Shown one piece after another: positions 1 through 64,000 of a DNA stretch of 64,000 bases (positions are counted from its first letter, which is position 1; every line of letters starts with the position of its first letter). Made by a program: the position numbers and the translations under genes. Source of the stretch: Rikenella microfusus (GTDB lineage: Bacteria; Bacteroidota; Bacteroidia; Bacteroidales; VadinHA17); contig DZBJ01000001.1 of the NCBI GenBank assembly GCA_022736275.1, positions 62,001-126,000 on the forward strand. The letters are read 5' to 3'. Under the pieces are notes generated by a model. It was given only the letters and a program-made list of their open reading frames with translations, ran no database searches and was not told the origin of the DNA.

Positions 1-1227
1 ATCATCCGTCAGGAGATCCCTGCAAAGGTTATCAACAACTCTGATTATGAGTGGGCACCCTGGTCAAACAAGGCTACAAAGGATGGCGCCCAGGTTGAAT
101 CCGAAGCAGAACCGGATACACGCTATTCGCACATTATGAATATTTTCAACTCGGAGAGGGCTATCGATCCTTTCAGTCCGGGCATGAACACTGCCATACT
201 CCGCAGCTTCTCGGGCGGTATGGAGATTTCACAGGAGGATGCCGAGGCGCTGTTTGATGAGTATCTGCGCTCTCCCCAGCTAAAGGTGCTTGGGAAGATG
301 ATCAGCGAGAGGCTGGGAAGGGAACTGAGGCCATATGATATCTGGTATGACGGATTCAAGTCTAGGAGCTCAATACCGGAGAGCCTTCTCACATCAAAGA
401 CCTCAGCTCTTTACCCTGACCCTGAAGCCTTCAGGGCAGCCATGCCGGGCATGCTGGTAAAGCTGGGATGGTCTCCTGAAAGAGCAAAGTATCTCGCTGA
501 CAAGATCGTTGTCGACCCTGCCAGGGGATCGGGCCATGCATGGGGCGCCGGTATGAAGGGGTCTGTATCACACCTCAGGACGCGTATCTCAGACAAGGGC
601 ATGGACTATAAAGGATATAATATCGCCGTACATGAGTTCGGCCACAACATCGAGCAGACCATATCGCTCTACGATGTTGACTATAACATGCTCTCCGGAG
701 TTCCGAACACTGCCTTCACGGAGGCTACCGCATTCCTGTTCCAGGACCGCGACATGATGCTGCTGGGCATTAAGGAAGATAATCCTGAAAAAGAGAAGCT
801 GCAAACACTTGATGCTGCATGGTCACTGATGGAGATTATGGGAGTGAGCATGGTTGAGATGAAGGTATGGAAGTGGCTCTATGAGAATCCGCAGGCAACG
901 CCAATCATGCTTAAGGATCAGGTAATAAACATTGCGGTTGAGGTATGGAATAAATATTTTGCTCCGGTGACGGGTGTGAGCGACTCACCTTTGCTGGCCA
1001 TCTATTCGCATATGGTCAACGGGCCTCTCTACCTGCAGAACTATGCCTTTGGGCAGATAATCCAGTTCCAGATAGAAGACTACCTGAAAGGAAAGGATTT
1101 TTCAGATGAGATTGACCGTATGTACAGCCTCGGACGCCTGACACCTCAGCACTGGATGAATCAGGCCGCAGGAGTAAGGGTCTCGGCCCAGCCTGTTCTC
1201 AGGGCTCTCGATGAGGCACTGAAATAA
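1..1227 (+). CDS. Zinc metallopeptidase (gluzincin-like), 5'-truncated by the window edge
   Basis: The reading frame is open from base 1, so the gene begins outside the window and about 408 codons of its C-terminal part are visible. The zinc motif HEFGHN lies at bases 631-648. About 25 residues later comes TEATAFLFQD (near base 720), whose Glu is spaced like the third zinc ligand of M3-type gluzincins. I infer a peptidase from the HExxH motif and spacing only; no exact family is recognised and the N-terminal domain is not visible. It converges on the methyltransferase gene and overlaps its 3' end by 29 bp. Internal ATGs such as that at 136 are unlikely starts because coding continues upstream without a break. 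Confidence 0.6.
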   Translation: MIRQEIPAKVINNSDYEWAPWSNKATKDGAQVESEAEPDTRYSHIMNIFNSERAIDPFSPGMNTAILRSFSGGMEISQEDAEALFDEYLRSPQLKVLGKMISERLGRELRPYDIWYDGFKSRSSIPESLLTSKTSALYPDPEAFRAAMPGMLVKLGWSPERAKYLADKIVVDPARGSGHAWGAGMKGSVSHLRTRISDKGMDYKGYNIAVHEFGHNIEQTISLYDVDYNMLSGVPNTAFTEATAFLFQDRDMMLLGIKEDNPEKEKLQTLDAAWSLMEIMGVSMVEMKVWKWLYENPQATPIMLKDQVINIAVEVWNKYFAPVTGVSDSPLLAIYSHMVNGPLYLQNYAFGQIIQFQIEDYLKGKDFSDEIDRMYSLGRLTPQHWMNQAAGVRVSAQPVLRALDEALK

Positions 1228-1996
1228 TATAGTAGCCTGTGGTGGTGATGAAGTTCCGCAGGAAGGGTATTCTTCCGGGGAACTGAGGCAGCCGCCTGGG
1301 CTTGAGTCCGAATTTGATTTCAAAGTTCGGGTTGATGAGCCAGAGGGATTTATTCTCTAGGAAAAATCCCTCTTTTTTTATTGCTCTCTCGAACCTTCCA
1401 ATGTTTATACCGGTATCCTTAATCTCGAGAAGCCCGTCAGTGCGGGTCTGACTCTCACCTGCAGCGAGCAGCAGCCGGCGGTACAGGCGACGCGGAAGGA
1501 GGTGTATCCATGGCATTTTTGAAAGCAGCCTGCTGTCGCACATCTGCTGGTGCCCTCCGAAGGGATTGTTCCACGGAGGGAAGGCAATGAAGAGAATCCC
1601 TCCGGGATTCAAAAACCTCTTTACAAATCCAATGAACCTCTCCTGGTCATGAATATGCTCAAGAACATCTCGCATCATGACAATGTCAAAGGTGCCAGCT
1701 GATGCTGAGTCATAGATGTCTGCCGCGATGAATTCAACCCTGTCACCACCCGGGATGGCGGAATAGAAACTACGTGCATTCTCAATCTTGCTTTCTGAAA
1801 GGTCGATTCCTGCCAGCCGGGAGCATCCCGCTTCGAGAAAGGGGAGGAGATTGCCACCCTCACCGCACCCGATCTCAAGCACAGAGAGGGAACCGGTTGC
1901 TGGTAAAACGCTCTCAATGAACGGAATGACGTACTTCGAGGTGGTGTGTGCCTGCTCCCTGAAGTAAAGTTCCCTGTCAACGTGACGCTCATGCAT
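1199..1996 (-). CDS. Class I SAM-dependent methyltransferase
   Basis: 265 residues. The SAM-binding motif I reads VLEIGCGEGGN (about residues 39-49), followed by an acidic strand-2 end (GIDLSESKIENAR) and FDIVMMRDVLEH as motif post-II/III, the Rossmann pattern of the UbiE/Methyltransf_11 type. The substrate cannot be told. The C-terminal third is basic and hydrophobic and does not suggest a substrate class. The 3' end overlaps the convergent metallopeptidase gene by 29 bp. A TAnnTTTG-type promoter core (bases 2001-2008) ends only about 5 bp before the ATG, so the transcript may be nearly leaderless. Confidence 0.8.
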   Translation of the reverse strand: MHERHVDRELYFREQAHTTSKYVIPFIESVLPATGSLSVLEIGCGEGGNLLPFLEAGCSRLAGIDLSESKIENARSFYSAIPGGDRVEFIAADIYDSASAGTFDIVMMRDVLEHIHDQERFIGFVKRFLNPGGILFIAFPPWNNPFGGHQQMCDSRLLSKMPWIHLLPRRLYRRLLLAAGESQTRTDGLLEIKDTGINIGRFERAIKKEGFFLENKSLWLINPNFEIKFGLKPRRLPQFPGRIPFLRNFITTTGYYIISVPHREP

Positions 1997-2000
1997 GGGC

Positions 2001-2008
2001 CAAATGTA
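2001..2008 (-). promoter_or_regulatory. Bacteroidetes -7 element (TACATTTG) before the methyltransferase gene
   Basis: The complement reads TACATTTG, an exact match to TAnnTTTG. No TTG lies 19-22 bp upstream, so only half of the promoter is recognisable. The element ends about 5 bp before the ATG at 1996. Confidence 0.35.
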
Positions 2009-2027
2009 AATTTTTTTTCTGTTTTTC

Positions 2028-2058
2028 TTGACTTTTGTTAAATCGTATGATATCTTTG
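2028..2058 (+). promoter_or_regulatory. Bacteroidetes sigma-A type promoter for the SPFH operon
   Basis: TTG at 2028-2030 and TATCTTTG at 2051-2058 are separated by 20 bp. This is the -33/-7 arrangement (TTG-N19-22-TAnnTTTG) of primary promoters in Bacteroidetes. The predicted transcript start near 2065 leaves a leader of about 19 nt before the ATG at 2084. Confidence 0.6.
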
Positions 2059-2083
2059 TGATATCAATATAATATCATAAATC

Positions 2084-2938
2084 ATGAAAGAAGAAAATAT
2101 TTTCAAAGCCTCATCAGGATATCTGCTCCTGCTGATCGGACTGCTGGTTTCAGTAGCAATGGTTTTTGCATTCATGAATGAAATCTACTGGCTTGGAGCC
2201 GTGTTGATTGTACTGACATTTCTGATTCTACCCGGTTTGATGGTTGTCAATCCGAATGAATCGATGGTTATGGTGCTCTTCGGTGCATACAGGGGCACGG
2301 TCAAGTCTAACGGTTTCTGGTGGACAGTGCCGTTTTATGTTCGTAAGAAAATCTCCCTCCGTGCACGCAACTTTGACAGCGAACCGATCAAGGTCAATGA
2401 CAAGAACGGGAACCCGATTAAAATAGGGTTAGTTCTTGTCTGGAAGGTTGAGAACACCTACAAGGCCGCTTTCGATGTTGACAATTACGAACATTTCGTA
2501 CTTGTTCAGAGTGACGCTGCACTTCGCAAACTGGCAGGTCTTTATCCCTATGACAACTGGGAGAGTCATGAACAGGAGATGACCCTACGCAGCGGAGGTG
2601 AAGAGGTTAATGAAGAACTGGAAAGGGAGATAAGGGAGAGGCTCATGATAGCTGGCATCAATGTCATTGAGGCAAGGATCAATTACATTGCCTACTCCGA
2701 GGAGATCGCAGGCGCCATGCTTCGCCGCCAGCAGGCAGCGGCAGTGGTAGCAGCGAGGTTCAAGATAGTAGAGGGTGCTGTCTCAATGGTTGAGATGGCC
2801 CTTGAGCAGCTTTCGGAGAAGAAAATCATTGACCTCGACGAGGAGAAGAAGGCAGCTATGGTAAGCAACCTGATGGTGGTGCTGTGCGGTGACAAAGATC
2901 CTAACCCGATCATTAACACCGGCACCCTGCAACATTAA
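2084..2938 (+). CDS. SPFH/Band 7 domain membrane protein
   Basis: 284 residues. Two hydrophobic segments (about residues 13-33 and 36-53) precede an SPFH/band-7 domain starting at VVNPNESMVMVLFGAYRGT. An alanine/glutamate-rich helix follows (SEEIAGAMLRRQQAAAVVAARFKIVEGAV), typical of the oligomerising flotillin-like stalk. Family members form ring-like scaffolds at the inner membrane; the specific role here is unknown. It is first in an apparent three-gene operon: the next ATG follows its stop by 2 bp. It has its own well-formed promoter. Confidence 0.85.
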   Translation: MKEENIFKASSGYLLLLIGLLVSVAMVFAFMNEIYWLGAVLIVLTFLILPGLMVVNPNESMVMVLFGAYRGTVKSNGFWWTVPFYVRKKISLRARNFDSEPIKVNDKNGNPIKIGLVLVWKVENTYKAAFDVDNYEHFVLVQSDAALRKLAGLYPYDNWESHEQEMTLRSGGEEVNEELEREIRERLMIAGINVIEARINYIAYSEEIAGAMLRRQQAAAVVAARFKIVEGAVSMVEMALEQLSEKKIIDLDEEKKAAMVSNLMVVLCGDKDPNPIINTGTLQH

Positions 2939-2940
2939 TC

Positions 2941-3126
2941 ATGCAGAAGAAATCATTCGTCATACGGATTGATCCGGACAAGCTGGGTGCCATTGAGAAA
3001 TGGGCCTCTGACGAGTTCCGCAGCACCAACGGTCAGATAGAATGGATCCTTGACCAGGCACTGCGCAAGTCCGGACGTCTTAAGATGAGAAAGGATAACA
3101 AAAACAATGACAGCAATGAAAAGTGA
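2941..3126 (+). CDS. Small ribbon-helix-helix (Arc-like) DNA-binding protein
   Basis: 61 residues. The N-terminus KKSFVIRIDPDKLGAIEKWA matches a ribbon-helix-helix beta strand (alternating residues of FVIRI) followed by helix 1. Helix 2 (NGQIEWILDQALRKSG) resembles that of Arc/MetJ-type proteins. A lysine/asparagine-rich tail follows. The position between the SPFH gene (2 bp) and the zinc-ribbon gene (20-bp overlap) indicates co-transcription. I infer either a regulator of this operon or a protein-interaction module. No toxin partner is adjacent. Confidence 0.65.
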   Translation: MQKKSFVIRIDPDKLGAIEKWASDEFRSTNGQIEWILDQALRKSGRLKMRKDNKNNDSNEK

Positions 3127-3340
3127 AATGCCTGTGATAAAGTATACCTGCCCGAAGTGTGGCAGCAGAAGGTACAAATTCAGTGAAATAAGGGTTGCGC
3201 ACAGCCTTTTCACTCAGCTATTTGACATTCAGGCAAGCAAATACACTGCCCTGATATGTGAAAAATGCAAATACACCGAGTTCTACAATGTGTCTTTTAA
3301 AAAAGTCAATAGTGTGGTTGATTTCTTTATTGGTGGTTGA
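3107..3340 (+). CDS. Zinc-ribbon nucleic-acid-binding-like protein (DUF2082 type)
   Basis: 77 residues with CPKCG near residue 15 and CEKCKY near residue 51, a four-cysteine zinc ribbon. The stretch FDIQASKYTALICEKCKYTEFY matches the DUF2082 zinc-ribbon pattern, whose biochemical function is not established. The start at 3107 overlaps the preceding gene by 20 bp; ATGs at 3116 and 3128 are equally possible, and all keep the cysteines. It is the last gene of the SPFH operon, and the convergent rsmE stop follows 2 bp later. Confidence 0.65.
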   Translation: MTAMKSEMPVIKYTCPKCGSRRYKFSEIRVAHSLFTQLFDIQASKYTALICEKCKYTEFYNVSFKKVNSVVDFFIGG

Positions 3341-3342
3341 AA

Positions 3343-4047
3343 TCAGATATTAGCCAGGTAGACGGAGCAGCAGGCGGCAACGCCTGCTGTTTCTGATCTG
3401 AGCCGGCTGGTGCCGATATGGACCGCCTTAAACCCTGCCCCGACGGCACTGGCAACCTCCTCCGCTGTGAAATCGCCTTCCGGCCCAATCAGGATTGTCA
3501 CTTCATCGCCGCGCTTGAATGAGGAGGTTATGGGTATGCGTTCAACTGACGGGTCACAGCATGCTATGATCCTTTTTCCTTCGCGAATCCCTTTAACGAA
3601 TTCATTAAACGTGACCGGGTCATTCAGCCTCGGGAGATAACATTTGACCGACTGTTTCATAGCTGACAGGATCAGGCCCTCCAGCCTCTCCCTCCTGATC
3701 CTTCTCTTCTCCGTCCGGCTGCATATCAGTGGAGTGATCTCATCTATCCCTGTCTCAACAGCCTTTTCAATAAACCATTCGAGTCTGTCTTCGTTCTTAA
3801 GCGGAGAGATTGCGATATGGAGCCTGTAGCCCCGTCTTCCCGGATCCTGCCCTTCTGAGATGACCGTGGCGCTCATCCCGGAGGGGTCGTCAACGCTGAT
3901 AATACCCTCATAGAGGTTTCCCGCCCCATCGGTAAAACTGATACTGTCGCCTCGTCTCATCCGGAGCACTTTCAGGCAGTGCATTGACTCCTCCCTGCTG
4001 AAGAGAGCTTTCCCTTCCGAAACATTTATGGTATAAAATAGCTGCAT
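3343..4047 (-). CDS. rsmE: 16S rRNA (uracil-1498-N3)-methyltransferase RsmE
   Basis: 234 residues from ATG 4047. It methylates U1498 of 16S rRNA in the 30S subunit using SAM in a SPOUT (knotted) fold. Visible family features are the N-terminal PUA-like part with CLKVLRMRRGDSISFTDGAG, the central LEWFIEKAVETGIDEITPLICSR, and the C-terminal knot ILIGPEGDFTAEE followed by LGTSRLRSETA-like sequence (here IGTSRLRSETAG). An upstream GTG at 4065 would add six residues but lies inside the -7 promoter element, and family members start MxxFYT, so 4047 is preferred. Confidence 0.93.
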   Translation of the reverse strand: MQLFYTINVSEGKALFSREESMHCLKVLRMRRGDSISFTDGAGNLYEGIISVDDPSGMSATVISEGQDPGRRGYRLHIAISPLKNEDRLEWFIEKAVETGIDEITPLICSRTEKRRIRRERLEGLILSAMKQSVKCYLPRLNDPVTFNEFVKGIREGKRIIACCDPSVERIPITSSFKRGDEVTILIGPEGDFTAEEVASAVGAGFKAVHIGTSRLRSETAGVAACCSVYLANI

Positions 4048-4064
4048 TATGGCTCTTATTTGCA

Positions 4065-4072
4065 CAAATTTA
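4065..4072 (-). promoter_or_regulatory. Bacteroidetes -7 element (TAAATTTG) before rsmE
   Basis: The complement is an exact TAnnTTTG. The nearest upstream TTG is only 16 bp away, shorter than usual. The predicted transcript start near 4058 gives a leader of about 11 nt before ATG 4047 and rules out the GTG at 4065 as start. Confidence 0.4.
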
Positions 4073-4109
4073 TTGATTTTAGCATTCGCAAAAATTATTA
4101 TCCCCGATT

Positions 4110-4616
4110 ATGAAGATAGGATTGCTGTCTGACACTCACGGATGGGTTGACCCGGCTGTTTATGAGCATTTCGCTGCTGTTGATGAGGTATGGCATGCAG
4201 GTGATGCAGGCAGCATTGAGGTTATCACTGAACTGGAGGCCTTCAGGCCTCTTAGGGCTGTCTGGGGCAACTGTGACGATTTCGAAGTAAGGAGAGCAAC
4301 AAAGGAATTCCTACTCTTCCGGGTCGGAAACAAAAATGTCCTGATAATTCATATCGGGGGCTATCCGGGCCGTTACTCACCCCGTGCTCTTGAGCTGATA
4401 AATGAGCTCAGGCCTGACATCTTTGTATGCGGACACTCTCACATTGTCAAGGTCATCTATGACAGGCACCACAGCATGCTCTGCGTAAACCCCGGATCGG
4501 CAGGCCGCACCGGCATGCACAAAGTAATGACCTTGCTTCGCTTCACAATTGATGATGACAGGGTGAGCGACATGGAAGTGATCGAGTTCGGCAGTCGCGG
4601 GAGAACCGGCGAATAG
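4110..4616 (+). CDS. YfcE/MJ0936-type metallophosphoesterase
   Basis: 168 residues. All five blocks of the calcineurin-like phosphoesterase site are present: SDTHG (D8, H10), HAGDAG, GNCD, the HIGGYPG histidine and CGHSHI. Small members of this family hydrolyse phosphodiesters with two metal ions in the cytoplasm; the natural substrate is not known. It is transcribed divergently from rsmE with a 62-bp gap and converges on the large envelope-protein gene. Confidence 0.85.
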   Translation: MKIGLLSDTHGWVDPAVYEHFAAVDEVWHAGDAGSIEVITELEAFRPLRAVWGNCDDFEVRRATKEFLLFRVGNKNVLIIHIGGYPGRYSPRALELINELRPDIFVCGHSHIVKVIYDRHHSMLCVNPGSAGRTGMHKVMTLLRFTIDDDRVSDMEVIEFGSRGRTGE

Positions 4617-4687
4617 GAGGGTTTTTACGGCTGAGCCGGCGGAGCAGAATAGCTCCATGGCCGAATAATCGTACAAAACAGCTTTTA

Positions 4688-7600
4688 TTAGTAACCTTCG
4701 GAACCCAGGCCGCCGCTTTCCATACGCCGGAGGAAATTCAGCATCCTCTCGCGCAGCCCGACCATATAGACAAAGTCAATCCTGGCATTGGCTCCGGGAT
4801 CCCTTCTTTCCTTTTCCTTGATGCCTGTCAGCAGGTCGTTGTAGCTCTGACTTGATGAATAGCTCATAAGAATGCCCCTCAGATATGAGAACCAGTACCA
4901 AACGTTGTCATTGCCTTTGATGTAAATGTCAAGCAGGTCCCCCGACCTCTTTCTCTGCAGTTCCACCCATCCGTCGACATATATATTCATTGGCTGATCA
5001 CCAATGAATCCGATACCGATTTTGCCATCCGAAATGAATGACATTGTATTGGGGTTCCACTTAAGCGTCACGTCATTAAGCATGATCTGCGACGAATACT
5101 CTTTGGGCAGTGACCGGGCAACTCCGAAGAGCTGGAGCTCTTCGTTCAGTGTCTTCGCTGCCTGCTCGCCAATCAGGTCACGCATTGCCTTGGAATTGAA
5201 TTCCGAAGAGAGATTGACTGCCCTGAGTGTCGGTATTGAGCGTATGTCATCAGCCATGAGTTTAAGGGCATCAGGACTGAAATGGAATGAGAAGCTGAGC
5301 ATTGACCTCACCTTCACCACGGATGAGTCGGTATTGTTTGTAACAAGTCCGGAGCTGCTCATTTTTAGCAGATCGTAGTTCACACCGAAGTTGATCCTGC
5401 CTTCGCTGACCAGTATGCACTGGTTTCTGTCAAAGGTAATCATGTTCCCATGCCGGCTAAGATCTGAAAGCTTCTCCAGTGAGCCGATGCGGTATTTGCC
5501 TGAACCCTTGTCGTGAAACAGGTAACCATCAGCATTGATAAGCGGATTGTCGCTCCATGAGAGCCTTTCCGACAGGAAGGTGCCATAAACACCTGCAGAG
5601 TCCAGGGTGGCGAATGTTCCCGAGAAGAGGAGGTTGTCATTTATATCTCTCGGCTTGTCATTTACGGGGATCAGCACGTTAAGGGGGTCAATGGCAGCGC
5701 TGAATTTGACAGGACTGCTCTTAATGTTCGGGCAGAGCGTGATGATGCCGGCAGCACCGCTGAACCTGAGATCAGGTTCCGCGGAGCGCAGGATAACGTC
5801 ACCCGTGAAGGTGAAGGCAGGGCTCAGGGTGAAGTTCTGAGTAACCGGAACGTAACCAAGAGCCTTTGTGGCCAGTGTGTCTACCCTTATTTCACGGAAC
5901 TCTATTACCTGGCTCTGGCCTGTTTCATCCCTGTAATCGTATTTCCCTGATCCGTAATAGTTTGCACTGCTTTCGATGTTTATTTTTGCAGAATGGAGGA
6001 GATGCCTGTTGTTGACAGCCACGAGGGCACTGTCAGTCTGCCTGATCTTTGCCCTCTTTTCTATGTAGAGAGTGCCTCCGCCCGGCTGTATCAGCGCATC
6101 AGCCACAGGAATGTAATTAACCCCCCTGATCTCGACGTACTCATTCTGAAGGAAATATGAGGCAGAGCCCGACTGAAACTTGACAGTGTCTTTCATATTG
6201 TTGGTTGAAAAGAAGGTAGGTTTTTCAACCTTGCCCGGTGGCACCTTCAGCAACTCGTCAGCATTCATCAGTTCTGTCAGCTCTCTTCCACGCTGCGACA
6301 TATCAAGTACCTTGTTCTTAATATCATACTCGAAATTTGTCATCTTGGAGATGTATTCCAGCTCCGGGAAGACTACCAGTGATGAGTCGGTATTCAGGCT
6401 GAATGATGCACGCTGGGTGACGAAATCAACATTGGTGTTGGCATTGCTGGCAACAAAACCGTATCCGTCGCCCCTTAGGGCTTTCAGGTAGTAGTCAGAG
6501 GTATCTGCCCTGATCGTGGCGTGCCCGAATGCAAAGGTCTCCGAAGTAATCCGGGCATCAGCCATGTCCAGCACCCCTTTGCCCCTGAGGTTCTCAGGTG
6601 TAAGTATCAATGTGCCGTCAAGGGTTGTCCCGTTGCCAAACATGCTGAACTCCTTACCCGGGTTATTGACGGCATACCACTCATCCGTACCTGTGAGCCA
6701 CTGTATGTCGACATCAACTGATTTAAGCTCAGGGAACCTGTAAAGTGAGTCGCTGCGCATCTCAAAACTGTGAACCCTGGAGATCATATAGTCCGGGAAG
6801 AGCCGGAAGGTGTCTGCCCTGACGGTAGCGGTGAGGTGATCTATGGTACCGCTTGCAATGAGTCCGGAGTTGCTCATGCTGAGATGATTGTACAGCCGGC
6901 CCCTGCCGCTGTAAATGGGTATTCCTGCAGGGGGGATGTTCATGGTGAATCCGAGGGAGGTGTCAGGCTGTACTGTCAGGGTCTGTCTCATCGGCTCTGT
7001 GACTCCTCCGGCAATGAATTCACCGTCAAGTGCCATATCTTTATTCGTGTAATGGTCGATGTTGTTATAGGTGAAGGGGTCAAGCTTAAAAAAGAATTTG
7101 TCTCTCTCATACAGGCTTTCCAGGCCGGGGATATTATCATAGAAAATGTATGAGTTGGTTGATGAACTGATTATGGGGTATTGCTTCATGCTATTCAATC
7201 CCGATTTGTTGTTCGGGCCATCAATGAAAAGCTGGGCGGTGGCAGTCTCAATCATGTTGTCAATTCTCTTGATGACAGGCCTCCCGAAGGCATCTCGCTC
7301 TCCGGTCTCAACAGCAATCTTGATTGAATCTATTTTTTCAAGCCTGAGGTTGAAAGTGTCATAGTTGAAGGAGAACTGTTTTCCGTAAATGGTGAAGAGA
7401 CCGGCCTGAACCACGCCGTTGAATGATATGGCACGGTTCTTTCCTACTGTCAGCCGTCCGCCGTAAGGTCTTATGGCAACCTTCTGCGAGTCGCTCAGTG
7501 ACACCATTCTTACTCCGGCCAGATGAAGATCGTAACTCTTCAGGTCAAGGATTGCGTTCTCCTCCTGATCTCTTGTTTCGCTGTTGATGGTAATGGCATC

Positions 7601-9169
7601 ATAGTCTTTCTTTTTGGCGAAGGAGGCGATATAGTCATCAACCTTCTTCTTGATGGCCACCTCATTGTAGTTCCTGTCATAAAACAGGAATCCGTTGTTG
7701 GCCAGTTCAATGCAGAGTGCGGTGGCCTGTTCCAGCGGTACACGCATCCATTTGGCAAAGCTCTCCACAGGGAAAATGTCAGATCCGTATACTTTTGCAT
7801 AATCTCTGACGCGATACAGGGGGTGAACATCATCAAGCCTCATGAGCCTGAAGAAGTTGGCTTCATTGTAAAATGAGATCGACTCAAACTTGGCGGCTCC
7901 TATTGATGATCCTCTTGTTCGTGACATGGTTATGAACGGGTCGTCCATGTCCCATGATAGGTGCTCAAAATAGAGGTCGAGATTATGGTAGGAATCAAAA
8001 TAGGGACTTCGCGACAGCGGACTCGTTGTCCGGAACATGCTGACCTCCCTGGTGTCTGTGTTATAGGAAAAACCAAGGTTGGAATGATATACCGAGTCAG
8101 TACCCAGGTAAAGGGTTGAGGAGGCCTCATTGCTGTTGATGGTCTTCTGTGAAAGGATGAAGTTCCTTGATATCAGGTTGATTGCCAGGGTATCATTCCT
8201 GTAGAGTTTCACACTTGCCGGGAACCAGTTCGAGCCTGTTCCTCTGACAATAGCTCCCTCAAGGGCCAGCCCGCCTTCATAATCTACGTCTTTGTAAATG
8301 TCTTTGATGAAGAACCGTGTCTCATAGGTCTCAAACTTGGGCATTGTGGCTTTGTCAGGAGAAGTTATCGCCACGGCTCTGTCAGAGAGCTTGCCCGGAA
8401 CAGGTTTCTGGAAGTAGGTGGGATGTGTGAGGAGGGATGAATCACAGCTAAACTCACTCTTTGTAACATCGATGTCAAAATCCGACACTGTCGCAAAGAC
8501 GGTCGCAGGATCATATCCTGCTTTCTCCCACGTCACCGTGCCTTTCTGGCAGTGCAATGTGAAAACATCCGGGTAGTAGGTGCCTGTGAAGTCATAGATC
8601 TCGGTGCTGTCCTTTCCGAGAAAGGCTTTCAGTGTTACTGCCTTAATTTCGATTTTCAGCACTGTGTCACGGGCAAATTCGACCGAGCCTTCCCTGGTCT
8701 TCCATTTTACCGACCCGGCGGAATAAATTGTATTGTCAACAAGCAGGAGCCCTGTCACTTCGATGAATTTCTCAATGGAGGCGTTGGTGAAGCGTGGGTC
8801 AAAAGCCATCTCGCTGAGGCCGTCAAGCCATGCACTTATCTCTTCCTGACCCTGCCCCGTATTGATAAAACTGGTCAGTGTCCTTGCAAAAAAAATGAAC
8901 CCCGGTACCTGGCTTACTCTTCTGCCTCTGAGCTGGCTGGCCACATTCACTATCCGGTCTTTTGCCCTTGAGTCAAAACAAGTGCTGTCAAAAAATGAGT
9001 TGAACAGATATATTTCAGCCTTCTGCGTTTTGCTGACAAGTGTTCCCATGAATGCGTTCAGTTCTGCGGTGAACTTTGCACTTTCACCTGAGAACTGGGA
9101 TGGAACCTGCCCTTCAACTGTAATTGAGAGGACCGCTGCCGCCAGAAGGGTAATGAGGAACCTGTTCAT
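4688..9169 (-). CDS. Very large secreted/envelope protein of unknown function (1493 aa)
   Basis: The N-terminus is a clear signal peptide (MNRFLITLLAAAVLSITVEGQ) with probable cleavage after the glycine. The rest has no further strong membrane segment and consists mostly of alternating hydrophobic/polar stretches typical of beta structure. Many similar short blocks (for example FNGVVQAGLFTIYGKQFSF and GRLTVGKNRAISF) recall stacked beta-helical or OstA/TamB-like proteins, but this is only an impression. No catalytic motif or sorting tail was found. It is the last gene of a minus-strand operon, 7 bp after tpiA. A role in outer-membrane or periplasmic architecture is a guess. Confidence 0.75.
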   Translation of the reverse strand: MNRFLITLLAAAVLSITVEGQVPSQFSGESAKFTAELNAFMGTLVSKTQKAEIYLFNSFFDSTCFDSRAKDRIVNVASQLRGRRVSQVPGFIFFARTLTSFINTGQGQEEISAWLDGLSEMAFDPRFTNASIEKFIEVTGLLLVDNTIYSAGSVKWKTREGSVEFARDTVLKIEIKAVTLKAFLGKDSTEIYDFTGTYYPDVFTLHCQKGTVTWEKAGYDPATVFATVSDFDIDVTKSEFSCDSSLLTHPTYFQKPVPGKLSDRAVAITSPDKATMPKFETYETRFFIKDIYKDVDYEGGLALEGAIVRGTGSNWFPASVKLYRNDTLAINLISRNFILSQKTINSNEASSTLYLGTDSVYHSNLGFSYNTDTREVSMFRTTSPLSRSPYFDSYHNLDLYFEHLSWDMDDPFITMSRTRGSSIGAAKFESISFYNEANFFRLMRLDDVHPLYRVRDYAKVYGSDIFPVESFAKWMRVPLEQATALCIELANNGFLFYDRNYNEVAIKKKVDDYIASFAKKKDYDAITINSETRDQEENAILDLKSYDLHLAGVRMVSLSDSQKVAIRPYGGRLTVGKNRAISFNGVVQAGLFTIYGKQFSFNYDTFNLRLEKIDSIKIAVETGERDAFGRPVIKRIDNMIETATAQLFIDGPNNKSGLNSMKQYPIISSSTNSYIFYDNIPGLESLYERDKFFFKLDPFTYNNIDHYTNKDMALDGEFIAGGVTEPMRQTLTVQPDTSLGFTMNIPPAGIPIYSGRGRLYNHLSMSNSGLIASGTIDHLTATVRADTFRLFPDYMISRVHSFEMRSDSLYRFPELKSVDVDIQWLTGTDEWYAVNNPGKEFSMFGNGTTLDGTLILTPENLRGKGVLDMADARITSETFAFGHATIRADTSDYYLKALRGDGYGFVASNANTNVDFVTQRASFSLNTDSSLVVFPELEYISKMTNFEYDIKNKVLDMSQRGRELTELMNADELLKVPPGKVEKPTFFSTNNMKDTVKFQSGSASYFLQNEYVEIRGVNYIPVADALIQPGGGTLYIEKRAKIRQTDSALVAVNNRHLLHSAKINIESSANYYGSGKYDYRDETGQSQVIEFREIRVDTLATKALGYVPVTQNFTLSPAFTFTGDVILRSAEPDLRFSGAAGIITLCPNIKSSPVKFSAAIDPLNVLIPVNDKPRDINDNLLFSGTFATLDSAGVYGTFLSERLSWSDNPLINADGYLFHDKGSGKYRIGSLEKLSDLSRHGNMITFDRNQCILVSEGRINFGVNYDLLKMSSSGLVTNNTDSSVVKVRSMLSFSFHFSPDALKLMADDIRSIPTLRAVNLSSEFNSKAMRDLIGEQAAKTLNEELQLFGVARSLPKEYSSQIMLNDVTLKWNPNTMSFISDGKIGIGFIGDQPMNIYVDGWVELQRKRSGDLLDIYIKGNDNVWYWFSYLRGILMSYSSSQSYNDLLTGIKEKERRDPGANARIDFVYMVGLRERMLNFLRRMESGGLGSEGY

Positions 9170-9176
9170 TCCTTAC

Positions 9177-9935
9177 TCAGAGAGCATTGACTATGTTACA
9201 GAACTCCTCTTTCACCAGAGATGCTCCGCCAATGAGGCCGCCGTCAACATCTCCGTTGGCAAAGAGTTCGGCTGCGTTTGACGCTTTGCAACTGCCACCG
9301 TAGAGAATAGTTGTCTCCTCAGCAACTGCCATGCCATATTTTTTGCTTACCAGGCCACGGATGAAGTGATGCATCTCCTGTGCCTGGGCAGGGGAAGCAG
9401 TGACGCCGGTGCCGATGGCCCATACAGGTTCATAGGCAATGACGCATTTCATGAATTCATCTTCAGGAAGGAAGAACAAACCCCTTTCAAGTTGTCTTTG
9501 GACAACGTCAAAATGTATGCCGCCTTCTCTTTCGGAAAGCACCTCTCCGCAGCAGAAAATAACCATCAGCCCATTGCGGAGAGCCTCTGCCGTCTTGGCT
9601 GCAAGGAGAGTATCATCCTCGCCGTAGTAAGTGCGTCGTTCAGAGTGGCCTATAATTACCGCTCTGGCCCCGGTGCTTCTGATCATCGCTGCGGATATCT
9701 CTCCCGTGTATGCGCCTGACTTATGGTCATTGCAGTTCTGGGCACCGGCAGTAAGACCGGGTGCATCCAGTAACGAACTGACAATGCCGAGATGGATAAA
9801 GGGTGTGCATATGATAACCTCTTTGTTCTTCAGAGGCTCAGCCAGAAAGTGTTTGTTCAGACCGGTAGCCAGGGCTACTCCCTCGGCCAGTTCCATGTTC
9901 ATCTTCCAGTTGCCTGCAACTATTTTTTTTCTCAT
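9177..9935 (-). CDS. tpiA: Triose-phosphate isomerase
   Basis: 252 residues, normal length for the family. It interconverts dihydroxyacetone phosphate and glyceraldehyde 3-phosphate in glycolysis and gluconeogenesis. All catalytic residues are visible: N9 and K11 in GNWKMN, H97 in GHSERR and E169 in [11 protein letters not shown]. The phosphate-binding GGS motif (ILYGGSCK) and the GLIGGASL ending are also present. It sits in a minus-strand operon after the DoxX-like gene (14-bp gap). Confidence 0.97.
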
Positions 9936-9949
9936 GTTATTTTTGATAT

Positions 9950-11191
9950 TTAAGATTGTTCTTTCTGATTTGCCCTGCCGGGTGAAAGTCTCAGCGGCAG
10001 TGTGATTGCCAGGGCCAGCAGCAGAGCCAGCACCGAGCTCACCATCACCAGCCTGTTCTTTTTGGCAGCCTCTGCCCTGAGGGCAAGAGCATTCAGGTCA
10101 CCAGTGAACTCATCCCTCGCGGGGAGATTGTGGTAAGACCATTTTGCCGCCACGGTCCCGTTGTGCAGCAGCACGAATCCGGGGTCTGACCTGATCACTG
10201 TCTTGAGAGTCGTCTCATCGGCGTAAAGCTCATTGAATCCCGTGACAAGGTCCGCGGCCTTCTCAGGGGTGGTGGCGGTCACAATATAGAATTTTGTTTC
10301 GCTCTCCCGGAGGGCAATGCCAAGGTCATAACCTTTTACCAGCCCGTCCCTGTCTGATTTCTCAAGCCTGCACGCTACCATCAGCAGTACTTCGCCTTTG
10401 TGCCCGATAACCTCTTCTGTCATATCTGCTCCCTCTCCGGACATGAGGGTGAAGTCATGTATGGGAGGTTCATAACCTCTGGATATCAGTACAGATTTCT
10501 GATCTATGAATTTCCAGGTGGTGTCATCAGCAGGGTAGTCGTTCATTGTAAACTCTTTCAGGATGCCATCTTTTTCATAAATGAACCGGATATCATATTT
10601 ATCAGGCTCGGCATCAGGCGGTATGGCCATTGCCTCAGGCAGGTTCGTCCCCACCCTGTAGGGTCTGAAATCGATTATCGGCAGGTAAGCCAGGTTATAT
10701 CTCATGAAGAGAAGAAACAGGAAAGCAAAGAGGATAGTATAGTTCAGCCCCGCCTTCATGGTGAGGGTGCCTGACCGGTCGTCTCTCCTGATGAAAACGA
10801 ATACCACCAGAAGGGTGATAGCCACATTTTTGACGAAGGTCTGCCAGTTGGTGAGGTGGATGGCATCTCCAAAACAACCGCAATCTGATACCGGGTTGAA
10901 GATTGCCAGAATAAGGGTCAGCGGAGTGAACAGAGCCATGAAAAGGGCTACCATCCATGATGAAAGCCTTACCATTGACCCTGACAGAAGCATCATGCCG
11001 GCGATGAACTCAATGAGGCAGAGGGTTAGTGCCAATGGCAGAGCCAGTGAATCAAGGAAACCCATGTTGAAGGCAGTGAAATAATCGCCTAATTTGAAGG
11101 CTGTGCCCATCGGGTCAATGCCCTTGATAAAACCCGAGAAAACAAAAAGCAATCCTGTTAATATTCTTGCTGTCTGTGTCAGCTTATTCAT
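9950..11191 (-). CDS. DoxX/MauE-like membrane protein with periplasmic C-terminal domain
   Basis: 413 residues. Four to five membrane segments occupy the first ~165 residues, with [15 protein letters not shown] at the start and a DCGCFGD motif near residue 105, features of the DoxX/MauE superfamily in Bacteroidetes. A soluble region of about 200 residues with a thioredoxin-like pattern ([41 protein letters not shown]) but no CxxC follows, then a last membrane helix. The relatives' role is poorly defined; redox or disulfide handling is inferred from the CGC motif. Its start overlaps the tmk stop by 4 bp, implying translational coupling. Confidence 0.75.
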
Positions 11192-11877
11192 CTGATAATG
11201 CTTTTCTCTTTCAGTTTATCAATAATCAGCCTGAAGATCTGATCAGGCTTGAGCATCTCATTTTCAGCGTTGTGGCAGTATATTATCTGCAGGCTTTCAT
11301 CGGATGCGGCAACATCGATATAAACTTCCCTCACCCTCCGCTGGAAGTCGAGACTGCTCTCATGTATGTCAATGCTGCCCATGAGATAGCTTCTGTCTTC
11401 GCCATGACGTCTATTGTTAAGCTTCTCCTCAGTGAACCTGAACGGTACATCAAGAAAGATATTTATATCGGGCCTTGGAATTCCAAAATGTTCAAACTCC
11501 AGTTTCACTATCCAGTCTTTAAGTCTCATCTCCTCATCCTTCGAATGCAGTTTTGCGCACTGGTAGGCAATGTTGGAGTAAGTATAACGGTCAAGGATGA
11601 CGAAGTATTTCTCATTCAGCCATGTTTCGATCATTGAAGAGGCATCTTTCCTGTCTCCGGCATAAAGCATGGCTACAAGGTAGGGATCAACACTGCCTAT
11701 GTCGCCAAATTCCCCCCGCAGGAAGCGGGCAATCAGTTCACCGAACCACGGACTGTCAGTGCGGGGAAAGTGAATATACCTGCATTGAAGGTTCCTTTCA
11801 GCGAACCACTCTTTCAGAAGAGATATCTGGGTTGACTTGCCTGCTCCGTCGAGTCCTTCGATCACAATAATTTTCAT
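11188..11877 (-). CDS. tmk: Thymidylate kinase
   Basis: 229 residues. It phosphorylates dTMP to dTDP with ATP. The P-loop GLDGAGKST is at residues 8-16, the DRY/S motif reads DRYTYSN near residue 98, and the lid region carries RRHGEDRS. It is slightly longer than typical enzymes (about 205-215 residues). It is the first gene of the minus-strand operon tmk - DoxX-like - tpiA - large envelope protein. No exact promoter core is seen upstream. Confidence 0.87.
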   Translation of the reverse strand: MKIIVIEGLDGAGKSTQISLLKEWFAERNLQCRYIHFPRTDSPWFGELIARFLRGEFGDIGSVDPYLVAMLYAGDRKDASSMIETWLNEKYFVILDRYTYSNIAYQCAKLHSKDEEMRLKDWIVKLEFEHFGIPRPDINIFLDVPFRFTEEKLNNRRHGEDRSYLMGSIDIHESSLDFQRRVREVYIDVAASDESLQIIYCHNAENEMLKPDQIFRLIIDKLKEKSIIR

Positions 11878-12014
11878 CGCTTGATGGCTTTTTCTTTTTA
11901 TCCGGCCGGCCGTAACATGGTTCGGTTTTAAAGATATGTATTTAAGATGTGCAGGTTGTGGTGCCTTTCACTGATTTTATCAACACACCTGCCTGCCGGA
12001 GTGAGGTTTGCTGC

Positions 12015-12356
12015 CTATTGGCGTACGAAATGTTCCATGTTTGGTGGTATCACCATTGAGAGTTCAACCGTTCCTCCGAGTTGCCCGTTATCATACCATG
12101 GCGCCTGGAAAATCAGCTTCCTGACCCCTTCCTTTTCGATGGTGTAGCAGTTACTCCTCCCGCTGGTCATTATCTCACTGATCTTATCCCATGAAGCGGC
12201 CATGTGACAATCCTTCAGGTTTCTTCCCTCAATATCCCTTCCTCCGTATTTTGCAAATGTCGTTGCTGATTTATCGTTCATATAGACAATTTTCCCTGAA
12301 GTGTCAGAAACGGTAATGGCAACACAGAGTTCCCGTGCCCAGTTGATTTCGCTCAT
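12015..12356 (-). CDS. Stand-alone PAS domain protein
   Basis: 113 residues from ATG 12356 (MSEINWAREL). The stretch CVAITVSDTSGKIVYMNDKSA followed by GRDIEGRNLKDCH is a classic PAS N-terminal pattern. The C-terminal strands (KLIFQAPWYDNGQLGGTVELSM) complete the fold. No kinase, cyclase or DNA-binding domain is attached, so it is probably a small soluble sensor with an unknown partner. A longer frame from 12410 exists, but it would begin upstream of the -7 element at 12388-12395, so the shorter start is favoured. Confidence 0.7.
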   Translation of the reverse strand: MSEINWARELCVAITVSDTSGKIVYMNDKSATTFAKYGGRDIEGRNLKDCHMAASWDKISEIMTSGRSNCYTIEKEGVRKLIFQAPWYDNGQLGGTVELSMVIPPNMEHFVRQ

Positions 12357-12387
12357 GCCTTTTGCATATTTCAGCAGGTTATGACCG

Positions 12388-12395
12388 CAAATATA
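12388..12395 (-). promoter_or_regulatory. Bacteroidetes -7 element (TATATTTG) before the PAS gene
   Basis: The complement matches TAnnTTTG exactly. No TTG is present at the normal upstream distance. It would place the transcript start near 12381, about 25 nt before ATG 12356. Confidence 0.35.
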
Positions 12396-12477
12396 GCACT
12401 TTGAGGGCAAGCTTCATTTCCGGGAAAGCGCCGAACCGGCGCATTGACTATCTTTAGCGGAGTTTAACTGACCGCAT

Positions 12478-13332
12478 ATGCTTATCAATACAGGAGGAAG
12501 ACTTCTTGACCTGGCCAGGCCGCGGGTCATGGGAATCATTAATGTGACTGAGGATTCATTCTACACCGGAAGCAGGTATACATCTGATAAGGAGATACTT
12601 GAAGCAGCCGGCCGGATGCTGGATGAGGGAGCTGACATCCTTGACATAGGAGGGTGCTCTACCCGTCCGGGTGCGGCGGAGGTGCCGGAGGAGGAGGAGA
12701 GAGACCGTGTCTGCAGGGCGGCAGAGCTGATCCTGGGCCGTTATCCGGAGGCGGCAATCTCAGTTGATACCTACCGTTCCGCAGTGGCCGAGGCAGCCGT
12801 GGTGAAATCAGGGGCCGTAATCATCAATGATATTTCAGGCGGTGAGATGGACCCCGCAATGTTCCCCCTGGTTATCAGGCTTAATGTTCCATACATAATG
12901 ATGCACATGCAGGGGACACCTCAGACGATGCAGCAAAATCCCCGTTACGATGATGTGGTTGCCGATATCATTTTCTGGTTCGGGCAGCGGGTTGCCAGGC
13001 TCCGGGAGGCCGGTGTGAAAGATATAATCATTGATCCCGGCTTCGGATTCGGCAAGAGTGCCGCGCATAACTTTGAGATGCTCAGGAGGTTTTCCGAATT
13101 CCGGATTGCCGGATTGCCTGTGATGGCCGGATTGTCACGCAAGTCAATGATCTGGAGAACGCTGAATGTCACTCCTGAAGAAGCTCTGACCGGCACGGCT
13201 GCGCTCAATATGGCCGCACTGATGAACGGAGCTTCGTTAATAAGGGTCCATGACGTGAGGGAGGCCTGCGAGGTGATAGCCCTTTTTGAAAAGATTTACC
13301 CTGCCGGCATCCCTTTCGATCATAATTCTTAA
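12478..13332 (+). CDS. folP: Dihydropteroate synthase
   Basis: 284 residues. It condenses p-aminobenzoate with dihydropterin pyrophosphate in folate synthesis. Family motifs are MGIINVTEDSFYTG near residue 18, DILDIGGCSTRPGA near residue 57, the AAISVDTYR block, INDISGG, and DPGFGFGKSAAHN, which binds the pterin pyrophosphate; the end carries LIRVHDVREACE. cdaA follows with a 26-bp gap, a gene pair common in Bacteroidetes. Confidence 0.95.
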   Translation: MLINTGGRLLDLARPRVMGIINVTEDSFYTGSRYTSDKEILEAAGRMLDEGADILDIGGCSTRPGAAEVPEEEERDRVCRAAELILGRYPEAAISVDTYRSAVAEAAVVKSGAVIINDISGGEMDPAMFPLVIRLNVPYIMMHMQGTPQTMQQNPRYDDVVADIIFWFGQRVARLREAGVKDIIIDPGFGFGKSAAHNFEMLRRFSEFRIAGLPVMAGLSRKSMIWRTLNVTPEEALTGTAALNMAALMNGASLIRVHDVREACEVIALFEKIYPAGIPFDHNS

Positions 13333-13358
13333 ATTTGTCGCACACCTCACTACGGTTT

Positions 13359-14129
13359 ATGCTCGATTTCAACGTTCTCGATATCATTGACATATTCATG
13401 GTAGCATTCATACTCTACCAGTTGTATCGTCTAATCAGGGGAACGGCTGCCTTCAGTATCTTTCTCGGCATCTTTTTCGTCTACCTCTTCTGGCTGATTG
13501 TCAAGGCTCTGAACATGGAGCTGATAAGTGCCATCATAGGGCAGGTGATTGGCGTCGGGGTCATTGCACTGATCATTGTTTTCCAGCAGGAGATACGACG
13601 GTTTCTCCTGGCGATCGGAAACAGGTACATCAGCCGTAACAGGTTCTCGTTTGACAGGTATTTTCCGTCAGGAACAGTGGATCAGACCACAAACCAGATC
13701 GTCGAAGAGATCGTTCACGCTGTGGAGTCAATGGCGCAGTCGCGGACCGGGGCGCTCATTGCGGTTGGAAGAACCAGCATGCTTGACATCTACTCTGACG
13801 GCGGTGAACTGATTAATGCCCTTGTTACCGACGAACTCCTGAAGACTATCTTCTACAAAGGTTCACCGCTTCACGACGGGGCAGTGCTGATTCAGAACGG
13901 AAAGATTTTCGCGGCACGATGCCCCCTTCCTTCAACTGACCAGTCAGGACTTCCTGCCCGTTTCGGAATGCGGCACAGGGCAGGAATAGGTCTTACCGAA
14001 CATACTGATGCTGTCGTGATCATAGTCTCGGAGGAGAGAGGAAGGATCTCCGTTGCCGATGCGGGCAAGATACATGAGGACGTGACCCCCAATGAGCTGC
14101 GCCAGCTCCTGCTGACCGTCAAAATCTGA
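13359..14129 (+). CDS. cdaA: Diadenylate cyclase CdaA (c-di-AMP synthase)
   Basis: 256 residues from ATG 13359. It makes cyclic di-AMP from two ATP at the inner membrane. Three hydrophobic helices (about residues 8-24, 32-50 and 60-76) precede the DAC domain, whose catalytic motifs DGA (173-175, in LHDGAVLI) and RHR (205-207, in FGMRHRAG) are intact. A TTG eight codons upstream is possible but weak. No c-di-AMP phosphodiesterase, CdaR or GlmM gene is nearby. Confidence 0.93.
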   Translation: MLDFNVLDIIDIFMVAFILYQLYRLIRGTAAFSIFLGIFFVYLFWLIVKALNMELISAIIGQVIGVGVIALIIVFQQEIRRFLLAIGNRYISRNRFSFDRYFPSGTVDQTTNQIVEEIVHAVESMAQSRTGALIAVGRTSMLDIYSDGGELINALVTDELLKTIFYKGSPLHDGAVLIQNGKIFAARCPLPSTDQSGLPARFGMRHRAGIGLTEHTDAVVIIVSEERGRISVADAGKIHEDVTPNELRQLLLTVKI

Positions 14130-14144
14130 TACTGCCTTCTTAAG

Positions 14145-14564
14145 TTATAAATACCTCAGCCTCAGGTCGAGGACGTTGTCGTATACGAAATAACAGGGCT
14201 CCTCGCACGTGCTCTCATCATAACCAGACCGCGGGCAGGCCCCGGCTGTTGTGATAATCTTCCGGCTTTCGTGGAAAAACTCAAGAGTTGCTGAATAATC
14301 CTTGTAGTATAATGCATCCACTTCAAGAAAAGATATGCCTACGTCAATTACATACGTACTGATTATTATTCCGTCCTCGATCGATCCTTCATAGAGAGTC
14401 ACCACAGGATTGGAAGGGACATAATCAGGGTTCATGTACAGGATTATCAGCTTTGCCGGGGGGATACCCCCGGGATAACATTCAGTGCAGTCTCCAGTGA
14501 GACTGTCCTCACATGAGAGGAGGAGAGTGAGTAAAAGCGCCACTGCAATTCCTGTTTTACTCAT
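14145..14564 (-). CDS. Small putative lipoprotein
   Basis: 139 residues from ATG 14564. The N-terminus MSKTGIAVALLLTLLLSCED is a lipoprotein signal with Cys at the lipobox (LLSC). The mature part has six further cysteines (CTECYPGG early; CPRSGYDESTCEEPC late), suggesting disulfides in the periplasm or at the cell surface. No family is recognised. The ATG overlaps the last 8 bp of the ankyrin gene, so the two are probably translationally coupled. The gene converges on cdaA with a 15-bp gap. Confidence 0.65.
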   Translation of the reverse strand: MSKTGIAVALLLTLLLSCEDSLTGDCTECYPGGIPPAKLIILYMNPDYVPSNPVVTLYEGSIEDGIIISTYVIDVGISFLEVDALYYKDYSATLEFFHESRKIITTAGACPRSGYDESTCEEPCYFVYDNVLDLRLRYL

Positions 14565-16059
14565 AGTTGTATAATCTGATCCTTTTGCCGGTGAAGTTTC
14601 CGGAATCACTCGTCAGGGTGTATGAAGCCTGCAGTGTGAACCACACCGGGGACACTTTATAAAATGGAGTATTGAGATATATCAGACCCGAGGAGATGGC
14701 GAAGTTCTTCAGAGTCCATCTGATCTCTGCCGCAGGTATAATACAGAATTTATTATCCGGCCCGCTGTCAGTACCCTCATAAAGGGAATGGAAGCGGTAA
14801 CCCGCCATAAGTGACGGGACGAAGCTCCATTCGGATCCAGATCCCGGTTTGTTAAGCGGGAACTTTCTGAATACTCCTGCATAGATGACGGATGACCTGA
14901 CAATGTATTGATGCAGTATGTCATCATCACCCTCAGTAAGCATTCTCTGACCCGAGGGATTGAATGCGGCACCAAGGGTAATGCCTGCTTTCATTCCCGG
15001 TTCAGTCAGTGAGACCGACGCGGAGGCCATGGCATAATTGCTGGTGAACAATCCCCCGGCTGAAACAGACAGCTCATCAAGGGAAAAATCTTTTCTTCCT
15101 TCCATTCCCCTGGCAAGCATCATCTCCATTATTTCATTTCGTCCGTAATTGCGTGCAAGATTAACCGGGTCACTGTGCTCGCTGCCTTTGTAATTCCAGT
15201 TGTTCCCCGCATCAAGAAGGAATTCGGCTGACTCCAGGTGTCCGTAAATAACGGCAGACCCGAGTGCGTTAAGGCCGTCATTGTTGATTGCATACAGGTT
15301 GGCTCCGGCATTCAGGAGCAGTCTCATCATCAGGGTATCGCCATTCTGTGCTGCTGTCATCAGGGGAGTAAATCCCCTTTTGTCAGTTGAATTGGGACCT
15401 GCTCCCGCCTGCAACAGGATATCAGCAATATCAAAAAAACCAAATCCCACCCCCGTCATCAGAGGAGTATTACCTTCCTGATCATGCACTTCTGTCTGAG
15501 CATCATAATACAACAGCATGTCGGCGATATAGAAATACCCCAGAGCCGAAGAGTGATGAAGAGGAGCCGATCCGTTTTTATCTGCCTCGTCAGGCAAGGC
15601 TCCGTATCTTATGAGCATCTCTGACATCTCAAGGTCATTTGCCCTTACTGCGGAAATAAGAGGGGTGTTGCCGTACATGTCCTGACCTGCAGGCACTGCA
15701 CCCAGGAGAAGAAGGATTTCAACTGCCTCCTTTCTGCCCGAGGCGACTGCATAGTGAAGGGGTGTGGCTGTATTGCCCAGAAAATTGTTCACATCCGCAC
15801 CTCTCGTGAACAGCCTTAATATCTCATTGCATGCCCCTTTCGAGGCAGCTATCTGAAGATTGAGATCATTTGCAAAGAATCCGTCAGTATAATAGTCAGA
15901 TGTATCTACGTAAATGACCTGTTTATTGTACTCTTCAAGGATAACCATTATCCTTTTGAAGACCGAATCCACAGCAACTGAATCAGGCTGGGCAAAAACT
16001 GTTAAACCGCACAGGAAAAACAGCAGGGAAAAGGATAATCTTTGAAGTGCGGGGACCAT
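14557..16059 (-). CDS. Secreted ankyrin-repeat protein with C-terminal barrel-like domain
   Basis: 500 residues from ATG 16059 (signal peptide MVPALQRLSFSLLFFLCGLTVFAQ). A run of about seven ankyrin repeats (TPLHYAVASGRKEAVEILLLLGA, TPLISAVRANDLEMSEMLIRYGA and so on) covers roughly residues 85-315. The last ~170 residues are glycine- and aromatic-rich with alternating strands (SVIYAGVFRKF, SLMAGYRFHSLY), like an outer-membrane beta-barrel. I infer a periplasmic ankyrin scaffold anchored in the outer membrane. The longer frame to 16095 would start at the TTG that serves as the -33 promoter box. Confidence 0.7.
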   Translation of the reverse strand: MVPALQRLSFSLLFFLCGLTVFAQPDSVAVDSVFKRIMVILEEYNKQVIYVDTSDYYTDGFFANDLNLQIAASKGACNEILRLFTRGADVNNFLGNTATPLHYAVASGRKEAVEILLLLGAVPAGQDMYGNTPLISAVRANDLEMSEMLIRYGALPDEADKNGSAPLHHSSALGYFYIADMLLYYDAQTEVHDQEGNTPLMTGVGFGFFDIADILLQAGAGPNSTDKRGFTPLMTAAQNGDTLMMRLLLNAGANLYAINNDGLNALGSAVIYGHLESAEFLLDAGNNWNYKGSEHSDPVNLARNYGRNEIMEMMLARGMEGRKDFSLDELSVSAGGLFTSNYAMASASVSLTEPGMKAGITLGAAFNPSGQRMLTEGDDDILHQYIVRSSVIYAGVFRKFPLNKPGSGSEWSFVPSLMAGYRFHSLYEGTDSGPDNKFCIIPAAEIRWTLKNFAISSGLIYLNTPFYKVSPVWFTLQASYTLTSDSGNFTGKRIRLYNYE

Positions 16060-16064
16060 ACTCA

Positions 16065-16095
16065 CAAAAATAGCCTCTGTTTCAGTATGGAGCAA
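16065..16095 (-). promoter_or_regulatory. Bacteroidetes promoter abutting the ankyrin gene
   Basis: On the complement, TTG (16095-16093) and TATTTTTG (16072-16065) are separated by 20 bp, an ideal -33/-7 pair. The element ends 5 bp before the ATG at 16059, so the predicted transcript start coincides with the start codon. Confidence 0.6.
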
Positions 16096-16201
16096 TTTTG
16101 TTGATATTTTTTTTGACCGGTTAAGAAAATTAGGATATACTTTGGAAGTTAGCCGGATAATATCCTATTTTTACGCACGTTTTCAGAGAAGAAAAGAGTC
16201 C

Positions 16202-17494
16202 ATGAATTTGCCCAACAGAACATTACGTATCCTGATTACCGGAACTTTCATATTTTTTCTGTTTGTTCCGCAGGTCGGAACGGAGAGTGTTGTTATGATT
16301 AACGGCATCAATACTCCTTCACACCTTCGTATTGATAACACCATGGCAGACAGCGAGTTGTTTGAAACTGCGGAGAAAGGCGTTGAGTGGTTCATGAAAA
16401 ACTGGAGCATCAAGGGGGCATCTGTTGCCGTTGCACGTGAGGGGAAGCTTCTCTATGCCCGCGGGTTCGGATATTCTTCAGTCAATGATTCGGTGCCGGT
16501 TGAACCGTACCATCGTTTCCGCGTGGCCAGTGTCTCAAAACTTATTACTGCCGTGGCGGTAATGAAACTGCAGGAAGAGGGCAGGCTCTCCTTGAATGAC
16601 AAGGTATTTGGTCCCGGCAACATTCTGGATGATACCATATTCTCTCATCCCAAAGACCGTCGCGTCATCGACATTACCGTTGCGCATCTTCTTTCTCATG
16701 AGGGAGGATGGTCACAACGCTACGGTGATCAGATGTTCATGCCTGACGTGATTGCACGAAGCCTTGACAAAAAGATGCCGGTTGATATCTATGACATCAT
16801 CAGGTTCGCCCTGAGCAAAAATCTTCATTTTACACCGGGCACCGGGCAGTCTTACTCCAATCTCGGGTACAGTATCCTGGGGCTGGTAATAGAGAGGGCA
16901 TCAGGGACTGATTATGAATCATATTGCAGGAGGGAGGTACTTGAGCCACTTGGCATCTATGACATGGCCATCGGACACAATCTGCCCGAACAGGCACTCC
17001 CGCTTGAAGTCTCCTATTATGAAGTGGATAATGCTCAACTGAAACCTTCTGCTTACGGTACCGGAGAGATGGTGCCTGCCAGTCGCGGCGGGAATGACAT
17101 TGAGACCCTGGGTGCTGCAGGCGGATGGGTTGCCACTGCTCCGGACCTGATGCGACTGTTGCTTGCAATAGATGGCTTTGAACATCCGAAAGATTTTCTT
17201 TCGCAGGAGAGCATAAGGTTCATGACTGACGTTTATAACGGCTATGCTCCGGTGGGATGGAGGACAACCCTTACCAACGGATTGTGGTGGCGTACAGGAT
17301 CATTTCCCGGAACCTCGGCAATGATGAAGAGAATGCCTGACGGAACTGCGTGGGTGGTGCTGTCCAACACCAGCGCCTGGAACGGACCTGAACTTACATC
17401 AGACATAGACCAGATGATGGCGAAGTTTCTGGCAAGGGTGAGAGAGTGGCCTCAGGAAGACCTCTTCACCTGGTCTTTGCCGGTACCGCTTTAG
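16202..17494 (+). CDS. Secreted serine hydrolase of the beta-lactamase/DD-peptidase class C family
   Basis: 430 residues from ATG 16202, beginning with a signal peptide (MNLPNRTLRILITGTFIFFLFVPQVG). The nucleophile motif SVSK is at residues 110-113, and YSN of the second motif is near residue 218 (GQSYSNLGYSILG). Members include esterases, DD-peptidases and D-aminopeptidases acting in the periplasm; which one this is cannot be told. The neighbours give no operon context. An upstream in-frame ATG at 16142 would put 20 extra charged residues before the signal peptide and is disfavoured. Confidence 0.82.
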   Translation: MNLPNRTLRILITGTFIFFLFVPQVGTESVVMINGINTPSHLRIDNTMADSELFETAEKGVEWFMKNWSIKGASVAVAREGKLLYARGFGYSSVNDSVPVEPYHRFRVASVSKLITAVAVMKLQEEGRLSLNDKVFGPGNILDDTIFSHPKDRRVIDITVAHLLSHEGGWSQRYGDQMFMPDVIARSLDKKMPVDIYDIIRFALSKNLHFTPGTGQSYSNLGYSILGLVIERASGTDYESYCRREVLEPLGIYDMAIGHNLPEQALPLEVSYYEVDNAQLKPSAYGTGEMVPASRGGNDIETLGAAGGWVATAPDLMRLLLAIDGFEHPKDFLSQESIRFMTDVYNGYAPVGWRTTLTNGLWWRTGSFPGTSAMMKRMPDGTAWVVLSNTSAWNGPELTSDIDQMMAKFLARVREWPQEDLFTWSLPVPL

Positions 17495-17499
17495 GTAGA

Positions 17500-17557
17500 G
17501 TCGGCAGGCAGCAGGCAGCAGTCGGAATTCGTCAATCCCAAATCGCAAATCACAAAT
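17500..17557. repeat. Intergenic short degenerate repeats (CAGTCGGCAG- and AAATCGCAAATC-type)
   Basis: Bases 17500-17525 are built from GGCAG/CAGTCGG units, and 17538-17557 from AAATCGCAAATCACAAAT. Both types recur in other gaps of this window (49558, 50808, 56492 and 55837). Confidence 0.55.
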
Positions 17558-17560
17558 ATT

Positions 17561-18283
17561 GTGTGTTTTACAGTCAATGTAAATATTATCAGGGAGGAGC
17601 TTGAGGAGCGATACGGGGCTGAACTCATTGACCATGATAAATACCGGCCCAGTTATTATTATCACGCCTATAGCCTTCCGCTCCTGCCAGTGGTCTTTTC
17701 CGGCGAACCTGCCGGGCTGCGGCTTATGAGATGGGGGCTGATACCATCATGGGCTGCCGATGAGAATGAGGCCAGGGAGATAATGATGAAGACTTTCAAT
17801 GCCCGTTCCGAAACCGTCTCAACCAAACCGGCATTCAGGGATGCATTCAGCTCGGGCCGATGCCTGGTGCCTGTAAGGGGCTTCTTTGAATGGCAGCAGA
17901 TGGGAGGCAGGAAAATACCATGGTATATCACTCTGCGCGATGAGGAGATATTTTCCCTTGCCGGGATATGTGACAGATGGGCACTGCAGGGAGGAATGAC
18001 GATTGACACCTTCTCAGTTGTTACCACCCGCGCCAACGAGCTGATGGCGGAGATACACAACACAAAAAAACGGATGCCTGTAATCCTGCCCGCATCTGCG
18101 GAAAAAATATGGCTCAGGGAGGGTGTGGAGGCTGAAACCCTGGTGCCTCTTATGCAGCCTGTTGCTGCGGAAATGCTCGGAGCGCATACTGTGAGTCCGC
18201 TGATTACGAATGTCCGTGCCGACCGTAACCGGCCTGAACTCATAATGCCGTATAACTACCCTGTTCAGGGGACCCTCTTTTAG
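17561..18283 (+). CDS. yedK: SOS response-associated peptidase / abasic-site shield (YedK/HMCES family)
   Basis: 240 residues from a GTG start, chosen because it places the invariant catalytic cysteine at position 2 (MCFTVN). The protein forms a thiazolidine crosslink with abasic sites in single-stranded DNA. Other active-site residues are N80 in FNARSET, E110 in GFFEW and H166 in EIHNTKKRMPVIL. The length is typical. It stands alone between repeats and the convergent TonB-like gene (6 bp away). Confidence 0.92.
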   Translation: MCFTVNVNIIREELEERYGAELIDHDKYRPSYYYHAYSLPLLPVVFSGEPAGLRLMRWGLIPSWAADENEAREIMMKTFNARSETVSTKPAFRDAFSSGRCLVPVRGFFEWQQMGGRKIPWYITLRDEEIFSLAGICDRWALQGGMTIDTFSVVTTRANELMAEIHNTKKRMPVILPASAEKIWLREGVEAETLVPLMQPVAAEMLGAHTVSPLITNVRADRNRPELIMPYNYPVQGTLF

Positions 18284-18289
18284 GGATAA

Positions 18290-19027
18290 TCACTGAGATA
18301 CAAAGACGAAAGTCAGGAAGCCGCCCTGTTTCTCGGGAGCGCTCTGATCGGAATTGAATCTTGACCTCAGGGCATGCTCAATGGCTGTTTCGGTAAGGCA
18401 TGGGTCCCTGGTGGTTGACAGCGCAGATGCGGGAGTAGCCCTGATTACATTTCCTGCGCGGTCTACTGCAATTGAAAGGGTAATCTGTCCTGCCCCCTCG
18501 CACTTGTAAATGGGTATCGGCAGAAACACATGGTGGCGGCCGGCAAGATCATAAAAGATCCGGGTAGGACCCCTGAAGGTACCTCTCTCATCCGGTTTTT
18601 CCTTTTTATCAGTAACCTGTGGTTTGATCTCATCATCAGGGATGGCCAGCTCCTCATCTCCGGCCTCCTCTGCCATCTTCTGATCGTCAATGAAGTTCTT
18701 TTCATTGAGCATCCCGCTTTTAATCATCTCCTCCTTGACCATCTCCTCATACTCTTTGGGGTCAATATCGAGAGGCTTGTCGGCAAGGTTCTTGATGATG
18801 TTGGCAATTTCCTCCACGGAGGCATTATTAAACTGTTCCCTTTCTGCCAGCTCCAGTGCTTTCTTCATTGCCGGGTCGGGGAGTTCCTCATCCATGGCAA
18901 GGATGATCTCGGCGGCTATCTCGCGTTGCATGGCAGAGACCTTTACAGACATAAAAATCACTGCTACAGTCAGATGCACAATGATCGTAGCCATTATAGC
19001 CGTAAATGTTATCTCAAACCTGTTCAT
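18290..19027 (-). CDS. TonB-like energy transducer with acidic linker
   Basis: 245 residues. One N-terminal membrane helix (about 7-29) is followed by a helical, strongly acidic periplasmic region (EEMVKEEM, AEEAGDEELAIPDDE) and a C-terminal TonB_C-like domain (residues ~165-245, CEGAGQITLSIAVDRAGNV to FLTFVFVSQ). It lacks the usual proline-rich spacer. It lies 47 bp after the TonB-dependent receptor gene on the same strand, so it probably energises that receptor together with ExbB/ExbD encoded elsewhere. Confidence 0.72.
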   Translation of the reverse strand: MNRFEITFTAIMATIIVHLTVAVIFMSVKVSAMQREIAAEIILAMDEELPDPAMKKALELAEREQFNNASVEEIANIIKNLADKPLDIDPKEYEEMVKEEMIKSGMLNEKNFIDDQKMAEEAGDEELAIPDDEIKPQVTDKKEKPDERGTFRGPTRIFYDLAGRHHVFLPIPIYKCEGAGQITLSIAVDRAGNVIRATPASALSTTRDPCLTETAIEHALRSRFNSDQSAPEKQGGFLTFVFVSQ

Positions 19028-19074
19028 GAGGGTACGAAATTATAAATAATTGCCTGTATGACATCCCTTAAACG

Positions 19075-21492
19075 TCAGAATTGTGCGGTCAGTTTCAGAT
19101 TCAGGCTTCTGCCGGTGAGATAATTCGGTACCGCAAACTCCCGGGTTACACCCTCCCTGTTCCTTACTGTACGGATCCACGTGTATGATATTGTGTTCCT
19201 GATGTCTGCCAGATTAAATATTTCTATTCCGGCGATAAGCTCCTTCATGAAGGAGTTGTGCCTGTCTCTGCCTGCCCCGACAAGGACCTTGGAGAACCCG
19301 ATGTCAATTCGCCTGTACGGAGGCATTCTGAACCACACATCCCACGGATCTCTCTCCGGCGGCGATGTCGGTATGCCGGTTCCGAATGCAATGTTTATAT
19401 GAGCCCTGAAGTCTGGATGTCCGGGAAGATAATCCTGAAAGAAGATACTGAAATTCACTCTCTGATCGAAAGGAGCGGGGTACCACCCGGAGTTGTATGA
19501 ATCTATCCTCAGTTCCGACTTCATCACTGAGAGGCTGAACCACGATTCCACACCCCGAACAAATTCACCGTTGACCCTCATATCAATCCCTGCAGCGTAA
19601 CCCCCGGCAATATTTCCTCCGTAGTATACAAGCCTGATATTGTCAACGTAATAAGGCACGAGCATGTTAAACATCTTGCCGTATGCTTCTGCAGTGAACC
19701 TGAATGGTCTCTCCCATGCGATGAAGTCATACCGGACTCCTGCTGTCAGGTGAGATGAGCGTTGTGCCTTCAGTAACGGCGATCCGTTTTCTGTTTCAAC
19801 CATCATCTCACGCCCGCCGGGTGGCTGATGATATGCTCCGGCAGCTATGTATCCCGAGGTGCGGGGAGTCAATGCAACGGTGAGTGATACGCGCGGAGAG
19901 ATCAGCAGCTCCGAGTTGTATGTATCAAATGAAGACCTGATTCCCGCGTTTAAATCCCACTTTTTGCCTGCGGCGCTGAAGCTTCTCCGGCTGATGAGCC
20001 AGCCCTCCGCAATGAAGCTGCTGACGGTACTGCCGCGTGAATCATAGGAGGTCAGTGTCATCTCCTCTCCCTGATCTCTTACCGTATATCCTGCGGAATC
20101 AACGCGGAGCCACTGATTCATGTCTATGTCATGGCTGCGGTGTTTGGCCGCGGCACCCCATTCCAGGCTGTTCCTGCCCGCCAGCGCTGATCCTCTGTAT
20201 GAGAGGCTGGTCATACCGGTTCTCAGTCTGTTGCGTGCATGGGTGAGCCAGCTTCCTGCCCCGGCGTTAAGCAGGGTGTCAGGATTGTTTTCAGTGCCTT
20301 CCGTCAGGTCAAGTGCGGAGAGGCTGTAGGCGCCCCGGATATCGTAGGTCTCATTCTCGTCAGCAAGATATGCTGACAAAATGAACTTTGACGAAAAGCC
20401 TGCGTTATGCCTGAATATTGCGGTGACCGCACCCCCGACGTTATCATAACTGTCGCGCTCGCCGCCCTCGAAGAAAGCATAGAGCCTGTAGGCGTTCTCC
20501 ACCGTTCCGAATGTTGTGGTCTGGCTTTTCGGGACAAAAGTATACCTGTTCGATGAGCCCCAGAGAGATAATGTCAGTGTGGTTTTTTCATCAGATCTGT
20601 ATCCTGCGATAGCCTGAATGTCGGCAAAGCGCGGGTTGTAGTCTCCCCTGCTGTCGAGGGTTTCGAGAAGGATTGCATTGGACCGGTACCTGGCACCGGC
20701 GATGAACCAGAACTTGTTATCACTGCTGCGTGCTCCGGCATAGACAGATGATGTAATAAGGCTGAGGGATACTGAGCCCTCGGCCTTTTCCGGCTCACGG
20801 TAGGTGATATCAAGAACCGACGACATACGGTCACCGTATGATGCGCTGAAGCCCCCGGGAGAGAAGTTTACCTCGGCGGTGAGATCCGGGTTGATCCTGC
20901 TGAGTCCTTCCTGTTGTCCCGACCTTATCAGGTAGGGCCGGTAAACCTCAACATCGTTGATGTAGACCAGGTTTTCATCATAACTGCCTCCTCTCACCGA
21001 GTAACCGGAACTGAGCTCACTGAACGAGGCAACACCGGGAAGGGTGGTTATAACTGTTTCAATGCCACCGCTTACGGAGGGGATTACTGCTCCCGCAACC
21101 ACAGGTATGCTTATTGTGGTTACGTTATCGGGTCTTGATGCCATTACCAGCACACCTTCGATCGTTATGGTCTCCGCGACAAGAATGACCGTCAGTTCAC
21201 CTTCCAGATCGACGGCTCTTACTAGAATGGTGTCAGTGAGGTATCCGATACATGAGAAGACTGCCTTGCGGGGATCTTCCCCGTAAGTCCAGGGCAGTGC
21301 AAAGGTTCCGTCACTGCCGGTTACGGTACCCTGATTTACCGAGGGCAGCCAGACTGTTGCACCCGGGATGGCTGTTCCGGTGGTGTCAGTAACAGTGCCT
21401 CTTAGCATCATCTCCTGTCCGGAGAGGAGTGATGGCATCAGATTTAGAAGAAACAAAGTAAGAAGAGTTGCTATCCTTGATGACAGTGCCAT
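19075..21492 (-). CDS. TonB-dependent outer-membrane receptor with carboxypeptidase-regulatory domain
   Basis: 805 residues. A signal peptide (about 1-25) is followed by a CarboxypepD_reg-like domain (LRGTVTDTTGTAIPGATVWL, about 30-110), a plug domain (about 125-230 with GYSVRGGSYDENLVYINDVEVYRP) and a 22-strand-type barrel ending in the aromatic LKLTAQF. No SusD partner is adjacent, so the ligand is unknown and need not be a glycan. Its ATG shares one base with the stop of the upstream 226-residue gene. Confidence 0.9.
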   Translation of the reverse strand: MALSSRIATLLTLFLLNLMPSLLSGQEMMLRGTVTDTTGTAIPGATVWLPSVNQGTVTGSDGTFALPWTYGEDPRKAVFSCIGYLTDTILVRAVDLEGELTVILVAETITIEGVLVMASRPDNVTTISIPVVAGAVIPSVSGGIETVITTLPGVASFSELSSGYSVRGGSYDENLVYINDVEVYRPYLIRSGQQEGLSRINPDLTAEVNFSPGGFSASYGDRMSSVLDITYREPEKAEGSVSLSLITSSVYAGARSSDNKFWFIAGARYRSNAILLETLDSRGDYNPRFADIQAIAGYRSDEKTTLTLSLWGSSNRYTFVPKSQTTTFGTVENAYRLYAFFEGGERDSYDNVGGAVTAIFRHNAGFSSKFILSAYLADENETYDIRGAYSLSALDLTEGTENNPDTLLNAGAGSWLTHARNRLRTGMTSLSYRGSALAGRNSLEWGAAAKHRSHDIDMNQWLRVDSAGYTVRDQGEEMTLTSYDSRGSTVSSFIAEGWLISRRSFSAAGKKWDLNAGIRSSFDTYNSELLISPRVSLTVALTPRTSGYIAAGAYHQPPGGREMMVETENGSPLLKAQRSSHLTAGVRYDFIAWERPFRFTAEAYGKMFNMLVPYYVDNIRLVYYGGNIAGGYAAGIDMRVNGEFVRGVESWFSLSVMKSELRIDSYNSGWYPAPFDQRVNFSIFFQDYLPGHPDFRAHINIAFGTGIPTSPPERDPWDVWFRMPPYRRIDIGFSKVLVGAGRDRHNSFMKELIAGIEIFNLADIRNTISYTWIRTVRNREGVTREFAVPNYLTGRSLNLKLTAQF

Positions 21493-22172
21493 CAGTCATT
21501 CTTTTTTTTCTTGCGGGGCTTGACCTTTTTTGTCTTGGTACTCGTGGAGGGCTCATTCTTTAGCAGCCCGCTCTTGACTCCCTGTGCAAACTTCTGCCAT
21601 GCAAACGGATTGAGGAGATTGTTGGCAGGCATCTGTCCGCGTGTGTAGAGATTGTCTGACATTTGTTGCATGGTGTATCTGTAGGCTTCACCGGGGGTGG
21701 CTCGCATGTCACTCCATATCTGCTGCTCCACCAGGGCCAGATTATACTCCATGTTCTCTATCAGTGGATCAACAGGTTTGTTTTCTACCACTGCCCTCTT
21801 GAACTCTGAGTAGGTCTTCCATGGAAGCACCAGAACCTCTCCAATCATAATGGTGTCAGTCACCAGAATTACATCCGTTATGAAGTGATTTCCCGTGATG
21901 GAGGGAGGTACAGTAAGAATGGTTGACTTATATCCGATGGCACTGAAAAATATAGTATCACCGGGCAGGCTGATAATGGAAAAGATACCCCTGTGATCGC
22001 TGGCGGCGCCGCGCTTTAGATGTTTTGAATAAATGCTGACATCAGGAACAATAAATCCCTTATCGTCAGCCGTGAGTCCGTCAATCTGAATGAACCTTTT
22101 GTTCTCATCCTGTGCGCTGACCGATGCGACTGACATCGCCAGCATGATACAAATCACCAAATACTTCTTCAA
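21492..22172 (-). CDS. Periplasmic carboxypeptidase-regulatory-like protein with basic tail
   Basis: 226 residues, starting at a TTG directly followed by two lysine codons and a signal peptide (KKYLVICIMLAMSVASVSAQ). Residues ~28-110 form a CarboxypepD_reg/CNA-B-like beta domain (VPDVSIYSKHLKRGAASDHRGIFSI). A helical part follows (PLIENMEYNLALVEQQIWSD). The last 14 residues are strongly basic (KTKKVKPRKKKKND). It is first in the operon with the TonB-dependent receptor (1-bp overlap) and the TonB-like protein, so a role in the same uptake system is inferred. Confidence 0.7.
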   Translation of the reverse strand: MKKYLVICIMLAMSVASVSAQDENKRFIQIDGLTADDKGFIVPDVSIYSKHLKRGAASDHRGIFSIISLPGDTIFFSAIGYKSTILTVPPSITGNHFITDVILVTDTIMIGEVLVLPWKTYSEFKRAVVENKPVDPLIENMEYNLALVEQQIWSDMRATPGEAYRYTMQQMSDNLYTRGQMPANNLLNPFAWQKFAQGVKSGLLKNEPSTSTKTKKVKPRKKKKND

Positions 22173-22288
22173 TAACAGATACTTTTGCGTTGTAAAGTAA
22201 ACAATAATGATATTTAATTCTTGATTTTAACTTAACTTTAATCATCTTTACTGTCATCAGACTAAGAAATTCAAAAAGCTAAAATTAT

Positions 22289-23905
22289 ATGCATAAACAG
22301 TTATTGCTTGGTGATGAGGCTATTGCACAGGCAGCCCTGGATGCCGGAATGAGTGGCATGTATGCCTATCCCGGCACTCCCTCAACTGAAATAATGGAAT
22401 ATGTTCAGGCTTCACCGCAGGCAGCACGAGATAATGTCTGCCGTGACTGGTCATCAAATGAAAAGACCGCCATGGAAGCTGCGCTTGGGATGTCTTATGC
22501 AGGCAAAAGAGCGATGGTAGCGATGAAACATGTCGGTCTTAACGTTGCAGCAGACGCATTCATCAATTCTGCGGTCACGGGTGTCAATGGAGGGCTGATT
22601 GTTGTAGCTGCCGATGATCCGTCAATGCACTCTTCTCAGAATGAGCAGGATTCAAGGTTCTACGGAAAGTTTGCCCTTGTTCCGGTCCTTGAGCCGCGCA
22701 ATCAGCAGGAGGCCTACGACATGGTTTTTGATGCATTTGACCTCTCTGAAAAATACAGGTTGCCGGTTCTCCTGCGAATTACGACACGGCTTGCACATTC
22801 AAGAGCCTCCGTCGGGCTTCGTGAGCCAAAACCCCGGAATACGCAGTCGCTGCCTTCAAACCCGAGACAGTTTGTCCTCTTGCCGGCAATAGCCAGAAAG
22901 CAGTACAGGGCACTTACCGGCCTGTTTGAGACCCTGCCTGCCGACGGTGTCATCTCAGGATGGAACAGGTTAAGCAAAGGCACCGGCAAGACCGGCATAA
23001 TAACATGCGGCATTGCCTATAACTATCTTCTTGAGAACATCACGGGCCATCAGGATGACTATCCGGTACTGTCAGTGGCTGCTTATCCGGTTGACAAAAA
23101 AATGGTAGCTCTGTTGGTTGACAGCTGTGAGAAGGTGCTGGTGCTTGAAGAGGGGTATCCAATGATAGAGGAGCAACTGCGTGGCCTGCTTGACCGGGAT
23201 GTAAAGGTGATGGGCCGTCTTGACGGTACTGTCCCGCGCGACGGAGAGCTTAATCCTGTAATTGTGGCCAAAGCATTGGGACTAAAGACAACGACAGGTA
23301 AGGCCGTTCCTTCAATGGTCAGGCAGAGACCGCCCTCATTCTGCAAAGGGTGCAGTCATGCAGACATGTATGCTGCACTGGCTGAGGCAATCAAAGAGTT
23401 CGGACCGGGTAGGGTCTTCTCGGATATCGGCTGCTATACCCTCGGTGCACTCCCACCGTATAACATGGTAAATTCATGTGTTGATATGGGTGCTTCGGTT
23501 ACAATGGCAATCGGTGCCACTGACGCAGGTCTCTTTCCTGCTGTTGCCGTCATTGGCGACTCCACTTTCACCCACTCAGGAATGACCGGTTTGCTCGATG
23601 CGGTGATTAAGGATTCTCCAGTCACCCTGATAATCTCCGACAACTCCACCACCGGCATGACAGGAGGACAGCAGTCGCAGGCGACCGACAGGATTGAAAG
23701 CATCTGCCTTGGGCTGGGGGTGAGCCGTGAGCACCTGAGGGTGATCATTCCTCTCAAAAAAAACCATGAAGAGAATGTCGCCGTCATCAGGGAGGAGATA
23801 ATGCATCACGGATTATCTGTTGTGCTTGCCCGCAGGGAGTGCATCCAGACAGCATCGAGAAACAAAAAAGCCGAATCGGCAGCAAAGAACAAAACGAAGG
23901 AATAA
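22289..23905 (+). CDS. iorA: Indolepyruvate:ferredoxin oxidoreductase alpha subunit, short form
   Basis: 538 residues. With IorB it oxidatively decarboxylates aryl pyruvates to aryl-acetyl-CoA, reducing ferredoxin. Visible parts are the N-terminal pyrimidine-binding domain (AYPGTPSTEIMEY), FCKGCSHADMY, and the thiamine-diphosphate/Mg motif GDSTFTHSG...NSTTGMTGGQ. The protein stops just after ARREC in a lysine/alanine-rich tail. The C-terminal two-[4Fe-4S] ferredoxin domain of the archaeal enzymes is missing. iorB follows with 1 bp between stop and ATG. Confidence 0.92.
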   Translation: MHKQLLLGDEAIAQAALDAGMSGMYAYPGTPSTEIMEYVQASPQAARDNVCRDWSSNEKTAMEAALGMSYAGKRAMVAMKHVGLNVAADAFINSAVTGVNGGLIVVAADDPSMHSSQNEQDSRFYGKFALVPVLEPRNQQEAYDMVFDAFDLSEKYRLPVLLRITTRLAHSRASVGLREPKPRNTQSLPSNPRQFVLLPAIARKQYRALTGLFETLPADGVISGWNRLSKGTGKTGIITCGIAYNYLLENITGHQDDYPVLSVAAYPVDKKMVALLVDSCEKVLVLEEGYPMIEEQLRGLLDRDVKVMGRLDGTVPRDGELNPVIVAKALGLKTTTGKAVPSMVRQRPPSFCKGCSHADMYAALAEAIKEFGPGRVFSDIGCYTLGALPPYNMVNSCVDMGASVTMAIGATDAGLFPAVAVIGDSTFTHSGMTGLLDAVIKDSPVTLIISDNSTTGMTGGQQSQATDRIESICLGLGVSREHLRVIIPLKKNHEENVAVIREEIMHHGLSVVLARRECIQTASRNKKAESAAKNKTKE

Positions 23906-23906
23906 C

Positions 23907-24485
23907 ATGAAGTGTGACATTATTCTGGCAGGCGTGGGAGGTCAGGGTATCCTCTCCATTGCAGCCACCATTGGACTGGCTGCCGTAGAAAAGAACCTCT
24001 TCCTGAAACAGTCGGAAGTGCATGGGATGAGCCAGAGGGGAGGCGATGTGCAATCGCACCTCAGGCTGTCAGACAGAGAGATACACTCTGATCTCATACC
24101 TGAGGGCAGTGCTGACCTGATAATAAGTGTTGAGCCCATGGAGGCCCTGCGATACCTGCCCTGGCTTTCTCCGGAGGGATGGATTGTGACCAGCTCGCTT
24201 CCTTACGTCAACATCCCTGATTACCCCGGTTTGGAAGACATCATGACAGAGCTGAATAAGGCTGGCAACACCATAGTGCTTGATGCTGATGCCATTGCAA
24301 AGGACCTGGGCTCGTCGAGGTCAGGCAACATGGTTATTCTGGGTGCCGCATCATCATTCATTGCCCTGCCGTTCGAAAGCCTTGAGAATGCTGTCAGGCA
24401 GCTTTTCAAACGTAAGGGAGAATACATCGTCGAACTCAACCTGAAAGCGCTGAGGGCCGGCAGGGATGCCGCTGGCAGGCCTTAA
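23907..24485 (+). CDS. iorB: Indolepyruvate:ferredoxin oxidoreductase beta subunit
   Basis: 192 residues from ATG 23907, right after the iorA stop. This is the gamma-type 2-oxoacid oxidoreductase domain, with GVGGQGILSIAATIG at the N-terminus, SEVHGMSQRGGDVQSHLR, and DADAIAKDLGSSRSGNMVILGAAS. A longer in-frame extension into iorA exists but lacks family similarity. A strong hairpin terminator follows 11 bp after the stop. Confidence 0.93.
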   Translation: MKCDIILAGVGGQGILSIAATIGLAAVEKNLFLKQSEVHGMSQRGGDVQSHLRLSDREIHSDLIPEGSADLIISVEPMEALRYLPWLSPEGWIVTSSLPYVNIPDYPGLEDIMTELNKAGNTIVLDADAIAKDLGSSRSGNMVILGAASSFIALPFESLENAVRQLFKRKGEYIVELNLKALRAGRDAAGRP

Positions 24486-24495
24486 GAGAGATTAA

Positions 24496-24525
24496 GAAAG
24501 CCCCGGCCTGCTGACCGGGGCTTTC
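24496..24525. terminator. Hairpin terminator between iorB and ssb
   Basis: An 11-bp perfect stem (GAAAGCCCCGG with its complement) encloses an 8-nt loop. It has A/T-rich outer pairs on both sides but no long T-run, and could serve both convergent transcripts. Confidence 0.65.
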
Positions 24526-24558
24526 GCACGCTACACGAGACCCACACATGCCTGTCAC

Positions 24559-24963
24559 TCAGGCAATCTTTTCCTTCACCTTGCCTTCCCTGACCTTACC
24601 CTCTTTGGGTATGTCATCTTTGGCACCACCTCCTGAGCTGAGAAGCACCAGGTCTGACGCCACGATCTCCGTGACACTCTTCGGGATACCGTTCTTGTCT
24701 GTGTAGGAGCGGTAGCTGATGCGTCCCTCGATGCACACCTCACGGCCTCTCTTCAGGTACTTTGATGCGAGCTCTGCGAGTCCGTTCCAGGCCACGATGG
24801 TGTGCCATGTGGTCTCCTCCGTCTTGGAGCCGTCTGCACTCTTGTAATTTTCATTGGTGGCCATCGTGAAATGAACCACTTTCTTCCCGCTTTCAAGCGT
24901 CTTGATCTCCGGATCCTGACCCAGGCGTCCGATAAGCTGTACCCTGTTTCGCAATGCATTCAT
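24559..24963 (-). CDS. ssb: Single-stranded DNA-binding protein with non-standard C-terminus
   Basis: 134 residues. The OB-fold is complete: NRVQLIGRLGQDPEIKTLESGKKV, FTMATNENYKS, TTWHTIVAWNGLAELASKYLKRG and VCIEGRISYRSYTDKNG. The acidic tip that recruits partner proteins (usually ending D-D-x-P-F) is not terminal. Instead DDIP occurs internally, followed by a basic extension EGKVREGKVKEKIA. It may be an accessory SSB or one with a changed partner-binding tail. Confidence 0.88.
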   Translation of the reverse strand: MNALRNRVQLIGRLGQDPEIKTLESGKKVVHFTMATNENYKSADGSKTEETTWHTIVAWNGLAELASKYLKRGREVCIEGRISYRSYTDKNGIPKSVTEIVASDLVLLSSGGGAKDDIPKEGKVREGKVKEKIA

Positions 24964-25142
24964 GGTTTTTGACTTTTAGTTAATAATGCTGTTAACGATA
25001 CAAAAGTGCACCCTCTGCGGCACATGATCCGGTTGTTAATCATTTCTATTCATTTAGCAGTCGCTTATATCCGTTTGTAAACGTTTTTACTGATCAAAAT
25101 CAGGGTTATAGCCGATTATCATTTAATTATAATTTTGTAACT

Positions 25143-25541
25143 TTGGTAAAACAATTCGCTGTGGAACGAATATGTCTTGACTGCGGAGCAAAGCTCCTTG
25201 GACGGTCTGATAAGAAATTCTGTTCCGACCAGTGCCGGAACAACTACAACAACCGTCTCAACCGTGACCAGAATAATTATGTAAGGAATGTCCATGCGCA
25301 GCTCAGGCGCAACCGCAAGATACTTTCAGACCTTCTTGAGGACGGGTATGAGCACATTCACCGTGATGCGCTAATCGCACAGGGTTACAGTTTCACATTC
25401 TTTACTCACCTCGTGGAGACGATGGAGGGGTTGAGGTGGTCGTTCTGTTTTGAGTACGGCTTCCGGGAGACTGGCAAGGGGTACCTTTATCTCTGCAGGA
25501 GCAGCAGTTATATGGATGTTGAAGCGGGAGAAGAGTCTTGA
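25143..25541 (+). CDS. Small zinc-ribbon protein (DUF2116-like)
   Basis: About 132 residues. CLDCGAKLLGRSDKKFCSDQC near the N-terminus is a four-cysteine zinc ribbon of the DUF2116/KfrA-like type, followed by a basic region NNYNNRLNRDQ and a helical C-terminal half. The function is unknown; nucleic-acid binding is inferred from the ribbon. There is no ATG before the cysteines. The listed TTG at 25143 overlaps the end of a TAACTTTG promoter core (25138-25145), so the true start may be the in-frame GTG at 25161. Confidence 0.65.
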   Translation: MVKQFAVERICLDCGAKLLGRSDKKFCSDQCRNNYNNRLNRDQNNYVRNVHAQLRRNRKILSDLLEDGYEHIHRDALIAQGYSFTFFTHLVETMEGLRWSFCFEYGFRETGKGYLYLCRSSSYMDVEAGEES

Positions 25542-25546
25542 CTATT

Positions 25547-25655
25547 AAAGAATGAAGAATAATGAACAAGGAATATTGAACAAGGAATAATGAACAAGGA
25601 ATATTGAATAAAGTACATAGAATAACAAATTATTGTTAAGAATTAAGAATTGGGA
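25547..25655. repeat. A/T-rich intergenic tandem repeats
   Basis: Bases 25556-25612 contain about four imperfect copies of a 14-15-bp unit based on GAACAAGGAATA. Bases 25632-25652 carry an AAGAATTAAGAATT run that recurs at 41179-41199 and, inverted, at 56548-56575. Confidence 0.6.
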
Positions 25656-25690
25656 AATTGGCTGGACGGGAGGGTAAGACGATTAATTTG

Positions 25691-25698
25691 TATTTTTG
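25691..25698 (+). promoter_or_regulatory. Bacteroidetes -7 element (TATTTTTG) before the TlpA-like gene
   Basis: Exact TAnnTTTG match 32 bp before ATG 25730. No TTG is at the usual distance. It excludes the longer frame beginning at 25658. Confidence 0.35.
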
Positions 25699-25729
25699 GA
25701 ACCTGAACGAACAGGCCATAAAAAAAATT

Positions 25730-26248
25730 ATGCTTTTCGCCGCAGCTGCCCTGATCACTGTCTTGACATTCTCACAGGAACAGAAGGTATACGAGCACGG
25801 GTATCTCGTCAGAGTCGGCGACACGGCCCCTGATTTTACCATAAAGGAGGCGGGAGGCAAGACATACCTGCTTTCTGACCTCAGGGGAAAGGTGGTAATG
25901 CTGCAGTTCACGGCAAGCTGGTGCGGGGTGTGCCGCAAGGAGATGCCGTTCATTGAGGATGAGATATGGCTGCCGGGAAAGGATAAGGGCCTGGTGGTGA
26001 TCGGGATAGACCGCGATGAAGCTGAGGCTACAGTGCTGAAGTTCCGGGAGGACATGAAAATCACCTATCCGCTGGCCCTAGACCCCGGAGCTGAAATTTT
26101 CGGACTTTATGCACAAAAGGAAGCCGGTGTCACCCGTAACGTAATAATTGACAGAAAGGGAAAAATCATTTTCCTGACGCGCCTCTTCGAGCAGGAGGAA
26201 TTTAACAAAATGAAGGAGATAATCTTCTCCGAACTGTCCAAAGAGTAA
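25730..26248 (+). CDS. TlpA/ResA-like periplasmic thioredoxin
   Basis: 172 residues from ATG 25730. A short hydrophobic leader (MLFAAAALITVLTFSQ) is followed by the AhpC/TlpA opening GDTAPDFTIKEAGGKTYLLSDLRGKVVMLQFTAS and the redox motif WCGVC. The cis-proline region and C-terminal strand (GVTRNVIIDRKGKIIF) are present. It probably reduces or transfers disulfides in the periplasm. ATA and ATT codons with two lysine codons precede the ATG, so a slightly longer signal with a rare start is possible. It stands alone. Confidence 0.82.
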   Translation: MLFAAAALITVLTFSQEQKVYEHGYLVRVGDTAPDFTIKEAGGKTYLLSDLRGKVVMLQFTASWCGVCRKEMPFIEDEIWLPGKDKGLVVIGIDRDEAEATVLKFREDMKITYPLALDPGAEIFGLYAQKEAGVTRNVIIDRKGKIIFLTRLFEQEEFNKMKEIIFSELSKE

Positions 26249-26345
26249 TTTTAATGGCCTGTTTTTGCCATTTTATGCAACCTTTGGCCATATTCTTGCG
26301 TTAGTAAGAACGACTACTGTTTCTATTAACGTAAATCTTAAGAAT

Positions 26346-26969
26346 ATGAAAAAGTCCATTGTCCTTGTTTTTGCAATCGTTCTTGCCGCACCCATTTACT
26401 CACAGGTTAATTTCGGGATCAAGGCAGGAGTCAGTACCGACTTCCCCTATTCAAGCCAGGAGCTTGTAGACGGCGGCGTTGATCTTGTCCTTGAGGACCT
26501 TGAAAATGCCCAGTGGGGTTTCCAGGGAGGAGCATTCATGAGAGCCGCCTTTGGTGGATTCTATGTGCAGCCCGAACTGCTTATTGCGACAGCTACGAAC
26601 ACACTTACCCTTGAAGGTACTGTTGATGGGCAGCCGTTCAACGAGGTGCTTGACCAGAAATTTACAAAGCTTAATATACCAGTGATGCTGGGTTTTAAAC
26701 TGGCATTTCTGAGACTGCATGCCGGCCCAGCTGCGTCAATCCTCTTCACTGACCCGAAGGAACTTGAAGACGTTAAAGCCACCTACAATAAGGCAACCTT
26801 CGGATATCAGGCCGGGATTGGGTTTGATATACTTAATAAGCTGACGGTTGATGTGCGTTATGAAGGTAACCTGAGTAAATTCGGAGAAGATGTGACGATA
26901 AATGGTGAGACCTTTACCTTTGATGACAGAAGCTCATCACTGATCCTGCATGTAGGGTTCATGTTCTAA
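26346..26969 (+). CDS. Small outer-membrane beta-barrel protein (PorT/OMP_b-brl_2 type)
   Basis: 207 residues from ATG 26346, with signal peptide MKKSIVLVFAIVLAAPIYSQ. The mature part shows the alternating-strand pattern of an eight-stranded barrel (VNFGIKAGVSTDF, AFGGFYVQPELLI, IPVMLGFKLAFLRLHAGPAASILF, FGYQAGIGFDI) and ends with LHVGFMF, a terminal aromatic typical of BAM substrates. The function is unknown. A strong intrinsic terminator follows. Confidence 0.82.
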   Translation: MKKSIVLVFAIVLAAPIYSQVNFGIKAGVSTDFPYSSQELVDGGVDLVLEDLENAQWGFQGGAFMRAAFGGFYVQPELLIATATNTLTLEGTVDGQPFNEVLDQKFTKLNIPVMLGFKLAFLRLHAGPAASILFTDPKELEDVKATYNKATFGYQAGIGFDILNKLTVDVRYEGNLSKFGEDVTINGETFTFDDRSSSLILHVGFMF

Positions 26970-26989
26970 ATCAAAAATTGACACAAAAG

Positions 26990-27024
26990 AACTCTTCCGT
27001 GGCCTGACGGAGGAGTTTTTTTTT
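26990..27024 (+). terminator. Intrinsic terminator after the barrel gene
   Basis: An 11-bp stem (one G-U pair) with a GGCCTG loop at 27001-27006 runs directly into a nine-base T tract (27016-27024). Confidence 0.85.
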
Positions 27025-27055
27025 ATTTTTACATAAGTTAGCAAGGCAAGTATTC

Positions 27056-28522
27056 ATGCTACTGGCCGGAAATATAATCTCTGTTTTTAAGAATGTGTTC
27101 GCGGTGCTTTACCTGATCACGGTCTTCTCCATTTGTCTGATGATTGTCTTTGAGAACAGGAACCCAGTGAAAACCCTCTCCTGGCTGCTTGTGATACTGT
27201 TTGTTCCCGTTTTGGGTGTGATCATCTATGGCCTCTTCGGAAGGAACTACCGCAAGCAGAAGATATACAGCCGCAAGAGTATGGCTGACAGCTCAAGACT
27301 TGCTTACCATGCCAACCGTCAGGTGGAACTTCTCTCCACTGTGCTGGCAGAAGAGACCGAATCTGTGCGGTCCAAGGCTCACCTGATCCATCTCATGCTT
27401 AAAAACAACAGGTCGTTGCTTACACTTGACAATAAAATCGACCTTCTGATCAACGGCACGGAGACCTTCCCGGCCATGTTTGATGCCATTGCGTCAGCAA
27501 TGCAGTATATCCATCTTGAGTTCTACCGTATTGAGCCCGACATGCTGGGTACCGAGTTCGGGGAGCTGATGAAGCGAAAGGCCCGTGAGGGTGTGCGTGT
27601 GAGAATCATCTATGATGATGTCGGAAGCTGGAACATCCATAATCCTTACCTCAGGGAGATGAGAGCGGCCAAGGTACAGATATTTCCTTTCATGCCGGTA
27701 CGGTTTCCCAGCTTCTCAAGCAAGATCAACTACCGTAACCACAGGAAGATCCTCGTGGTCGACGGAAGGGTGGGATTTGTGGGCGGACTCAACATAGCCG
27801 ACAAGTACCTTCACGGACTGCCCCGCCTGGGTCCGTGGATAGACACTCACCTGAAACTGGAAGGGGAGGCTGTGGCGGCTCTCGACCGGGTTTTTATAAG
27901 CGACTGGGATTTTGTCAGCGGAGAGGAGCTGCTACCCGACAATTTCCTTGAACATGTGATAAAAACAGGAAACCGCTGCCTTGTGCAGGTGGCCTCCAGC
28001 GGACCCGATACTGACTGGGCAACCATTATGCAGGTATATTTTTCTGCTATAGCCACAGCTAAGACATCAATCTATCTGACATCACCGTATTTCAGTCCCG
28101 ACGAGAGCCTTCTCACGGCTGTCAAGACAGCTGCCCTCAGTGGTGTGGATGTGAGACTGATCTTTCCGAAGCAGAGCGATTCCATCATCTCCAACTGGAA
28201 CACCCGTTCATATATTTCGGAAATGCTTGAGGCAGGGGTCAGGATATATCTCTACGATAATGGCTTCATCCATTCAAAATACTTGCTGGTTGACAGTGTG
28301 TTTGCTTCAGTCGGCTCACCTAACGTTGACGTGCGCAGTTTTGACCTCGACTTTGAAGTGACCGCACTGATCTATGACGAAGAATTTGCAGGCCGGCTGG
28401 GAGTACTCTTTGCCGAGGATCTGAAAAACAGCACCGAGGTGATAATGGCAGAGTGGGTAAAAAGGAGCAGGAGGGAAAGGAACAAGGAGTCAATGGCTCG
28501 CATCTTCGGCCCTCTTTATTAA
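27056..28522 (+). CDS. cls: Cardiolipin synthase (phospholipase D type)
   Basis: 488 residues. Two N-terminal membrane helices (about 8-28 and 38-60, the latter with NPVKTLSWLLVILFVPVLGV) match the PLDc_N segment. Two HxK(x4)D motifs follow: NHRKILVVDGRVGFVGG near residue 229 and IHSKYLLVDSVFASVGSPN near residue 404. It joins two phosphatidylglycerol molecules (or PE and PG) at the inner membrane. mltG begins 11 bp after its stop. Confidence 0.93.
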   Translation: MLLAGNIISVFKNVFAVLYLITVFSICLMIVFENRNPVKTLSWLLVILFVPVLGVIIYGLFGRNYRKQKIYSRKSMADSSRLAYHANRQVELLSTVLAEETESVRSKAHLIHLMLKNNRSLLTLDNKIDLLINGTETFPAMFDAIASAMQYIHLEFYRIEPDMLGTEFGELMKRKAREGVRVRIIYDDVGSWNIHNPYLREMRAAKVQIFPFMPVRFPSFSSKINYRNHRKILVVDGRVGFVGGLNIADKYLHGLPRLGPWIDTHLKLEGEAVAALDRVFISDWDFVSGEELLPDNFLEHVIKTGNRCLVQVASSGPDTDWATIMQVYFSAIATAKTSIYLTSPYFSPDESLLTAVKTAALSGVDVRLIFPKQSDSIISNWNTRSYISEMLEAGVRIYLYDNGFIHSKYLLVDSVFASVGSPNVDVRSFDLDFEVTALIYDEEFAGRLGVLFAEDLKNSTEVIMAEWVKRSRRERNKESMARIFGPLY

Positions 28523-28533
28523 TTCAGCACCCG

Positions 28534-29559
28534 ATGAGAAAGATTTTTCTGACGCTTTTCTATTTAATTCTGGCAGCAGCCATTACAGTCACCGCACTGC
28601 TATGGGTAATTGTGCTCAGGGAAAATGTCATGGGTGATGCCGGAGTGAGAATCACCATTCCGACGGGATCAACATTTGAAGACCTTGCTGACAGTCTCCG
28701 GAGCAGCGGCGTTCTCAGGAGTGAAAGAAACTTCATTATAACTTCACGCCTGAAATCATACGGCCGCAGCGTCAAGCCGGGATCCTACATGATTGAACCC
28801 GGTATGAGCTATAACAGTCTTGTCAATATGCTGCGGTCAGGCAAACAGGCCCCGGTAAACGTGACCTTCAACAATATACGCACGCTGGAGGAACTGGCCG
28901 GGAGAGTCGGCGGCCAGATCGAAGCAGACTCAGCCTCGCTGGCGGCTTTCCTTGCAGATGAGACCAACTATTCAGCAGATGGCTTTGACCGCCGGACAGT
29001 CATTGCGGTGTTTATTCCGGACACATACCAGTTTTACTGGTCTGTTGATGCCGAAGGTTTTTATCGCCGCATACTGAAGGAATACAGGACATTCTGGAAA
29101 GATGACCGCCTGGCAGCTGCCGAAGCCCTGGAGATGACCCCTCTGGAGGTATCGGTCATGGCCTCCATCGTCGATGAGGAGGCCTCAAGGGCTGTGGAGA
29201 AACCTCGAATTGCCGGAGTCTATATCAACAGGCTGCGCCTGGGCATCCCGCTGCAGGCTGATCCTACAGTGAAGTTCGCGGTTAATGACTTTACGCTGAG
29301 ACGCATTCTCAATAAGCACCTTGAGGTTGATTCGCCCTATAACACTTATAAATTCAAGGGATTGCCGCCGGGACCCATTTGCTGCCCTTCCCGGTCAGGT
29401 CTCGAGGCAGTGCTCAATGCCGAGAAACATGAATACCTCTATTTTGTTGCCAGATATGATTCTTCAGGGTATCATCATTTCTCGCGCACCCTTGCCGAGC
29501 ATAACAAATATGCCGCGGCTTACCGTCGCGAGCTGAACAGGAGAAAGATTTACAGGTAG
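28534..29559 (+). CDS. mltG: Endolytic murein transglycosylase MltG (YceG)
   Basis: 341 residues from ATG 28534. A single N-terminal membrane anchor (about 5-27) precedes a LysM-like subdomain (ITIPTGSTFEDLADSLRSSGVL). The catalytic region follows with VSVMASIVDEEAS (catalytic Glu near residue 216) and VYINRLRLGIPLQADPTV, ending PGPICCPS. It cuts nascent glycan strands and sets their length. The longer frame starting inside cls lacks family similarity. The gene is co-directional with cls, 11 bp downstream. Confidence 0.93.
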   Translation: MRKIFLTLFYLILAAAITVTALLWVIVLRENVMGDAGVRITIPTGSTFEDLADSLRSSGVLRSERNFIITSRLKSYGRSVKPGSYMIEPGMSYNSLVNMLRSGKQAPVNVTFNNIRTLEELAGRVGGQIEADSASLAAFLADETNYSADGFDRRTVIAVFIPDTYQFYWSVDAEGFYRRILKEYRTFWKDDRLAAAEALEMTPLEVSVMASIVDEEASRAVEKPRIAGVYINRLRLGIPLQADPTVKFAVNDFTLRRILNKHLEVDSPYNTYKFKGLPPGPICCPSRSGLEAVLNAEKHEYLYFVARYDSSGYHHFSRTLAEHNKYAAAYRRELNRRKIYR

Positions 29560-29574
29560 AGGTTACTGTGATTA

Positions 29575-30720
29575 TTACCCCGGACTGTAGTTGTTCAGGG
29601 ATTCAATTATTCTCTTTGCATTGAGGGTGTTATCAGCCACCTCCTGCAGCACGAGGTTGCGGCCTGCCTTCATCTCAGGCGTAAATTCCTCATGCATAAG
29701 TCTGTCTGTCAGGCTGATCCATTCTCCTGGGGCTGATGCGATGCTGCAGAGGCGATCGAGGTTAGTGCCAGCAACAACGGGAGGGGAGGTGATGACATGA
29801 CGGCCCGAGCAGAGTGCGTATATAAGCTTCAGTTTCATTCCGGATGGCTGCGAGGCATTCAGGAGACAGACCTGTGCATTGGTAATGAGCTCACTCATCT
29901 GATTCAGAGAGGGGTTGGGTATGACTTTCACATGTCTCATCTCTGAGGCGGCCCCCATCAGCTCTTCGGAAGGCCGCTTGCCGGCAAGCACTGTCTTGTG
30001 CTTCCAGTGCCGGATCACCTCATCAAGCAGAAAACGTGCAGCGGCATGGTTCTCGGAGGTCGAAAAATCACCGTGAAGAAGCACATAGTCACCTTTCCCG
30101 ATTGAAGCACGGCACCCGTCGGCGGGGTGAAAAGGACCCACAAAAAGGGCATTGCCGTATTTCGATCTGAAGTAATCAGTATCGCCCGGTGAAATTGTCA
30201 GCAGAAATGTTGCCTTAGCAAGTTTAGGTTCATAACGCTCGAGCTTCCTTGCCTCAGATTTGTAGAAGCACTTTCGGAAAGGATTACTTTCATTTGCTGC
30301 CAGATTGCGGTAATAGAGATGCTCAATGTTATGCGTCCGCACCAGCATCATCCTCTCTTCAAGAGCCTGATGATCAAGGAAATATGTTGTATGAAGCCCT
30401 TCGAAGATTATCGGGTAGTTGTCGGTGATAAGATTCCTGAGCAAGGCATTATTATTTCGCGAGAGAACGATAAAGGGCTCTCTTCTGAAAAGGTGGAACA
30501 GATTCAGATCACGCCTGTAGTAATTCACCTTGAGACACTCGCGTTCGAGAGTCCTTGAACGGCTGCGGCCATAACTGAAACAGTGAAGTATGACGCCAAC
30601 ACCCTGTTGTTTAAGCGCGGTTATCTTGTAAAAAACATCCATAACCCCGCCGTAATCAGGAGGGTAAGGAACGTTGAAACTGACAAGGTGAACTATTTTG
30701 CTTTCAGGGAATTTGTCCAT
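29575..30720 (-). CDS. Glycosyltransferase (GT4-like fold)
   Basis: 381 residues from ATG 30720 (MDKFPESKIVHLVSF). The N-terminus has the GT-B donor-side signature NVPYPPDYGGVMDVFYKITAL. The C-terminal half contains VKVIPNPSLNQMSELITNAQVCLLNASQPSGMKLKLIYALCSGRHVI, where GMKLKLIYAL corresponds to the GT4 GxxxKxxEAL site, although the usual Glu is not obvious. The sugar and acceptor are unknown. It converges on mltG and diverges from another GT4 gene, suggesting cell-surface glycan synthesis. Confidence 0.75.
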   Translation of the reverse strand: MDKFPESKIVHLVSFNVPYPPDYGGVMDVFYKITALKQQGVGVILHCFSYGRSRSRTLERECLKVNYYRRDLNLFHLFRREPFIVLSRNNNALLRNLITDNYPIIFEGLHTTYFLDHQALEERMMLVRTHNIEHLYYRNLAANESNPFRKCFYKSEARKLERYEPKLAKATFLLTISPGDTDYFRSKYGNALFVGPFHPADGCRASIGKGDYVLLHGDFSTSENHAAARFLLDEVIRHWKHKTVLAGKRPSEELMGAASEMRHVKVIPNPSLNQMSELITNAQVCLLNASQPSGMKLKLIYALCSGRHVITSPPVVAGTNLDRLCSIASAPGEWISLTDRLMHEEFTPEMKAGRNLVLQEVADNTLNAKRIIESLNNYSPG

Positions 30721-30739
30721 AGGTCGGGATGCCAAAGCA

Positions 30740-30747
30740 CAAACTTA
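30740..30747 (-). promoter_or_regulatory. Bacteroidetes -7 element (TAAGTTTG) before the minus-strand glycosyltransferase
   Basis: Exact TAnnTTTG match on the complement, about 20 bp before ATG 30720. It argues against the TTG start at 30735. No matching -33 box is visible. Confidence 0.35.
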
Positions 30748-30821
30748 GCTAAAATAATTCTTTTGTATCTTTCATCCGCTTTATTGAACCAGGTCCGATA
30801 CCTGTAATTAACCAAACGCAA

Positions 30822-31949
30822 GTGAGAGCAGTCATAGCCGTCATCAGTGATCTGTCAACTGACATGAGAGTTCAGAAACAGGCTCTGATGCTGGCTGAGG
30901 CAGGGTGGAGCGTGACGGTCATCGGCAGGAAAAGTGGCAGTACCCTGCCATTGAACCTTCCCGGAGTGACATCCATGAGGATCAGGGTGCCCTTAAGAAG
31001 GGGCCCGGGGATGTATATCCTCTTCAACATAATGCTGTTCCGGCATCTCCTCTTCAGGCGGTTTGACCTCTGCGTTGCGTGCGACCTTGATACTCTTATT
31101 CCCAGTTTTGCCGTTGCTCGCCTTCATGGCAGCCCGCTGATATATGATGCGCATGAATACTTCACGGGACAGCAGGGTCTCCCAGAGCGACGGATTAAAT
31201 ACCTGACCTGGAAAAAGGCAGAAAGGATTGTTCTCCCGCGCATAAAATACATGATCACAGTCAGTGATTCAATTGCGGACCTTTACCACCGTGAATACGG
31301 GGTTAATCCTATAGTGATAAGGAATATGGCGCCATCGGTGAATCATCTTCTGCCGCATGACAGGAGTGAGTTTGGCGCCGGGGGAAATGATATGGTGGTT
31401 ATATACCAGGGATCAGGCATCAATGAGGGGAGAGGAGCCGCCGAACTGATCAGTGCAATGGACGGCATCGAAGGTGTCAGGCTTGTGATCATCGGTTCGG
31501 GGGATATAATTGAAAGCCTTAAACTGACTGCCCGTGAAACCGGAGCCGCAGACAAAATCGTCTTCCTTCCCAGAATGCCCTGGGAGGAGATGATGAGATA
31601 CACCATGAGCTGTGATGCGGGATTGTCACTTGATACCGACACCTGCATCAACCAGCGCTACAGCCTGCCGAACAAACTGTTCGATTACATTGCGGCAGGG
31701 ATACCTGCAATAGTCTCACCGCTGCCTGAGGTTTCAGCCGTCATTGAGAGGTACGGATGTGGCATTGTGCTGGGTGAAGTGACCCCCCTGGCAATCAGGG
31801 ATACACTCGAAAAGCTCAGGTATGACCGCACATTTCTCAGTTCGCTGAAGGAAAAGGCAACAGAAGCACGCAGCGAACTTAACTGGGAAAAGGAGAAGAT
31901 CAAAGAACAAGAGTTCTTCAAAAGTGTTATTCAGTTAAAATCACATTGA
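30822..31949 (+). CDS. Group 1 (GT4) glycosyltransferase
   Basis: 375 residues from a GTG start (RAVIAVISDLSTDMRVQKQA). Features are a GT-B N-terminal domain with IYDAHEYFTG and a C-terminal donor-binding domain with VIYQGSGINEGRGAAELISAM, VIIGSGD and YSLPNKLFDYIAAGIPAIVSPLPEV, where the NKLFDYIAAG block is the nucleotide-sugar site. The specificity is unknown. The DUF6132 gene starts within the stop codon (TGATG). Confidence 0.85.
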   Translation: MRAVIAVISDLSTDMRVQKQALMLAEAGWSVTVIGRKSGSTLPLNLPGVTSMRIRVPLRRGPGMYILFNIMLFRHLLFRRFDLCVACDLDTLIPSFAVARLHGSPLIYDAHEYFTGQQGLPERRIKYLTWKKAERIVLPRIKYMITVSDSIADLYHREYGVNPIVIRNMAPSVNHLLPHDRSEFGAGGNDMVVIYQGSGINEGRGAAELISAMDGIEGVRLVIIGSGDIIESLKLTARETGAADKIVFLPRMPWEEMMRYTMSCDAGLSLDTDTCINQRYSLPNKLFDYIAAGIPAIVSPLPEVSAVIERYGCGIVLGEVTPLAIRDTLEKLRYDRTFLSSLKEKATEARSELNWEKEKIKEQEFFKSVIQLKSH

Positions 31950-32182
31950 TGAAAAAAGGGTTTTTCAAAAAATATTTGCCTGAGATCGCTGGTACTGTTG
32001 CCGGCGCTGTCGGCGGTTTTTTATACTGGAAGTATGTGGGATGCCTGTCAGGCACCTGTGTCATTAAATCAAGCTGGTACCTCATGATACCCTGGGCAGC
32101 CGTTCTGGGTTACCTGGCAGGGTCAGTCGCAGGAGATATCATCCGCAGAAAGCGAAAGCCGGCTGAGCCTCAGGAGAGTTGA
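31949..32182 (+). CDS. Small membrane protein, DUF6132-like
   Basis: 77 residues from ATG 31949, overlapping the preceding stop by one base. It has two membrane helices (about 10-30 and 47-64) around YVGCLSGTCVIKSS, a GCxSGxC motif typical of the Bacteroidetes DUF6132 family, and a basic C-terminus. The function is unknown. Related proteins often sit near redox or thioredoxin genes, but here it follows a glycosyltransferase. Confidence 0.65.
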   Translation: MKKGFFKKYLPEIAGTVAGAVGGFLYWKYVGCLSGTCVIKSSWYLMIPWAAVLGYLAGSVAGDIIRRKRKPAEPQES

Positions 32183-32258
32183 CTTCACACCCCTCTGAGT
32201 GATTCAGAAAGTTTGTATATTGCATTCATAATTCAATTACAAACCTAACCTGATCACA

Positions 32259-33722
32259 ATGAAAACCAATCGCCGGAATTTCCTGCGCACTGCAGTCGTT
32301 GCCGGAGCTGGCGCTGTCACAGCAGGCAGTGCGGCCTCATGCTCCCGTCGTGAAACCTCAAACGAGCTGATGCCGGAGATCAGAATGGCAGCCATGGCCG
32401 CTCATTCACAGAAGTTTAACATGTCCGGTTACGGGGCGCCTCCTCTTGATAAGGTGCGCATCGGCTTTATCGGGCTTGGGATGCGCGGTCCCGGTGCAGT
32501 TGAGCGTATGGCGCACATTGAGGGTGTGGAGATAGCTGCACTATGCGACAAGTATAGCGAGAGGGTGGAGAAGATGCAGTCAATGCTCACAAAATTCGGA
32601 CTGCCGCAGGCAAAAGCATTCAGCGGTACGGAGGAGGCGTGGAAAGGATTATGTGATGATAAGGATATTGACCTGGTTTACATATGCACCCCATGGGCGT
32701 GGCATACACCCATGGCCGTGTATGCAATGGAATCGGGGAAGCATGTGGCTGTAGAGGTGCCGGCAGCAAAAAGCGTTGATGAGTGCTGGCAACTGGTTGA
32801 GACTTCGGAACGGACCAAAATGCACTGCATGCAGCTTGAGAACTGCTGCTACGATTTCTTTGAGCTGCTGACACTCAATATGGCGCGCCAGGGTTTGTTC
32901 GGCGAAATTGTCCACGGGGAAGGGGCCTATATACACGATCTCCGCTGGGACTTTACATATGACAAAAACGGGTACGCCGATATGTGGCGCCTGAAGGAGA
33001 ATGTCAGGAACGGTAACCTCTATCCGACGCATGGCCTCGGGCCGGTGTGCCAGGTGATGAATATCAACCGGGGAGACAGGATGGAATATCTCACCTCCAT
33101 GTCAACCAACGACTTCGCAATGGCATTGGAGCTGAGTCAGCTTGCAAAGGAGGATCCGTTCTATGTTCCGTTTGCTGACAAGAAATACCGGGGCAACATG
33201 AACACCACCCTGGTGAGGACCGCCTTCGGAAGAACAATAATGATACAGCATGATGTTTCAAGCCCGAGGCCCTATTCGAGAATTCATCTCATCAGCGGCA
33301 CAAAGGGAGCTGCAAGCAAGTGGCCCTCACCGGCAAGGGTAGCACTGGGCCATTCATGGCTTAAGCCTGAGGAGCTTGCCGCTCTGGAGACTCAGTACAC
33401 GCCCGGCATTGTAAAGAGGGTGGGAGAGATGGCAAAGGAGATTGGTGGTCACGGAGGAATGGATTTCATCATGGACTGGAGGCTGATCGACTGCCTGCGC
33501 AACGGGCTGCCCGTTGATCAGGATGTCTATGACGCTGCCCTCTGGAGTGTCATTGCCCCTCTGACCGAGTGGTCCGTGGCCAACAGATCGTCATCAATTG
33601 ATATTCCTGACTTCACATGCGGTTCGTGGGAGCTCAACAAGCCCTTTGATCCGAATCTTTTACAGGGTGGAAATACGAAAGTACTTGGAATTCAGGGAAG
33701 TTCAAATCAGTTCGAAGTATAG
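32259..33722 (+). CDS. Gfo/Idh/MocA oxidoreductase of GH109 type (alpha-N-acetylgalactosaminidase-like)
   Basis: 487 residues. A Tat signal (NRRNFLRTAVVAGAGAVTAG) precedes a Rossmann domain (VRIGFIGLGMRGPGAVERM). GH109-like landmarks are CTPWAWHTPMAVYAMESGKHV, GEIVHGEGAYIHDLRW, GNLYPTHGLGPVCQ, MNINRGDRMEYL and SSPRPYSRIHLISGTKG. GH109 enzymes use NAD+ in a redox-elimination mechanism to release N-acetylgalactosamine, and the type member is from Bacteroidetes-like bacteria. The Tat signal implies export. It stands alone, with a 76-bp leader region upstream. Confidence 0.82.
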   Translation: MKTNRRNFLRTAVVAGAGAVTAGSAASCSRRETSNELMPEIRMAAMAAHSQKFNMSGYGAPPLDKVRIGFIGLGMRGPGAVERMAHIEGVEIAALCDKYSERVEKMQSMLTKFGLPQAKAFSGTEEAWKGLCDDKDIDLVYICTPWAWHTPMAVYAMESGKHVAVEVPAAKSVDECWQLVETSERTKMHCMQLENCCYDFFELLTLNMARQGLFGEIVHGEGAYIHDLRWDFTYDKNGYADMWRLKENVRNGNLYPTHGLGPVCQVMNINRGDRMEYLTSMSTNDFAMALELSQLAKEDPFYVPFADKKYRGNMNTTLVRTAFGRTIMIQHDVSSPRPYSRIHLISGTKGAASKWPSPARVALGHSWLKPEELAALETQYTPGIVKRVGEMAKEIGGHGGMDFIMDWRLIDCLRNGLPVDQDVYDAALWSVIAPLTEWSVANRSSSIDIPDFTCGSWELNKPFDPNLLQGGNTKVLGIQGSSNQFEV

Positions 33723-33777
33723 GAAAGCCTCTTTCAAGTTCTAAAGGCATAAAGAACAAACAGGTAATATATTTTTT

Positions 33778-33785
33778 TACATTTG
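33778..33785 (+). promoter_or_regulatory. Bacteroidetes -7 element (TACATTTG) before the complex I-like operon
   Basis: Exact TAnnTTTG match 19 bp before ATG 33805. No TTG lies at the normal upstream distance. The predicted leader is about 13 nt. Confidence 0.4.
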
Positions 33786-33804
33786 CGGGCAAATTACCAA
33801 TTTG

Positions 33805-35799
33805 ATGCTGAACGCCGTTTTGTTTCTGCTGGTATTATTCCTTTCATTACTGGTTTTCTTCATACCCCGATCACTCAGGTACTATTTTACCCTGGCGCTT
33901 CTGGTTTGCGGAGCCATCCTGACTTCGGCGTGGTCTGTATCGGTTCTGACCGGCGGTGAGCAGCTGCTTGAAATACCGCTGTTTGTCCCTGCGTCCGGCA
34001 GCAGCCTTACACTGGTCATCGACAGTCTCTCAGCCTTTTTCATCATTGTAATCAACATAACCGTTTTAACCGGACTTTTGTACGCCAGGGGGTACCTGGC
34101 ACCCTATTACCGGCGCAAAAGTCCGCTTCGTTTTTCAATTCATTATTTCTCCTACCTGTGGCTCTGGCTCTCGATGCTGATGGTAGTGATGATCCGTGAC
34201 GGACTCTCTTTCCTGATCGTCTGGGAGATCATGGCCCTCTCATCATTCTTTCTCGTGATCTTTGATGCTGAGGAGCGGTCAATACTGAAGACCGGAATCA
34301 GTTACCTGATACAGATGCATGTCGGGATGTTCTTCATCCTTATAGCTTTCCTTATTGTCGGGAAGGCCACGGGCCGCATGAGCTTTGATGTTCTTGGCGA
34401 ATATTTTTCAACCCACAGGAACCTGCCTCTCTTTCTCCTTTTCTTTACAGGTTTTGCCCTCAAGGCAGGGTTCATCCCGCTCCACACATGGCTCCCGGAG
34501 GCTCATCCCGCTGCGCCTTCTCATGTATCCGGAGTGATGTCGGGGGTAATGATCAAGATGGGTATTTACGGGATAGTGCGAGTGCTCATCGACATGCAGT
34601 CAGACCTGCTGGTGACCGGGGTCATCATACTCGTTATATCATTGATCTCCGGGGTTATGGGAGTGATGATGGCTATAATGCAGAATGATCTGAAGAGGTT
34701 GCTGGCTTACAGCACCATAGAAAACATAGGTATCATCGGTGCGGGAACAGGTCTTGGTGTCATAGGCATGGCACTGGGCAATCCGGCCCTGACCCTGCTG
34801 GGTTTTTCAGGAGGCCTGATGCACATCCTGAACCACTCACTGTTCAAATCGCTGCTCTTTTTTAATGCCGGGTCCGTCTGTCAGGCTTCGCACACTCCCA
34901 ACATTGAACATCTTGGCGGACTTATGAAGAGAATGCCATACACGGCGATACTCTTCCTGATCGGATCCCTTGCTATCTGCGGCCTGCCGCCATTTAACGG
35001 ATTTATATCCGAATACCTCATTTATATGGGGATGTTCCACAGTCTTTCCGGATCCACGCTGTTTCATTCTGTTCTGATCCTCGGATCAATCGTGGGGCTG
35101 TCGCTTATCGGAGGACTGGCGATTTTCTGCTTTACCAGGGCATTCGGAATTGTATTCCTCGGTGAACCCAGAACTGACAGGGCAATTCACGTCACTGAGG
35201 TATCGCGGGGAATGATCATCCCGCAGCTTCTGGCCGTGGCATTCATCCTTGTCATTGGTCTTGCATCGCCACTTGCCGTGAGGCCGGTTTTTGCGATTAC
35301 GGTTCAGACATTCGGGATTAATAATCCGATAATGGTCTCAGGCGCCTTTTTGACAAATCTTGCCCAGATCAGCATCATGGGCGGTGTCTTTGTGGTGACG
35401 CTCGTGGTTCTCCTGGTGTACCGGCACTACCATCTCAGAAGAAGAGTGGTGGAAAGGGCCCCCACATGGGGATGCGGATATACTGCCGGCACGGCACGGC
35501 ATCAATATACAGGCACCTCCTTTGCCTATAACTACAATCATGTTGCAAAACCTGTGCTTCAGACACGCAAGGTGATGGATGAGATCAGTGAAGATGAGAT
35601 TTTCCCTCGTAAGAGGAGCTTCGTTTCATACAGTGATGATTTCTTCAAGAAAATACTTATTGACATGCCGGTCGACTGGTTTTCAGGACTGCTGAAAAGA
35701 ATAGCTGTGATGCAGACAGGTCAGATACAGCACTATATACTTTATGCCTTTGTTTTCATGCTCCTTGTGTTACTCCTGGCAATACTGAACATTATCTGA
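33805..35799 (+). CDS. HyfB-like antiporter/proton-channel subunit of an Ehr-type complex
   Basis: 664 residues from ATG 33805 (a TTG just before it is unlikely). It is a NuoL/NuoN/MrpA-type protein with about 14-16 membrane helices. Charged residues expected in the proton channel are present: E141 in VWEIMALSS, K220 in FALKAGFIPLHTWLPEAHPA, K251 in VMIKMGIYGI and the HSLFKSLLF lysine. The C-terminal region has a soluble loop (RHQYTGTSFAYNYNHVAKP) also seen in HyfB/HycC-like subunits. First gene of a six-gene operon, 2 bp before the next. Confidence 0.87.
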   Translation: MLNAVLFLLVLFLSLLVFFIPRSLRYYFTLALLVCGAILTSAWSVSVLTGGEQLLEIPLFVPASGSSLTLVIDSLSAFFIIVINITVLTGLLYARGYLAPYYRRKSPLRFSIHYFSYLWLWLSMLMVVMIRDGLSFLIVWEIMALSSFFLVIFDAEERSILKTGISYLIQMHVGMFFILIAFLIVGKATGRMSFDVLGEYFSTHRNLPLFLLFFTGFALKAGFIPLHTWLPEAHPAAPSHVSGVMSGVMIKMGIYGIVRVLIDMQSDLLVTGVIILVISLISGVMGVMMAIMQNDLKRLLAYSTIENIGIIGAGTGLGVIGMALGNPALTLLGFSGGLMHILNHSLFKSLLFFNAGSVCQASHTPNIEHLGGLMKRMPYTAILFLIGSLAICGLPPFNGFISEYLIYMGMFHSLSGSTLFHSVLILGSIVGLSLIGGLAIFCFTRAFGIVFLGEPRTDRAIHVTEVSRGMIIPQLLAVAFILVIGLASPLAVRPVFAITVQTFGINNPIMVSGAFLTNLAQISIMGGVFVVTLVVLLVYRHYHLRRRVVERAPTWGCGYTAGTARHQYTGTSFAYNYNHVAKPVLQTRKVMDEISEDEIFPRKRSFVSYSDDFFKKILIDMPVDWFSGLLKRIAVMQTGQIQHYILYAFVFMLLVLLLAILNII

Positions 35800-35801
35800 A
35801 G

Positions 35802-36713
35802 ATGGCAGGATTTGTTCTGATAGTGATCGCAGCCTTTTTCTTCCCGGGAATAATTCTCAGGACGAAAAGCATTGCCTCCGGGCGCAAGGGACCTGGAATT
35901 CTTCAGCCGGTGAAGGATATTATTGTGCTGCTGAAAAAGGGAAGTGTCTTCAGCACAACCACGGGATTAATATTTCAGATCGCACCGGCTGTCACACTGG
36001 TGTCAGTCATCTGTGCCATGCTGCTGCTGCCTTTTGCAGAGCAGAGGGCCCTGCTCTCATTTGAGGGCGATTTTGTTCTCTTTGCATACCTGCTTGCTCT
36101 CGGCAAGTTTTTTACTGTAATTGCCGCGCTTGACACAGGCAGCAGCTTCGAAGGCATGGGAGCGAGCCGCGAAGCCTTTTTCTCACTCCTGGTGGAACCG
36201 GCATTTTTTATCCTGCTTGCCACATTTGCCATGTTCACTGGTTATACTTCATTCTCTGTAATTTTCAACCAGTTTTTTATAACCGGGAATGACTATGTGA
36301 TGATATACAGCATCATAGGTGTCTATCTGTTTATACAGATCGCCATGGTTGAAAACAGCAGGGTGCCGATTGACGACCCGAAAACGCACCTCGAACTGAC
36401 TATGATACACGAGGTGATGATACTTGATTACAGCGGATTTGACAAGGCCCTGATACATATCGGTACCTATCTTAAATTCGCGCTATACGGTTCCCTGATA
36501 TATAACCTGATCGTACCGGCAGGCTGGAACATATTCCTGCAGACAGGATTATTCCTTGCTGTCCAGGCGTTCTTTGCGGTGGTGATAGGACTTGCCGAAT
36601 CGTTCAGGGCAAGGAACAAGATGAATAAAAACCCGAAATTCATCCTGACATTATCAGCGATAGCATGGATAGCATTTACGGTCATTTTAATACTTACTGA
36701 CAAACTGGTCTGA
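35802..36713 (+). CDS. HyfC/NuoH-like membrane subunit of an Ehr-type complex
   Basis: 303 residues, about eight membrane helices. This subunit connects the soluble redox module to the membrane arm. Family landmarks are GILQPVKDIIVLLKKG near residue 32 and ENSRVPIDDPKTHLELTMIHE near residue 185, the conserved acidic loop at the entrance of the quinone/proton channel. It matches formate-hydrogenlyase subunit 4 rather than complex I NuoH in length. It is 2 bp after the HyfB-like gene and 6 bp before the HyfE-like gene. Confidence 0.88.
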   Translation: MAGFVLIVIAAFFFPGIILRTKSIASGRKGPGILQPVKDIIVLLKKGSVFSTTTGLIFQIAPAVTLVSVICAMLLLPFAEQRALLSFEGDFVLFAYLLALGKFFTVIAALDTGSSFEGMGASREAFFSLLVEPAFFILLATFAMFTGYTSFSVIFNQFFITGNDYVMIYSIIGVYLFIQIAMVENSRVPIDDPKTHLELTMIHEVMILDYSGFDKALIHIGTYLKFALYGSLIYNLIVPAGWNIFLQTGLFLAVQAFFAVVIGLAESFRARNKMNKNPKFILTLSAIAWIAFTVILILTDKLV

Positions 36714-36719
36714 AAGGAG

Positions 36720-37334
36720 ATGATAAACTATCTGATAGTCCTGTTCGCTATCACGCTGATGTACTTTTCATCGGCTGACAGGCTCATAACATATGTCAAG
36801 CTCATAGCGATCCAGGGACTTTTGCTTTGCGGCATTGCCATTTTCGAGCTAAAAGAGGTGAACACCCCGAACCTGCTCTTCATCGTTGCGGAAACATTGC
36901 TGTTCAAGACTCTGATCCTGCCCTGGCTACTGGCAAGAATACTACACCGTTCAGGTGTGACCAAGGTTCACCGGCTTGCCATGCCCGGATTCTATCTTCT
37001 GATATTTTCAATCTTTGGACTGCTGATAAGCGTCATCCTTGCAAAGATCCTTATCAATCCATATATCAATACCATCTACCTCGCCATAGCTCTCTTTACC
37101 CTTGTAACGGGACTGCTGCTGATTGTGACCCATAAACTGATAATCTCGCACCTTATTGGATTTCTGATAATTGAGAATGCGGTATTCATGTTCTCACTGG
37201 CTGTCGGGAGCGAGATGCCGATGCTTATCAACATCGGGATACTCCTTGATATTTTTGTCGGAGTACTGATTCTCGGTTTCTTCGGGCTGCGTCTCAAGCC
37301 TCATACCAACGAGCTGACTTTGTTAAAAGATTAG
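36720..37334 (+). CDS. HyfE/NuoK-like membrane subunit of an Ehr-type complex
   Basis: 204 residues, about seven membrane helices. The second half (THKLIISHLIGFLIIENAVFMFSLAVG) resembles NuoK/MrpC, with the conserved Glu in the LIIENAVF helix. HyfE proteins are a NuoK-like core with extra N-terminal helices, and the length fits. It lies inside the six-gene operon (6 bp upstream gap, 2 bp downstream gap). Confidence 0.83.
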   Translation: MINYLIVLFAITLMYFSSADRLITYVKLIAIQGLLLCGIAIFELKEVNTPNLLFIVAETLLFKTLILPWLLARILHRSGVTKVHRLAMPGFYLLIFSIFGLLISVILAKILINPYINTIYLAIALFTLVTGLLLIVTHKLIISHLIGFLIIENAVFMFSLAVGSEMPMLINIGILLDIFVGVLILGFFGLRLKPHTNELTLLKD

Positions 37335-37336
37335 AA

Positions 37337-38764
37337 ATGATGCTTTTGCTATTCTTTGTCATATCAGTGTTATTGAGTGCCTCGGCATTTCTGTTCAGAA
37401 ACAGGGCCGTGACCAGGATACTCACGCTTGCGTTTTCAGTGGTGCTTATCCTGTTTACGGTATATGGCTGGAGCAATCTGAATGAGACGGAGCTGGCTTA
37501 TTTTACCTTTGACAGCACAGGAGTACTCTTGCTGACAGTACTGGCTATCCTCTCCCTTCCTGCCATTTACCACGGATTTATTTATACGGCTGACGACAGT
37601 ACGAAGAGATACAATATTTATCATGCCGGACTGATAGCCCTTATGACTTTCATGGCAGGTGCCTATCTGGCCAACACGATGACTGTACTGTGGATCTTTG
37701 TGGAAGCCACTACCCTGGCCGTTGCCGTGCTCATATATCATGACCGTACGGAAATGGCCCTGGAGGCCGCGTGGAAATATGTCTTTATCTGCTCAACCGG
37801 TATCGCACTGGCTTACCTGGGCATCCTGTTCCTCGGATTTATTTATGGCCGGGGAGATGCCCCCAATCTTTCCTTTGAATCGTTCTCGATGGTCATCAGC
37901 AATGCCAGCCCGTTGTACCTGAAGATCTCCTTTATCTTCGTGCTGGTTGGATTCAGCACCAAGATGGGGCTCTTTCCGATGCATACTGTCACGATAGATG
38001 CCCATTCGGTTGCACCTCCGCCCGTAAGCGCCCTGATATCAACCACCCTGATGAATGTGGGATTCCTTGCCATCTTCCGTGTATATAAGTTATTCGCTTC
38101 AACGTCAGTTTTGCCGTTCATGAATCACGTTCTCATCCTGGCAGGATTGCTGTCGCTGCTGACAGCTGCGGGATACATGCTCAAGGCGAAGCACCTGAAA
38201 AGGATGCTGGCTTATTCGAGCCTTGAGAATATGGGTCTGGTAGCAATAGCCATTGGTGCGGGGGCGACAGGATACTATGCAGCACTGTTGCTCATCATTT
38301 TGCATTCCTTTGCCAAATCAAGTCTCTTCTACCAGATGGGACAGCTCTCAAGAATACTGCATACATTTAAGCTCGATGCATGCGGCAGGTACATGAAACT
38401 TTACCCTGCCGGCGCCATGGTGCTTCTGACAGGAATGATCTGCATCCTGGCGATTCCTCCGTCAGGATTGTTCATTTCCGAACTTATGATTTTCAGGGGC
38501 CTGGTTGGGAACGGACAGTGGTTTGTTCTTATCGTCTCGATAATATTACTGTGTTTCGTGATTTACGCCATGAGCATACGAATCATGCATATCACCTTCT
38601 CTGACCCCAGGGATGAGGAGGGATCAAAGTTGCCCGGTGCAGTGAGTCCGGTTGAGACGGTAAGCCAGTTTTTTCTTCTGGCAATCGTTATTATGCTATG
38701 CTTTTATCAGCCACCATTCCTGGCCGACATGATCAATCAGAGTTTTGCCATTCTTCCGAGATAA
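37337..38764 (+). CDS. HyfF-like antiporter/proton-channel subunit of an Ehr-type complex
   Basis: 475 residues, about 14 membrane helices, NuoN/MrpD type. Channel residues are present: Glu in WIFVEATTLAVAVLIYHD, Lys in FSTKMGLFPMHTVTIDAH, and Lys in HSFAKSSLF; MLKAKHLKRMLAYSSLENMG is the usual loop sequence. With the HyfB-like protein it supplies two putative proton paths. The next gene starts 5 bp after its stop. Confidence 0.87.
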   Translation: MMLLLFFVISVLLSASAFLFRNRAVTRILTLAFSVVLILFTVYGWSNLNETELAYFTFDSTGVLLLTVLAILSLPAIYHGFIYTADDSTKRYNIYHAGLIALMTFMAGAYLANTMTVLWIFVEATTLAVAVLIYHDRTEMALEAAWKYVFICSTGIALAYLGILFLGFIYGRGDAPNLSFESFSMVISNASPLYLKISFIFVLVGFSTKMGLFPMHTVTIDAHSVAPPPVSALISTTLMNVGFLAIFRVYKLFASTSVLPFMNHVLILAGLLSLLTAAGYMLKAKHLKRMLAYSSLENMGLVAIAIGAGATGYYAALLLIILHSFAKSSLFYQMGQLSRILHTFKLDACGRYMKLYPAGAMVLLTGMICILAIPPSGLFISELMIFRGLVGNGQWFVLIVSIILLCFVIYAMSIRIMHITFSDPRDEEGSKLPGAVSPVETVSQFFLLAIVIMLCFYQPPFLADMINQSFAILPR

Positions 38765-38769
38765 AGACA

Positions 38770-40290
38770 ATGAACCAACACACATATACAGAGGTTAATA
38801 ACGGTTCAGCACCGGTTCCGGTCAGGTCGACACCGGTTTTGAGTTATGGCCACTTTTATGATGAAGTTACAAAGCTGCTCGGCAGCGCATCAAATCACTG
38901 TATCTCATACTATTGTCATGATCTGTCTGACAGACTGAAGTTCATCTGCTGCATTGCCGATGATGAAACCGGAAGTATTAAGGTTCTAAGCCATGAAAAA
39001 AAGGCGGACGGCACACCGCTCAGGTCACTTACTGTCGACTGTCCGTCAGTGCATATCTTTGAGCGTGAGATACATGAAAATTTTGGCGTGGTATTCGAGG
39101 GGCATCCCTGGCTCAAACCTGTGAGATATCCGCATGACAGGGCTGACAGGCTCAGTGTTATGGACAATTATCCGTTTTATATCATTGATGGTGAGGAACT
39201 TCATGAGGTGGGAGTAGGGCCTGTACATGCAGGTGTGATAGAGCCGGGTCATTTCCGGTTCATCTGCAACGGAGAAAAGGTTCTGCACCTCGAGATACAG
39301 CTTGGATACCAGCACAGGGGTGTTGAGAGGATGTTAGCTGAGAAAAGCGAGGCTCTGCAGAGATGCATACTGGCTGAGAACATAGCCGGAGATACGGCAA
39401 CAGGTCACAACCTGGCCCATGTACAGCTTATTGAGTCTCTGGCAGGGATTGAAGTATATGAGGCTTTGCAGATTGAACGATGTATAGCCCTTGAGATGGA
39501 GCGGATTGCGGTACATATCGGCGACACGGCAGCGCTGTGCGGCGATGTTGCCTACCAGCTTGGACAGGTAACCTGCGAGGCTCTGAGAACAATGGTGATC
39601 AATACAACTCAGTCGTGGTGCGGTAACAGGTTCGGCAAAGGACTGATTCGTCCCGGCGGTTCGAATTACCCGCTGACTGGTGAGATGGCCGATGAGATAC
39701 TTGGGAATCTGGCTGACGTTGAAAGGCGGTACAGTAATGTCACAGATTGCATCTATTCACTTCCGAGCGTTCTCGGCAGGTTCGAAGACATTGGCACTGT
39801 TACACGGCAGCAGGCTACGGAGATCGGTGCAGTGGGAATGACTGCCCGCACATGTGGCATCATGCGCGATACACGCAAGACTCATCCCTTCCAGCACTAT
39901 AAGAATTTCCAAATTGATCCGGTCACTCTCGAAACAGGCGATGTTCTGGCACGTGGCATGCTGAGAGCCCTTGAGGTCAAAGCATCGGCAGGAATAATTC
40001 GTGGTTTGATCGATGCGTGGAGAAAGGCTGAAAAAACTGTGGGAAAGCCTGACTATGATCTCAGGCTCATTCCTGACAGCTTCGCAGTGTCAATGACGGA
40101 GGGATGGCGGGGCGAAATATGTCACACTGCAGTAACTGACAGCATGGGGAATATATCTCATTACAAAGTCAAGGATCCGTCACTGCATAACTGGCTGGCA
40201 CTGGCACTGGCGGTACGCAACCAGGAAATATCTGATTTCCCTGTGTGCAACAAGAGCTTTAACCTCTCATATTGCGGGCATGACCTGTAG
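38770..40290 (+). CDS. HyfG-like NuoC-NuoD fusion subunit lacking the [NiFe] cysteines
   Basis: 506 residues from ATG 38770. Residues ~25-125 are NuoC-like (FEREIHENFGVVFEGHPWLKPVRYP). Residues ~140-506 are a NuoD/hydrogenase large-subunit domain (VGPVHAGVIEPGHFRF, LEIQLGYQHRGVERML, FGKGLIRPGG). The N-terminal nickel motif CGIC is replaced: the aligned stretch reads AENIAGDTA with A206 and T209 where the cysteines should be. The C-terminal CxxC is replaced by S500 and G503 in NLSYCGHDL, and there is no cleavable tail. It cannot bind a normal [NiFe] centre. Related Ehr proteins are known but their reaction is not. Confidence 0.88.
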   Translation: MNQHTYTEVNNGSAPVPVRSTPVLSYGHFYDEVTKLLGSASNHCISYYCHDLSDRLKFICCIADDETGSIKVLSHEKKADGTPLRSLTVDCPSVHIFEREIHENFGVVFEGHPWLKPVRYPHDRADRLSVMDNYPFYIIDGEELHEVGVGPVHAGVIEPGHFRFICNGEKVLHLEIQLGYQHRGVERMLAEKSEALQRCILAENIAGDTATGHNLAHVQLIESLAGIEVYEALQIERCIALEMERIAVHIGDTAALCGDVAYQLGQVTCEALRTMVINTTQSWCGNRFGKGLIRPGGSNYPLTGEMADEILGNLADVERRYSNVTDCIYSLPSVLGRFEDIGTVTRQQATEIGAVGMTARTCGIMRDTRKTHPFQHYKNFQIDPVTLETGDVLARGMLRALEVKASAGIIRGLIDAWRKAEKTVGKPDYDLRLIPDSFAVSMTEGWRGEICHTAVTDSMGNISHYKVKDPSLHNWLALALAVRNQEISDFPVCNKSFNLSYCGHDL

Positions 40291-40307
40291 ATAACTGAAG
40301 CGCGATT

Positions 40308-41060
40308 ATGTTCAAGGAGATAAAGATACTTTCGGACCACGGCAAACAGTACATTCCTGACCTCAGAAACCAACCGGTCTCAGCGAGGTTCAGGGGCAGA
40401 CCGGTAATCTCTGCTGCAATAACCGGGGAGGAGATTGCCAGGGTTTCTTCCATTTGCCCTGTAAATGCCATTGACAGGCGCAACGGTTCAATTGACCTTG
40501 GCAGATGCACCTTCTGCAATGAGTGCGCACTGATGATACCCGGCACTATCAGATTTACAAATGATTACCGGATTGCGGCAAGCAGGAGGGACGATTTAAT
40601 TGTCAGGCCCGGCCAGACCGGACCTATGAGACTTAATGAGACCGCTGTCAGAAGTGATATCCGCCGTCTGTTCCGCAGGTCGCTGAAGCTCAGGCAGGTA
40701 TCTGCCGGAGGTGATAACTCCTGTGAAATGGAACTGACCGCAGCGGGGAATGTCAACTTCGATCTCGGGCGTTACGGCATTGAGTTCGTGGCTTCGCCGC
40801 GCCATGCAGACGGCATCGTAATTACAGGCCCGGTGACAGACAACATGTCTGAGGCCCTGGAAATTACCTATAAGGCAGTACCATCACCCAAGATCATTAT
40901 CCTTACAGGTACCGACGCCATCAGCGGAGGGTTGTTTGAAGGGAGTCCCGCCCTGAAACGCGGATTTACAGTCAGACACCCGGTTGATCTGTATGTTCCC
41001 GGAAACCCTGCCCACCCTCTGTCCTTCATCAACGGGGTCATGGATATGCTCGGACTCTAA
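40308..41060 (+). CDS. Fused ferredoxin/NuoB-like subunit with reduced Fe-S content
   Basis: 250 residues. Residues ~30-85 resemble the HyfH/NuoI two-cluster ferredoxin. Only C50 (SICPVNAI) and C67, C70, C73 (RCTFCNEC) remain, exactly the ligands of one [4Fe-4S]; G40, I43, V46 and I77 replace the ligands of the other. Residues ~130-250 are NuoB/HyfI-like (DLGRYGIEF, SPRHADGIVITGPVT, PVDLYVPGNPAHP). Of the four proximal-cluster ligands only C139 remains; D136, D203 and N233 occupy the others. The fusion and these losses make it unusual. It is the last gene of the operon, 17 bp after the HyfG-like gene. Confidence 0.82.
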   Translation: MFKEIKILSDHGKQYIPDLRNQPVSARFRGRPVISAAITGEEIARVSSICPVNAIDRRNGSIDLGRCTFCNECALMIPGTIRFTNDYRIAASRRDDLIVRPGQTGPMRLNETAVRSDIRRLFRRSLKLRQVSAGGDNSCEMELTAAGNVNFDLGRYGIEFVASPRHADGIVITGPVTDNMSEALEITYKAVPSPKIIILTGTDAISGGLFEGSPALKRGFTVRHPVDLYVPGNPAHPLSFINGVMDMLGL

Positions 41061-41070
41061 ATATTAGTCT

Positions 41071-41356
41071 GCAGTCTTTAGCCGGCAGTTATTGCAGGCA
41101 GTAGAGGGGCGAACGTTAAAAAATGACCCGGTGGGTCATTTTAGCGATGCAGCCAGATTGCAGGGGAGGCATTAGTGAGTAATTAAGAATTAAGAATTGA
41201 GAATCAGATACTTAGTCCGCAGGTTAAGGAGTCAAACGACGAAATCCCGACCACGAAGTGAGTCGGGAACAGCATGACCGCATGACAGCAGGACCGCAAG
41301 ACCGAAGGACCTTTAGGCCTTTGACTTTAAGGACTTTCGACTTTACAGACTTTCAA
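41071..41356. repeat. Repeat-rich intergenic region after the complex I-like operon
   Basis: Bases 41071-41104 carry GCAGT/GGCAG-type units, 41179-41199 an AATTAAGAATTAAGAATT run, 41271-41308 GACCGCA/GACAGCA-type units, and 41321-41353 four spaced GACTTT units. The last reaches the stop codon of the M20 gene. No gene is seen in this 296-bp gap. Confidence 0.6.
41120..41142 (+). terminator. Hairpin terminator for the complex I-like operon
   Basis: A 10-bp perfect stem (AAAATGACCC and its complement) with a 3-nt loop ends in TTTT, 60 bp after the last stop. The A/T ends make it usable on both strands. Confidence 0.6.
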
Positions 41357-42694
41357 CTAATTACCCTGTTTCGAGTTGAACAGGTCTATCAAAGTCAGGC
41401 TCATAGCGCTCACGCCTGTAATGTAGGCAGGTGCGAAATCAGGATAGAAATTGCTGCTGTGCAGCCCCGGCAACATCGTTCCCTTTTCCAGGCTCTCACG
41501 GTAGTCCGCAGGGCTGACTCCTCCCAGCCAGAAGAGAGCGATCTTTACTTTCTCAGGTGTGCGGCCGTATCTGCCGAAATCCTCAGCCACTGTTGCCGGA
41601 TCAACCCTGATGACATTCTCCTTTCCAAGCATGCCCGCCATTGAGGCTGTGGCCCTGCTCACAAGGTCAGCGTCATTTTCAACCGGGGGAGTATATTCAC
41701 TGCCTGTGGTTAAAAGAGGCATCCTGTCTGCGCTCAGTCCTGCTGCGGCAGCATTACCGTCAGCAATCCGCCTGATTGCTGAGATGATCTGCCTGTATAC
41801 ATCATCAGTAAAGAATCTGATGGTTAGTTTCATATCCACCTCCCCGGGAATGATATTGTGCTTTGTGCCGCCGTGTATTGCGCCTACTGTAACTACGGCA
41901 GGTGCGACGGGATTGATCTCGCGGCTCACTATGGTCTGGAAATCAAGTATCATCTTGGAGGAGAGGACTATCGGATCAATTGTCTTGTGAGGCATCGCCC
42001 CATGTCCGCCTATGCCGAAGACCTTTATATCGACCGAGTTCACTCCGGCGAAGATGGGACCGGGAAAATAGCCTACTGTCCCTGCCGGAAGGTCGGAACT
42101 GACGTGGTAGCAGAGTGCATAGTCCGGCACGGGAAACCTTGTGTACAGCCCGTCATTTATCATCTGTCCTGAACCCCCGCTGACCTCTTCAGCCGGCTGG
42201 GCAACAGCAATTATGGTCCCGCTCCATTTGTCCCTGAGTGACACAAGTGTTGAGAGGGTGCCATGCCATACCGTCATATGAAAATCGTGACCGCATGCAT
42301 GCATCACCGGTGTCTCCATCCCCTGGAGGTCAGCGGTGGTGACAGTGCTGGCCCATGGCAGTCCCGTTGTCTCCTTCACAGGCAGGGCATCCATATCGGT
42401 CCTGAGCATGATAACGGGTCCCGGTCCGTTCCGGAAGAGACCAACCACACCGTTTCCTCCTACATCTTTTGTCACCTCAAACCCAAGCTTTTCAAGTGCC
42501 AGCGCCATCTTTCCGGCTGTTTTGAACTCCTGCAGAGAGAGCTCCGGATTCTGATGCAGATCACGGTACATCGCTTCAGCCGGGGTCACAGATCCGGATG
42601 CTTTCTTTTTAATCAGTTCATTTAAATCCTGACCCGCGGCAGGCAATGCAAGGCACAGGAAAAGGATTAACGCAATTTCAGGCAGTTTTTTCAC
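41357..42694 (-). CDS. Secreted M20 family amidohydrolase/peptidase
   Basis: 445 residues from GTG 42694, which gives the signal peptide KKLPEIALILFLCLALPAAGQ; a longer frame from a TTG at 42751 is disfavoured. Zinc-site motifs are MHACGHDFHM (near residue 140) and the TVAEDFGRY region; the dimerisation domain contains GIGGHGAMPHKTIDP. It is related to N-acyl-L-amino-acid and IAA-amino-acid hydrolases, so it probably removes N-acyl groups or cuts small peptides in the periplasm. Confidence 0.87.
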   Translation of the reverse strand: MKKLPEIALILFLCLALPAAGQDLNELIKKKASGSVTPAEAMYRDLHQNPELSLQEFKTAGKMALALEKLGFEVTKDVGGNGVVGLFRNGPGPVIMLRTDMDALPVKETTGLPWASTVTTADLQGMETPVMHACGHDFHMTVWHGTLSTLVSLRDKWSGTIIAVAQPAEEVSGGSGQMINDGLYTRFPVPDYALCYHVSSDLPAGTVGYFPGPIFAGVNSVDIKVFGIGGHGAMPHKTIDPIVLSSKMILDFQTIVSREINPVAPAVVTVGAIHGGTKHNIIPGEVDMKLTIRFFTDDVYRQIISAIRRIADGNAAAAGLSADRMPLLTTGSEYTPPVENDADLVSRATASMAGMLGKENVIRVDPATVAEDFGRYGRTPEKVKIALFWLGGVSPADYRESLEKGTMLPGLHSSNFYPDFAPAYITGVSAMSLTLIDLFNSKQGN

Positions 42695-42897
42695 GGCATT
42701 GGTCGTATTATGTCCAAACTTACATAAAATCGCCTGATTTTTCACAGGCAAGTATAATTCAAGGGCCCGGACAGAATTTAGACAGGAAATTTAAGAATAT
42801 ATCCTGACCTGCTGGGGTCTCTTAAAAATTACAGGAACCATCTGCAGTAACCGGCTTTTTATTACCTTAGATTCCTCCAACATAACTCTACTGGATT

Positions 42898-44949
42898 ATG
42901 AAGAACATCTTATTAATCGGAACAATTGCATTTATGGGAACAGCACTTTTTTCTTCATGCGGGCAGACCGGAGAGAAGGCTGCCGCGAGTGATACTTTCA
43001 CCTATGAAGTTGACAGGTTTGAAGATATCAGCGTGCTGAAGTACAGGCTGCCGGGGTTTGAGCAGCTTTCTCCGGGAGAGAAGGAATTGATCTACTGGCT
43101 GTCTGAGGCAGCCCTTTGCGGGCGGGATATCCTGTGGGACCAGAATTTCAAATACAATTTTGTCATCAGAAGGACCATCGAGGCTATAATAGATTCTTAC
43201 AGCGGTGACCGTGAGACGGAAGAGTTTAAGGCATTCATCACCTACGCCAAGAGGGTCTTTTTCGCCAACGGCATACACCATCACTACTCCAATGACAAGT
43301 TTGTGCCGGGATTCTCAAAAGAGTATTTTGATGCTCTTGTAATGGCAAGCGATGTAAGCCGGCTCCCCCTGAAGGACGGAGAGACAGCAGCAGATCTGGT
43401 AGTCAGGCTTACCCCCGTTTTGTTTGATCCGCAGCTGTATGCGAAAAGAGTTGACCAGTCGGAGGGAGCTGACATGATCACCGCATCGGCCAATAACTTC
43501 TATGAAGGCGTTACACAGTCCGAGGTTGAGAACTACTACGGGTCCCTTGCTGATCCATCCGATCCCAGGCCGGTTTCATGGGGCCTGAACTCGAAGGTGG
43601 CAATGGTTGACGGCAAGGTTACGGAGATCCCTTACAGGTCAGGAGGTCTTTACGGGGAGGCAATTGACCGCATCATTGCAAACCTTGAAAAAGCCCGTGA
43701 CGTGGCGCTTAGCGAGACGCAAAAGATGGAGCTGGATCTTCTGATTGATTACTACAGAACAGGTGACCTGAAAATCTGGGACGAATACAACGTCCTGTGG
43801 GCGGGGAATACTGATCTGTCAGTTGACTATATTAACGGTTATATTGAGACCTATGGTGATCCGCTGGGTATGAAGGCTACCTGGGAGGCGGTGGTGGATT
43901 ACAAGGACATTGAGGCATCAAAACGCACCGGTGTGATCACTGACAATGCCCAGTGGTTTGAGGATAATTCGCCTGTTGCTCCTGAGTACCGGAAAGAGAA
44001 GGTCACCGGAGTTGCCGCCAGAGTAATTAATGTGGCAATGCTGGGTGGCGATTGCTACCCTGCGTCGCCGCTCGGTATCAACCTTCCGAATTCGAACTGG
44101 ATCAGGACGGAGGCGGGGTCAAAATCCGTCACCCTGGCGAACATAACAAATGCCAAGGACATAGTATCTCGCGGCAGCGGATTCCTTGAGGAGTTTGCCC
44201 TTGACCAGCCGGAGATTGAGAGGGCTGTGAAATTCGGTTCGCTCTCCGATGCCCTGCATACCGATATGCATGAGTGCATAGGTCATGCCAGCGGCAAGCT
44301 TGCACCCGGAACAGATCCTAACGCCCTGAAGAACTATGCCTCGCCGCTGGAGGAGATGAGGGCTGACCTCTTCGCTCTCTATTTCATGATGGATCCGAAG
44401 ATGATTGAAACGGGACTGATGCCTTCTGACGAGCCGGCAAAAGCTCTGTATGACAATTATATCCGTAACGGGCTGATCACGCAGATAGTCAGGATCAAAC
44501 CCGGGAAAGATATTGAGCAGGCTCACATGAGATGCCGTTCAGCCATTGCTCACTGGGTCTTTGAGAAGGGGAAGGCGGAGAATGTTATGGAAACGGTTAA
44601 GCGTGATGACAAGACTTATATAAGGATTAACGATTACATGAAGCTGCGTACCCTCTTCGGGGAGATGCTCAGGGAGGTTCAAAGGATTAAGTCGGAGGGT
44701 GATTTTGAGGCCGGCAGGAGCATGATAGAAAACTACGGTGTAAAGATAGACCAGGATCTGCATAAGGAAATCCTTGCCAGGTATGAGAAGCTTAACCTGG
44801 CGCCCTACAGCGGCTTTGTGAACCCGGTGATGACAGCTGTATCAGATGCACAGGGAAATATCACTGATGTGAAGATTGAGTATTGCTCTGATTATCTTGG
44901 GCAGATGATGGAATACGGAAAAAAATATTCTTTTCTGCCGGTTTATTGA
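42898..44949 (+). CDS. Dipeptidyl-peptidase III (M49) lipoprotein
   Basis: 683 residues. A lipoprotein signal (MKNILLIGTIAFMGTALFSSC) is followed by the DPP III chain. The diagnostic zinc motif HECIGH is at about residue 458 (bases 44269-44286), with the second motif EEMRAD near residue 485. It removes dipeptides from the N-termini of short peptides. Membrane anchoring fits a periplasmic peptide scavenger, in line with the neighbouring M20 peptidase on the opposite strand. Confidence 0.93.
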   Translation: MKNILLIGTIAFMGTALFSSCGQTGEKAAASDTFTYEVDRFEDISVLKYRLPGFEQLSPGEKELIYWLSEAALCGRDILWDQNFKYNFVIRRTIEAIIDSYSGDRETEEFKAFITYAKRVFFANGIHHHYSNDKFVPGFSKEYFDALVMASDVSRLPLKDGETAADLVVRLTPVLFDPQLYAKRVDQSEGADMITASANNFYEGVTQSEVENYYGSLADPSDPRPVSWGLNSKVAMVDGKVTEIPYRSGGLYGEAIDRIIANLEKARDVALSETQKMELDLLIDYYRTGDLKIWDEYNVLWAGNTDLSVDYINGYIETYGDPLGMKATWEAVVDYKDIEASKRTGVITDNAQWFEDNSPVAPEYRKEKVTGVAARVINVAMLGGDCYPASPLGINLPNSNWIRTEAGSKSVTLANITNAKDIVSRGSGFLEEFALDQPEIERAVKFGSLSDALHTDMHECIGHASGKLAPGTDPNALKNYASPLEEMRADLFALYFMMDPKMIETGLMPSDEPAKALYDNYIRNGLITQIVRIKPGKDIEQAHMRCRSAIAHWVFEKGKAENVMETVKRDDKTYIRINDYMKLRTLFGEMLREVQRIKSEGDFEAGRSMIENYGVKIDQDLHKEILARYEKLNLAPYSGFVNPVMTAVSDAQGNITDVKIEYCSDYLGQMMEYGKKYSFLPVY

Positions 44950-45049
44950 AAAGTCGGATATCTTACACTGAGGCATAGCATATATCTATGTCAGGATCAG
45001 TGTGCCGTGCTGATGCAACAATTGTGGCAGTAACCTGACCACACTATTA

Positions 45050-46246
45050 TCAGTAGTATTTTTTGTTCATCTTTTCCGTCCTCCTCTTTTCGGCCAGAAC
45101 GAGGTAACCAAGGTAAGCTGAGACTGCCACCAGCAGTATGATTATGCTGTACCTTACTATGACGGCAGTTCCCGGTCCTTCGACAGGCGGTGATGCACCC
45201 TTGACAGTATGGCCAATGTCGATCCCGAACAGGTTTTTGACAAAAAAAAGAAGGAAAAAGGAGAGCAAGCCGGCTGCAACGGGAGTGGTTATCCATCCTG
45301 AGGCAATGTTACCCAGCAATTTCAGGTTGATATTCCTGATACCTTTGTATAGCCCTATTCCCAGCACTGCGCCGACCACCACCTGTGTACTTGAGACAGG
45401 TACCAGCGGAATGGGAGGAAGGCCTATCTTCATCATAATGCCGGAGAGTGCGGTTGATGAAAAGATGAAGAGAACCAGGGCCTGCGACAGCACTACCACG
45501 AATGCGGCTTCCGAGGAGAGTTCGAGGAGGTTGCTGCCGACCGTTTGCATCACCTTTTTGGAGAATGTGAGTATTCCTGCTGCCATGGCAACGGCCCCAA
45601 GAAAGAAGAGCTGCTGGGCACCTGTGAGGGTGAAGAAGCCGAAGCGGGCATCCTCAAGGGGGATACTGGGCACGAAGACCCCCATCACATTGGCGATGTT
45701 GTTTGCCCCGAGACTGTATGCTCCGAAGGCCCCGGCAATCAGCAGTCCGGTCCTGAGATAGGATTCGTATTTAAGAAGATGCACCTTAATCCTCCTCCGT
45801 GTGATCTTGACAATGTGATAAAGGCCGTAGGCGAAGAGGGCGCCAAGAACAGGACCTGTAATCCAGGTAGTTACAATCTGTGTCAGGGCCCTGGTATCAA
45901 CTGCGTTGTCGGTAAAAAAGTTCCAGCCGATAATTGCGCCCACTATTGCCTGAGTGGTTGAAACGGGAAGTCCCGCCCTGGTCATGAAATAGACCGTCAG
46001 TCCTGCCGCCAGGGCAACAGTAAAAGCGCCTCCCATGGCGTTCACCGATCCCAGACGGCCCAGGGTGTCGGATGCACCTGCACCCTGCAATACAGCTCCA
46101 AGGATTACACAGACCGAAGCAATGACGGCAGCCCTGACAAAGGATACCATCCTCGACCCGACGGCGGAGCCAAATACGTTGGCCGCATCATTGGCGCCGA
46201 GGGTCCACCCGAGAAAGAGGCCGCTGGTGATGAAGAGGAAGATCAT
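45050..46246 (-). CDS. Low-affinity inorganic phosphate transporter (Pit family)
   Basis: 398 residues, about ten membrane helices. The paired Pit signatures are present: GANDAANVFGSAVGSRMV near the N-terminus and GANNIANVMGVFVPSIP in the second half, plus GLPVSTTQAIVGAIIGW. It carries phosphate, probably as a metal complex, with protons or sodium. The DUF47 gene precedes it by 2 bp on the same strand, the usual regulator-transporter pair. Confidence 0.92.
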   Translation of the reverse strand: MIFLFITSGLFLGWTLGANDAANVFGSAVGSRMVSFVRAAVIASVCVILGAVLQGAGASDTLGRLGSVNAMGGAFTVALAAGLTVYFMTRAGLPVSTTQAIVGAIIGWNFFTDNAVDTRALTQIVTTWITGPVLGALFAYGLYHIVKITRRRIKVHLLKYESYLRTGLLIAGAFGAYSLGANNIANVMGVFVPSIPLEDARFGFFTLTGAQQLFFLGAVAMAAGILTFSKKVMQTVGSNLLELSSEAAFVVVLSQALVLFIFSSTALSGIMMKIGLPPIPLVPVSSTQVVVGAVLGIGLYKGIRNINLKLLGNIASGWITTPVAAGLLSFFLLFFVKNLFGIDIGHTVKGASPPVEGPGTAVIVRYSIIILLVAVSAYLGYLVLAEKRRTEKMNKKYY

Positions 46247-46248
46247 AG

Positions 46249-46899
46249 TCAGAGCATTTGCCTGATGGCCATCGATGCAAGCAGGTCAGCCGCTGCCTGT
46301 GCAGAGTCGGAGATATTCTCAATATGATGTGTAATATATCTTATATGAGCCTTCTCGGCCAGTGATAGATCATCCATCTCATGGAAAACCTTCTTCTTCA
46401 TCTGGAATGCAGCCTTATCTGTCTCCCTCTCAAAGAAATAGACTTTGATAAGCTTTTCCCTGATCAGATGTGGTTCACGGAAGAAGGCCCTTGCTGCAGG
46501 CAGTAGCTCTTCGGCGGCATTGCCTGACACTTCTGCAAGCGAAATGAAATCATTTACCAGCGATGCCGGTATATGTGGCATCTCAACGTAAAATTCGTTC
46601 AGTGATTTCTTGGCAGTATCTATGATCTCGTCAAGCTGCCAGAGCAGCTTGACCACCTCACTCCTTTGCTGGGGAAGAATAGAGTGAACTATCATGTCAT
46701 TCTCTATGCTTCTCTGAAGTTTGTCGGCTCTGCCTTCAAGTTCATCAATCCTGTTGAGATGATTCTGGAAGGCATCGTGATCACCTTTGACATAAGCCTT
46801 GACACCCTCCTTGAAGATAAGTATCCCTATATCAATAGTATCAAAGAATTCGTCTATCCTTACCGAGAGTTCCCTGGTTGTGCGGGTGAAGAGCGACAT
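46249..46899 (-). CDS. DUF47/PhoU-like phosphate transport accessory protein
   Basis: 216 residues, all-helical, with the PhoU-like core (FFDTIDIGILIFKEGVKAYVKGD, EDELEGRADKLQRSIE-like repeat, HHIENISDSAQAAADLL). Members are encoded directly before Pit transporters and are thought to regulate them. Here the gap to the transporter gene is 2 bp. Confidence 0.9.
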   Translation of the reverse strand: MSLFTRTTRELSVRIDEFFDTIDIGILIFKEGVKAYVKGDHDAFQNHLNRIDELEGRADKLQRSIENDMIVHSILPQQRSEVVKLLWQLDEIIDTAKKSLNEFYVEMPHIPASLVNDFISLAEVSGNAAEELLPAARAFFREPHLIREKLIKVYFFERETDKAAFQMKKKVFHEMDDLSLAEKAHIRYITHHIENISDSAQAAADLLASMAIRQML

Positions 46900-46922
46900 A
46901 TGCCTGATAATGTTGGTTAAGA

Positions 46923-46930
46923 CAAATATA
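46923..46930 (-). promoter_or_regulatory. Bacteroidetes -7 element (TATATTTG) before the DUF47-pit operon
   Basis: Exact TAnnTTTG on the complement, 23 bp before the ATG at 46899. No -33 box is present at the normal distance. Confidence 0.35.
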
Positions 46931-46957
46931 TTAAGAAAACCAAAGTGTTCTGGTCAT

Positions 46958-48328
46958 TCAGAAATCAATAATTCTCTCAACGCGGTGATTTTTAAGATAG
47001 CTCTTTATTATAACCTGTATGTCGCGGTTGTCAGCTGCCTTTTTTATGCATTCATGCACAGCAGCCAGCCCGAACCCGATGTCATCCACACAGAAGTATC
47101 CGAAGCCCTCATATTTGCCGTTGACAATCTTGACAACAGATCGCTCATAACTGTCACGGCCCCGGTCAATGATAAAAAAGTTTCTCTCCCTGAAAATGAA
47201 CTCATCGAGAGCCATCAGCGCCCTTTCATTGTACGATTTGGGATTTTCCTCACCGCAGCATGCTCCTCTGCACAGACTGACCTGCCTGTGGAAGCAGGGG
47301 CCGTCAGTATCATACGTTCCGGAGAGTTTCTGGCAAAGACAGAATTCGCTGATTATCTGCTCCAGCTTGGCCCGGGCCTTGTCACGTGAGGAAAACAGGG
47401 AGAGAGGGACCTCGTCATCTTTGACATTCCGGTATTCAAACCTGATGTAATTGTTGTTATCAGTATAACTGTAAATACCCCAGCGGAATCCGGTACGTCT
47501 CTGGGCCCTGTTATAGAGAGGTTTCCTGCTCTTGATCTCTGCTGATTCCAGCAAAAGGGCTATTAGTTCGCTCCCGGTCCGCTCCCATGAGATGTCAGCT
47601 ATCTTTGATCTCATTTCCATAGCCCTTCCCGAAGTATTGTTCGAGAGGTGGGTATTTATCCTCTGACTCAGGTTGCGGCTCTTGCCAACATAAATGACCT
47701 CACCCTTTTCATCATAAAAATAGTAGATGCCCGGTTCCTCCGGCATTTCTGCCAGTCTTGCCGTGTCAAGAGACGGGTGAAGCTTTGCAGTCTTCCTGTT
47801 TTTTATCAGGCTGCCGGATTTCAGCGCCCTGTCCTTTTCCAGCAGCAGTTCCAGAAGCCTGACAGTGGCCATCGCATCACCGGAAGCCCTGTGTCTTCCG
47901 TTAATTTCAATATCAAGATCCTTGCACAGGTTCCCCAGGCTGTACGACCTGTGACCGGGAAGCAGTTTTCTGCTGAGTGATACGGTGTCAAGGAGAGGTC
48001 TTTTGAAATTGTAACCCAGCATGCCGAACTCCTGCCTGATAAATGAATAGTCAAACATTGCATTGTGGGCAACAAAAACTTTGCCTTCAGTTATCTCAAC
48101 GATCTTTTTTGCCACCTCATAGAATTTTGGTGCATCTTCAACCATCTCATTGGTGATACCGGTCATTGAGGTGATGAAGTAAGGTATGTTTCGCTCCGGG
48201 TTGATCAGTGTGGAGTACTCATCAATGACCCGGCTGCCATCATGAATGTAAACAGCTATCTCGGTAATCCTCTCATGCCTGGCGCTTCCCCCGGTGGTCT
48301 CTATGTCGATGACAGCATACACTTTCAA
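46958..48328 (-). CDS. DnaQ-type exonuclease fused to a UvrC-like GIY-YIG nuclease
   Basis: 456 residues from a TTG start (KVYAVIDIETTGG). Residues 1-175 are a DEDDh 3'-5' exonuclease (VIDIETTGG, VFVAHNAMFDYSFI, HRASGDAMATVRLLE). Residues ~205-300 are a GIY-YIG domain (PGIYYFYDEKGEVIYVGKSRNLSQRI). A cysteine-bearing region follows (CLCQ, CFHRQVSLCRGACCGE), as in UvrC/Cho. Such epsilon-Cho fusions are widespread and believed to act in DNA repair. It is monocistronic. Confidence 0.9.
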   Translation of the reverse strand: MKVYAVIDIETTGGSARHERITEIAVYIHDGSRVIDEYSTLINPERNIPYFITSMTGITNEMVEDAPKFYEVAKKIVEITEGKVFVAHNAMFDYSFIRQEFGMLGYNFKRPLLDTVSLSRKLLPGHRSYSLGNLCKDLDIEINGRHRASGDAMATVRLLELLLEKDRALKSGSLIKNRKTAKLHPSLDTARLAEMPEEPGIYYFYDEKGEVIYVGKSRNLSQRINTHLSNNTSGRAMEMRSKIADISWERTGSELIALLLESAEIKSRKPLYNRAQRRTGFRWGIYSYTDNNNYIRFEYRNVKDDEVPLSLFSSRDKARAKLEQIISEFCLCQKLSGTYDTDGPCFHRQVSLCRGACCGEENPKSYNERALMALDEFIFRERNFFIIDRGRDSYERSVVKIVNGKYEGFGYFCVDDIGFGLAAVHECIKKAADNRDIQVIIKSYLKNHRVERIIDF

Positions 48329-48375
48329 TGGAAAGCTCTAAGATAATTACTTTTAATCCTGCCGCGAATTATTCA

Positions 48376-48383
48376 TAAATTTG
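48376..48383 (+). promoter_or_regulatory. Bacteroidetes -7 element (TAAATTTG) before the class IV aminotransferase
   Basis: Exact TAnnTTTG match 17 bp before ATG 48401. Upstream TTTTA at 48351-48355 is an imperfect -33 box at the right distance. Confidence 0.42.
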
Positions 48384-48400
48384 GGGTAAACAGTGATGTC

Positions 48401-49237
48401 ATGGAATGGTGCGGTAAATTTTTCTATCTCGACGGGAACATCATGCCTGCGGGCCATGATGACGAGGTCGTCCCGGGTGAGGTCTCCTTCTACGAGGTGA
48501 TCAGGGTCAGGGAAGGGATCCCCCTTTTCTTTGATGACCATATGAAGCGGATGAGCGCCGGGATATCAACCAGATATGAACTTCACGAGGATCTCTCCGA
48601 ACGGGTCAGGGAGGGCCTCGATGCTCTGGTCAGGCAGGAGTCGTACCCGGAAATCAATGTAAGGGTTACAGTGACCTTCCCCCGGCAGGTTTGCTCACTG
48701 CATATATCCTACATACCCTCTTCATATCCTGATGAGGCTATGATCCGTGAAGGGGTAAGCCTGATCTTGTACCATGCCGAAAGATTAAATCCCGGAGTGA
48801 AGGTCCTGAACAAGAGGCTTCGTCTTTCAGTCAATGAGGCGCTGGGGAGAAGGAAGGCCTATGAAGCCCTCCTGGTCAACAGTGATGGCTTTATTACTGA
48901 AGGAAGCAGGTCAAATGTTTTCTTTTTGACTGGAAAAGGCACGATCCATACTGCTCCTGATAAAATGGTTCTTTCAGGCATTACGCGCGGTTATGTAACG
49001 GAGATCATCAGGAAGGAAGAGTTTGACCTGATTTATGAAGCTGTCAGGGAGGCTGAGATCAGCCGGTTCAGGTCAGTCTTCATAACAGGCACATCGCCGA
49101 TGGTTCTGCCGGTGCAAAAAATTGAAAATCAGACGTATGAAGTAGATAATCCGATTGTGGAGAGAATCCGGCAGCTCTACACCGGAATGGCCGGGGAAAG
49201 TATCCGGAGGTTTAAGTTGAATAAAAGCCGGGATTAA
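48401..49237 (+). CDS. Class IV PLP-dependent aminotransferase
   Basis: 278 residues. The fold type IV pattern is clear: VSFYEVIRVREGIPLFFDDHMKRM near residue 29, the PLP lysine in LNKRLRLSVNE (near residue 137), and ALLVNSDGFITEGSRSNVFF (near residue 158), then LSGITRG. The family includes branched-chain aminotransferase, D-amino-acid transaminase and aminodeoxychorismate lyase; the sequence alone does not decide, and there is no biosynthetic neighbour. A TAnnTTTG element sits 17 bp upstream. Confidence 0.85.
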   Translation: MEWCGKFFYLDGNIMPAGHDDEVVPGEVSFYEVIRVREGIPLFFDDHMKRMSAGISTRYELHEDLSERVREGLDALVRQESYPEINVRVTVTFPRQVCSLHISYIPSSYPDEAMIREGVSLILYHAERLNPGVKVLNKRLRLSVNEALGRRKAYEALLVNSDGFITEGSRSNVFFLTGKGTIHTAPDKMVLSGITRGYVTEIIRKEEFDLIYEAVREAEISRFRSVFITGTSPMVLPVQKIENQTYEVDNPIVERIRQLYTGMAGESIRRFKLNKSRD

Positions 49238-49249
49238 TTTTTATATTTG
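49217..49249 (+). promoter_or_regulatory. Bacteroidetes promoter before the 95-residue gene
   Basis: TTG (49217-49219) and TATATTTG (49242-49249) are separated by 22 bp. The predicted leader before ATG 49266 is about 10 nt. The promoter overlaps the last codons of the aminotransferase gene. Confidence 0.45.
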
Positions 49250-49265
49250 CATTAAAGCAACAGCA

Positions 49266-49553
49266 ATGGCCAGCATAAAAAACCTTAAGAAGGATATCGA
49301 CTATCTCTTTTTTGAACTTATCTCCGACTGTTTCATGTTCACGAGCATTCATGAAGGCCAGAAAAAGGCCGAAGCCCAGGAGCTTATTGAAGAGGCAGTG
49401 AGCATGCGCAATGATTTCATTGACCGGGTCAATAATCCGGATGGAAAAGACAATCCTCCCCTTGTAAAGGCCTATTACACCACCCTTCAGAAGGAACTCC
49501 TTGAAAAGGTTGACGGCTATTTTGAGCGACTGAGCAAGATCTCCAGGGCATAG
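49266..49553 (+). CDS. Small conserved-looking hypothetical protein (95 aa)
   Basis: An all-helical, highly charged soluble protein (KNLKKDIDYLFFELISDCF, GQKKAEAQELIEEAV, LQKELLEKVDGYFERL) with no signal peptide or cysteine motif. I do not recognise a family. It has its own promoter and good codon structure, and follows the aminotransferase by 28 bp. The tandem-repeat block begins right after its stop. Confidence 0.6.
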   Translation: MASIKNLKKDIDYLFFELISDCFMFTSIHEGQKKAEAQELIEEAVSMRNDFIDRVNNPDGKDNPPLVKAYYTTLQKELLEKVDGYFERLSKISRA

Positions 49554-49557
49554 CCCC

Positions 49558-49712
49558 CAGTCGGCAGTAACCAGTCAGCAGTCGGCAGCAAAAATAGTCG
49601 GCAGTCGCCAGCCAGCAGTCGGCAGTAACCAGTCAGCAGTCGGCAGCAAAAATAGTCGGCAGTCGCCAGCCAGCAGTCGGCAGCAAAAAGAAATAGTCGG
49701 CATTCGGCAAAT
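49558..49712. repeat. 58-bp perfect tandem duplication plus partial third copy
   Basis: Copy 1 is 49558-49615 and copy 2 is 49616-49673, identical over 58 bp. A degenerate partial copy runs to about 49712. The unit itself is made of CAGTCGGCAG and near variants (CAGTCGCCAG, CAGTCAGCAG) with an AAAAATAG spacer. Confidence 0.9.
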
Positions 49713-49757
49713 ATCGGATTCACTGAAGACTGGGGACTGAAGACTGCAGGCTAACCT

Positions 49758-50756
49758 TCACATCCATTTCATTATCTCCACGTTGCACCTGCTGCATCGG
49801 CCTCCGTCAGTCAGACCGGTCATTGTAACAGCATACCCCGATCGCCTGACCACCGTTGCCCTGCAGAATGGACACAGGGTGTCACTTCCGGCATCACGCC
49901 CCGGCATGTTGCCGGTATAAACAAAATCAAGAGACTCTTCGGCAACCTCCTTTAACTTCAGGATTGTCTCTACAGGGGTAGGAGGGTCATTCCTTTTATG
50001 CATCGGGAAATAACGGCTGAGATGGAGGGGCACACCTCTTCCAGCGTTCTCAGCTATCCACTGACTCTCCCGCCTCATCTCCTCTGCGGAGTCGTTCAAC
50101 CCGGGGAGGATCAGGGTTGTTATCTCAAGATGTCTTCCTGATGATGCAACCATTTTTATTGCATCCAGGACAGGCTGCAGTGTTGCTCCGGTGTAGCTCC
50201 TGTAAAAATCATTACTGAAAGCTTTAAGGTCTATGTTGAAAGCATCTATGACCATGATCAGTTCAGCAAGTGGCTCTCTGTTTATGTACCCGTTGGTTAC
50301 CATCACGTTACGTAGCCCGGCAGCGGAGGCAAGGCGGGCACAGTCGGTGACGTATTCAAACCAGATAACCGGTTCGTTATAGGTAAATGCCAGGCCTGTG
50401 TTTCCGCCTGCCGCCAGGGCTTGTCTGACAAGTTCCTGCGGTGCAAGCTTCCTGGAATGGTCAGGAACGGCAGATTGTGAAATATGATAATTCTGGCAGA
50501 AGTCGCATTTAAGATTGCATCCGTACGACCCAACTGAAAGGATTGAGGTCCCCGGGAAGAAGTGATAGAGCGGCTTCTTTTCAATGGGATCAAGACCATA
50601 GCCCGAGATGATACCGTAGGTAGATAATGAAACCTCACCATTACGATTCACTCTCACACCGCAGACCCCGCTGCCTCCGGGTGTGATCAGGCATGAGTGG
50701 GGACAGAGAAGGCATCTCAGTCTCCGCTCGTCTTCATGTTTTTCCCATAGCTGCAT
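49758..50756 (-). CDS. amrS: AmmeMemoRadiSam-system radical SAM enzyme
   Basis: 332 residues. The radical SAM cluster motif is CNLKCDFC (CxxxCxxC) near residue 79, preceded by GTSILSVGSYG and an N-terminal cysteine-rich segment (CLLCPHSCLITPGGSGVC). A C-terminal zinc-ribbon-like part (CPFC...CSRC) follows. In many genomes it is encoded with AmmeMemoRadiSam A and B proteins; here neither is nearby. The reaction is not established beyond radical SAM chemistry. It is flanked by repeats and transcribed away from the sugar-oxidation genes. Confidence 0.9.
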   Translation of the reverse strand: MQLWEKHEDERRLRCLLCPHSCLITPGGSGVCGVRVNRNGEVSLSTYGIISGYGLDPIEKKPLYHFFPGTSILSVGSYGCNLKCDFCQNYHISQSAVPDHSRKLAPQELVRQALAAGGNTGLAFTYNEPVIWFEYVTDCARLASAAGLRNVMVTNGYINREPLAELIMVIDAFNIDLKAFSNDFYRSYTGATLQPVLDAIKMVASSGRHLEITTLILPGLNDSAEEMRRESQWIAENAGRGVPLHLSRYFPMHKRNDPPTPVETILKLKEVAEESLDFVYTGNMPGRDAGSDTLCPFCRATVVRRSGYAVTMTGLTDGGRCSRCNVEIMKWM

Positions 50757-50790
50757 CAGGGATGTTGTTTTTATCTTATAAATTTAATGT

Positions 50791-50798
50791 TATTTTTG
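50791..50798 (+). promoter_or_regulatory. Bacteroidetes -7 element (TATTTTTG) before the TIM-barrel isomerase gene
   Basis: Exact TAnnTTTG with a TTG 23 bp upstream (50765-50767), slightly longer than usual. The leader would be about 60 nt and includes an inverted CAGTCGGCAG-type repeat at 50808-50833. Confidence 0.35.
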
Positions 50799-50864
50799 CT
50801 TACCGGTAGCTGCCTGCGGCAATCTGCCGACTGCTTCATAAACTTCTAACCTAAATCTGACGCA

Positions 50865-51716
50865 ATGACAACCAGAAGAAACTTCGTCAGACAATCAGCT
50901 CTTGTGGTGGCAGCAATGCCACTGATAAACAGGGATATGCTTGCATCACCCTTACTGACCAAAAAAACAGGACTGGCTCTTTACACCATCCGTGATGCTA
51001 TGAGAAAGGATCCGGCCGCAGCTCTTGAAGAGGCAGCATCGATAGGTTATAACTGGGTGGAAGCAGCAGACCACAGGGACCGGAAGTTCTACGGTTACGA
51101 GCCAAAGGAGTTCGGGAAACTTGTAAAGAAGACGGGTATGGTGCCACTCAGTTCGCACAGCCAGATTTTGCCTGATAATCATGAACAGATGATTGATGAT
51201 GCTGCAGAGGCAGGAATGGAATACATCATGCTGCCATCCCTTCCCGGGGACTGGAGCAGCACCCTGGACGGTTACAAGAGAAGCGCCGATTTCTTCAACA
51301 CGGCAGGGGAGAAGTGCAGGAAGGCAGGCATCACCTTCGGGTTTCATAATCACCAGATAGAATTTAAGGAGATAAACGGCCGCGTTCCGTATGACGTGCT
51401 TCTTGAGAACACCGATCCGAAGCTGGTCACCTTTGAGCTGGACCTTGCATGGATTACTGCTGCAGGAAAGGACCCGGTCGCCTATTTCAGGAAATTCCCG
51501 GGTCGCTTTGAGGTATGGCATATGAAGGATCTTACCCCTGAAAAGCAGGATGCCACCCTTGGAGAAGGGATCATTGATTTTAAGCCCATCATGGCTGAAG
51601 CAAAGACCGCCGGCATGAAATACTGGTTCCTGGAACAGGATAACTGCCTTACGCATACTCCCATGGAGAGCATTGCAATCAGCCGCAGTTATTACCTGGA
51701 CAAGCTTCTGAAGTAA
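50865..51716 (+). CDS. Exported sugar phosphate isomerase/epimerase-like TIM-barrel protein
   Basis: 283 residues with a Tat-type signal (TTRRNFVRQSALVVAAMPL). The xylose-isomerase-like barrel follows, with metal-binding blocks HNHQIEFKE near residue 165, FELDLAWITAAG, VWHMKDLTPEKQ and YWFLEQD. Relatives act on free or keto-sugars, including 3-keto-glycoside eliminases and hydratases. The neighbouring Gfo/Idh/MocA and DUF1080 genes support a role in periplasmic keto-sugar metabolism (inference). It converges on the frameshifted Gfo/Idh/MocA gene. Confidence 0.8.
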   Translation: MTTRRNFVRQSALVVAAMPLINRDMLASPLLTKKTGLALYTIRDAMRKDPAAALEEAASIGYNWVEAADHRDRKFYGYEPKEFGKLVKKTGMVPLSSHSQILPDNHEQMIDDAAEAGMEYIMLPSLPGDWSSTLDGYKRSADFFNTAGEKCRKAGITFGFHNHQIEFKEINGRVPYDVLLENTDPKLVTFELDLAWITAAGKDPVAYFRKFPGRFEVWHMKDLTPEKQDATLGEGIIDFKPIMAEAKTAGMKYWFLEQDNCLTHTPMESIAISRSYYLDKLLK

Positions 51717-51718
51717 TA

Positions 51719-52868
51719 TCAGACAGCAGTCCTGGCCGATTTGTTCCTTGCGGAAGAGACCACAGCCTCAAGAAACTTCATTCCCCTGGCGCCCTCATAT
51801 ATTCCGGGATAGTCTGCTACGGTATGGCGGCTGCTGCCTTCTGCATCAGCAATGATATCAAGCGCAAAATTCCTGTAGAGGTTTGCGAAGGCTTCTATGA
51901 ATCCTTCCGGATGGCCTGCCGGCATTCTTGTATGCCTGAGTGCAGCCATGCCCGCACCGGTGAAGGAGGTGCCGGTGCGAATGATCTGAACAGGTTTGTC
52001 GGGCCACATGACCGTGAGAGTATTGGGCTCCATCTGTCTCCAGGTCAGGCTTCCCTTGTCTCCGTAGATTCTAACCGACAGATTGTTCTCCTCGCCCGTG
52101 GCTATCTGGCTGGCAAGAAGGGTGCCCCCTGCCCCGTTGCTGAACAGAAGGAAAACGCTCCCGTCATCATCAAGGACTCTGCCGGGCACCACTGAACGGA
52201 GGTCCGCCGACAGGGCTGCCACTTCGAGTCCGGATACATAACTCGGCCAGGTTGAAGGCATGGGTTCCAATGTCAGCCATTGCCCCTGCAATGCCTGCCC
52301 TGGACGGGTCTGATCTCCATGCAGCCTGCCTGTTGCCTGTCATCTCAACGGGAGATGAGAGCCATCCCTGGAAGTACTCGACAACCACTTTCCTGACTGG
52401 TCCTATCTCACCTCCGAGAACCATCTCGCGGGCAAGCTTGACCATGGGATAACCAGTATAGTTGTGTGTCAGGCAGAAGAGCCTGCCGGTCCGTTTCACC
52501 GTCTCCTGAAGGTCAATGGCTTCGGCCACACTCATGCAGAGAGGCTTGTCGCACAGAACATGGAACCCCGCCTCCAGGGCCATCTTCGCCGGACCGTAAT
52601 GCAGATGGTTCGGAGTGACCACCGTTAAGACGTGCGGCCTGACATCTCCGGGAAGGTGGCTCTCTCGGTTGATCATCTCCTGCCATGCAGGGTAGACGCG
52701 TGACCTCTCCAGACCCTCCCTGGCGCCCGTTGTGACTGATACGGCAGTGTCACTGCTGAAGGCGCCGCAGACCAGTTCAGAGAGGCCGTCAAGACGAGCT
52801 GCCATGCGGTGCACCGGGCCTATGAGTGATCCCTCACCGCCACCGATCATTCCCATTCTCAGTTTCAT
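51719..52868 (-). pseudogene. Gfo/Idh/MocA oxidoreductase interrupted by a one-base frameshift
   Basis: Two overlapping minus-strand frames (52868-52170 and 52291-51719) together give one normal oxidoreductase of about 382 residues. The N-terminal part has LRMGMIGGGEGSLIGPVHRMA, TPNHLHYGPAKMAL and DKPLCMSVAEA. At DIGTHAFNLAE the frame is lost. Removing one base near 52240 joins it to YVSGLEVAALSADLRSVVPG, continuing through the substrate domain to the end. Either an assembly/sequencing error or a recent mutation. The gene starts within the stop of the upstream 161-residue gene (4-bp overlap). Confidence 0.85.
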
Positions 52869-53350
52869 GATTCTGTCTCCGATGAGGACATATTATCCCC
52901 TTTAATTTCTATCCCGTGACGTTTGCAGAAATCCTCGACAGCTTCCATAATTGAAGCCGTGCGCCCGGGATAATAAGTTCCCAGCTTAAGTCTGACTTTT
53001 TTTTCATCAGTAAGAAAATCAATAACCAGCGGCCTGAACTCAACAGCCCTTAGCGAAGCGGGAGTGAAGATCACAGGGGTGCTGTAAAAATCCTGCCTTA
53101 AAACTATTCTCTCATCGCCAACCCTGATATATCTCTCCGTAAATCCAAGTCCCGACCCGATAAGCCAGAGCCCAAACAGCAGCAGAAAAGCCATGGCAAT
53201 CCAGGCAGTTGTCACTGAAGCAGCAGTTCCTCTGATGCTGATCAGAAACCATACGGTCACGACAAGGCATACCACCCCCAGAAGTATCCTGAGGCTCCTG
53301 CCCAACCTTGTATTTTCATTCAGTTCGATGCTAAAATATGTTTCAGCCAT
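52865..53350 (-). CDS. Membrane protein with PH-like C-terminal domain, unknown function
   Basis: 161 residues. Two hydrophobic helices (about 19-39 and 49-68) are followed by a soluble region with the strand pattern RYIRVGDERIVLRQDFYSTP and LRAVEFRPLVIDFLTDEKKVRLKL, which resembles a bacterial PH domain. The family is uncertain. Its stop overlaps the start of the frameshifted Gfo/Idh/MocA gene by 4 bp, so the two were co-translated. Confidence 0.6.
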   Translation of the reverse strand: MAETYFSIELNENTRLGRSLRILLGVVCLVVTVWFLISIRGTAASVTTAWIAMAFLLLFGLWLIGSGLGFTERYIRVGDERIVLRQDFYSTPVIFTPASLRAVEFRPLVIDFLTDEKKVRLKLGTYYPGRTASIMEAVEDFCKRHGIEIKGDNMSSSETES

Positions 53351-53482
53351 ATATGTTCCTTTAATGCAATTTACTGTTTTCTGAAGATAACTGAAGGGAT
53401 TTAAATATCATTTCACGGTTTTATTTTACGGATGAATTACTTATTTTTAGACTTTGATATGAGCTTTTTAACCACCTGAAAA

Positions 53483-54967
53483 ATGAAAGAGGAAATTAGA
53501 AAAATCACAAGACGTTCATTTGTTGGGACCACAGGTGCTGCCATTGCCGGTTTTACCATTCTGCCGGGCAATGTTGTCAGCGGCCTTGGCTACCGTGCCC
53601 CCAGCGATAAGCTGAATATTGCCGGCATTGGCATTGGCGGGGTTGGTGCCACCAATATCCGGAATGTTGCTTCGTCTGAAAACATTGTAGCTCTCTGCGA
53701 TGTTGACTGGGGTTATTCCAAGAGGGTGTTCGATGCCTATCCGGCTGCTGCCAAGTACTGGGATTTCAGGAAGATGTACGATGAGATGGGCAAGTCGATC
53801 GATGCCGTTATCATCGCCACGGCAGACCACACCCACGCTCTTGCTGCAGCTCAGGGGATGGCACTGGGCAAGCATGTCTACCTTCAGAAGCCTCTTACCC
53901 ACAGCGTCTATGAATCGCGTCTGCTTACAAAGCTTGCCGCGAAACATAAGGTTGCGACCTCAATGGGCAACCAGGGCTCCTCAGGTGAGGGCGTTAACCA
54001 GATAATTGAGTGGATACAAAATGGCGAGATAGGCGAAGTCAGAAAGGTTGAGACTTTCACAGACAGGCCTATATGGCCACAGGGACTCAACAGACCTGCG
54101 AAGGGAGAGTGGGTTCCCGATACCCTCAACTGGGATCTTTTTATAGGTCCGGCTCCCATGCGTCCGTTCCACAGCATCTACACACCCTGGAACTGGAGAG
54201 GTTGGTGGGACTTTGGTACCGGCGCCCTGGGGGACATGGCTTGCCATATCCTTCACCCCGTATTCAAGGGTCTGAAGCTTAATTACCCAACCAAAGCCGA
54301 GGGCAACTCAACACTGCTGCTCACCGACTGCGCGCCCAACGCCCAGTCAGTCAAGCTTGTGTTCCCGGAGAGACCGACTCCTAAAGGGTCAAAAGTAAAA
54401 TATCCGGAGGTTGAGGTTACCTGGACTGACGGTGGCATACTGCCAATGAAACCCGAGGGTTGGCCTGCTGGAAAAGCATATGATCCCGATGGCGGTTGCA
54501 TCTTCCACGGAAGCAAGGACACCCTCATATGCGGATGCTATGGCCGCGACCCGTGGCTGCTTTCAGGCCGCGTACCTGTCTCACCGAAGACTGAGCGCCG
54601 CGTGACCACCAGCCATGAGATGGACTGGGTGCGCGCGTGCAAGGAACCTGCAGACACTAGGGTGAAGACCAAATCAGACTTCTCTGAGGCAGGCCCCTTC
54701 AATGAAATGGTGGTGATGGGTGTGCTTGCCGTAAGGTTGCAGGGCCTGAACAAAACCCTGGAATGGGACGGTGTAAAGATGGAGTTCACCAATATCAATG
54801 AAGACGAGACCATAAAGATATGCCTTGAGGATCATTTCAGCATAACCGACGGTCACCCGACTTTCAACAGGAAATATACCGACCCGATCAATGCAAAAGA
54901 GTTCGCGGCAGAGATGATCAGGCATAACTACCGCAAAGGCTGGTCGCTGCCTGAGATGCCGGCATAA
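53483..54967 (+). CDS. Exported Gfo/Idh/MocA oxidoreductase
   Basis: 494 residues. A Tat signal (ITRRSFVGTTGAAIAGFTIL) precedes the Rossmann domain (LNIAGIGIGGVGATNIRN), the DHTHALAAAQGMALGKHVYLQKPLTHSVYE block (the usual EKP lysine appears as QKP), and a large substrate domain with WWDFGTGALGDMACHILHPVFKGL, where the catalytic His lies. Members oxidise or reduce sugar hydroxyls with bound NAD(P). With the DUF1080 gene 40 bp downstream it probably forms an operon for keto-sugar chemistry. Confidence 0.87.
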   Translation: MKEEIRKITRRSFVGTTGAAIAGFTILPGNVVSGLGYRAPSDKLNIAGIGIGGVGATNIRNVASSENIVALCDVDWGYSKRVFDAYPAAAKYWDFRKMYDEMGKSIDAVIIATADHTHALAAAQGMALGKHVYLQKPLTHSVYESRLLTKLAAKHKVATSMGNQGSSGEGVNQIIEWIQNGEIGEVRKVETFTDRPIWPQGLNRPAKGEWVPDTLNWDLFIGPAPMRPFHSIYTPWNWRGWWDFGTGALGDMACHILHPVFKGLKLNYPTKAEGNSTLLLTDCAPNAQSVKLVFPERPTPKGSKVKYPEVEVTWTDGGILPMKPEGWPAGKAYDPDGGCIFHGSKDTLICGCYGRDPWLLSGRVPVSPKTERRVTTSHEMDWVRACKEPADTRVKTKSDFSEAGPFNEMVVMGVLAVRLQGLNKTLEWDGVKMEFTNINEDETIKICLEDHFSITDGHPTFNRKYTDPINAKEFAAEMIRHNYRKGWSLPEMPA

Positions 54968-55007
54968 CCGAAATAAATGTAAATCAAATATCTAAAACCA
55001 TTTACCT

Positions 55008-55754
55008 ATGAGAGTATTCAAAATGTTGTTTGTACTTGCTATTGCAGCATCATTTGTCTCCTGCGGTTCAGGAAAGGTCAAGAAGAGTGCTGAAAAGAAA
55101 TCGACGGAGGCTGAGGTCTGGACTTTCCTCTTTGACGGCACCACCACGCAGGGATGGCGCAATTACAATCAGCCCATCTTCCCGACGCAGGGATGGGAGA
55201 TCGTTGACGGCACACTGCATTGCATCAGCTCAGGCAGAGGCGAAGCAGGCGGTGGGGGCGGTGACATCCTTTACGACAAGAAGTTCTCGAACTTCCATCT
55301 TAAGCTTGAATGGAAGATATCCGAAGGAGGCAACAGCGGCATATTTTACCTGGCGCAGGAGAGTCCCGATCTGGATTATATCTGGAAGAGCGCTCCCGAA
55401 ATGCAGGTTCTCGACAACGAACGTCATCCTGATGCCGAGGCCGGCAAGGATGGCAACCGCAAGGCAGGGTCACTCTATGACCTGATACCTGCGGTTCCAC
55501 AGAATGCAAAGCCTGCAGGCGAATGGAACACAGCCGAGATAAAGGTATACAAGGGCTCAGTATGGCATATGCAGAATGGTGAGACGGTGCTTGAATATCA
55601 TCTCTGGACACCGGAATGGAATGCCCTGGTTGCCGGAAGCAAATTTCCGGCACTTAATCCCAACTGGGCCAACGTGGCAGCCGAAGGCTACATAGGACTG
55701 CAGGATCATGGTGATGATGTCTGGTACAGGAATGTCCAGATTCGCGAACTGTAA
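55008..55754 (+). CDS. DUF1080 (3-keto-disaccharide hydrolase-like) lipoprotein
   Basis: 248 residues. The lipoprotein signal ends at SFVSCGSG. The DUF1080 concanavalin-like fold follows, with LFDGTTTQGWRNYNQ near residue 42, GWEIVDGTLHC, GGGDILYDKKFSNFHLKLEWKISEGGNSGIFY, EMQVLDNERHPDA, and GYIGLQDHGDDVWYRNVQIREL at the end. Some members hydrolyse 3-keto-glycosides made by Gfo/Idh/MocA dehydrogenases, matching the gene 40 bp upstream. Confidence 0.9.
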   Translation: MRVFKMLFVLAIAASFVSCGSGKVKKSAEKKSTEAEVWTFLFDGTTTQGWRNYNQPIFPTQGWEIVDGTLHCISSGRGEAGGGGGDILYDKKFSNFHLKLEWKISEGGNSGIFYLAQESPDLDYIWKSAPEMQVLDNERHPDAEAGKDGNRKAGSLYDLIPAVPQNAKPAGEWNTAEIKVYKGSVWHMQNGETVLEYHLWTPEWNALVAGSKFPALNPNWANVAAEGYIGLQDHGDDVWYRNVQIREL

Positions 55755-55769
55755 CTCGAAAAGCAACTC

Positions 55770-55813
55770 AATCATAAAGGGCGCCCGGTAATCCGGACGC
55801 CCTTTATGATTTT
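55770..55813 (+). terminator. Long hairpin terminator after the DUF1080 gene
   Basis: A 14-bp perfect stem (55770-55783 with 55798-55811) has a further 4-bp CCGG inner stem and ends in T residues. Confidence 0.8.
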
Positions 55814-55836
55814 CGATTGCAGATTATTGGATCATC

Positions 55837-55862
55837 CATTCGCAAATCGCAAATCGGCAATT
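55837..55862. repeat. AAATCGCAAATC-type intergenic repeat
   Basis: CGCAAATCGCAAATCGGCAA runs up to the stop codon of the HD gene. The same 12-mer core AAATCGCAAATC occurs at 17540-17551. Confidence 0.5.
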
Positions 55863-56447
55863 TTACGATTGCGGGTTTCCTATGAGGCCTATCTCCTCTG
55901 CTGCCTCGCGCATACCCATGATGGTGTCTGTTATCAGCTCGTTCAGGTCGACACCAAGGATTGCTGCTCCTTTTTCAATTACCGCACGGTCGACGCCGGC
56001 GGCAAATCTTTTATCAGTCCATTTTTTACGAACTGAGCGGGCTTCCATGTCAAGCACGCTGTGTGACGGCCTGACAAGGGCACTGGTGGTAACCAGTCCG
56101 GTTAGCTCGTCAATTGCGAACAGAGTCTTTTCAAGCAGCGACTGCGGTTCAGTGTCAGAGCATATGCCGTAACCGTGACTTATCACTGCCCTGATGTATT
56201 CTCCCGGCCATCCCTCATCCCTCATGATCTTTTCAGTCATCGTGCAGTGCTGTTCAGGGTACATCTCGTAATCGAGGTCATGGATCAGGCCTATCACTCC
56301 CCACATCTCCTCATCTTCCCCATGCTTCCGGGCCATGTATCTCATGACTGCCTCAACCGAGAGGGCATGCTTGTAAAGGCTGTCGGTCTTATTGTATTTT
56401 CTGAAGAGCTCCAGGGCTTCTTCACGGGTGGGTCTGATGCTTACCAT
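55863..56447 (-). CDS. HD-domain phosphohydrolase (HDIG type)
   Basis: 194 residues. Metal-binding HD residues are H27 (SLYKHALSVEAVMRYM) and H56-D57 (GLIHDLDYE), with further candidates in HCTMTEKIMRDEGW and YIRAVISHGYG. Members of this HDIG-like group are predicted phosphohydrolases of nucleotides or second messengers; no substrate can be assigned. It is monocistronic, flanked by repeats on both sides. Confidence 0.8.
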   Translation of the reverse strand: MVSIRPTREEALELFRKYNKTDSLYKHALSVEAVMRYMARKHGEDEEMWGVIGLIHDLDYEMYPEQHCTMTEKIMRDEGWPGEYIRAVISHGYGICSDTEPQSLLEKTLFAIDELTGLVTTSALVRPSHSVLDMEARSVRKKWTDKRFAAGVDRAVIEKGAAILGVDLNELITDTIMGMREAAEEIGLIGNPQS

Positions 56448-56453
56448 ATTAAA

Positions 56454-56578
56454 GGTCTTAGGTCTAAAGGTCAGGCTTGATATATTTCAGGCATTAGGCA
56501 GTAGGCAGTGGTCTTCAGTGCAGTATAAGTGCCTGACATTCAATCCATAATTCTTAATTCTTAATTCTTAATTCATAA
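56454..56578. repeat. Mixed short repeats between the HD and C25 genes
   Basis: AGGTCTTAGGTCTAAAGGTC-like units at 56454-56471, GGCAGTAGGCAGTG units at 56496-56524, and a TAATTCTTAATTCTTAATTCTTAATT run at 56548-56575. The last is the inverse of the AATTAAGAATT runs at 25632 and 41179 and reaches the C25 stop. Confidence 0.6.
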
Positions 56579-59500
56579 CTAATATCCTGCCCGTGTTTTA
56601 ACCACCTTCAGGGCGATACTCCTCCCTCCCTGGCTGATCCTGAGGGTGTAAACGCCAGAGGCAAGATGCCGGCAGTCGAACAGTATACTGTTCCTTTCGG
56701 AGGTAAGTCCTGGCGAGGATCTCAGCACAATCCTGCCGCCGGAGTCAATGAGTTCAGCAATGGTATTTTGCTCACCCTCAAAATCCATTTCAAGTATAAA
56801 GCTATCCCTGAAGGGATTGGGCAGTATCCTGACCGATTTATCAGGTATCTCAGTTCCGGTCCCGGATTTAATGAATGAAACAAATGCAGTATCATTTCCT
56901 GCGTATCCGTCTTCCGGCAGTCTGTTTATAATGTTAATCCTGTAGCCAACATCTGGCTGAAGGGTACATTTCTGAGTAAATGAAACCTCGACTGTGTCAC
57001 CCGGATCGATCTTTCTGAAGAAGGTTTCGTTGACCGGTTCACCGTCATTGATCCGGTATGCCAGGGGAAAACTTGTCAGGACATTCCTCCCGAAATTGAT
57101 GACGCGTCCGGATACGATTACATCAGTAAGTGCCGCCGAGGCGGAAGGGGGATAGACCGTATCAATGTGCATGTCAGCTTCAAGGAAAGAGATATCAGGG
57201 AATGTTATCTGGTCAATCCATGCGGCGTCAAGGCCTCCCGAAAGCGATACATCCTTTTTATAGATCCATTCGAGCAGATGAACACCAGGCTCGAGTGACC
57301 TCTTCCTCAATGCCCAGGGGGTGTCTCCGGAGATATGCATATCAACCACACTGTCAATCCTGAAGATGAACTCATCATATGTCGGTTCCGAGGAGACACG
57401 TGAATAGAAGGAGATGGTGTCGGCTACAGGATTGTTTACATAAATTGAAAGGACTGACTCACTCTTGTCAGGCACAGCCCCTGATCTTGCTGAACGTACA
57501 TTCTCATACGATGAGGAAGTAGTTATTGTCCAGGGATATTCATCGTTCTGCATCCAGGGGAAGACGTCAAACCTGTTAAACTCCCAGGTCTCACGGGTCT
57601 TTCCCGTGCTTATTGACCAGGTGCCTTCTGCTTCATAATGTCCGCAGACGAACCTGACATTGTACGGGATAACTGTTCCGGGCAATGCAAGGTCAGAGAT
57701 TACTGCCTCGAAGCTAACGGTTTTTTCCTCGCCGGGATTAACTGTCCCGGTTGGAAGCTCCATCGCTTTGAACGAAATCCATGGTCCTGCAGGAGTGGCT
57801 TTTACCTGTCCGGTGGCAGCCGATGAACCGATGTTTTTTACCTTTACATTCAGGTTTATTGTTTCACCCGCATCAGGCAGGAAATTGGAGTTGCCTGAAT
57901 TCAGGTCATCATGTACCGAAGAGATTATCCTGAGCTGCGGAGCCTGAAGGGTCATGTCGATGCCAGTCTTATACACATTGAAGTTGTCAGTCAGGCTTAG
58001 CAGGAGGGAAGCCAGTTCGCCGTCCTCCACCTGGTCTGATACGCTGAAGGTAAAACTGCCTGAGACTGTGAAGGATGCTCCGGGGAGCAGAGGTCCGATT
58101 GAGGCTGTTCCTGATTCAACGGTAATCATGCCTGATGTTGCCGAGATCTCTCCCTCCAGTTTAAGTGTCGGACTCTGACCGATGTTTTTAATGGTCAGCT
58201 TGAGATTAATGGTCTCCCCGTAGTCGGGTATGCCGTTACCGTTACCCTCTGAATCATCAAGAATAACATTCTCTATCGTAAGAAAGGGGCCGGAAACCGC
58301 ACCGAAATAAACTGTTTTCATGAAAGGCAGCTTGTTCTGACCGGTTATCACAAGCAGGCATGAGTCTTTCACGCCGGCGGGTATTGCAAGGGAGATATTT
58401 CCTGAGGGGCTTACATAACTGGCGTCCCAGAGCGTGTCAAAATCAGAGAGTGCCGCATATGAAAAGGGTTCTGTGAAGAAGCTGAGTGATTTCAGCTCCT
58501 GCGGTATGGTATGGGGAATCTCCACATCAAATTGCTCAGGCCTTCCGATCACAGGTGAGAGCGACGGGTCGCCAAGAAGAATATATGTCTCCCAGTAGTA
58601 TTTTTTACGGGGACTGGTACTGGCAGATACCGACAGATTGCCTGAGAAGTTTATCTGCCCCATGGTATGGTACCATTCACCAGGTGGCTCATCGTGAGTG
58701 TGGAACAGCCTGTCAAAGGCACCTCTCCCGGTAGCTCCATATGTCACATCCAGTGCCGGAGTTCCGGGACCGACAGCCCAGAAGAAGTCATCAACCCAGT
58801 AAGAGTCATTTGTGCATCCTATGTATCCGATGGCCCCCTTGCCGACTGCATTCACCATGGACGTTCCGAGACAGGGGAAGACGGAGATCTGTGCTGTCCG
58901 GCATGCATTGGCAATGACCAGCGGATATTCATTCTGGTTGGTCAGTTCGCTGACCAGTAATGCCCTTAGCTGAGGGTCGCTGAACCCTGCAGCCTCACCG
59001 TGCCCGGTGTAGTTGAGTATCCCAAGCCCCTTGTTTATAAGCAACTTGAGTGAATCATCCTTCTCCTGGGCCTGAGGATAGAGCCATCTTACCGCATTCA
59101 GTGAGGTGTCAGTGGCCAGGTAATTATTGTAGATGTATTGAACCTGACCATTCATGTAAAGTTCAAATCCGGGTGCATTGCCTGCGGTGGCAAGTGCCCC
59201 TGACCAGAAGTCATTTGTCGTATCGTAATTCCAGGTCTCATAGTCAATGATTTTTTTGACCATCCCCTTCAGTTGTGTGGTATCGGAAACGGGAAGGCGT
59301 CCGATGAAAAGTTCAGGGAAGTAATCACCATCACCATCGAACTCTCCATAATAGAGGTCTGATACATTCGATGTCCCTCTGGCTGTGGGTATGATTGACG
59401 GATCACCGGCGATAAGAAGATACTGAACCGGATTGCCTGCAACAAGAGAATTGGCATAGACCTCGGTAATCCTCTTCTTCAGATCCTGGTACACAGTGTC

Positions 59501-60325
59501 AGCCGGTCCGCTTCTCTTATAAATAACAGTTACGGGTAATCCCTTGAGCATCTTCCACCAGACAAGGGGTGTGAGATGTTTCCGGAAGATGGAATCGGTA
59601 ACTATTATCATCTGAACCGGTTTGTCAGTATAGCCAGGCACATATGCGTCCGACGCATAACCCCCTTTTTCACTTTTTACGGAACCCTCATCCTCCCCCT
59701 TTGTTAATGATGGTTCATACTTTATATCCATCACCATGGAGGTGATGAGGTCTACATAACCGCCCTTCGGATCGTAGAATGCCGGATGTACCGCAATGTT
59801 CGCCAGTTTGCGGCCTCTGTAAATGCCTTCATAGGTTATGACCACGGTATCATGTCCGATGATCCCTCTTGTTCCGTAAACCGTGCGGTCCTTGAAGGCA
59901 ACCTTCTCATCCTGTGCTTCGTTTTTGGTTTTAGCCGGTTGCGCGGGAAAGATTTCAGCCCCGACTGCTCCCTGGTCGCTGAATCTTATTCTGCGCGACG
60001 AGATGCCGGAGAGAGATACCCTGACCTCCATGCCCTCAGGCACTTCTGTCAGCTGGCTGTAGACCGGCAGTTCAGGCTGACCTGTCTCGGAGGTGTAATG
60101 GTGACCGGGAAGAAGCAACCGGATATATTTACCGGAAGGGTCTGTGATTCTTCTGAATTGAGGGGCTTCAGTGCGGTAAGAAACAACTGACGCATGGCGT
60201 GACGCTCTCTCTGCTGCACTCTCGCCGGAAGTCTTTCCGTCATGCCTCTGTCCATTCGCATTTGCTCCGCTGAAAACTAAAATAAAAACAGTCAGCAGAA
60301 CCATCGCTCTGTAAGTTACCCTCAT
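56579..60325 (-). CDS. Gingipain-like C25 cysteine protease with type IX secretion tail
   Basis: 1248 residues from ATG 60325 (signal peptide MRVTYRAMVLLTVFILVFSGANANGQ); a longer frame to 60367 would only prepend residues to this signal. After a propeptide-like region (~30-220) comes the C25 domain, with SDLYYGEFDGDGDYFPELFIGR, catalytic His442 in NYTGHGEA and Cys475 in IANACRTAQ. Several Ig-like/CARDB beta domains follow (about 690-1090). The last ~85 residues (ILPNPFRDSFIL to ALKVVKTRAGY) are a T9SS type A sorting domain. It is exported across the outer membrane and attached or released outside. Confidence 0.92.
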   Translation of the reverse strand: MRVTYRAMVLLTVFILVFSGANANGQRHDGKTSGESAAERASRHASVVSYRTEAPQFRRITDPSGKYIRLLLPGHHYTSETGQPELPVYSQLTEVPEGMEVRVSLSGISSRRIRFSDQGAVGAEIFPAQPAKTKNEAQDEKVAFKDRTVYGTRGIIGHDTVVITYEGIYRGRKLANIAVHPAFYDPKGGYVDLITSMVMDIKYEPSLTKGEDEGSVKSEKGGYASDAYVPGYTDKPVQMIIVTDSIFRKHLTPLVWWKMLKGLPVTVIYKRSGPADTVYQDLKKRITEVYANSLVAGNPVQYLLIAGDPSIIPTARGTSNVSDLYYGEFDGDGDYFPELFIGRLPVSDTTQLKGMVKKIIDYETWNYDTTNDFWSGALATAGNAPGFELYMNGQVQYIYNNYLATDTSLNAVRWLYPQAQEKDDSLKLLINKGLGILNYTGHGEAAGFSDPQLRALLVSELTNQNEYPLVIANACRTAQISVFPCLGTSMVNAVGKGAIGYIGCTNDSYWVDDFFWAVGPGTPALDVTYGATGRGAFDRLFHTHDEPPGEWYHTMGQINFSGNLSVSASTSPRKKYYWETYILLGDPSLSPVIGRPEQFDVEIPHTIPQELKSLSFFTEPFSYAALSDFDTLWDASYVSPSGNISLAIPAGVKDSCLLVITGQNKLPFMKTVYFGAVSGPFLTIENVILDDSEGNGNGIPDYGETINLKLTIKNIGQSPTLKLEGEISATSGMITVESGTASIGPLLPGASFTVSGSFTFSVSDQVEDGELASLLLSLTDNFNVYKTGIDMTLQAPQLRIISSVHDDLNSGNSNFLPDAGETINLNVKVKNIGSSAATGQVKATPAGPWISFKAMELPTGTVNPGEEKTVSFEAVISDLALPGTVIPYNVRFVCGHYEAEGTWSISTGKTRETWEFNRFDVFPWMQNDEYPWTITTSSSYENVRSARSGAVPDKSESVLSIYVNNPVADTISFYSRVSSEPTYDEFIFRIDSVVDMHISGDTPWALRKRSLEPGVHLLEWIYKKDVSLSGGLDAAWIDQITFPDISFLEADMHIDTVYPPSASAALTDVIVSGRVINFGRNVLTSFPLAYRINDGEPVNETFFRKIDPGDTVEVSFTQKCTLQPDVGYRINIINRLPEDGYAGNDTAFVSFIKSGTGTEIPDKSVRILPNPFRDSFILEMDFEGEQNTIAELIDSGGRIVLRSSPGLTSERNSILFDCRHLASGVYTLRISQGGRSIALKVVKTRAGY

Positions 60326-60449
60326 AACCTGTAAAGTCGTAGCTAAGATAACTAAAATTTCTCTCAAATAGAATGCCAGAGAAGGGTGGCGGCCAAATTC
60401 AATTTGAATTAGTATCTTTAACCTTAAATTCAGGGAAATTGTTCAGGGA

Positions 60450-63400
60450 ATGAGGAAGAGTTTTCTTCTTGCTTTTTTTCTTTTTTTAATCCATCTGACA
60501 GCCGGTTCTCAGATCAACAGGTCAGGTACACCCATGATCAGCTGGTTTGATGCTGCAGATACCCCGGGCGATCTCCTTAACCACTGTATCACCACGGATA
60601 AGCGCGGAGTAATGTATTTCGGAAACGAGTCATCCGGCATTGTCACATACGACGGAACAGCATGGGGACTAATACCCATGCTTACCACCCAGAGAGTGAA
60701 CGCACTGAATACCGATTACAGGGGTGTGGTTTATGCCGGCGGTGAGACTGATTTCGGCCTGCTGCAGCCTGATCTGACCGGCAGGATGAAATACAGTTCC
60801 CTTGCGGACCGGATAGCGGATTCGACGGCAAAAAGCGAGGTAGGGCCAATACTGGCAATAGACGCTGACAGCAGCAATGTGTACCTGACCGATGGGCGCA
60901 AGCTTTATATCGTTGATATTGAGAGTGATTCAGTGTCGGTGATAGAATTGGAGCGGGACTATGGACTGAACAGTGTCAGCAGGATACTGACCAGTTATGA
61001 AATGACAATCCTGGCCGATGACAGGCAGGGTCTCTTTGAGTACCGCGATGGCAAAATAACACCTTTACCTGGCGGAGAAAAGATCAGGATGGTCAGGTTT
61101 GCAGCACTTCTTTCCTATGACAGGGATAACATTCTGGTTGCCACTGCTGAGAGAGGTTTGGTTGTGTTCAACCACAGAACCGGAGTACTAAACAGCCAGT
61201 TTCTCGACAGGGCAGACAACAACAGGCTCAGAAATGGTCATGTAACAACTGCAGCTATTCTGCCCGGCAAAATGATAGCCGCCGGCCTGTCAGACGGTGG
61301 TGGGGTATATGTCTTCAGCCATGAAGGCAGGCTCCTTCACCATATATCTGACGAGACAACGAGTATAAGAGAATCCACAGTGACATCAATGTACTGTGAT
61401 TACGCTTCCAACTCCCAGCTCTGGTTCTGTACCAGGGGTTTCATAAACAGGGCATATGTCTCACTGCCTGCATATGAGTTTGGAAGTGCTGCCGGCATCG
61501 TTTCAATCCCGGAAGGTATAACGGAGTCAGGTGATTCAGTATTTGTGAGCACTGAAGACGGAATTTATAAAAACTATAGGGATAAGTCAGGTGTAGTAAG
61601 GTTCAGAAAGCTGGAAGAACCATCCGGAAGAATTAATGATCTCATCAGTATCAGGTTACCGGAAGGCGGGGTGCTGATGGCTGCCTCTTCCGATGGTCTA
61701 TGGCAGACAGACAATGAGGGTTATGCGACCCGTATTCTTGGCCGTGTGCATCTGACGGCGTTGGAATCAGACAAAAGTGAATCCACAATACTTATGGCAG
61801 GTTCTGATGATGCCAGGATAAGAACGCTGATTTATTCGGATGAGGAGTGGAGTGTTGTCAACATCAGTGGCAGCGATGATCTGTGCGGTAAGGTGAAGGA
61901 GATAGAGCAGTTGGGAGATAACGACTGGTGGATACTGACAACGTCACCGGCCTCACTTGTCGTAATGCGTTGCGGCAGATCAGATACCACATTCATAAAA
62001 TATGACGGCGATCGCGGCGTCATATCTGACACCCTTAACCATATCGTCACCATTGATGATAAGCTGTATGTCTGTACTGGAAGGGGCCTCTGGTGCTACA
62101 ACAGTGACAGTGACTCGTTCGAGACGGATCATGACCTCATCGGGAACACCTTTGACAATGTTCTGATAAGTAATCTCTTCAAAACTCCGGAAGGCGATAT
62201 ATTCCTTACGGGTTTTGATATCCGTAATTTTGATGCCCTCGTAACAGCTACACGGCAAGGTCATGTGGTATTCAAAAGACAGTTCGACTTCCTGCCCGAT
62301 ATTGTCACCAGGTGCGTTGCATATGTATACGGTAATATCTGGATAGCAAAGGGACAGAGTATTTTTATTATCGACAAATCAAAGCTGGGATTCAGCTACG
62401 GAGCCTTTACAACCTTCTTCACACGTATCACCGCCGGTGATGCGAATATGAATGTAGAGGGCTCTTTTTACAATGATTCTCCGGCGGGAATAAGAATTCC
62501 GTCTGTTGTGCAGCCCGATAACCAAAAACCAGCACTCAGAAGAAGCAGCAATAACATTACATTCAGATGGACTTCCACTTCGTATGTAGGTGAGGGAAAG
62601 ACTGAATACCGGTACAGACTTGATGAATTTAACACTGACTGGTCACGGTGGGAAAGACGGACAGACAAGGAATATATGAACCTTCCTTCGGGAGACTATG
62701 TATTCAGGCTGAAATCAAAGACCATCACGGGGCTTGAAAGTGATGAAATAACCTATACATTCTCGGTCAGAAAACCATGGTTCTCCTCACTGGTGACCAT
62801 TACCTTCTATGTTCTGGCAGCTGCAGCATTATTCTATTACTTAATAAGGCATTATGCCCGTAGGCTGAAAGTCAGGAATACGCGTCTGAGGGATCTCATG
62901 AAGCAACATACGGAGGCTGCGGAAAAGGCTAAGGGAGAAATGGCAGTTTTGGAGCAATATGCCGGAACAATACAGCAGGCACTGATGCCCTCTGAAAAGA
63001 TACTGTTCGATGCTGTCCGCAACAGTTTCATCCTCAACAAACCAAAGAATGCAGTCAGTGGTGACTTTTACTGGATGGCACGCAGAGGCGACAGTTTTTT
63101 TACTGCCGTGGGAGACTGGACCGGTCATGGCGTTCCTGCGGCACTAAACACCCTCATGGGACTCTCTTTTCTTGATGAGATCGGCAACAGGCAGATTGCG
63201 CTCAGGACCTCGGTTATCATGAGCGAATTCCGGAGAAAACTGATCGCCGCACAGAAACGATCCGGCATGACTGAAGGATTGCAGGCAGGTATAATAATTG
63301 GCTTGCTGGCGATTGACAGGGTGAACGGTTCAGTCGGCTTTTCAGGAGCCGGAGCCCAGTGTTTCAGAGTGAGGGAAATGAGTGAGGAGGAGCTGGAGAG

Positions 63401-63767
63401 ATGGAACAGGGGTGAAATGGCTGATGACGAAGGCATCCTGGCAAACGGCAAGTACATGCTTGAAACTATTTATGGCGACAGGGTTCCGGAGGTAATGCAC
63501 TCGAAGACCGACAGGGAATTTACGCAGCATGAATGGAAACTTGCGAAGAATACCTCGTATTATCTGTTCACTGATGGCTACAGTGACCAGTTCAATGGCG
63601 TCAGCGGCAAGAAATTCATGAAGAAGAACTTCAGGAAGCTGATACTGGATATTCAGAATTATCCGATGAGCAAACAGAAGGAGATGCTCGAAGGGCGATT
63701 AAAGAGCTGGATGGGATCCTCACCGCAGACAGATGATATTCTGGTTGTCGGGTTCAAAATAGAATAG
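60450..63767 (+). CDS. Sensor phosphatase: periplasmic beta-propeller, Y_Y_Y domain, membrane helix and SpoIIE (PP2C) domain
   Basis: 1105 residues. A signal peptide (1-20) precedes about 650 residues of seven-bladed-propeller-like repeats (VMYFGNESSGIVTYDGTAWG, VVYAGGETDFGLL and so on). A Y_Y_Y domain (about 690-773, FRLKSKTITGLESDEITYTFSV) follows, then one membrane helix (about 780-802), a coiled coil, and a SpoIIE domain from about 860: NAVSGDFYW, AVGDWTGHGVPAA and YLFTDGYSDQFNG, with the metal-binding Asp residues intact. It has the outside of a hybrid two-component sensor but a Ser/Thr phosphatase inside, so it probably signals by dephosphorylating an anti-sigma-factor antagonist. Confidence 0.9.
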   Translation: MRKSFLLAFFLFLIHLTAGSQINRSGTPMISWFDAADTPGDLLNHCITTDKRGVMYFGNESSGIVTYDGTAWGLIPMLTTQRVNALNTDYRGVVYAGGETDFGLLQPDLTGRMKYSSLADRIADSTAKSEVGPILAIDADSSNVYLTDGRKLYIVDIESDSVSVIELERDYGLNSVSRILTSYEMTILADDRQGLFEYRDGKITPLPGGEKIRMVRFAALLSYDRDNILVATAERGLVVFNHRTGVLNSQFLDRADNNRLRNGHVTTAAILPGKMIAAGLSDGGGVYVFSHEGRLLHHISDETTSIRESTVTSMYCDYASNSQLWFCTRGFINRAYVSLPAYEFGSAAGIVSIPEGITESGDSVFVSTEDGIYKNYRDKSGVVRFRKLEEPSGRINDLISIRLPEGGVLMAASSDGLWQTDNEGYATRILGRVHLTALESDKSESTILMAGSDDARIRTLIYSDEEWSVVNISGSDDLCGKVKEIEQLGDNDWWILTTSPASLVVMRCGRSDTTFIKYDGDRGVISDTLNHIVTIDDKLYVCTGRGLWCYNSDSDSFETDHDLIGNTFDNVLISNLFKTPEGDIFLTGFDIRNFDALVTATRQGHVVFKRQFDFLPDIVTRCVAYVYGNIWIAKGQSIFIIDKSKLGFSYGAFTTFFTRITAGDANMNVEGSFYNDSPAGIRIPSVVQPDNQKPALRRSSNNITFRWTSTSYVGEGKTEYRYRLDEFNTDWSRWERRTDKEYMNLPSGDYVFRLKSKTITGLESDEITYTFSVRKPWFSSLVTITFYVLAAAALFYYLIRHYARRLKVRNTRLRDLMKQHTEAAEKAKGEMAVLEQYAGTIQQALMPSEKILFDAVRNSFILNKPKNAVSGDFYWMARRGDSFFTAVGDWTGHGVPAALNTLMGLSFLDEIGNRQIALRTSVIMSEFRRKLIAAQKRSGMTEGLQAGIIIGLLAIDRVNGSVGFSGAGAQCFRVREMSEEELERWNRGEMADDEGILANGKYMLETIYGDRVPEVMHSKTDREFTQHEWKLAKNTSYYLFTDGYSDQFNGVSGKKFMKKNFRKLILDIQNYPMSKQKEMLEGRLKSWMGSSPQTDDILVVGFKIE

Positions 63768-63770
63768 GAT

Positions 63771-64000
63771 TTACTGAGCTGCCCCGAACTCATCGCTCAG
63801 GTAGTAAAATATTCCTTTTTCGCTGGCTTCATATGTTATTATCCCGCAGAGAATGAAATCACTCAGAATCTTTTCTGCAGTTCTGGCGTTTAAACCGGCG
63901 AGCGAGCGAAACCCGGCAATTGAGATCTTCTCACCCGCCCGTAGATAGTTAAGCAGCAAATTTTCCCTTGCCTCGAATCTTAAAAGCAATCCACGCAGAT
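63771..64000 (-). CDS. C-terminal fragment of a winged-helix-containing protein, cut by the window edge
   Basis: The frame is open to base 64000 on the complement, so the gene starts outside the window; about 75 codons are visible. The sequence LLNYLRAGEKISIAGFRSLAGLNARTAEKILSDFILCGIITYE has the helix-turn-helix plus wing pattern of a winged-helix domain and ends DEFGAAQ. The parent protein cannot be identified. It converges on the SpoIIE gene with a 3-bp gap. Confidence 0.55.
   Translation of the reverse strand, partial: LRGLLLRFEARENLLLNYLRAGEKISIAGFRSLAGLNARTAEKILSDFILCGIITYEASEKGIFYYLSDEFGAAQ

Follow-up and report, generated by a model that had tools for sequence, protein, structure and literature searches.

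A six-gene operon in the window (the whole stretch of 64,000 nucleotides analysed here) encodes, judged by its sequence, an Ehr-type complex (energy-converting hydrogenase-related, EhrABCDLS). Such complexes sit in the membrane and are related to complex I and the group 4 hydrogenases. The small subunit belongs to a large clade in which the proximal N2 cluster has been replaced. We see an even chance that the complex translocates ions and that its pocket, at the former [NiFe] site, would be worked by protonation, by a ligand or by a change of shape, and not by electrons arriving through N2.

The ehrABCDLS operon and its host genome

The operon occupies positions 33802–41060, with all six genes intact and on the forward strand. 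The first-pass annotation had described six closely packed genes with gaps of 2–17 bp, and on re-measurement the gaps were 2, 6, 2, 5, and 17 bp. The HyfB-, HyfC-, HyfE-, HyfF-, HyfG-, and fused HyfH/HyfI-like identities that it gave agree with family and structure matches, and the gene order is that of ehrABCDLS. The gene ehrA (33802–35799, 665 aa) encodes a HyfB/NuoL-like antiporter subunit and was called from a TTG at 33802, the ATG at 33805 being the likelier start. It is followed by ehrB (HyfC/NuoH-like, 35802–36713, 303 aa), ehrC (HyfE-like, 36720–37334, 204 aa), and ehrD (a HyfF/NuoN-like antiporter subunit, 37337–38764, 475 aa). The large subunit, ehrL (NuoCD/HycE-like, 38770–40290, 506 aa), is without any [NiFe] ligand; its longest open reading frame begins at 38698, which is too early, and the start was taken as 38770. 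The last gene, ehrS (40308–41060, 250 aa), is a fusion of a ferredoxin and a NuoB/HycG-like small subunit.

The host assembly is 96% complete and carries two further sets of the complex I type, a Nuo set on C71 and an Mbh-like [NiFe] hydrogenase on C47. Both have small subunits of their own; the CxxC motifs of the hydrogenase are intact, and it is accompanied by a HycI protease. A second copy supplying the missing subunit was considered and rejected, as the only other small subunits in the assembly are those of the Nuo and Mbh-like sets, in their own clusters, and no stray N2-bearing subunit for the Ehr operon was found. It is also correct that hyp genes are absent from the window; as evidence, however, this says little, because an Ehr would not need them and because a [NiFe] hydrogenase of another set, and a HycI protease, are encoded elsewhere in the host genome.

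Relation to known complexes

Ehr complexes without [NiFe] are already known, and it has been proposed that they couple a reaction in the cytoplasm to the translocation of ions. The comparison with them holds here, as the operon encodes a group 4 hydrogenase homolog without both [NiFe] CxxC motifs and six subunits, including NuoL/NuoN-like antiporter subunits, in the ehrABCDLS order described in PMC6688271. The Ehr of Methylacidiphilum and Geobacter have the same six subunits in the same order and no [NiFe] CxxC, and the M. tuberculosis Ehr (Rv0082–Rv0087) has the same six subunits, also without these motifs. The N2-type proximal cluster is usual in Ehr small subunits, although it does not seem to belong to the definition of Ehr in the literature read, but here D136, D203, and N233 stand in its place; a search of the open literature found no report of an Ehr lacking it.

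The Hyc/Hyf complexes of E. coli (formate hydrogenlyase/hydrogenase-4) and the MBH of Pyrococcus furiosus have homologous subunits, the same small-subunit fold, and proton-side residues of the large subunit that are also kept in EhrL. Unlike them, EhrLS has no [NiFe] site, no N2, and one ferredoxin cluster instead of two, and EhrA keeps the TM7 lysine (K221) that E. coli HycC lacks. The MBS of P. furiosus is likewise group-4-like, without [NiFe], and has an antiporter-like arm; its catalytic site, however, is the proximal [4Fe-4S] itself (PMC7684303), the very cluster that is gone here. Respiratory complex I has a homologous membrane arm and NuoB/NuoCD-like subunits, but the Ehr operon encodes neither an input module for NADH or F420H2/ferredoxin nor a cluster chain ending in N2, and its pocket has a hydrogenase-like Glu where complex I has the His of the beta1-beta2 loop. 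Among the redox sites of the superfamily, the proximal cluster is the one that no characterised member (MBH, MBS, FHL, and complex I) has lost (PMC9474812, PMC7684303, and in part general knowledge). That a NuoL-like subunit can work without electron transfer has a precedent in the inorganic-carbon complex DAB2 (PMC13144422), in which the proton-conducting subunit is coupled to something else. Unlike DAB2, the Ehr operon has NuoB/NuoCD-like subunits in place of DabA, which marks DAB complexes together with DabB and was not found in the operon or the tested flanking genes.

Cofactor sites and membrane arm

The last two proteins were aligned with HycE and with HycG/MbhJ, and the ligand losses claimed by the first-pass annotation were all recovered. 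EhrS keeps the small-subunit fold (structure match to HycG, Z 15.7; the AlphaFold2 model was poor with 10 rows, pLDDT 55, and good with 71). Three of the four N2 ligands are gone: ligand 1 is D136 and ligand 2 is kept as C139 (D136-N-S-C139, 40713–40724), while ligand 3 is D203 (40914–40916) and ligand 4 is N233 (41004–41006). In the ferredoxin part, C50 and C67-x2-C70-x2-C73 (40455–40526) make one complete, N6b-like [4Fe-4S] site, the only one left in the protein, and the CxxCxxxC of the other site is absent. Every full-length homolog has this remaining motif.

In the comparison of EhrL with HycE of the E. coli FHL structure, C531 and C534 of the C-terminal [NiFe] CxxC correspond to S500 and G503 of EhrL (N494-K495-S-F-N-L-S500-Y-C-G503-H-D505-L, 40249–40287), and the N-terminal CxxC to A206 and T209 (A206-G-D208-T209, 39385–39396), so that neither of the two motifs that define a group 4 [NiFe] hydrogenase is present. 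In the pocket, D208, N494, K495, S500, G503, and D505 are invariant in 52 N2-less and 31 N2-bearing rows, and the N2-bearing Ehr homologs that were read have the same pocket signature as the N2-less clade. The same rows keep the proton-side residues E158, H249, R360, E402, and R447, as mapped onto E. coli HycE with PMC9474812; E158 (39241–39243), itself invariant, is the equivalent of the proton-donating HycE E193.

In the membrane arm, EhrA keeps E142, K221, K252, H341, H345, K349, and E404, EhrD keeps E123, K209, K288, and K327, and the conserved acidic residues of EhrB are also kept. The known key charged and ion-pathway residues are thus retained, and the proton-pumping arm is probably intact, as had been proposed.

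Distribution and evolution of the N2 loss

Ligands 1, 3, and 4 are missing from 74 of 121 distinct fused small subunits and all four ligands are kept in the other 47, with no intermediates (0/121). The replacements are nearly fixed: Asp for ligand 1 in 72 of 74, Asp for ligand 3 in 73, and Asn for ligand 4 in 73. On trees, the rows without N2 fall essentially into a single clade, made up mostly of Bacteroidota and nested among N2-bearing Ehr. The four cysteines are kept in all the N2-bearing Ehr read, both fused and of the Pseudomonadota types; all the plasmid and Pseudomonadota homologs read, from Rhizobium, Azospirillum, Cupriavidus, Variovorax, and others, retain N2.

Close relatives retaining the N2 cysteines would have pointed to an error in a single genome, but all the same-genus relatives whose small subunit was read share the loss, and its occurrence in 74 of 121 homologs is far beyond chance. 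The absence of several classes of metal ligand might in itself suggest a degenerate or artefactual operon without function. With six intact genes, dN/dS of 0.02–0.13 (purifying selection), replacements that recur in 74 distinct homologs, and a gene order conserved among homologous operons, this can practically be dismissed, as can a sequencing artefact or a pseudogene. Because of the split of 74 against 47 without intermediates, the single clade, and the purifying selection, the N2 loss is, by its sequence pattern, neither artefact nor decay. The description of the redox arm as almost fully dismantled therefore needs qualification: the ligand losses stand, but the peripheral arm is conserved, with its proton-side residues and Ehr signature, conservation of the one remaining [4Fe-4S] motif is strict, and N2 has given way to a fixed Asp/x/Asp/Asn set rather than being lost at random.

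It is conceivable that the N2 site still binds a [4Fe-4S] cluster, with Asp, Cys, Asp, and Asn as ligands, since two of the four positions are nearly always Asp, a residue able to ligate [4Fe-4S] clusters in some ferredoxins. Three non-Cys ligands on one cluster would be unusual, however, Asn is a poor ligand, and the remaining Cys is itself missing in 14 of the 74 N2-less rows; we consider such a cluster very improbable.

Mechanism

With the pumping parts kept and N2 exchanged, the complex should be either a pump without the usual electron chain or one with new wiring. As first suggested, the sequence leaves no known route by which electrons could pass between the remaining cluster and the pocket. 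With N2 absent, the N6b-like [4Fe-4S] should be beyond tunnelling range of the pocket, by distances taken from known structures rather than from a model of this complex; electrons would then not tunnel between them, and the complex would not be run by the usual relay. In the reading that we favour, a mainly Bacteroidota branch of Ehr would have given up the proximal cluster, and an event at the pocket (protonation, the binding of a ligand or a change of conformation) would be relayed through EhrB and the E-channel/loop system to drive or gate the passage of ions (H+ or Na+/H+) by way of EhrA and EhrD. The remaining [4Fe-4S] might be structural, or might sense or dock a partner. The identity of the complex, the clade-wide loss of N2, the unchanged pocket, the retained pump residues, the DAB2 precedent, and the case of L045 support this reading. 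L045 (a single contig) represents a second, independent loss of N2 with pocket and pump residues still kept, and no further operon like it was found among 99 relatives of its genome.

Two observations run counter to a non-redox complex. The [4Fe-4S] motif is present in 73 of the 74 N2-less rows, and the one row without it is a truncated protein; its retention in every full-length protein is more than a spare structural site would need and fits a redox role. Another cofactor could, moreover, bind to the near-fixed Asp/Asp/Asn set, and Asp recurs in the independent replacement of L045. A rewired enzyme, in which N2 was exchanged rather than abandoned and electrons enter at the remaining cluster and leave through a different cofactor (a flavin, a quinone or a metal on D136, D203, and N233) or to an acceptor docked elsewhere, is nonetheless somewhat doubtful. 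In its favour, the host has the futalosine route to menaquinone, but the pocket is the same with or without N2 and gives no sign of a new cofactor site, the early N2-less rows L086 and L087 vary at positions 136 and 139, and the L045 operon has no ferredoxin gene.

On the non-redox reading, we tentatively suggest that pumps of the complex I type which move ions with no electrons passing through the peripheral arm are widespread. The pocket, which in relatives holds [NiFe] or quinone, would be given over to a non-redox reaction or ligand, and a conserved Asp/Asp/Asn site would have taken the place of the proximal cluster, although on balance we would lean against so broad a claim. A large clade with N2 replaced and with proton-side pocket and pumping arm kept is a natural dissection of the coupling between redox chemistry and ion pumping. 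It makes testable the long-debated question of whether the pump half needs electrons or just a change in the charge or shape of the pocket, and offers a comparative handle on the Ehr family, which is found in M. tuberculosis and Geobacter and in many bacteria of gut and soil.

Flanking genes

Guilt by association gave little, because no partner gene recurs beside the N2-less operons. SulP genes gave a lead to an inorganic-carbon or pH device in which, with SulP, proton flow would be coupled to CO2/bicarbonate chemistry or pH homeostasis in a DAB-like manner. This lead fails for the host, whose assembly has no SulP; the gene occurs at just 2 of 62 N2-less loci, and a look for a zinc-site signature in the operon gave nothing. 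We therefore hold such a device to be improbable, even though DAB2 provides a model and pH homeostasis has been suggested for an Ehr (PMC6688271). SulP genes do adjoin eight N2-bearing operons as well as the two N2-less ones, and one of the latter, L087, also has a sub-threshold match to a carbonic anhydrase.

The operon and its missing cluster ligands

The first-pass annotation described six tightly packed genes, and all six were found intact at positions 33802–41060, separated by gaps of 2, 6, 2, 5, and 17 bp. Family searches assigned them to HyfB (EhrA), HyfC (EhrB), HyfE (EhrC), HyfF (EhrD), a NuoCD/HycE-like large subunit (EhrL), and a NuoB/HycG-like small subunit (EhrS). For ehrA, the ATG at 33805 is a more likely start than the TTG at 33802, because EhrA is 664 aa long in most relatives. 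In both content and order, the six genes correspond to ehrABCDLS (PMC6688271), which encodes an energy-converting hydrogenase-related (Ehr) complex. Such complexes are described as having hydrogenase-like subunits without the [NiFe] CxxC motifs (PMC6349859, PMC7304191, PMC10284858), and the literature gives them no assigned function; among the suggestions are pairing with a formate dehydrogenase (PMC6349859), a connection with formate in Geobacter (PMC7894505), and pH homeostasis (PMC6688271).

The positions of the [NiFe] and proximal-cluster (N2) ligands were fixed by alignment to solved structures. This alignment bore out the cysteine losses read earlier from the sequence: EhrL lacks all four [NiFe] cysteines, and EhrS, with D136, C139, D203, and N233 at the N2 positions, has lost three of the four N2 ligands. 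The ferredoxin part of EhrS, said to have kept one of two clusters, indeed retains only C50 and C67/C70/C73. Under the cross-ligation scheme typical of 2[4Fe-4S] ferredoxins, we take these to form one complete N6b-like cluster, the one nearest N2. While Ehr complexes without [NiFe] are already known, the absence of N2 appears to be new: in the open literature, which excludes both defining Ehr papers, no Ehr or other member of the complex I superfamily without the proximal cluster was found.

Distribution and phylogeny of the losses

The cysteine losses are common to close relatives. Of the 21 other genomes in the host's genus, many of them incomplete, 13 contained the small subunit and one more a fragment of it; every one read in the genus lacked the three N2 cysteines. 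A GTDB genome scan gave at least 80 loci, and among the matches listed were Bacteroidota, Gastranaerophilales, Ignavibacteria, Aminicenantes, Spirochaetia, Lentisphaeria, Elusimicrobia, and Comamonadaceae. The listed loci, combined with those from whole-genome searches and freed of duplicates, yielded 121 distinct fused small subunits in two classes, with no intermediates: 47 have all four N2 cysteines, and 74 lack ligands 1, 3, and 4. In the latter, the replacements are Asp at ligand 1 (72/74), Asp at ligand 3 (73/74), and Asn at ligand 4 (73/74), and the ligand 2 cysteine is still present in 60. Departures from this pattern are seen in L086 (E,H,D,N), L087 (A,D,D,N), and L095 (D,D,H,S). For comparison, 30 small subunits were read from the phylum of a Rhodoferax MAG, and all 30 had C/C/C/C.

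When small and large subunits were concatenated, the four N2 columns removed, and a tree built, the 51 N2-less fused rows formed one clade (SH-aLRT 100) nested among N2-bearing rows. With more rows, and with the ferredoxin columns also removed, 64 of the 65 N2-less rows fell in one clade (SH-aLRT 86), and the remaining one, L095, grouped at the base with the N2-bearing L186 (SH-aLRT 84). These topologies fit a loss of N2 that occurred once, or twice near the base. Both ferredoxin clusters are present in the nearest N2-bearing rows (L218 and L186) and also in L095, where N2 is gone, so the ancestor probably had the full wire. The outer ferredoxin cluster was also lost independently in several N2-bearing lineages.

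Wherever computable, dN/dS was 0.02–0.13 for all six genes, values that are indicative only, as synonymous sites are saturated in more distant pairs. The AlphaFold2 model of the small subunit is confident (pLDDT 95.7), and its C-terminal domain matches HycG of E. coli formate hydrogenlyase (FHL) over 138 residues (Z 15.7, rmsd 2.2).

Retention of pocket and pump residues

EhrL residues were mapped to proton-side residues of hydrogenase and complex I (PMC9474812). Among 52 N2-less rows, E158 (HycE E193) and R447 (HycE R478) are kept in all, E402 (HycE E437) in 51, H249 (HycE H284) in 50, and R360 (HycE R395) in 49. At the former metal site, D208, N494, K495, S500, G503, and D505 are invariant in these 52 and in 31 N2-bearing rows; only one large-subunit column, residue 43, cleanly splits the groups, and it lies outside the pocket motifs. 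The membrane subunits of both groups retain the key Lys, Glu, and His residues, including the TM7 Lys that is missing from HycC of FHL.

In complex I, the steps from N6b to N2 and from N2 to the pocket are each roughly 12–14 Å, so that a direct jump would span about 25 Å, too long for useful electron tunnelling. A rewired redox path is the main rival explanation, and the strictly conserved motif of the last cluster and the near-fixed Asp/Asp/Asn set both speak for it; we regard it as the less likely of the two. The other explanation starts from the pocket, which is the same whether or not N2 is present; most simply, then, the pocket event would proceed independently of electrons through N2, with charge or conformation linking it to the membrane arm, a proposal to which we give about even chances.

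A second case may go further. L045 (G047:C386, 536–7752) is an Ehr operon from a different Bacteroidales MAG, where it lies on a contig of 8.4 kb; a separate first gene of this operon encodes the small subunit. Its N2 positions read D/C/D/D, no ferredoxin gene was found on the contig, and both the pump residues and the Ehr pocket signature are retained. If this single contig is sound, L045 is possibly an Ehr without any visible redox cofactor. A search for further operons of this kind in 99 relatives of its genome found none, and the long branch of L045 makes its placement in the tree uncertain.

Gene neighborhood and host genome

Directly upstream of the operon (32259–33722, + strand) is a gene for a GH109-like GFO/IDH/MocA oxidoreductase, which accompanies it in most of the host's genus, and not in other families. 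A PTS EIIA-2 domain gene is directly upstream at 18 of 47 N2-bearing loci (L126:2654–3325, L132:2974–3684, L191:2534–3208, and 15 others) and at none of 62 N2-less loci. HTH_17 was detected in one (L132) of the two such proteins tested, and the PTS EIIA-2 domain protein is likely a regulator lost together with N2. SulP genes lie beside eight N2-bearing and two N2-less operons (e.g., L086:10869–12542, L186:6611–8371, and L126:846–2573), and at L087 (5998–8743) SulP is followed by a weak, sub-threshold carbonic-anhydrase match. As the host assembly has none, SulP is no general requirement. The host also encodes Nuo, an Mbh-like [NiFe] hydrogenase with a HycI protease, and futalosine-pathway menaquinone genes.

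Two ehrA genes in tandem occur in many N2-less operons (L042, L062, L067, L068, L072, L076, L089, and others), and the name EhrA-1 suggests the same in Geobacter, whereas the window has a single copy. L221 (1981–10590, Rhizobium leguminosarum plasmid pRltTA1A) and L222 are plasmid-borne Ehr operons; they keep N2, are preceded by a small HTH gene and followed by a DUF4365 gene, lack a ferredoxin gene, and could offer a culturable system for Ehr work.

Elsewhere in the window are a 1493-aa ORF with no Pfam matches at E 1e-8 (4688–9169, − strand), a gene for a gingipain-like C25 peptidase of 1262 aa (56579–60367, − strand), and, divergent from the latter, one for a Y_Y_Y/SpoIIE-domain protein of 1105 aa (60450–63767, + strand).

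Follow-up and report, generated by a model that had tools for sequence, protein, structure and literature searches.

Does a ferredoxin-NuoB subunit that has lost seven of its twelve cluster-ligating cysteines come from a decaying gene, or does it serve a complex that is kept, by selection, without them? The question is raised by the gene that ends a six-gene operon for an Ehr (energy-converting hydrogenase-related) complex. The operon occupies positions 33802-41060 on the forward strand of the window, that is, of the whole 64,000-nucleotide stretch analysed here (contig C45 of a 3.1 Mb assembly). The first gene (33802-35799, with an in-frame ATG at 33805) encodes a HyfB/NuoL-like antiporter subunit (Proton_antipo_M, E = 2e-52); its product also matches the hydrogenase 4 subunit B model at E = 1.9e-162, short of that model's cut-off. 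It is followed by genes for a HyfC/NuoH-like membrane subunit (35802-36713; NADHdh, E = 2e-29), a HyfE-like membrane subunit (36720-37334; hydrogenase 4 membrane subunit model, E = 3e-10), a HyfF/NuoN-like antiporter subunit (37337-38764; Proton_antipo_M, E = 1.1e-40) and a large subunit that is a NuoC+NuoD-like fusion (38770-40290; Complex1_49kDa, E = 8.4e-33; Complex1_30kDa, E = 2e-7). The likely start of the large subunit is the ATG at 38770, though its open reading frame opens at 38698. Taken from that first ATG the frame overlaps the HyfF gene by 67 bases, and taken from 38770 it does not overlap. The same order, HyfB-C-E-F-large subunit-small subunit, is found at nearly all complete loci examined; the L145 locus is rearranged. 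Flanking the operon, and outside it, are genes identified by reading as a Gfo/Idh/MocA-type oxidoreductase and an amidohydrolase. The genome also carries a separate complex I (contig C71) and a true group 4 [NiFe] hydrogenase that keeps its ERICGIC and DPCYCC motifs (contig C47).

The small subunit, here called FdB, is encoded at 40308-41060 and is 250 residues long. Profile matches cover residues 137-246 (Oxidored_q6, E = 1.3e-19) and residues 19-100 (FHL iron-sulfur subunit model, E = 6e-7). In a predicted structure with pLDDT 89.8 and pTM 0.87, residues 112-250 resemble HycG of E. coli formate hydrogenlyase (7z0t_G; Z 15.3, rmsd 2.3 over 138 residues). The N-terminal domain predicted alone finds HycF as its best match (7z0s_F; Z 9.8 over 84 residues) and then NuoI chains, in agreement with a profile search. 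FdB is thus confirmed as a HycF/NuoI-like ferredoxin domain joined to a HycG/NuoB-like domain, which upholds the make-up proposed in the sequence-only reading. That reading had also called the fusion itself uncommon, and here it was mistaken: the fusion is the normal arrangement within the Ehr family and is seen in Bacteroidota, Variovorax, Burkholderia, Caballeronia, Allomeiothermus and Mycobacterium branderi.

In NuoI, cysteines 1-3 of the first motif and cysteine 4 of the second hold cluster N6a, while cysteine 4 of the first motif and cysteines 1-3 of the second hold N6b. By this assignment C50, C67, C70 and C73 of FdB make up the N6b set, and positions 40, 43, 46 and 77 make up the N6a set (cluster I). 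All twelve residues named in the sequence-only reading are present in the frame: G40, I43, V46, C50, C67, C70, C73 and I77 in the ferredoxin half, and D136, C139, D203 and N233 in the NuoB-like half, where they fall on the four N2 ligand positions in the alignment with MbhJ and HycG. The ferredoxin half keeps the NuoI/HycF fold with one full ligand set in place of the two CxxCxxCxxxCP motifs of a 2x[4Fe-4S] ferredoxin. If four of eight cysteines were lost at random, exactly one cluster's set would be left with a chance of 2/70 (0.029), a figure for one sequence; we take the pattern as real because it is conserved across the homologues.

Homologues were drawn from close relatives, the phylum, a species-level genome collection (80 loci) and the order, giving 164 distinct sequences. 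Among these, 129 fused homologues share the state of the window, with a one-cluster ferredoxin half and replaced N2 ligands. C50 (codon at 40455-40457) and the C67-x2-C70-x2-C73 motif (40506-40526) are cysteine in 129/129 of them, so that the proposed division into one full set and one missing set stands. The cluster I positions G40, I43 and V46 (40425-40445) vary freely in the branch and are never cysteine. I77 (40536-40538) is replaced by cysteine in a few members, none of which has the remaining ligands of that cluster. All of these cluster I positions are cysteine in N2-intact cousins (L129, L133, L194 and others). A scatter of random cysteine losses among close homologues, which would speak against loss by whole clusters, was looked for and not found. 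As judged from the ligands, cluster I (N6a-like) and N2 cannot form as Cys-ligated clusters in this branch, and the ligands of the middle [4Fe-4S] cluster (N6b-like) are invariant.

The state is widespread. A member of the family was found in 68/295 sampled genomes of the order, mostly from the N2-less branch, and N2-less proteins are encoded in the cultured or complete genomes of Niastella vici (L103) and Bacteroidales bacterium CF (L126) as well as in many MAGs. Binning errors may account for the matches assigned to Delongbacteria and Alphaproteobacteria (L084, L121).

The missing cysteines are what a decaying gene might show, and the remaining evidence refutes decay. Pairwise dN/dS for FdB is 0.05-0.12 (about 0.1), similar to that of the other five operon genes; frames are open throughout the branch, with no internal stop among the matches listed except one TAA in L215, and the replacement residues are fixed. 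As read from these comparisons the FdB gene is under purifying selection, and we give decay practically no weight. The claim that loss by whole clusters reflects remodelling thus holds up well: the pattern is fixed in the branch, selection maintains it, and it recurs in Allomeiothermus and M. branderi (below).

At the former N2 site, D136-N-S-C139 (40713-40724) covers the first two positions, D203 (40914-40916) the third and N233 (41004-41006) the fourth. Position 136 is D or E in all members, 203 is D in ~98% and otherwise E or N, and 233 is N in 100% of the branch. Position 139 is C in 85 of the 115 N2-less branch members whose large subunit was also available, and A, T, N, G, S or V in the others. 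As it varies, C139 is not a conserved survivor and is probably no ligand. The earlier description of the N2 site therefore stands for the replacements at 136, 203 and 233, which are conserved, and fails for C139 as a retained ligand. Exactly two carboxylates occupy the four former N2 positions in 114/115 main-branch members; L121 (D-T-N-N) has a single acid. We considered H236 as a new ligand arising with the loss of N2 and ruled it out, since N2-containing cousins carry it too.

Conservation of D136, D203 and N233 at 98-100% is what a metal site would be expected to show, and [4Fe-4S] clusters with a single Asp ligand occur elsewhere. The pocket might then bind another metal (mononuclear Fe, Mn or Mg, or an Asp-ligated cluster) that serves as N2 and leaves the wire working. 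We consider this unlikely: the fourth position varies freely, independent lineages differ in their residues (T-D-E-S, N-D-D-A and D-C-D-D) and share two carboxylates only, and with cluster I also gone the wire would still be without its entry station. It is nearly certain, in our estimate, that N2 is truly absent.

What kind of complex is this? In the large subunit, AENIAGDTATGH replaces RICGxC and DFPVCNKSFNLSYCGHDL replaces DPCxxC, so the NiFe-binding CxxC motifs are absent, as they are from the large subunits of its relatives. This rules out a group 4 [NiFe] hydrogenase and places the complex among the Ehr complexes, which are defined by the lack of these motifs together with Hyf/Mrp-like membrane subunits, a large subunit and a small subunit. 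N2 ligands in the small subunit are usual in Ehr complexes, though outside the definition; here they are D136/C139/D203/N233. Respiratory complex I shares with it the fold of NuoB, NuoI and NuoD and the N6a, N6b and N2 ligand positions, but the window complex is not a complex I: it has only six genes, with no NADH module (NuoEFG) in the operon, its N2 ligands are replaced and its membrane arm is of Hyf type. E. coli formate hydrogenlyase/hydrogenase-4 (HycF, HycG, HycE; 7z0s, 7z0t) provides the best structural match for both halves of FdB and has similar membrane subunits; unlike the window complex, it has HycF and HycG as separate proteins with their cysteines retained, and NiFe in HycE. Pyrococcus MBH (6cfw) and MBS (6u8y) likewise set a NuoB-like and a NuoI-like subunit on an antiporter-type membrane arm, but the two subunits are unfused. 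Ehr complexes are known to lack NiFe ligands and have no established function (PMC6349859, PMC7894505, PMC7304191). The closest described likeness is to EhrA/C/L/S of Geobacter sulfurreducens, with no NiFe-binding Cys in the large subunit, Hyf-like membrane subunits and a similar gene set (PMC7894505, PMC6349859, PMC7304191). The small subunit in the window differs in additionally lacking N2 and one ferredoxin cluster; the descriptions consulted mention large-subunit ligands only. No report of N2 or ferredoxin-cluster loss in Ehr complexes, and no biochemical study of any member of the family, was found in the literature searched; the specialised 2013 'missing link' Ehr paper lay outside that search, and an earlier mention there is possible.

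The N2-containing relatives show what has changed and include intermediate states. The intact and INTERMEDIATE relatives are nineteen fused cousins at 35-55% identity that keep all four N2 cysteines, most of them with both ferredoxin clusters. Three (L130-L132) have lost cluster I and kept N2, and in two others (L143 and L193) cluster I is partly lost. In a tree of four other subunits the N2-less rows are compatible with one clade (p = 0.7), and L130-L132 are separate from it; a single origin of cluster I loss shared with L130-L132 was rejected (AU p = 2.5e-4). From their separate place it follows that cluster I was lost repeatedly, with cluster II left whole every time. In this data set no fused protein that has cluster I has lost N2. 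All four N2 cysteines are also kept in related plasmid operons, both fused (Variovorax, Burkholderia multivorans, Caballeronia) and unfused (Rhizobium, Azospirillum, Cupriavidus, Methylovirgula, Methylocalor, B. pyrrocinia). One N2-intact locus (L192, on contig C368 of genome G588) is nested among N2-less members in the large-subunit tree and lies outside them in the NuoB tree, and may be a mosaic operon or reflect more than one N2 loss within Bacteroidota.

Very little else distinguishes the two groups. The only FdB columns that separate N2-less from N2-intact proteins are C136D, G138S, C203D and C233N, and the only such column in the large subunit is R314K; HyfC, HyfB, HyfF and HyfE have 3, 1, 7 and 1, mostly conservative. 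Across the six subunits, as far as aligned residues can tell, the main difference between the groups is the N2 ligands themselves.

N2 has been lost more than once. In L145 (also L021), from the same order as the window, NuoB is unfused and reads D-C-D-D at the N2 positions (contig C386 of genome G047, 7225-7752 on the reverse strand), and there is no ferredoxin domain in an operon that is otherwise complete, so that apparently no Cys-ligated redox centre would be left in it at all. In the NuoB tree this protein falls among unfused proteobacterial proteins, and a shared origin of L145 with the main N2-less branch was rejected (AU p about 1e-65). Two further cases come from two other phyla. On plasmid pMESIL01 of Allomeiothermus silvanus DSM 9946 (L230, 7860-8732) the N2 positions read T-D-E-S, and on plasmid pJCM12687 of M. 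branderi (L234, 7348-8142) they read N-D-D-A; in both, the ferredoxin half keeps only C50/67/70/73. For the Rv0082-Rv0087 locus of M. tuberculosis, the literature describes a putative hydrogenase (PMC6901956). Mapped onto the cross-phylum large-subunit tree, the N2 state takes 6 changes, at least 4 of them forced by starred branches; the long branches of M. branderi and A. silvanus leave their exact neighbours unsure. Beyond the main branch, N2 was lost independently at least three more times, in L145, A. silvanus and M. branderi. In all four N2-less lineages position 203 is acidic and exactly one of 136 and 139 is acidic, L145 having a third acid at 233. At an acid frequency of 12% this two-acid pattern has a chance of about 5e-7, a post-hoc figure from four events of which three are single sequences. 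Separately, the plasmid of Streptomyces sp. NBC_01483 (L240, protein at ~7501) encodes an unfused NuoB-like protein with R-C-C-C at the N2 positions.

In a complete complex the wire would run from donor to N6a, N6b, N2 and the cavity of the large subunit. Pyrococcus MBH and MBS are redox-active and have a full cluster wire. The surviving cluster of FdB would be the middle station, with its neighbours gone on both sides, and electrons would no longer pass from a donor through the small subunit to the cavity. That the electron wire is non-functional seems to us highly probable, if a step less sure than the absence of N2. No other donor-like CxxCxxC protein is encoded beside the window operon or the A. 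silvanus operon. The surviving cluster could be structural, or could act as a sensor of redox state, O2 or iron.

Could electrons or hydride instead be delivered directly to the large-subunit cavity by another partner, which the surviving cluster would serve, so that the complex is still an oxidoreductase? The cavity motifs are conserved as in N2-containing relatives, and one cousin, L193, has Hox-like hydrogenase genes directly downstream. At N2-less loci, however, no recurring linked partner gene was found, and the recurring neighbours go with N2-containing loci only: a protein with HTH_17 and PTS_EIIA_2 domains is found at 12/18 N2-containing loci and a SulP permease at 7, and neither is found at N2-less loci. 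The middle cluster would also be without an adjoining acceptor cluster. Direct delivery is, in our judgement, about as improbable as another metal in the N2 pocket. Several further features of gene neighbourhoods can be recorded. In N2-containing Bacteroidota operons the SulP/STAS permease gene lies upstream (L133, L134, L136, L138, L141), between the large-subunit and FdB genes (L142) or downstream (L129). The genes downstream of FdB in L193, which is N2-containing, resemble those of a Hox-type NAD-reducing hydrogenase by reading and lie 773-5344 bases from the FdB centre. A second HyfB/NuoL-like gene, that is, a doubled antiporter subunit, lies upstream of the operon in L103, L137, L139, L140 and L147.

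Alternatively, the loss of the wire might reflect a peripheral arm reduced to an assembly scaffold, with the work done wholly in a membrane arm that it does not gate. The absence of the fused ferredoxin domain from L145 and from Rhizobium, Cupriavidus and other cousins speaks for this, but in the N2-less branch more than 110 large-subunit columns, cavity motifs included, show conservation of at least 97%, beyond what a pure scaffold would need, and we hold this reading to be less probable still than direct delivery. The membrane arm is conserved as well. HyfC E124, E132, D191, D192, E198, E204 and E266 are at least 97% conserved in the branch, and the charged antiporter-type residues HyfB E142, K221 and K252 and HyfF E123, E143, K209 and K327 are conserved. 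By its residues, the arm has the conserved charges looked for in an ion-transporting arm of the Mrp/Nuo type. Antiporter-like residues are kept in redox-driven relatives too, and so cannot by being conserved establish that ions are transported.

An oxidised [4Fe-4S] cluster with four Cys ligands carries a charge of -2, equal to that of two carboxylates. D136 and D203 may then supply the net charge of -2 that an oxidised [4Fe-4S](Cys)4 would bring next to the conserved Arg207 of the large subunit, so that the NuoB/NuoD/NuoH coupling region would stay folded as if N2 were permanently oxidised. In complex I, NDUFS2-R121 sits 3.7 A from N2, and when it is mutated N2 is lost while the assembled complex is native-like (PMC8042128). 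Our reading of the alignment makes the Arg of the large-subunit HRG motif the counterpart of R121; it is kept in N2-less proteins and is Lys in L145. Because R121 lies near N2, because loss of N2 is tolerated in its mutant and because the HRG Arg is kept, we propose that the carboxylates hold the site charged and folded. We put this charge mimicry forward tentatively, at slightly under even chances. The HyfB/HyfC/HyfF arm would be a cation transporter, either an antiporter or a gated leak, and not a redox-driven pump; ion transport as the working function is an evenly balanced proposition. Taken together, a selectively maintained, unwired Ehr complex, with carboxylates in place of the N2 charge and a membrane arm working as a cation transporter, is the reading we prefer, and we give it about an even chance of being right. 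The broader idea, that a machine of the complex I superfamily has repeatedly been severed from electron flow, has had the charge of N2 replaced by carboxylates and moves or gates ions without redox chemistry, is a possibility that we rate clearly below even.

It has long been asked how proton pumping in complex I is driven by electron transfer at N2. A widespread branch that keeps the cavity and the membrane arm and lacks N2 and the cluster that feeds it is a natural experiment on this point, and the isolates with N2-less operons (N. vici, Bacteroidales bacterium CF and A. silvanus DSM 9946) allow experiments. Annotation pipelines mislead by labelling such genes as NADH dehydrogenase, ferredoxin or hydrogenase subunits. 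If the N2-less complex still works, redox chemistry is not needed to run the coupling machinery; if the broader idea is true, the branch would be an evolutionary knock-out of N2, in which the conformational coupling of complex I has been separated from electron transfer.
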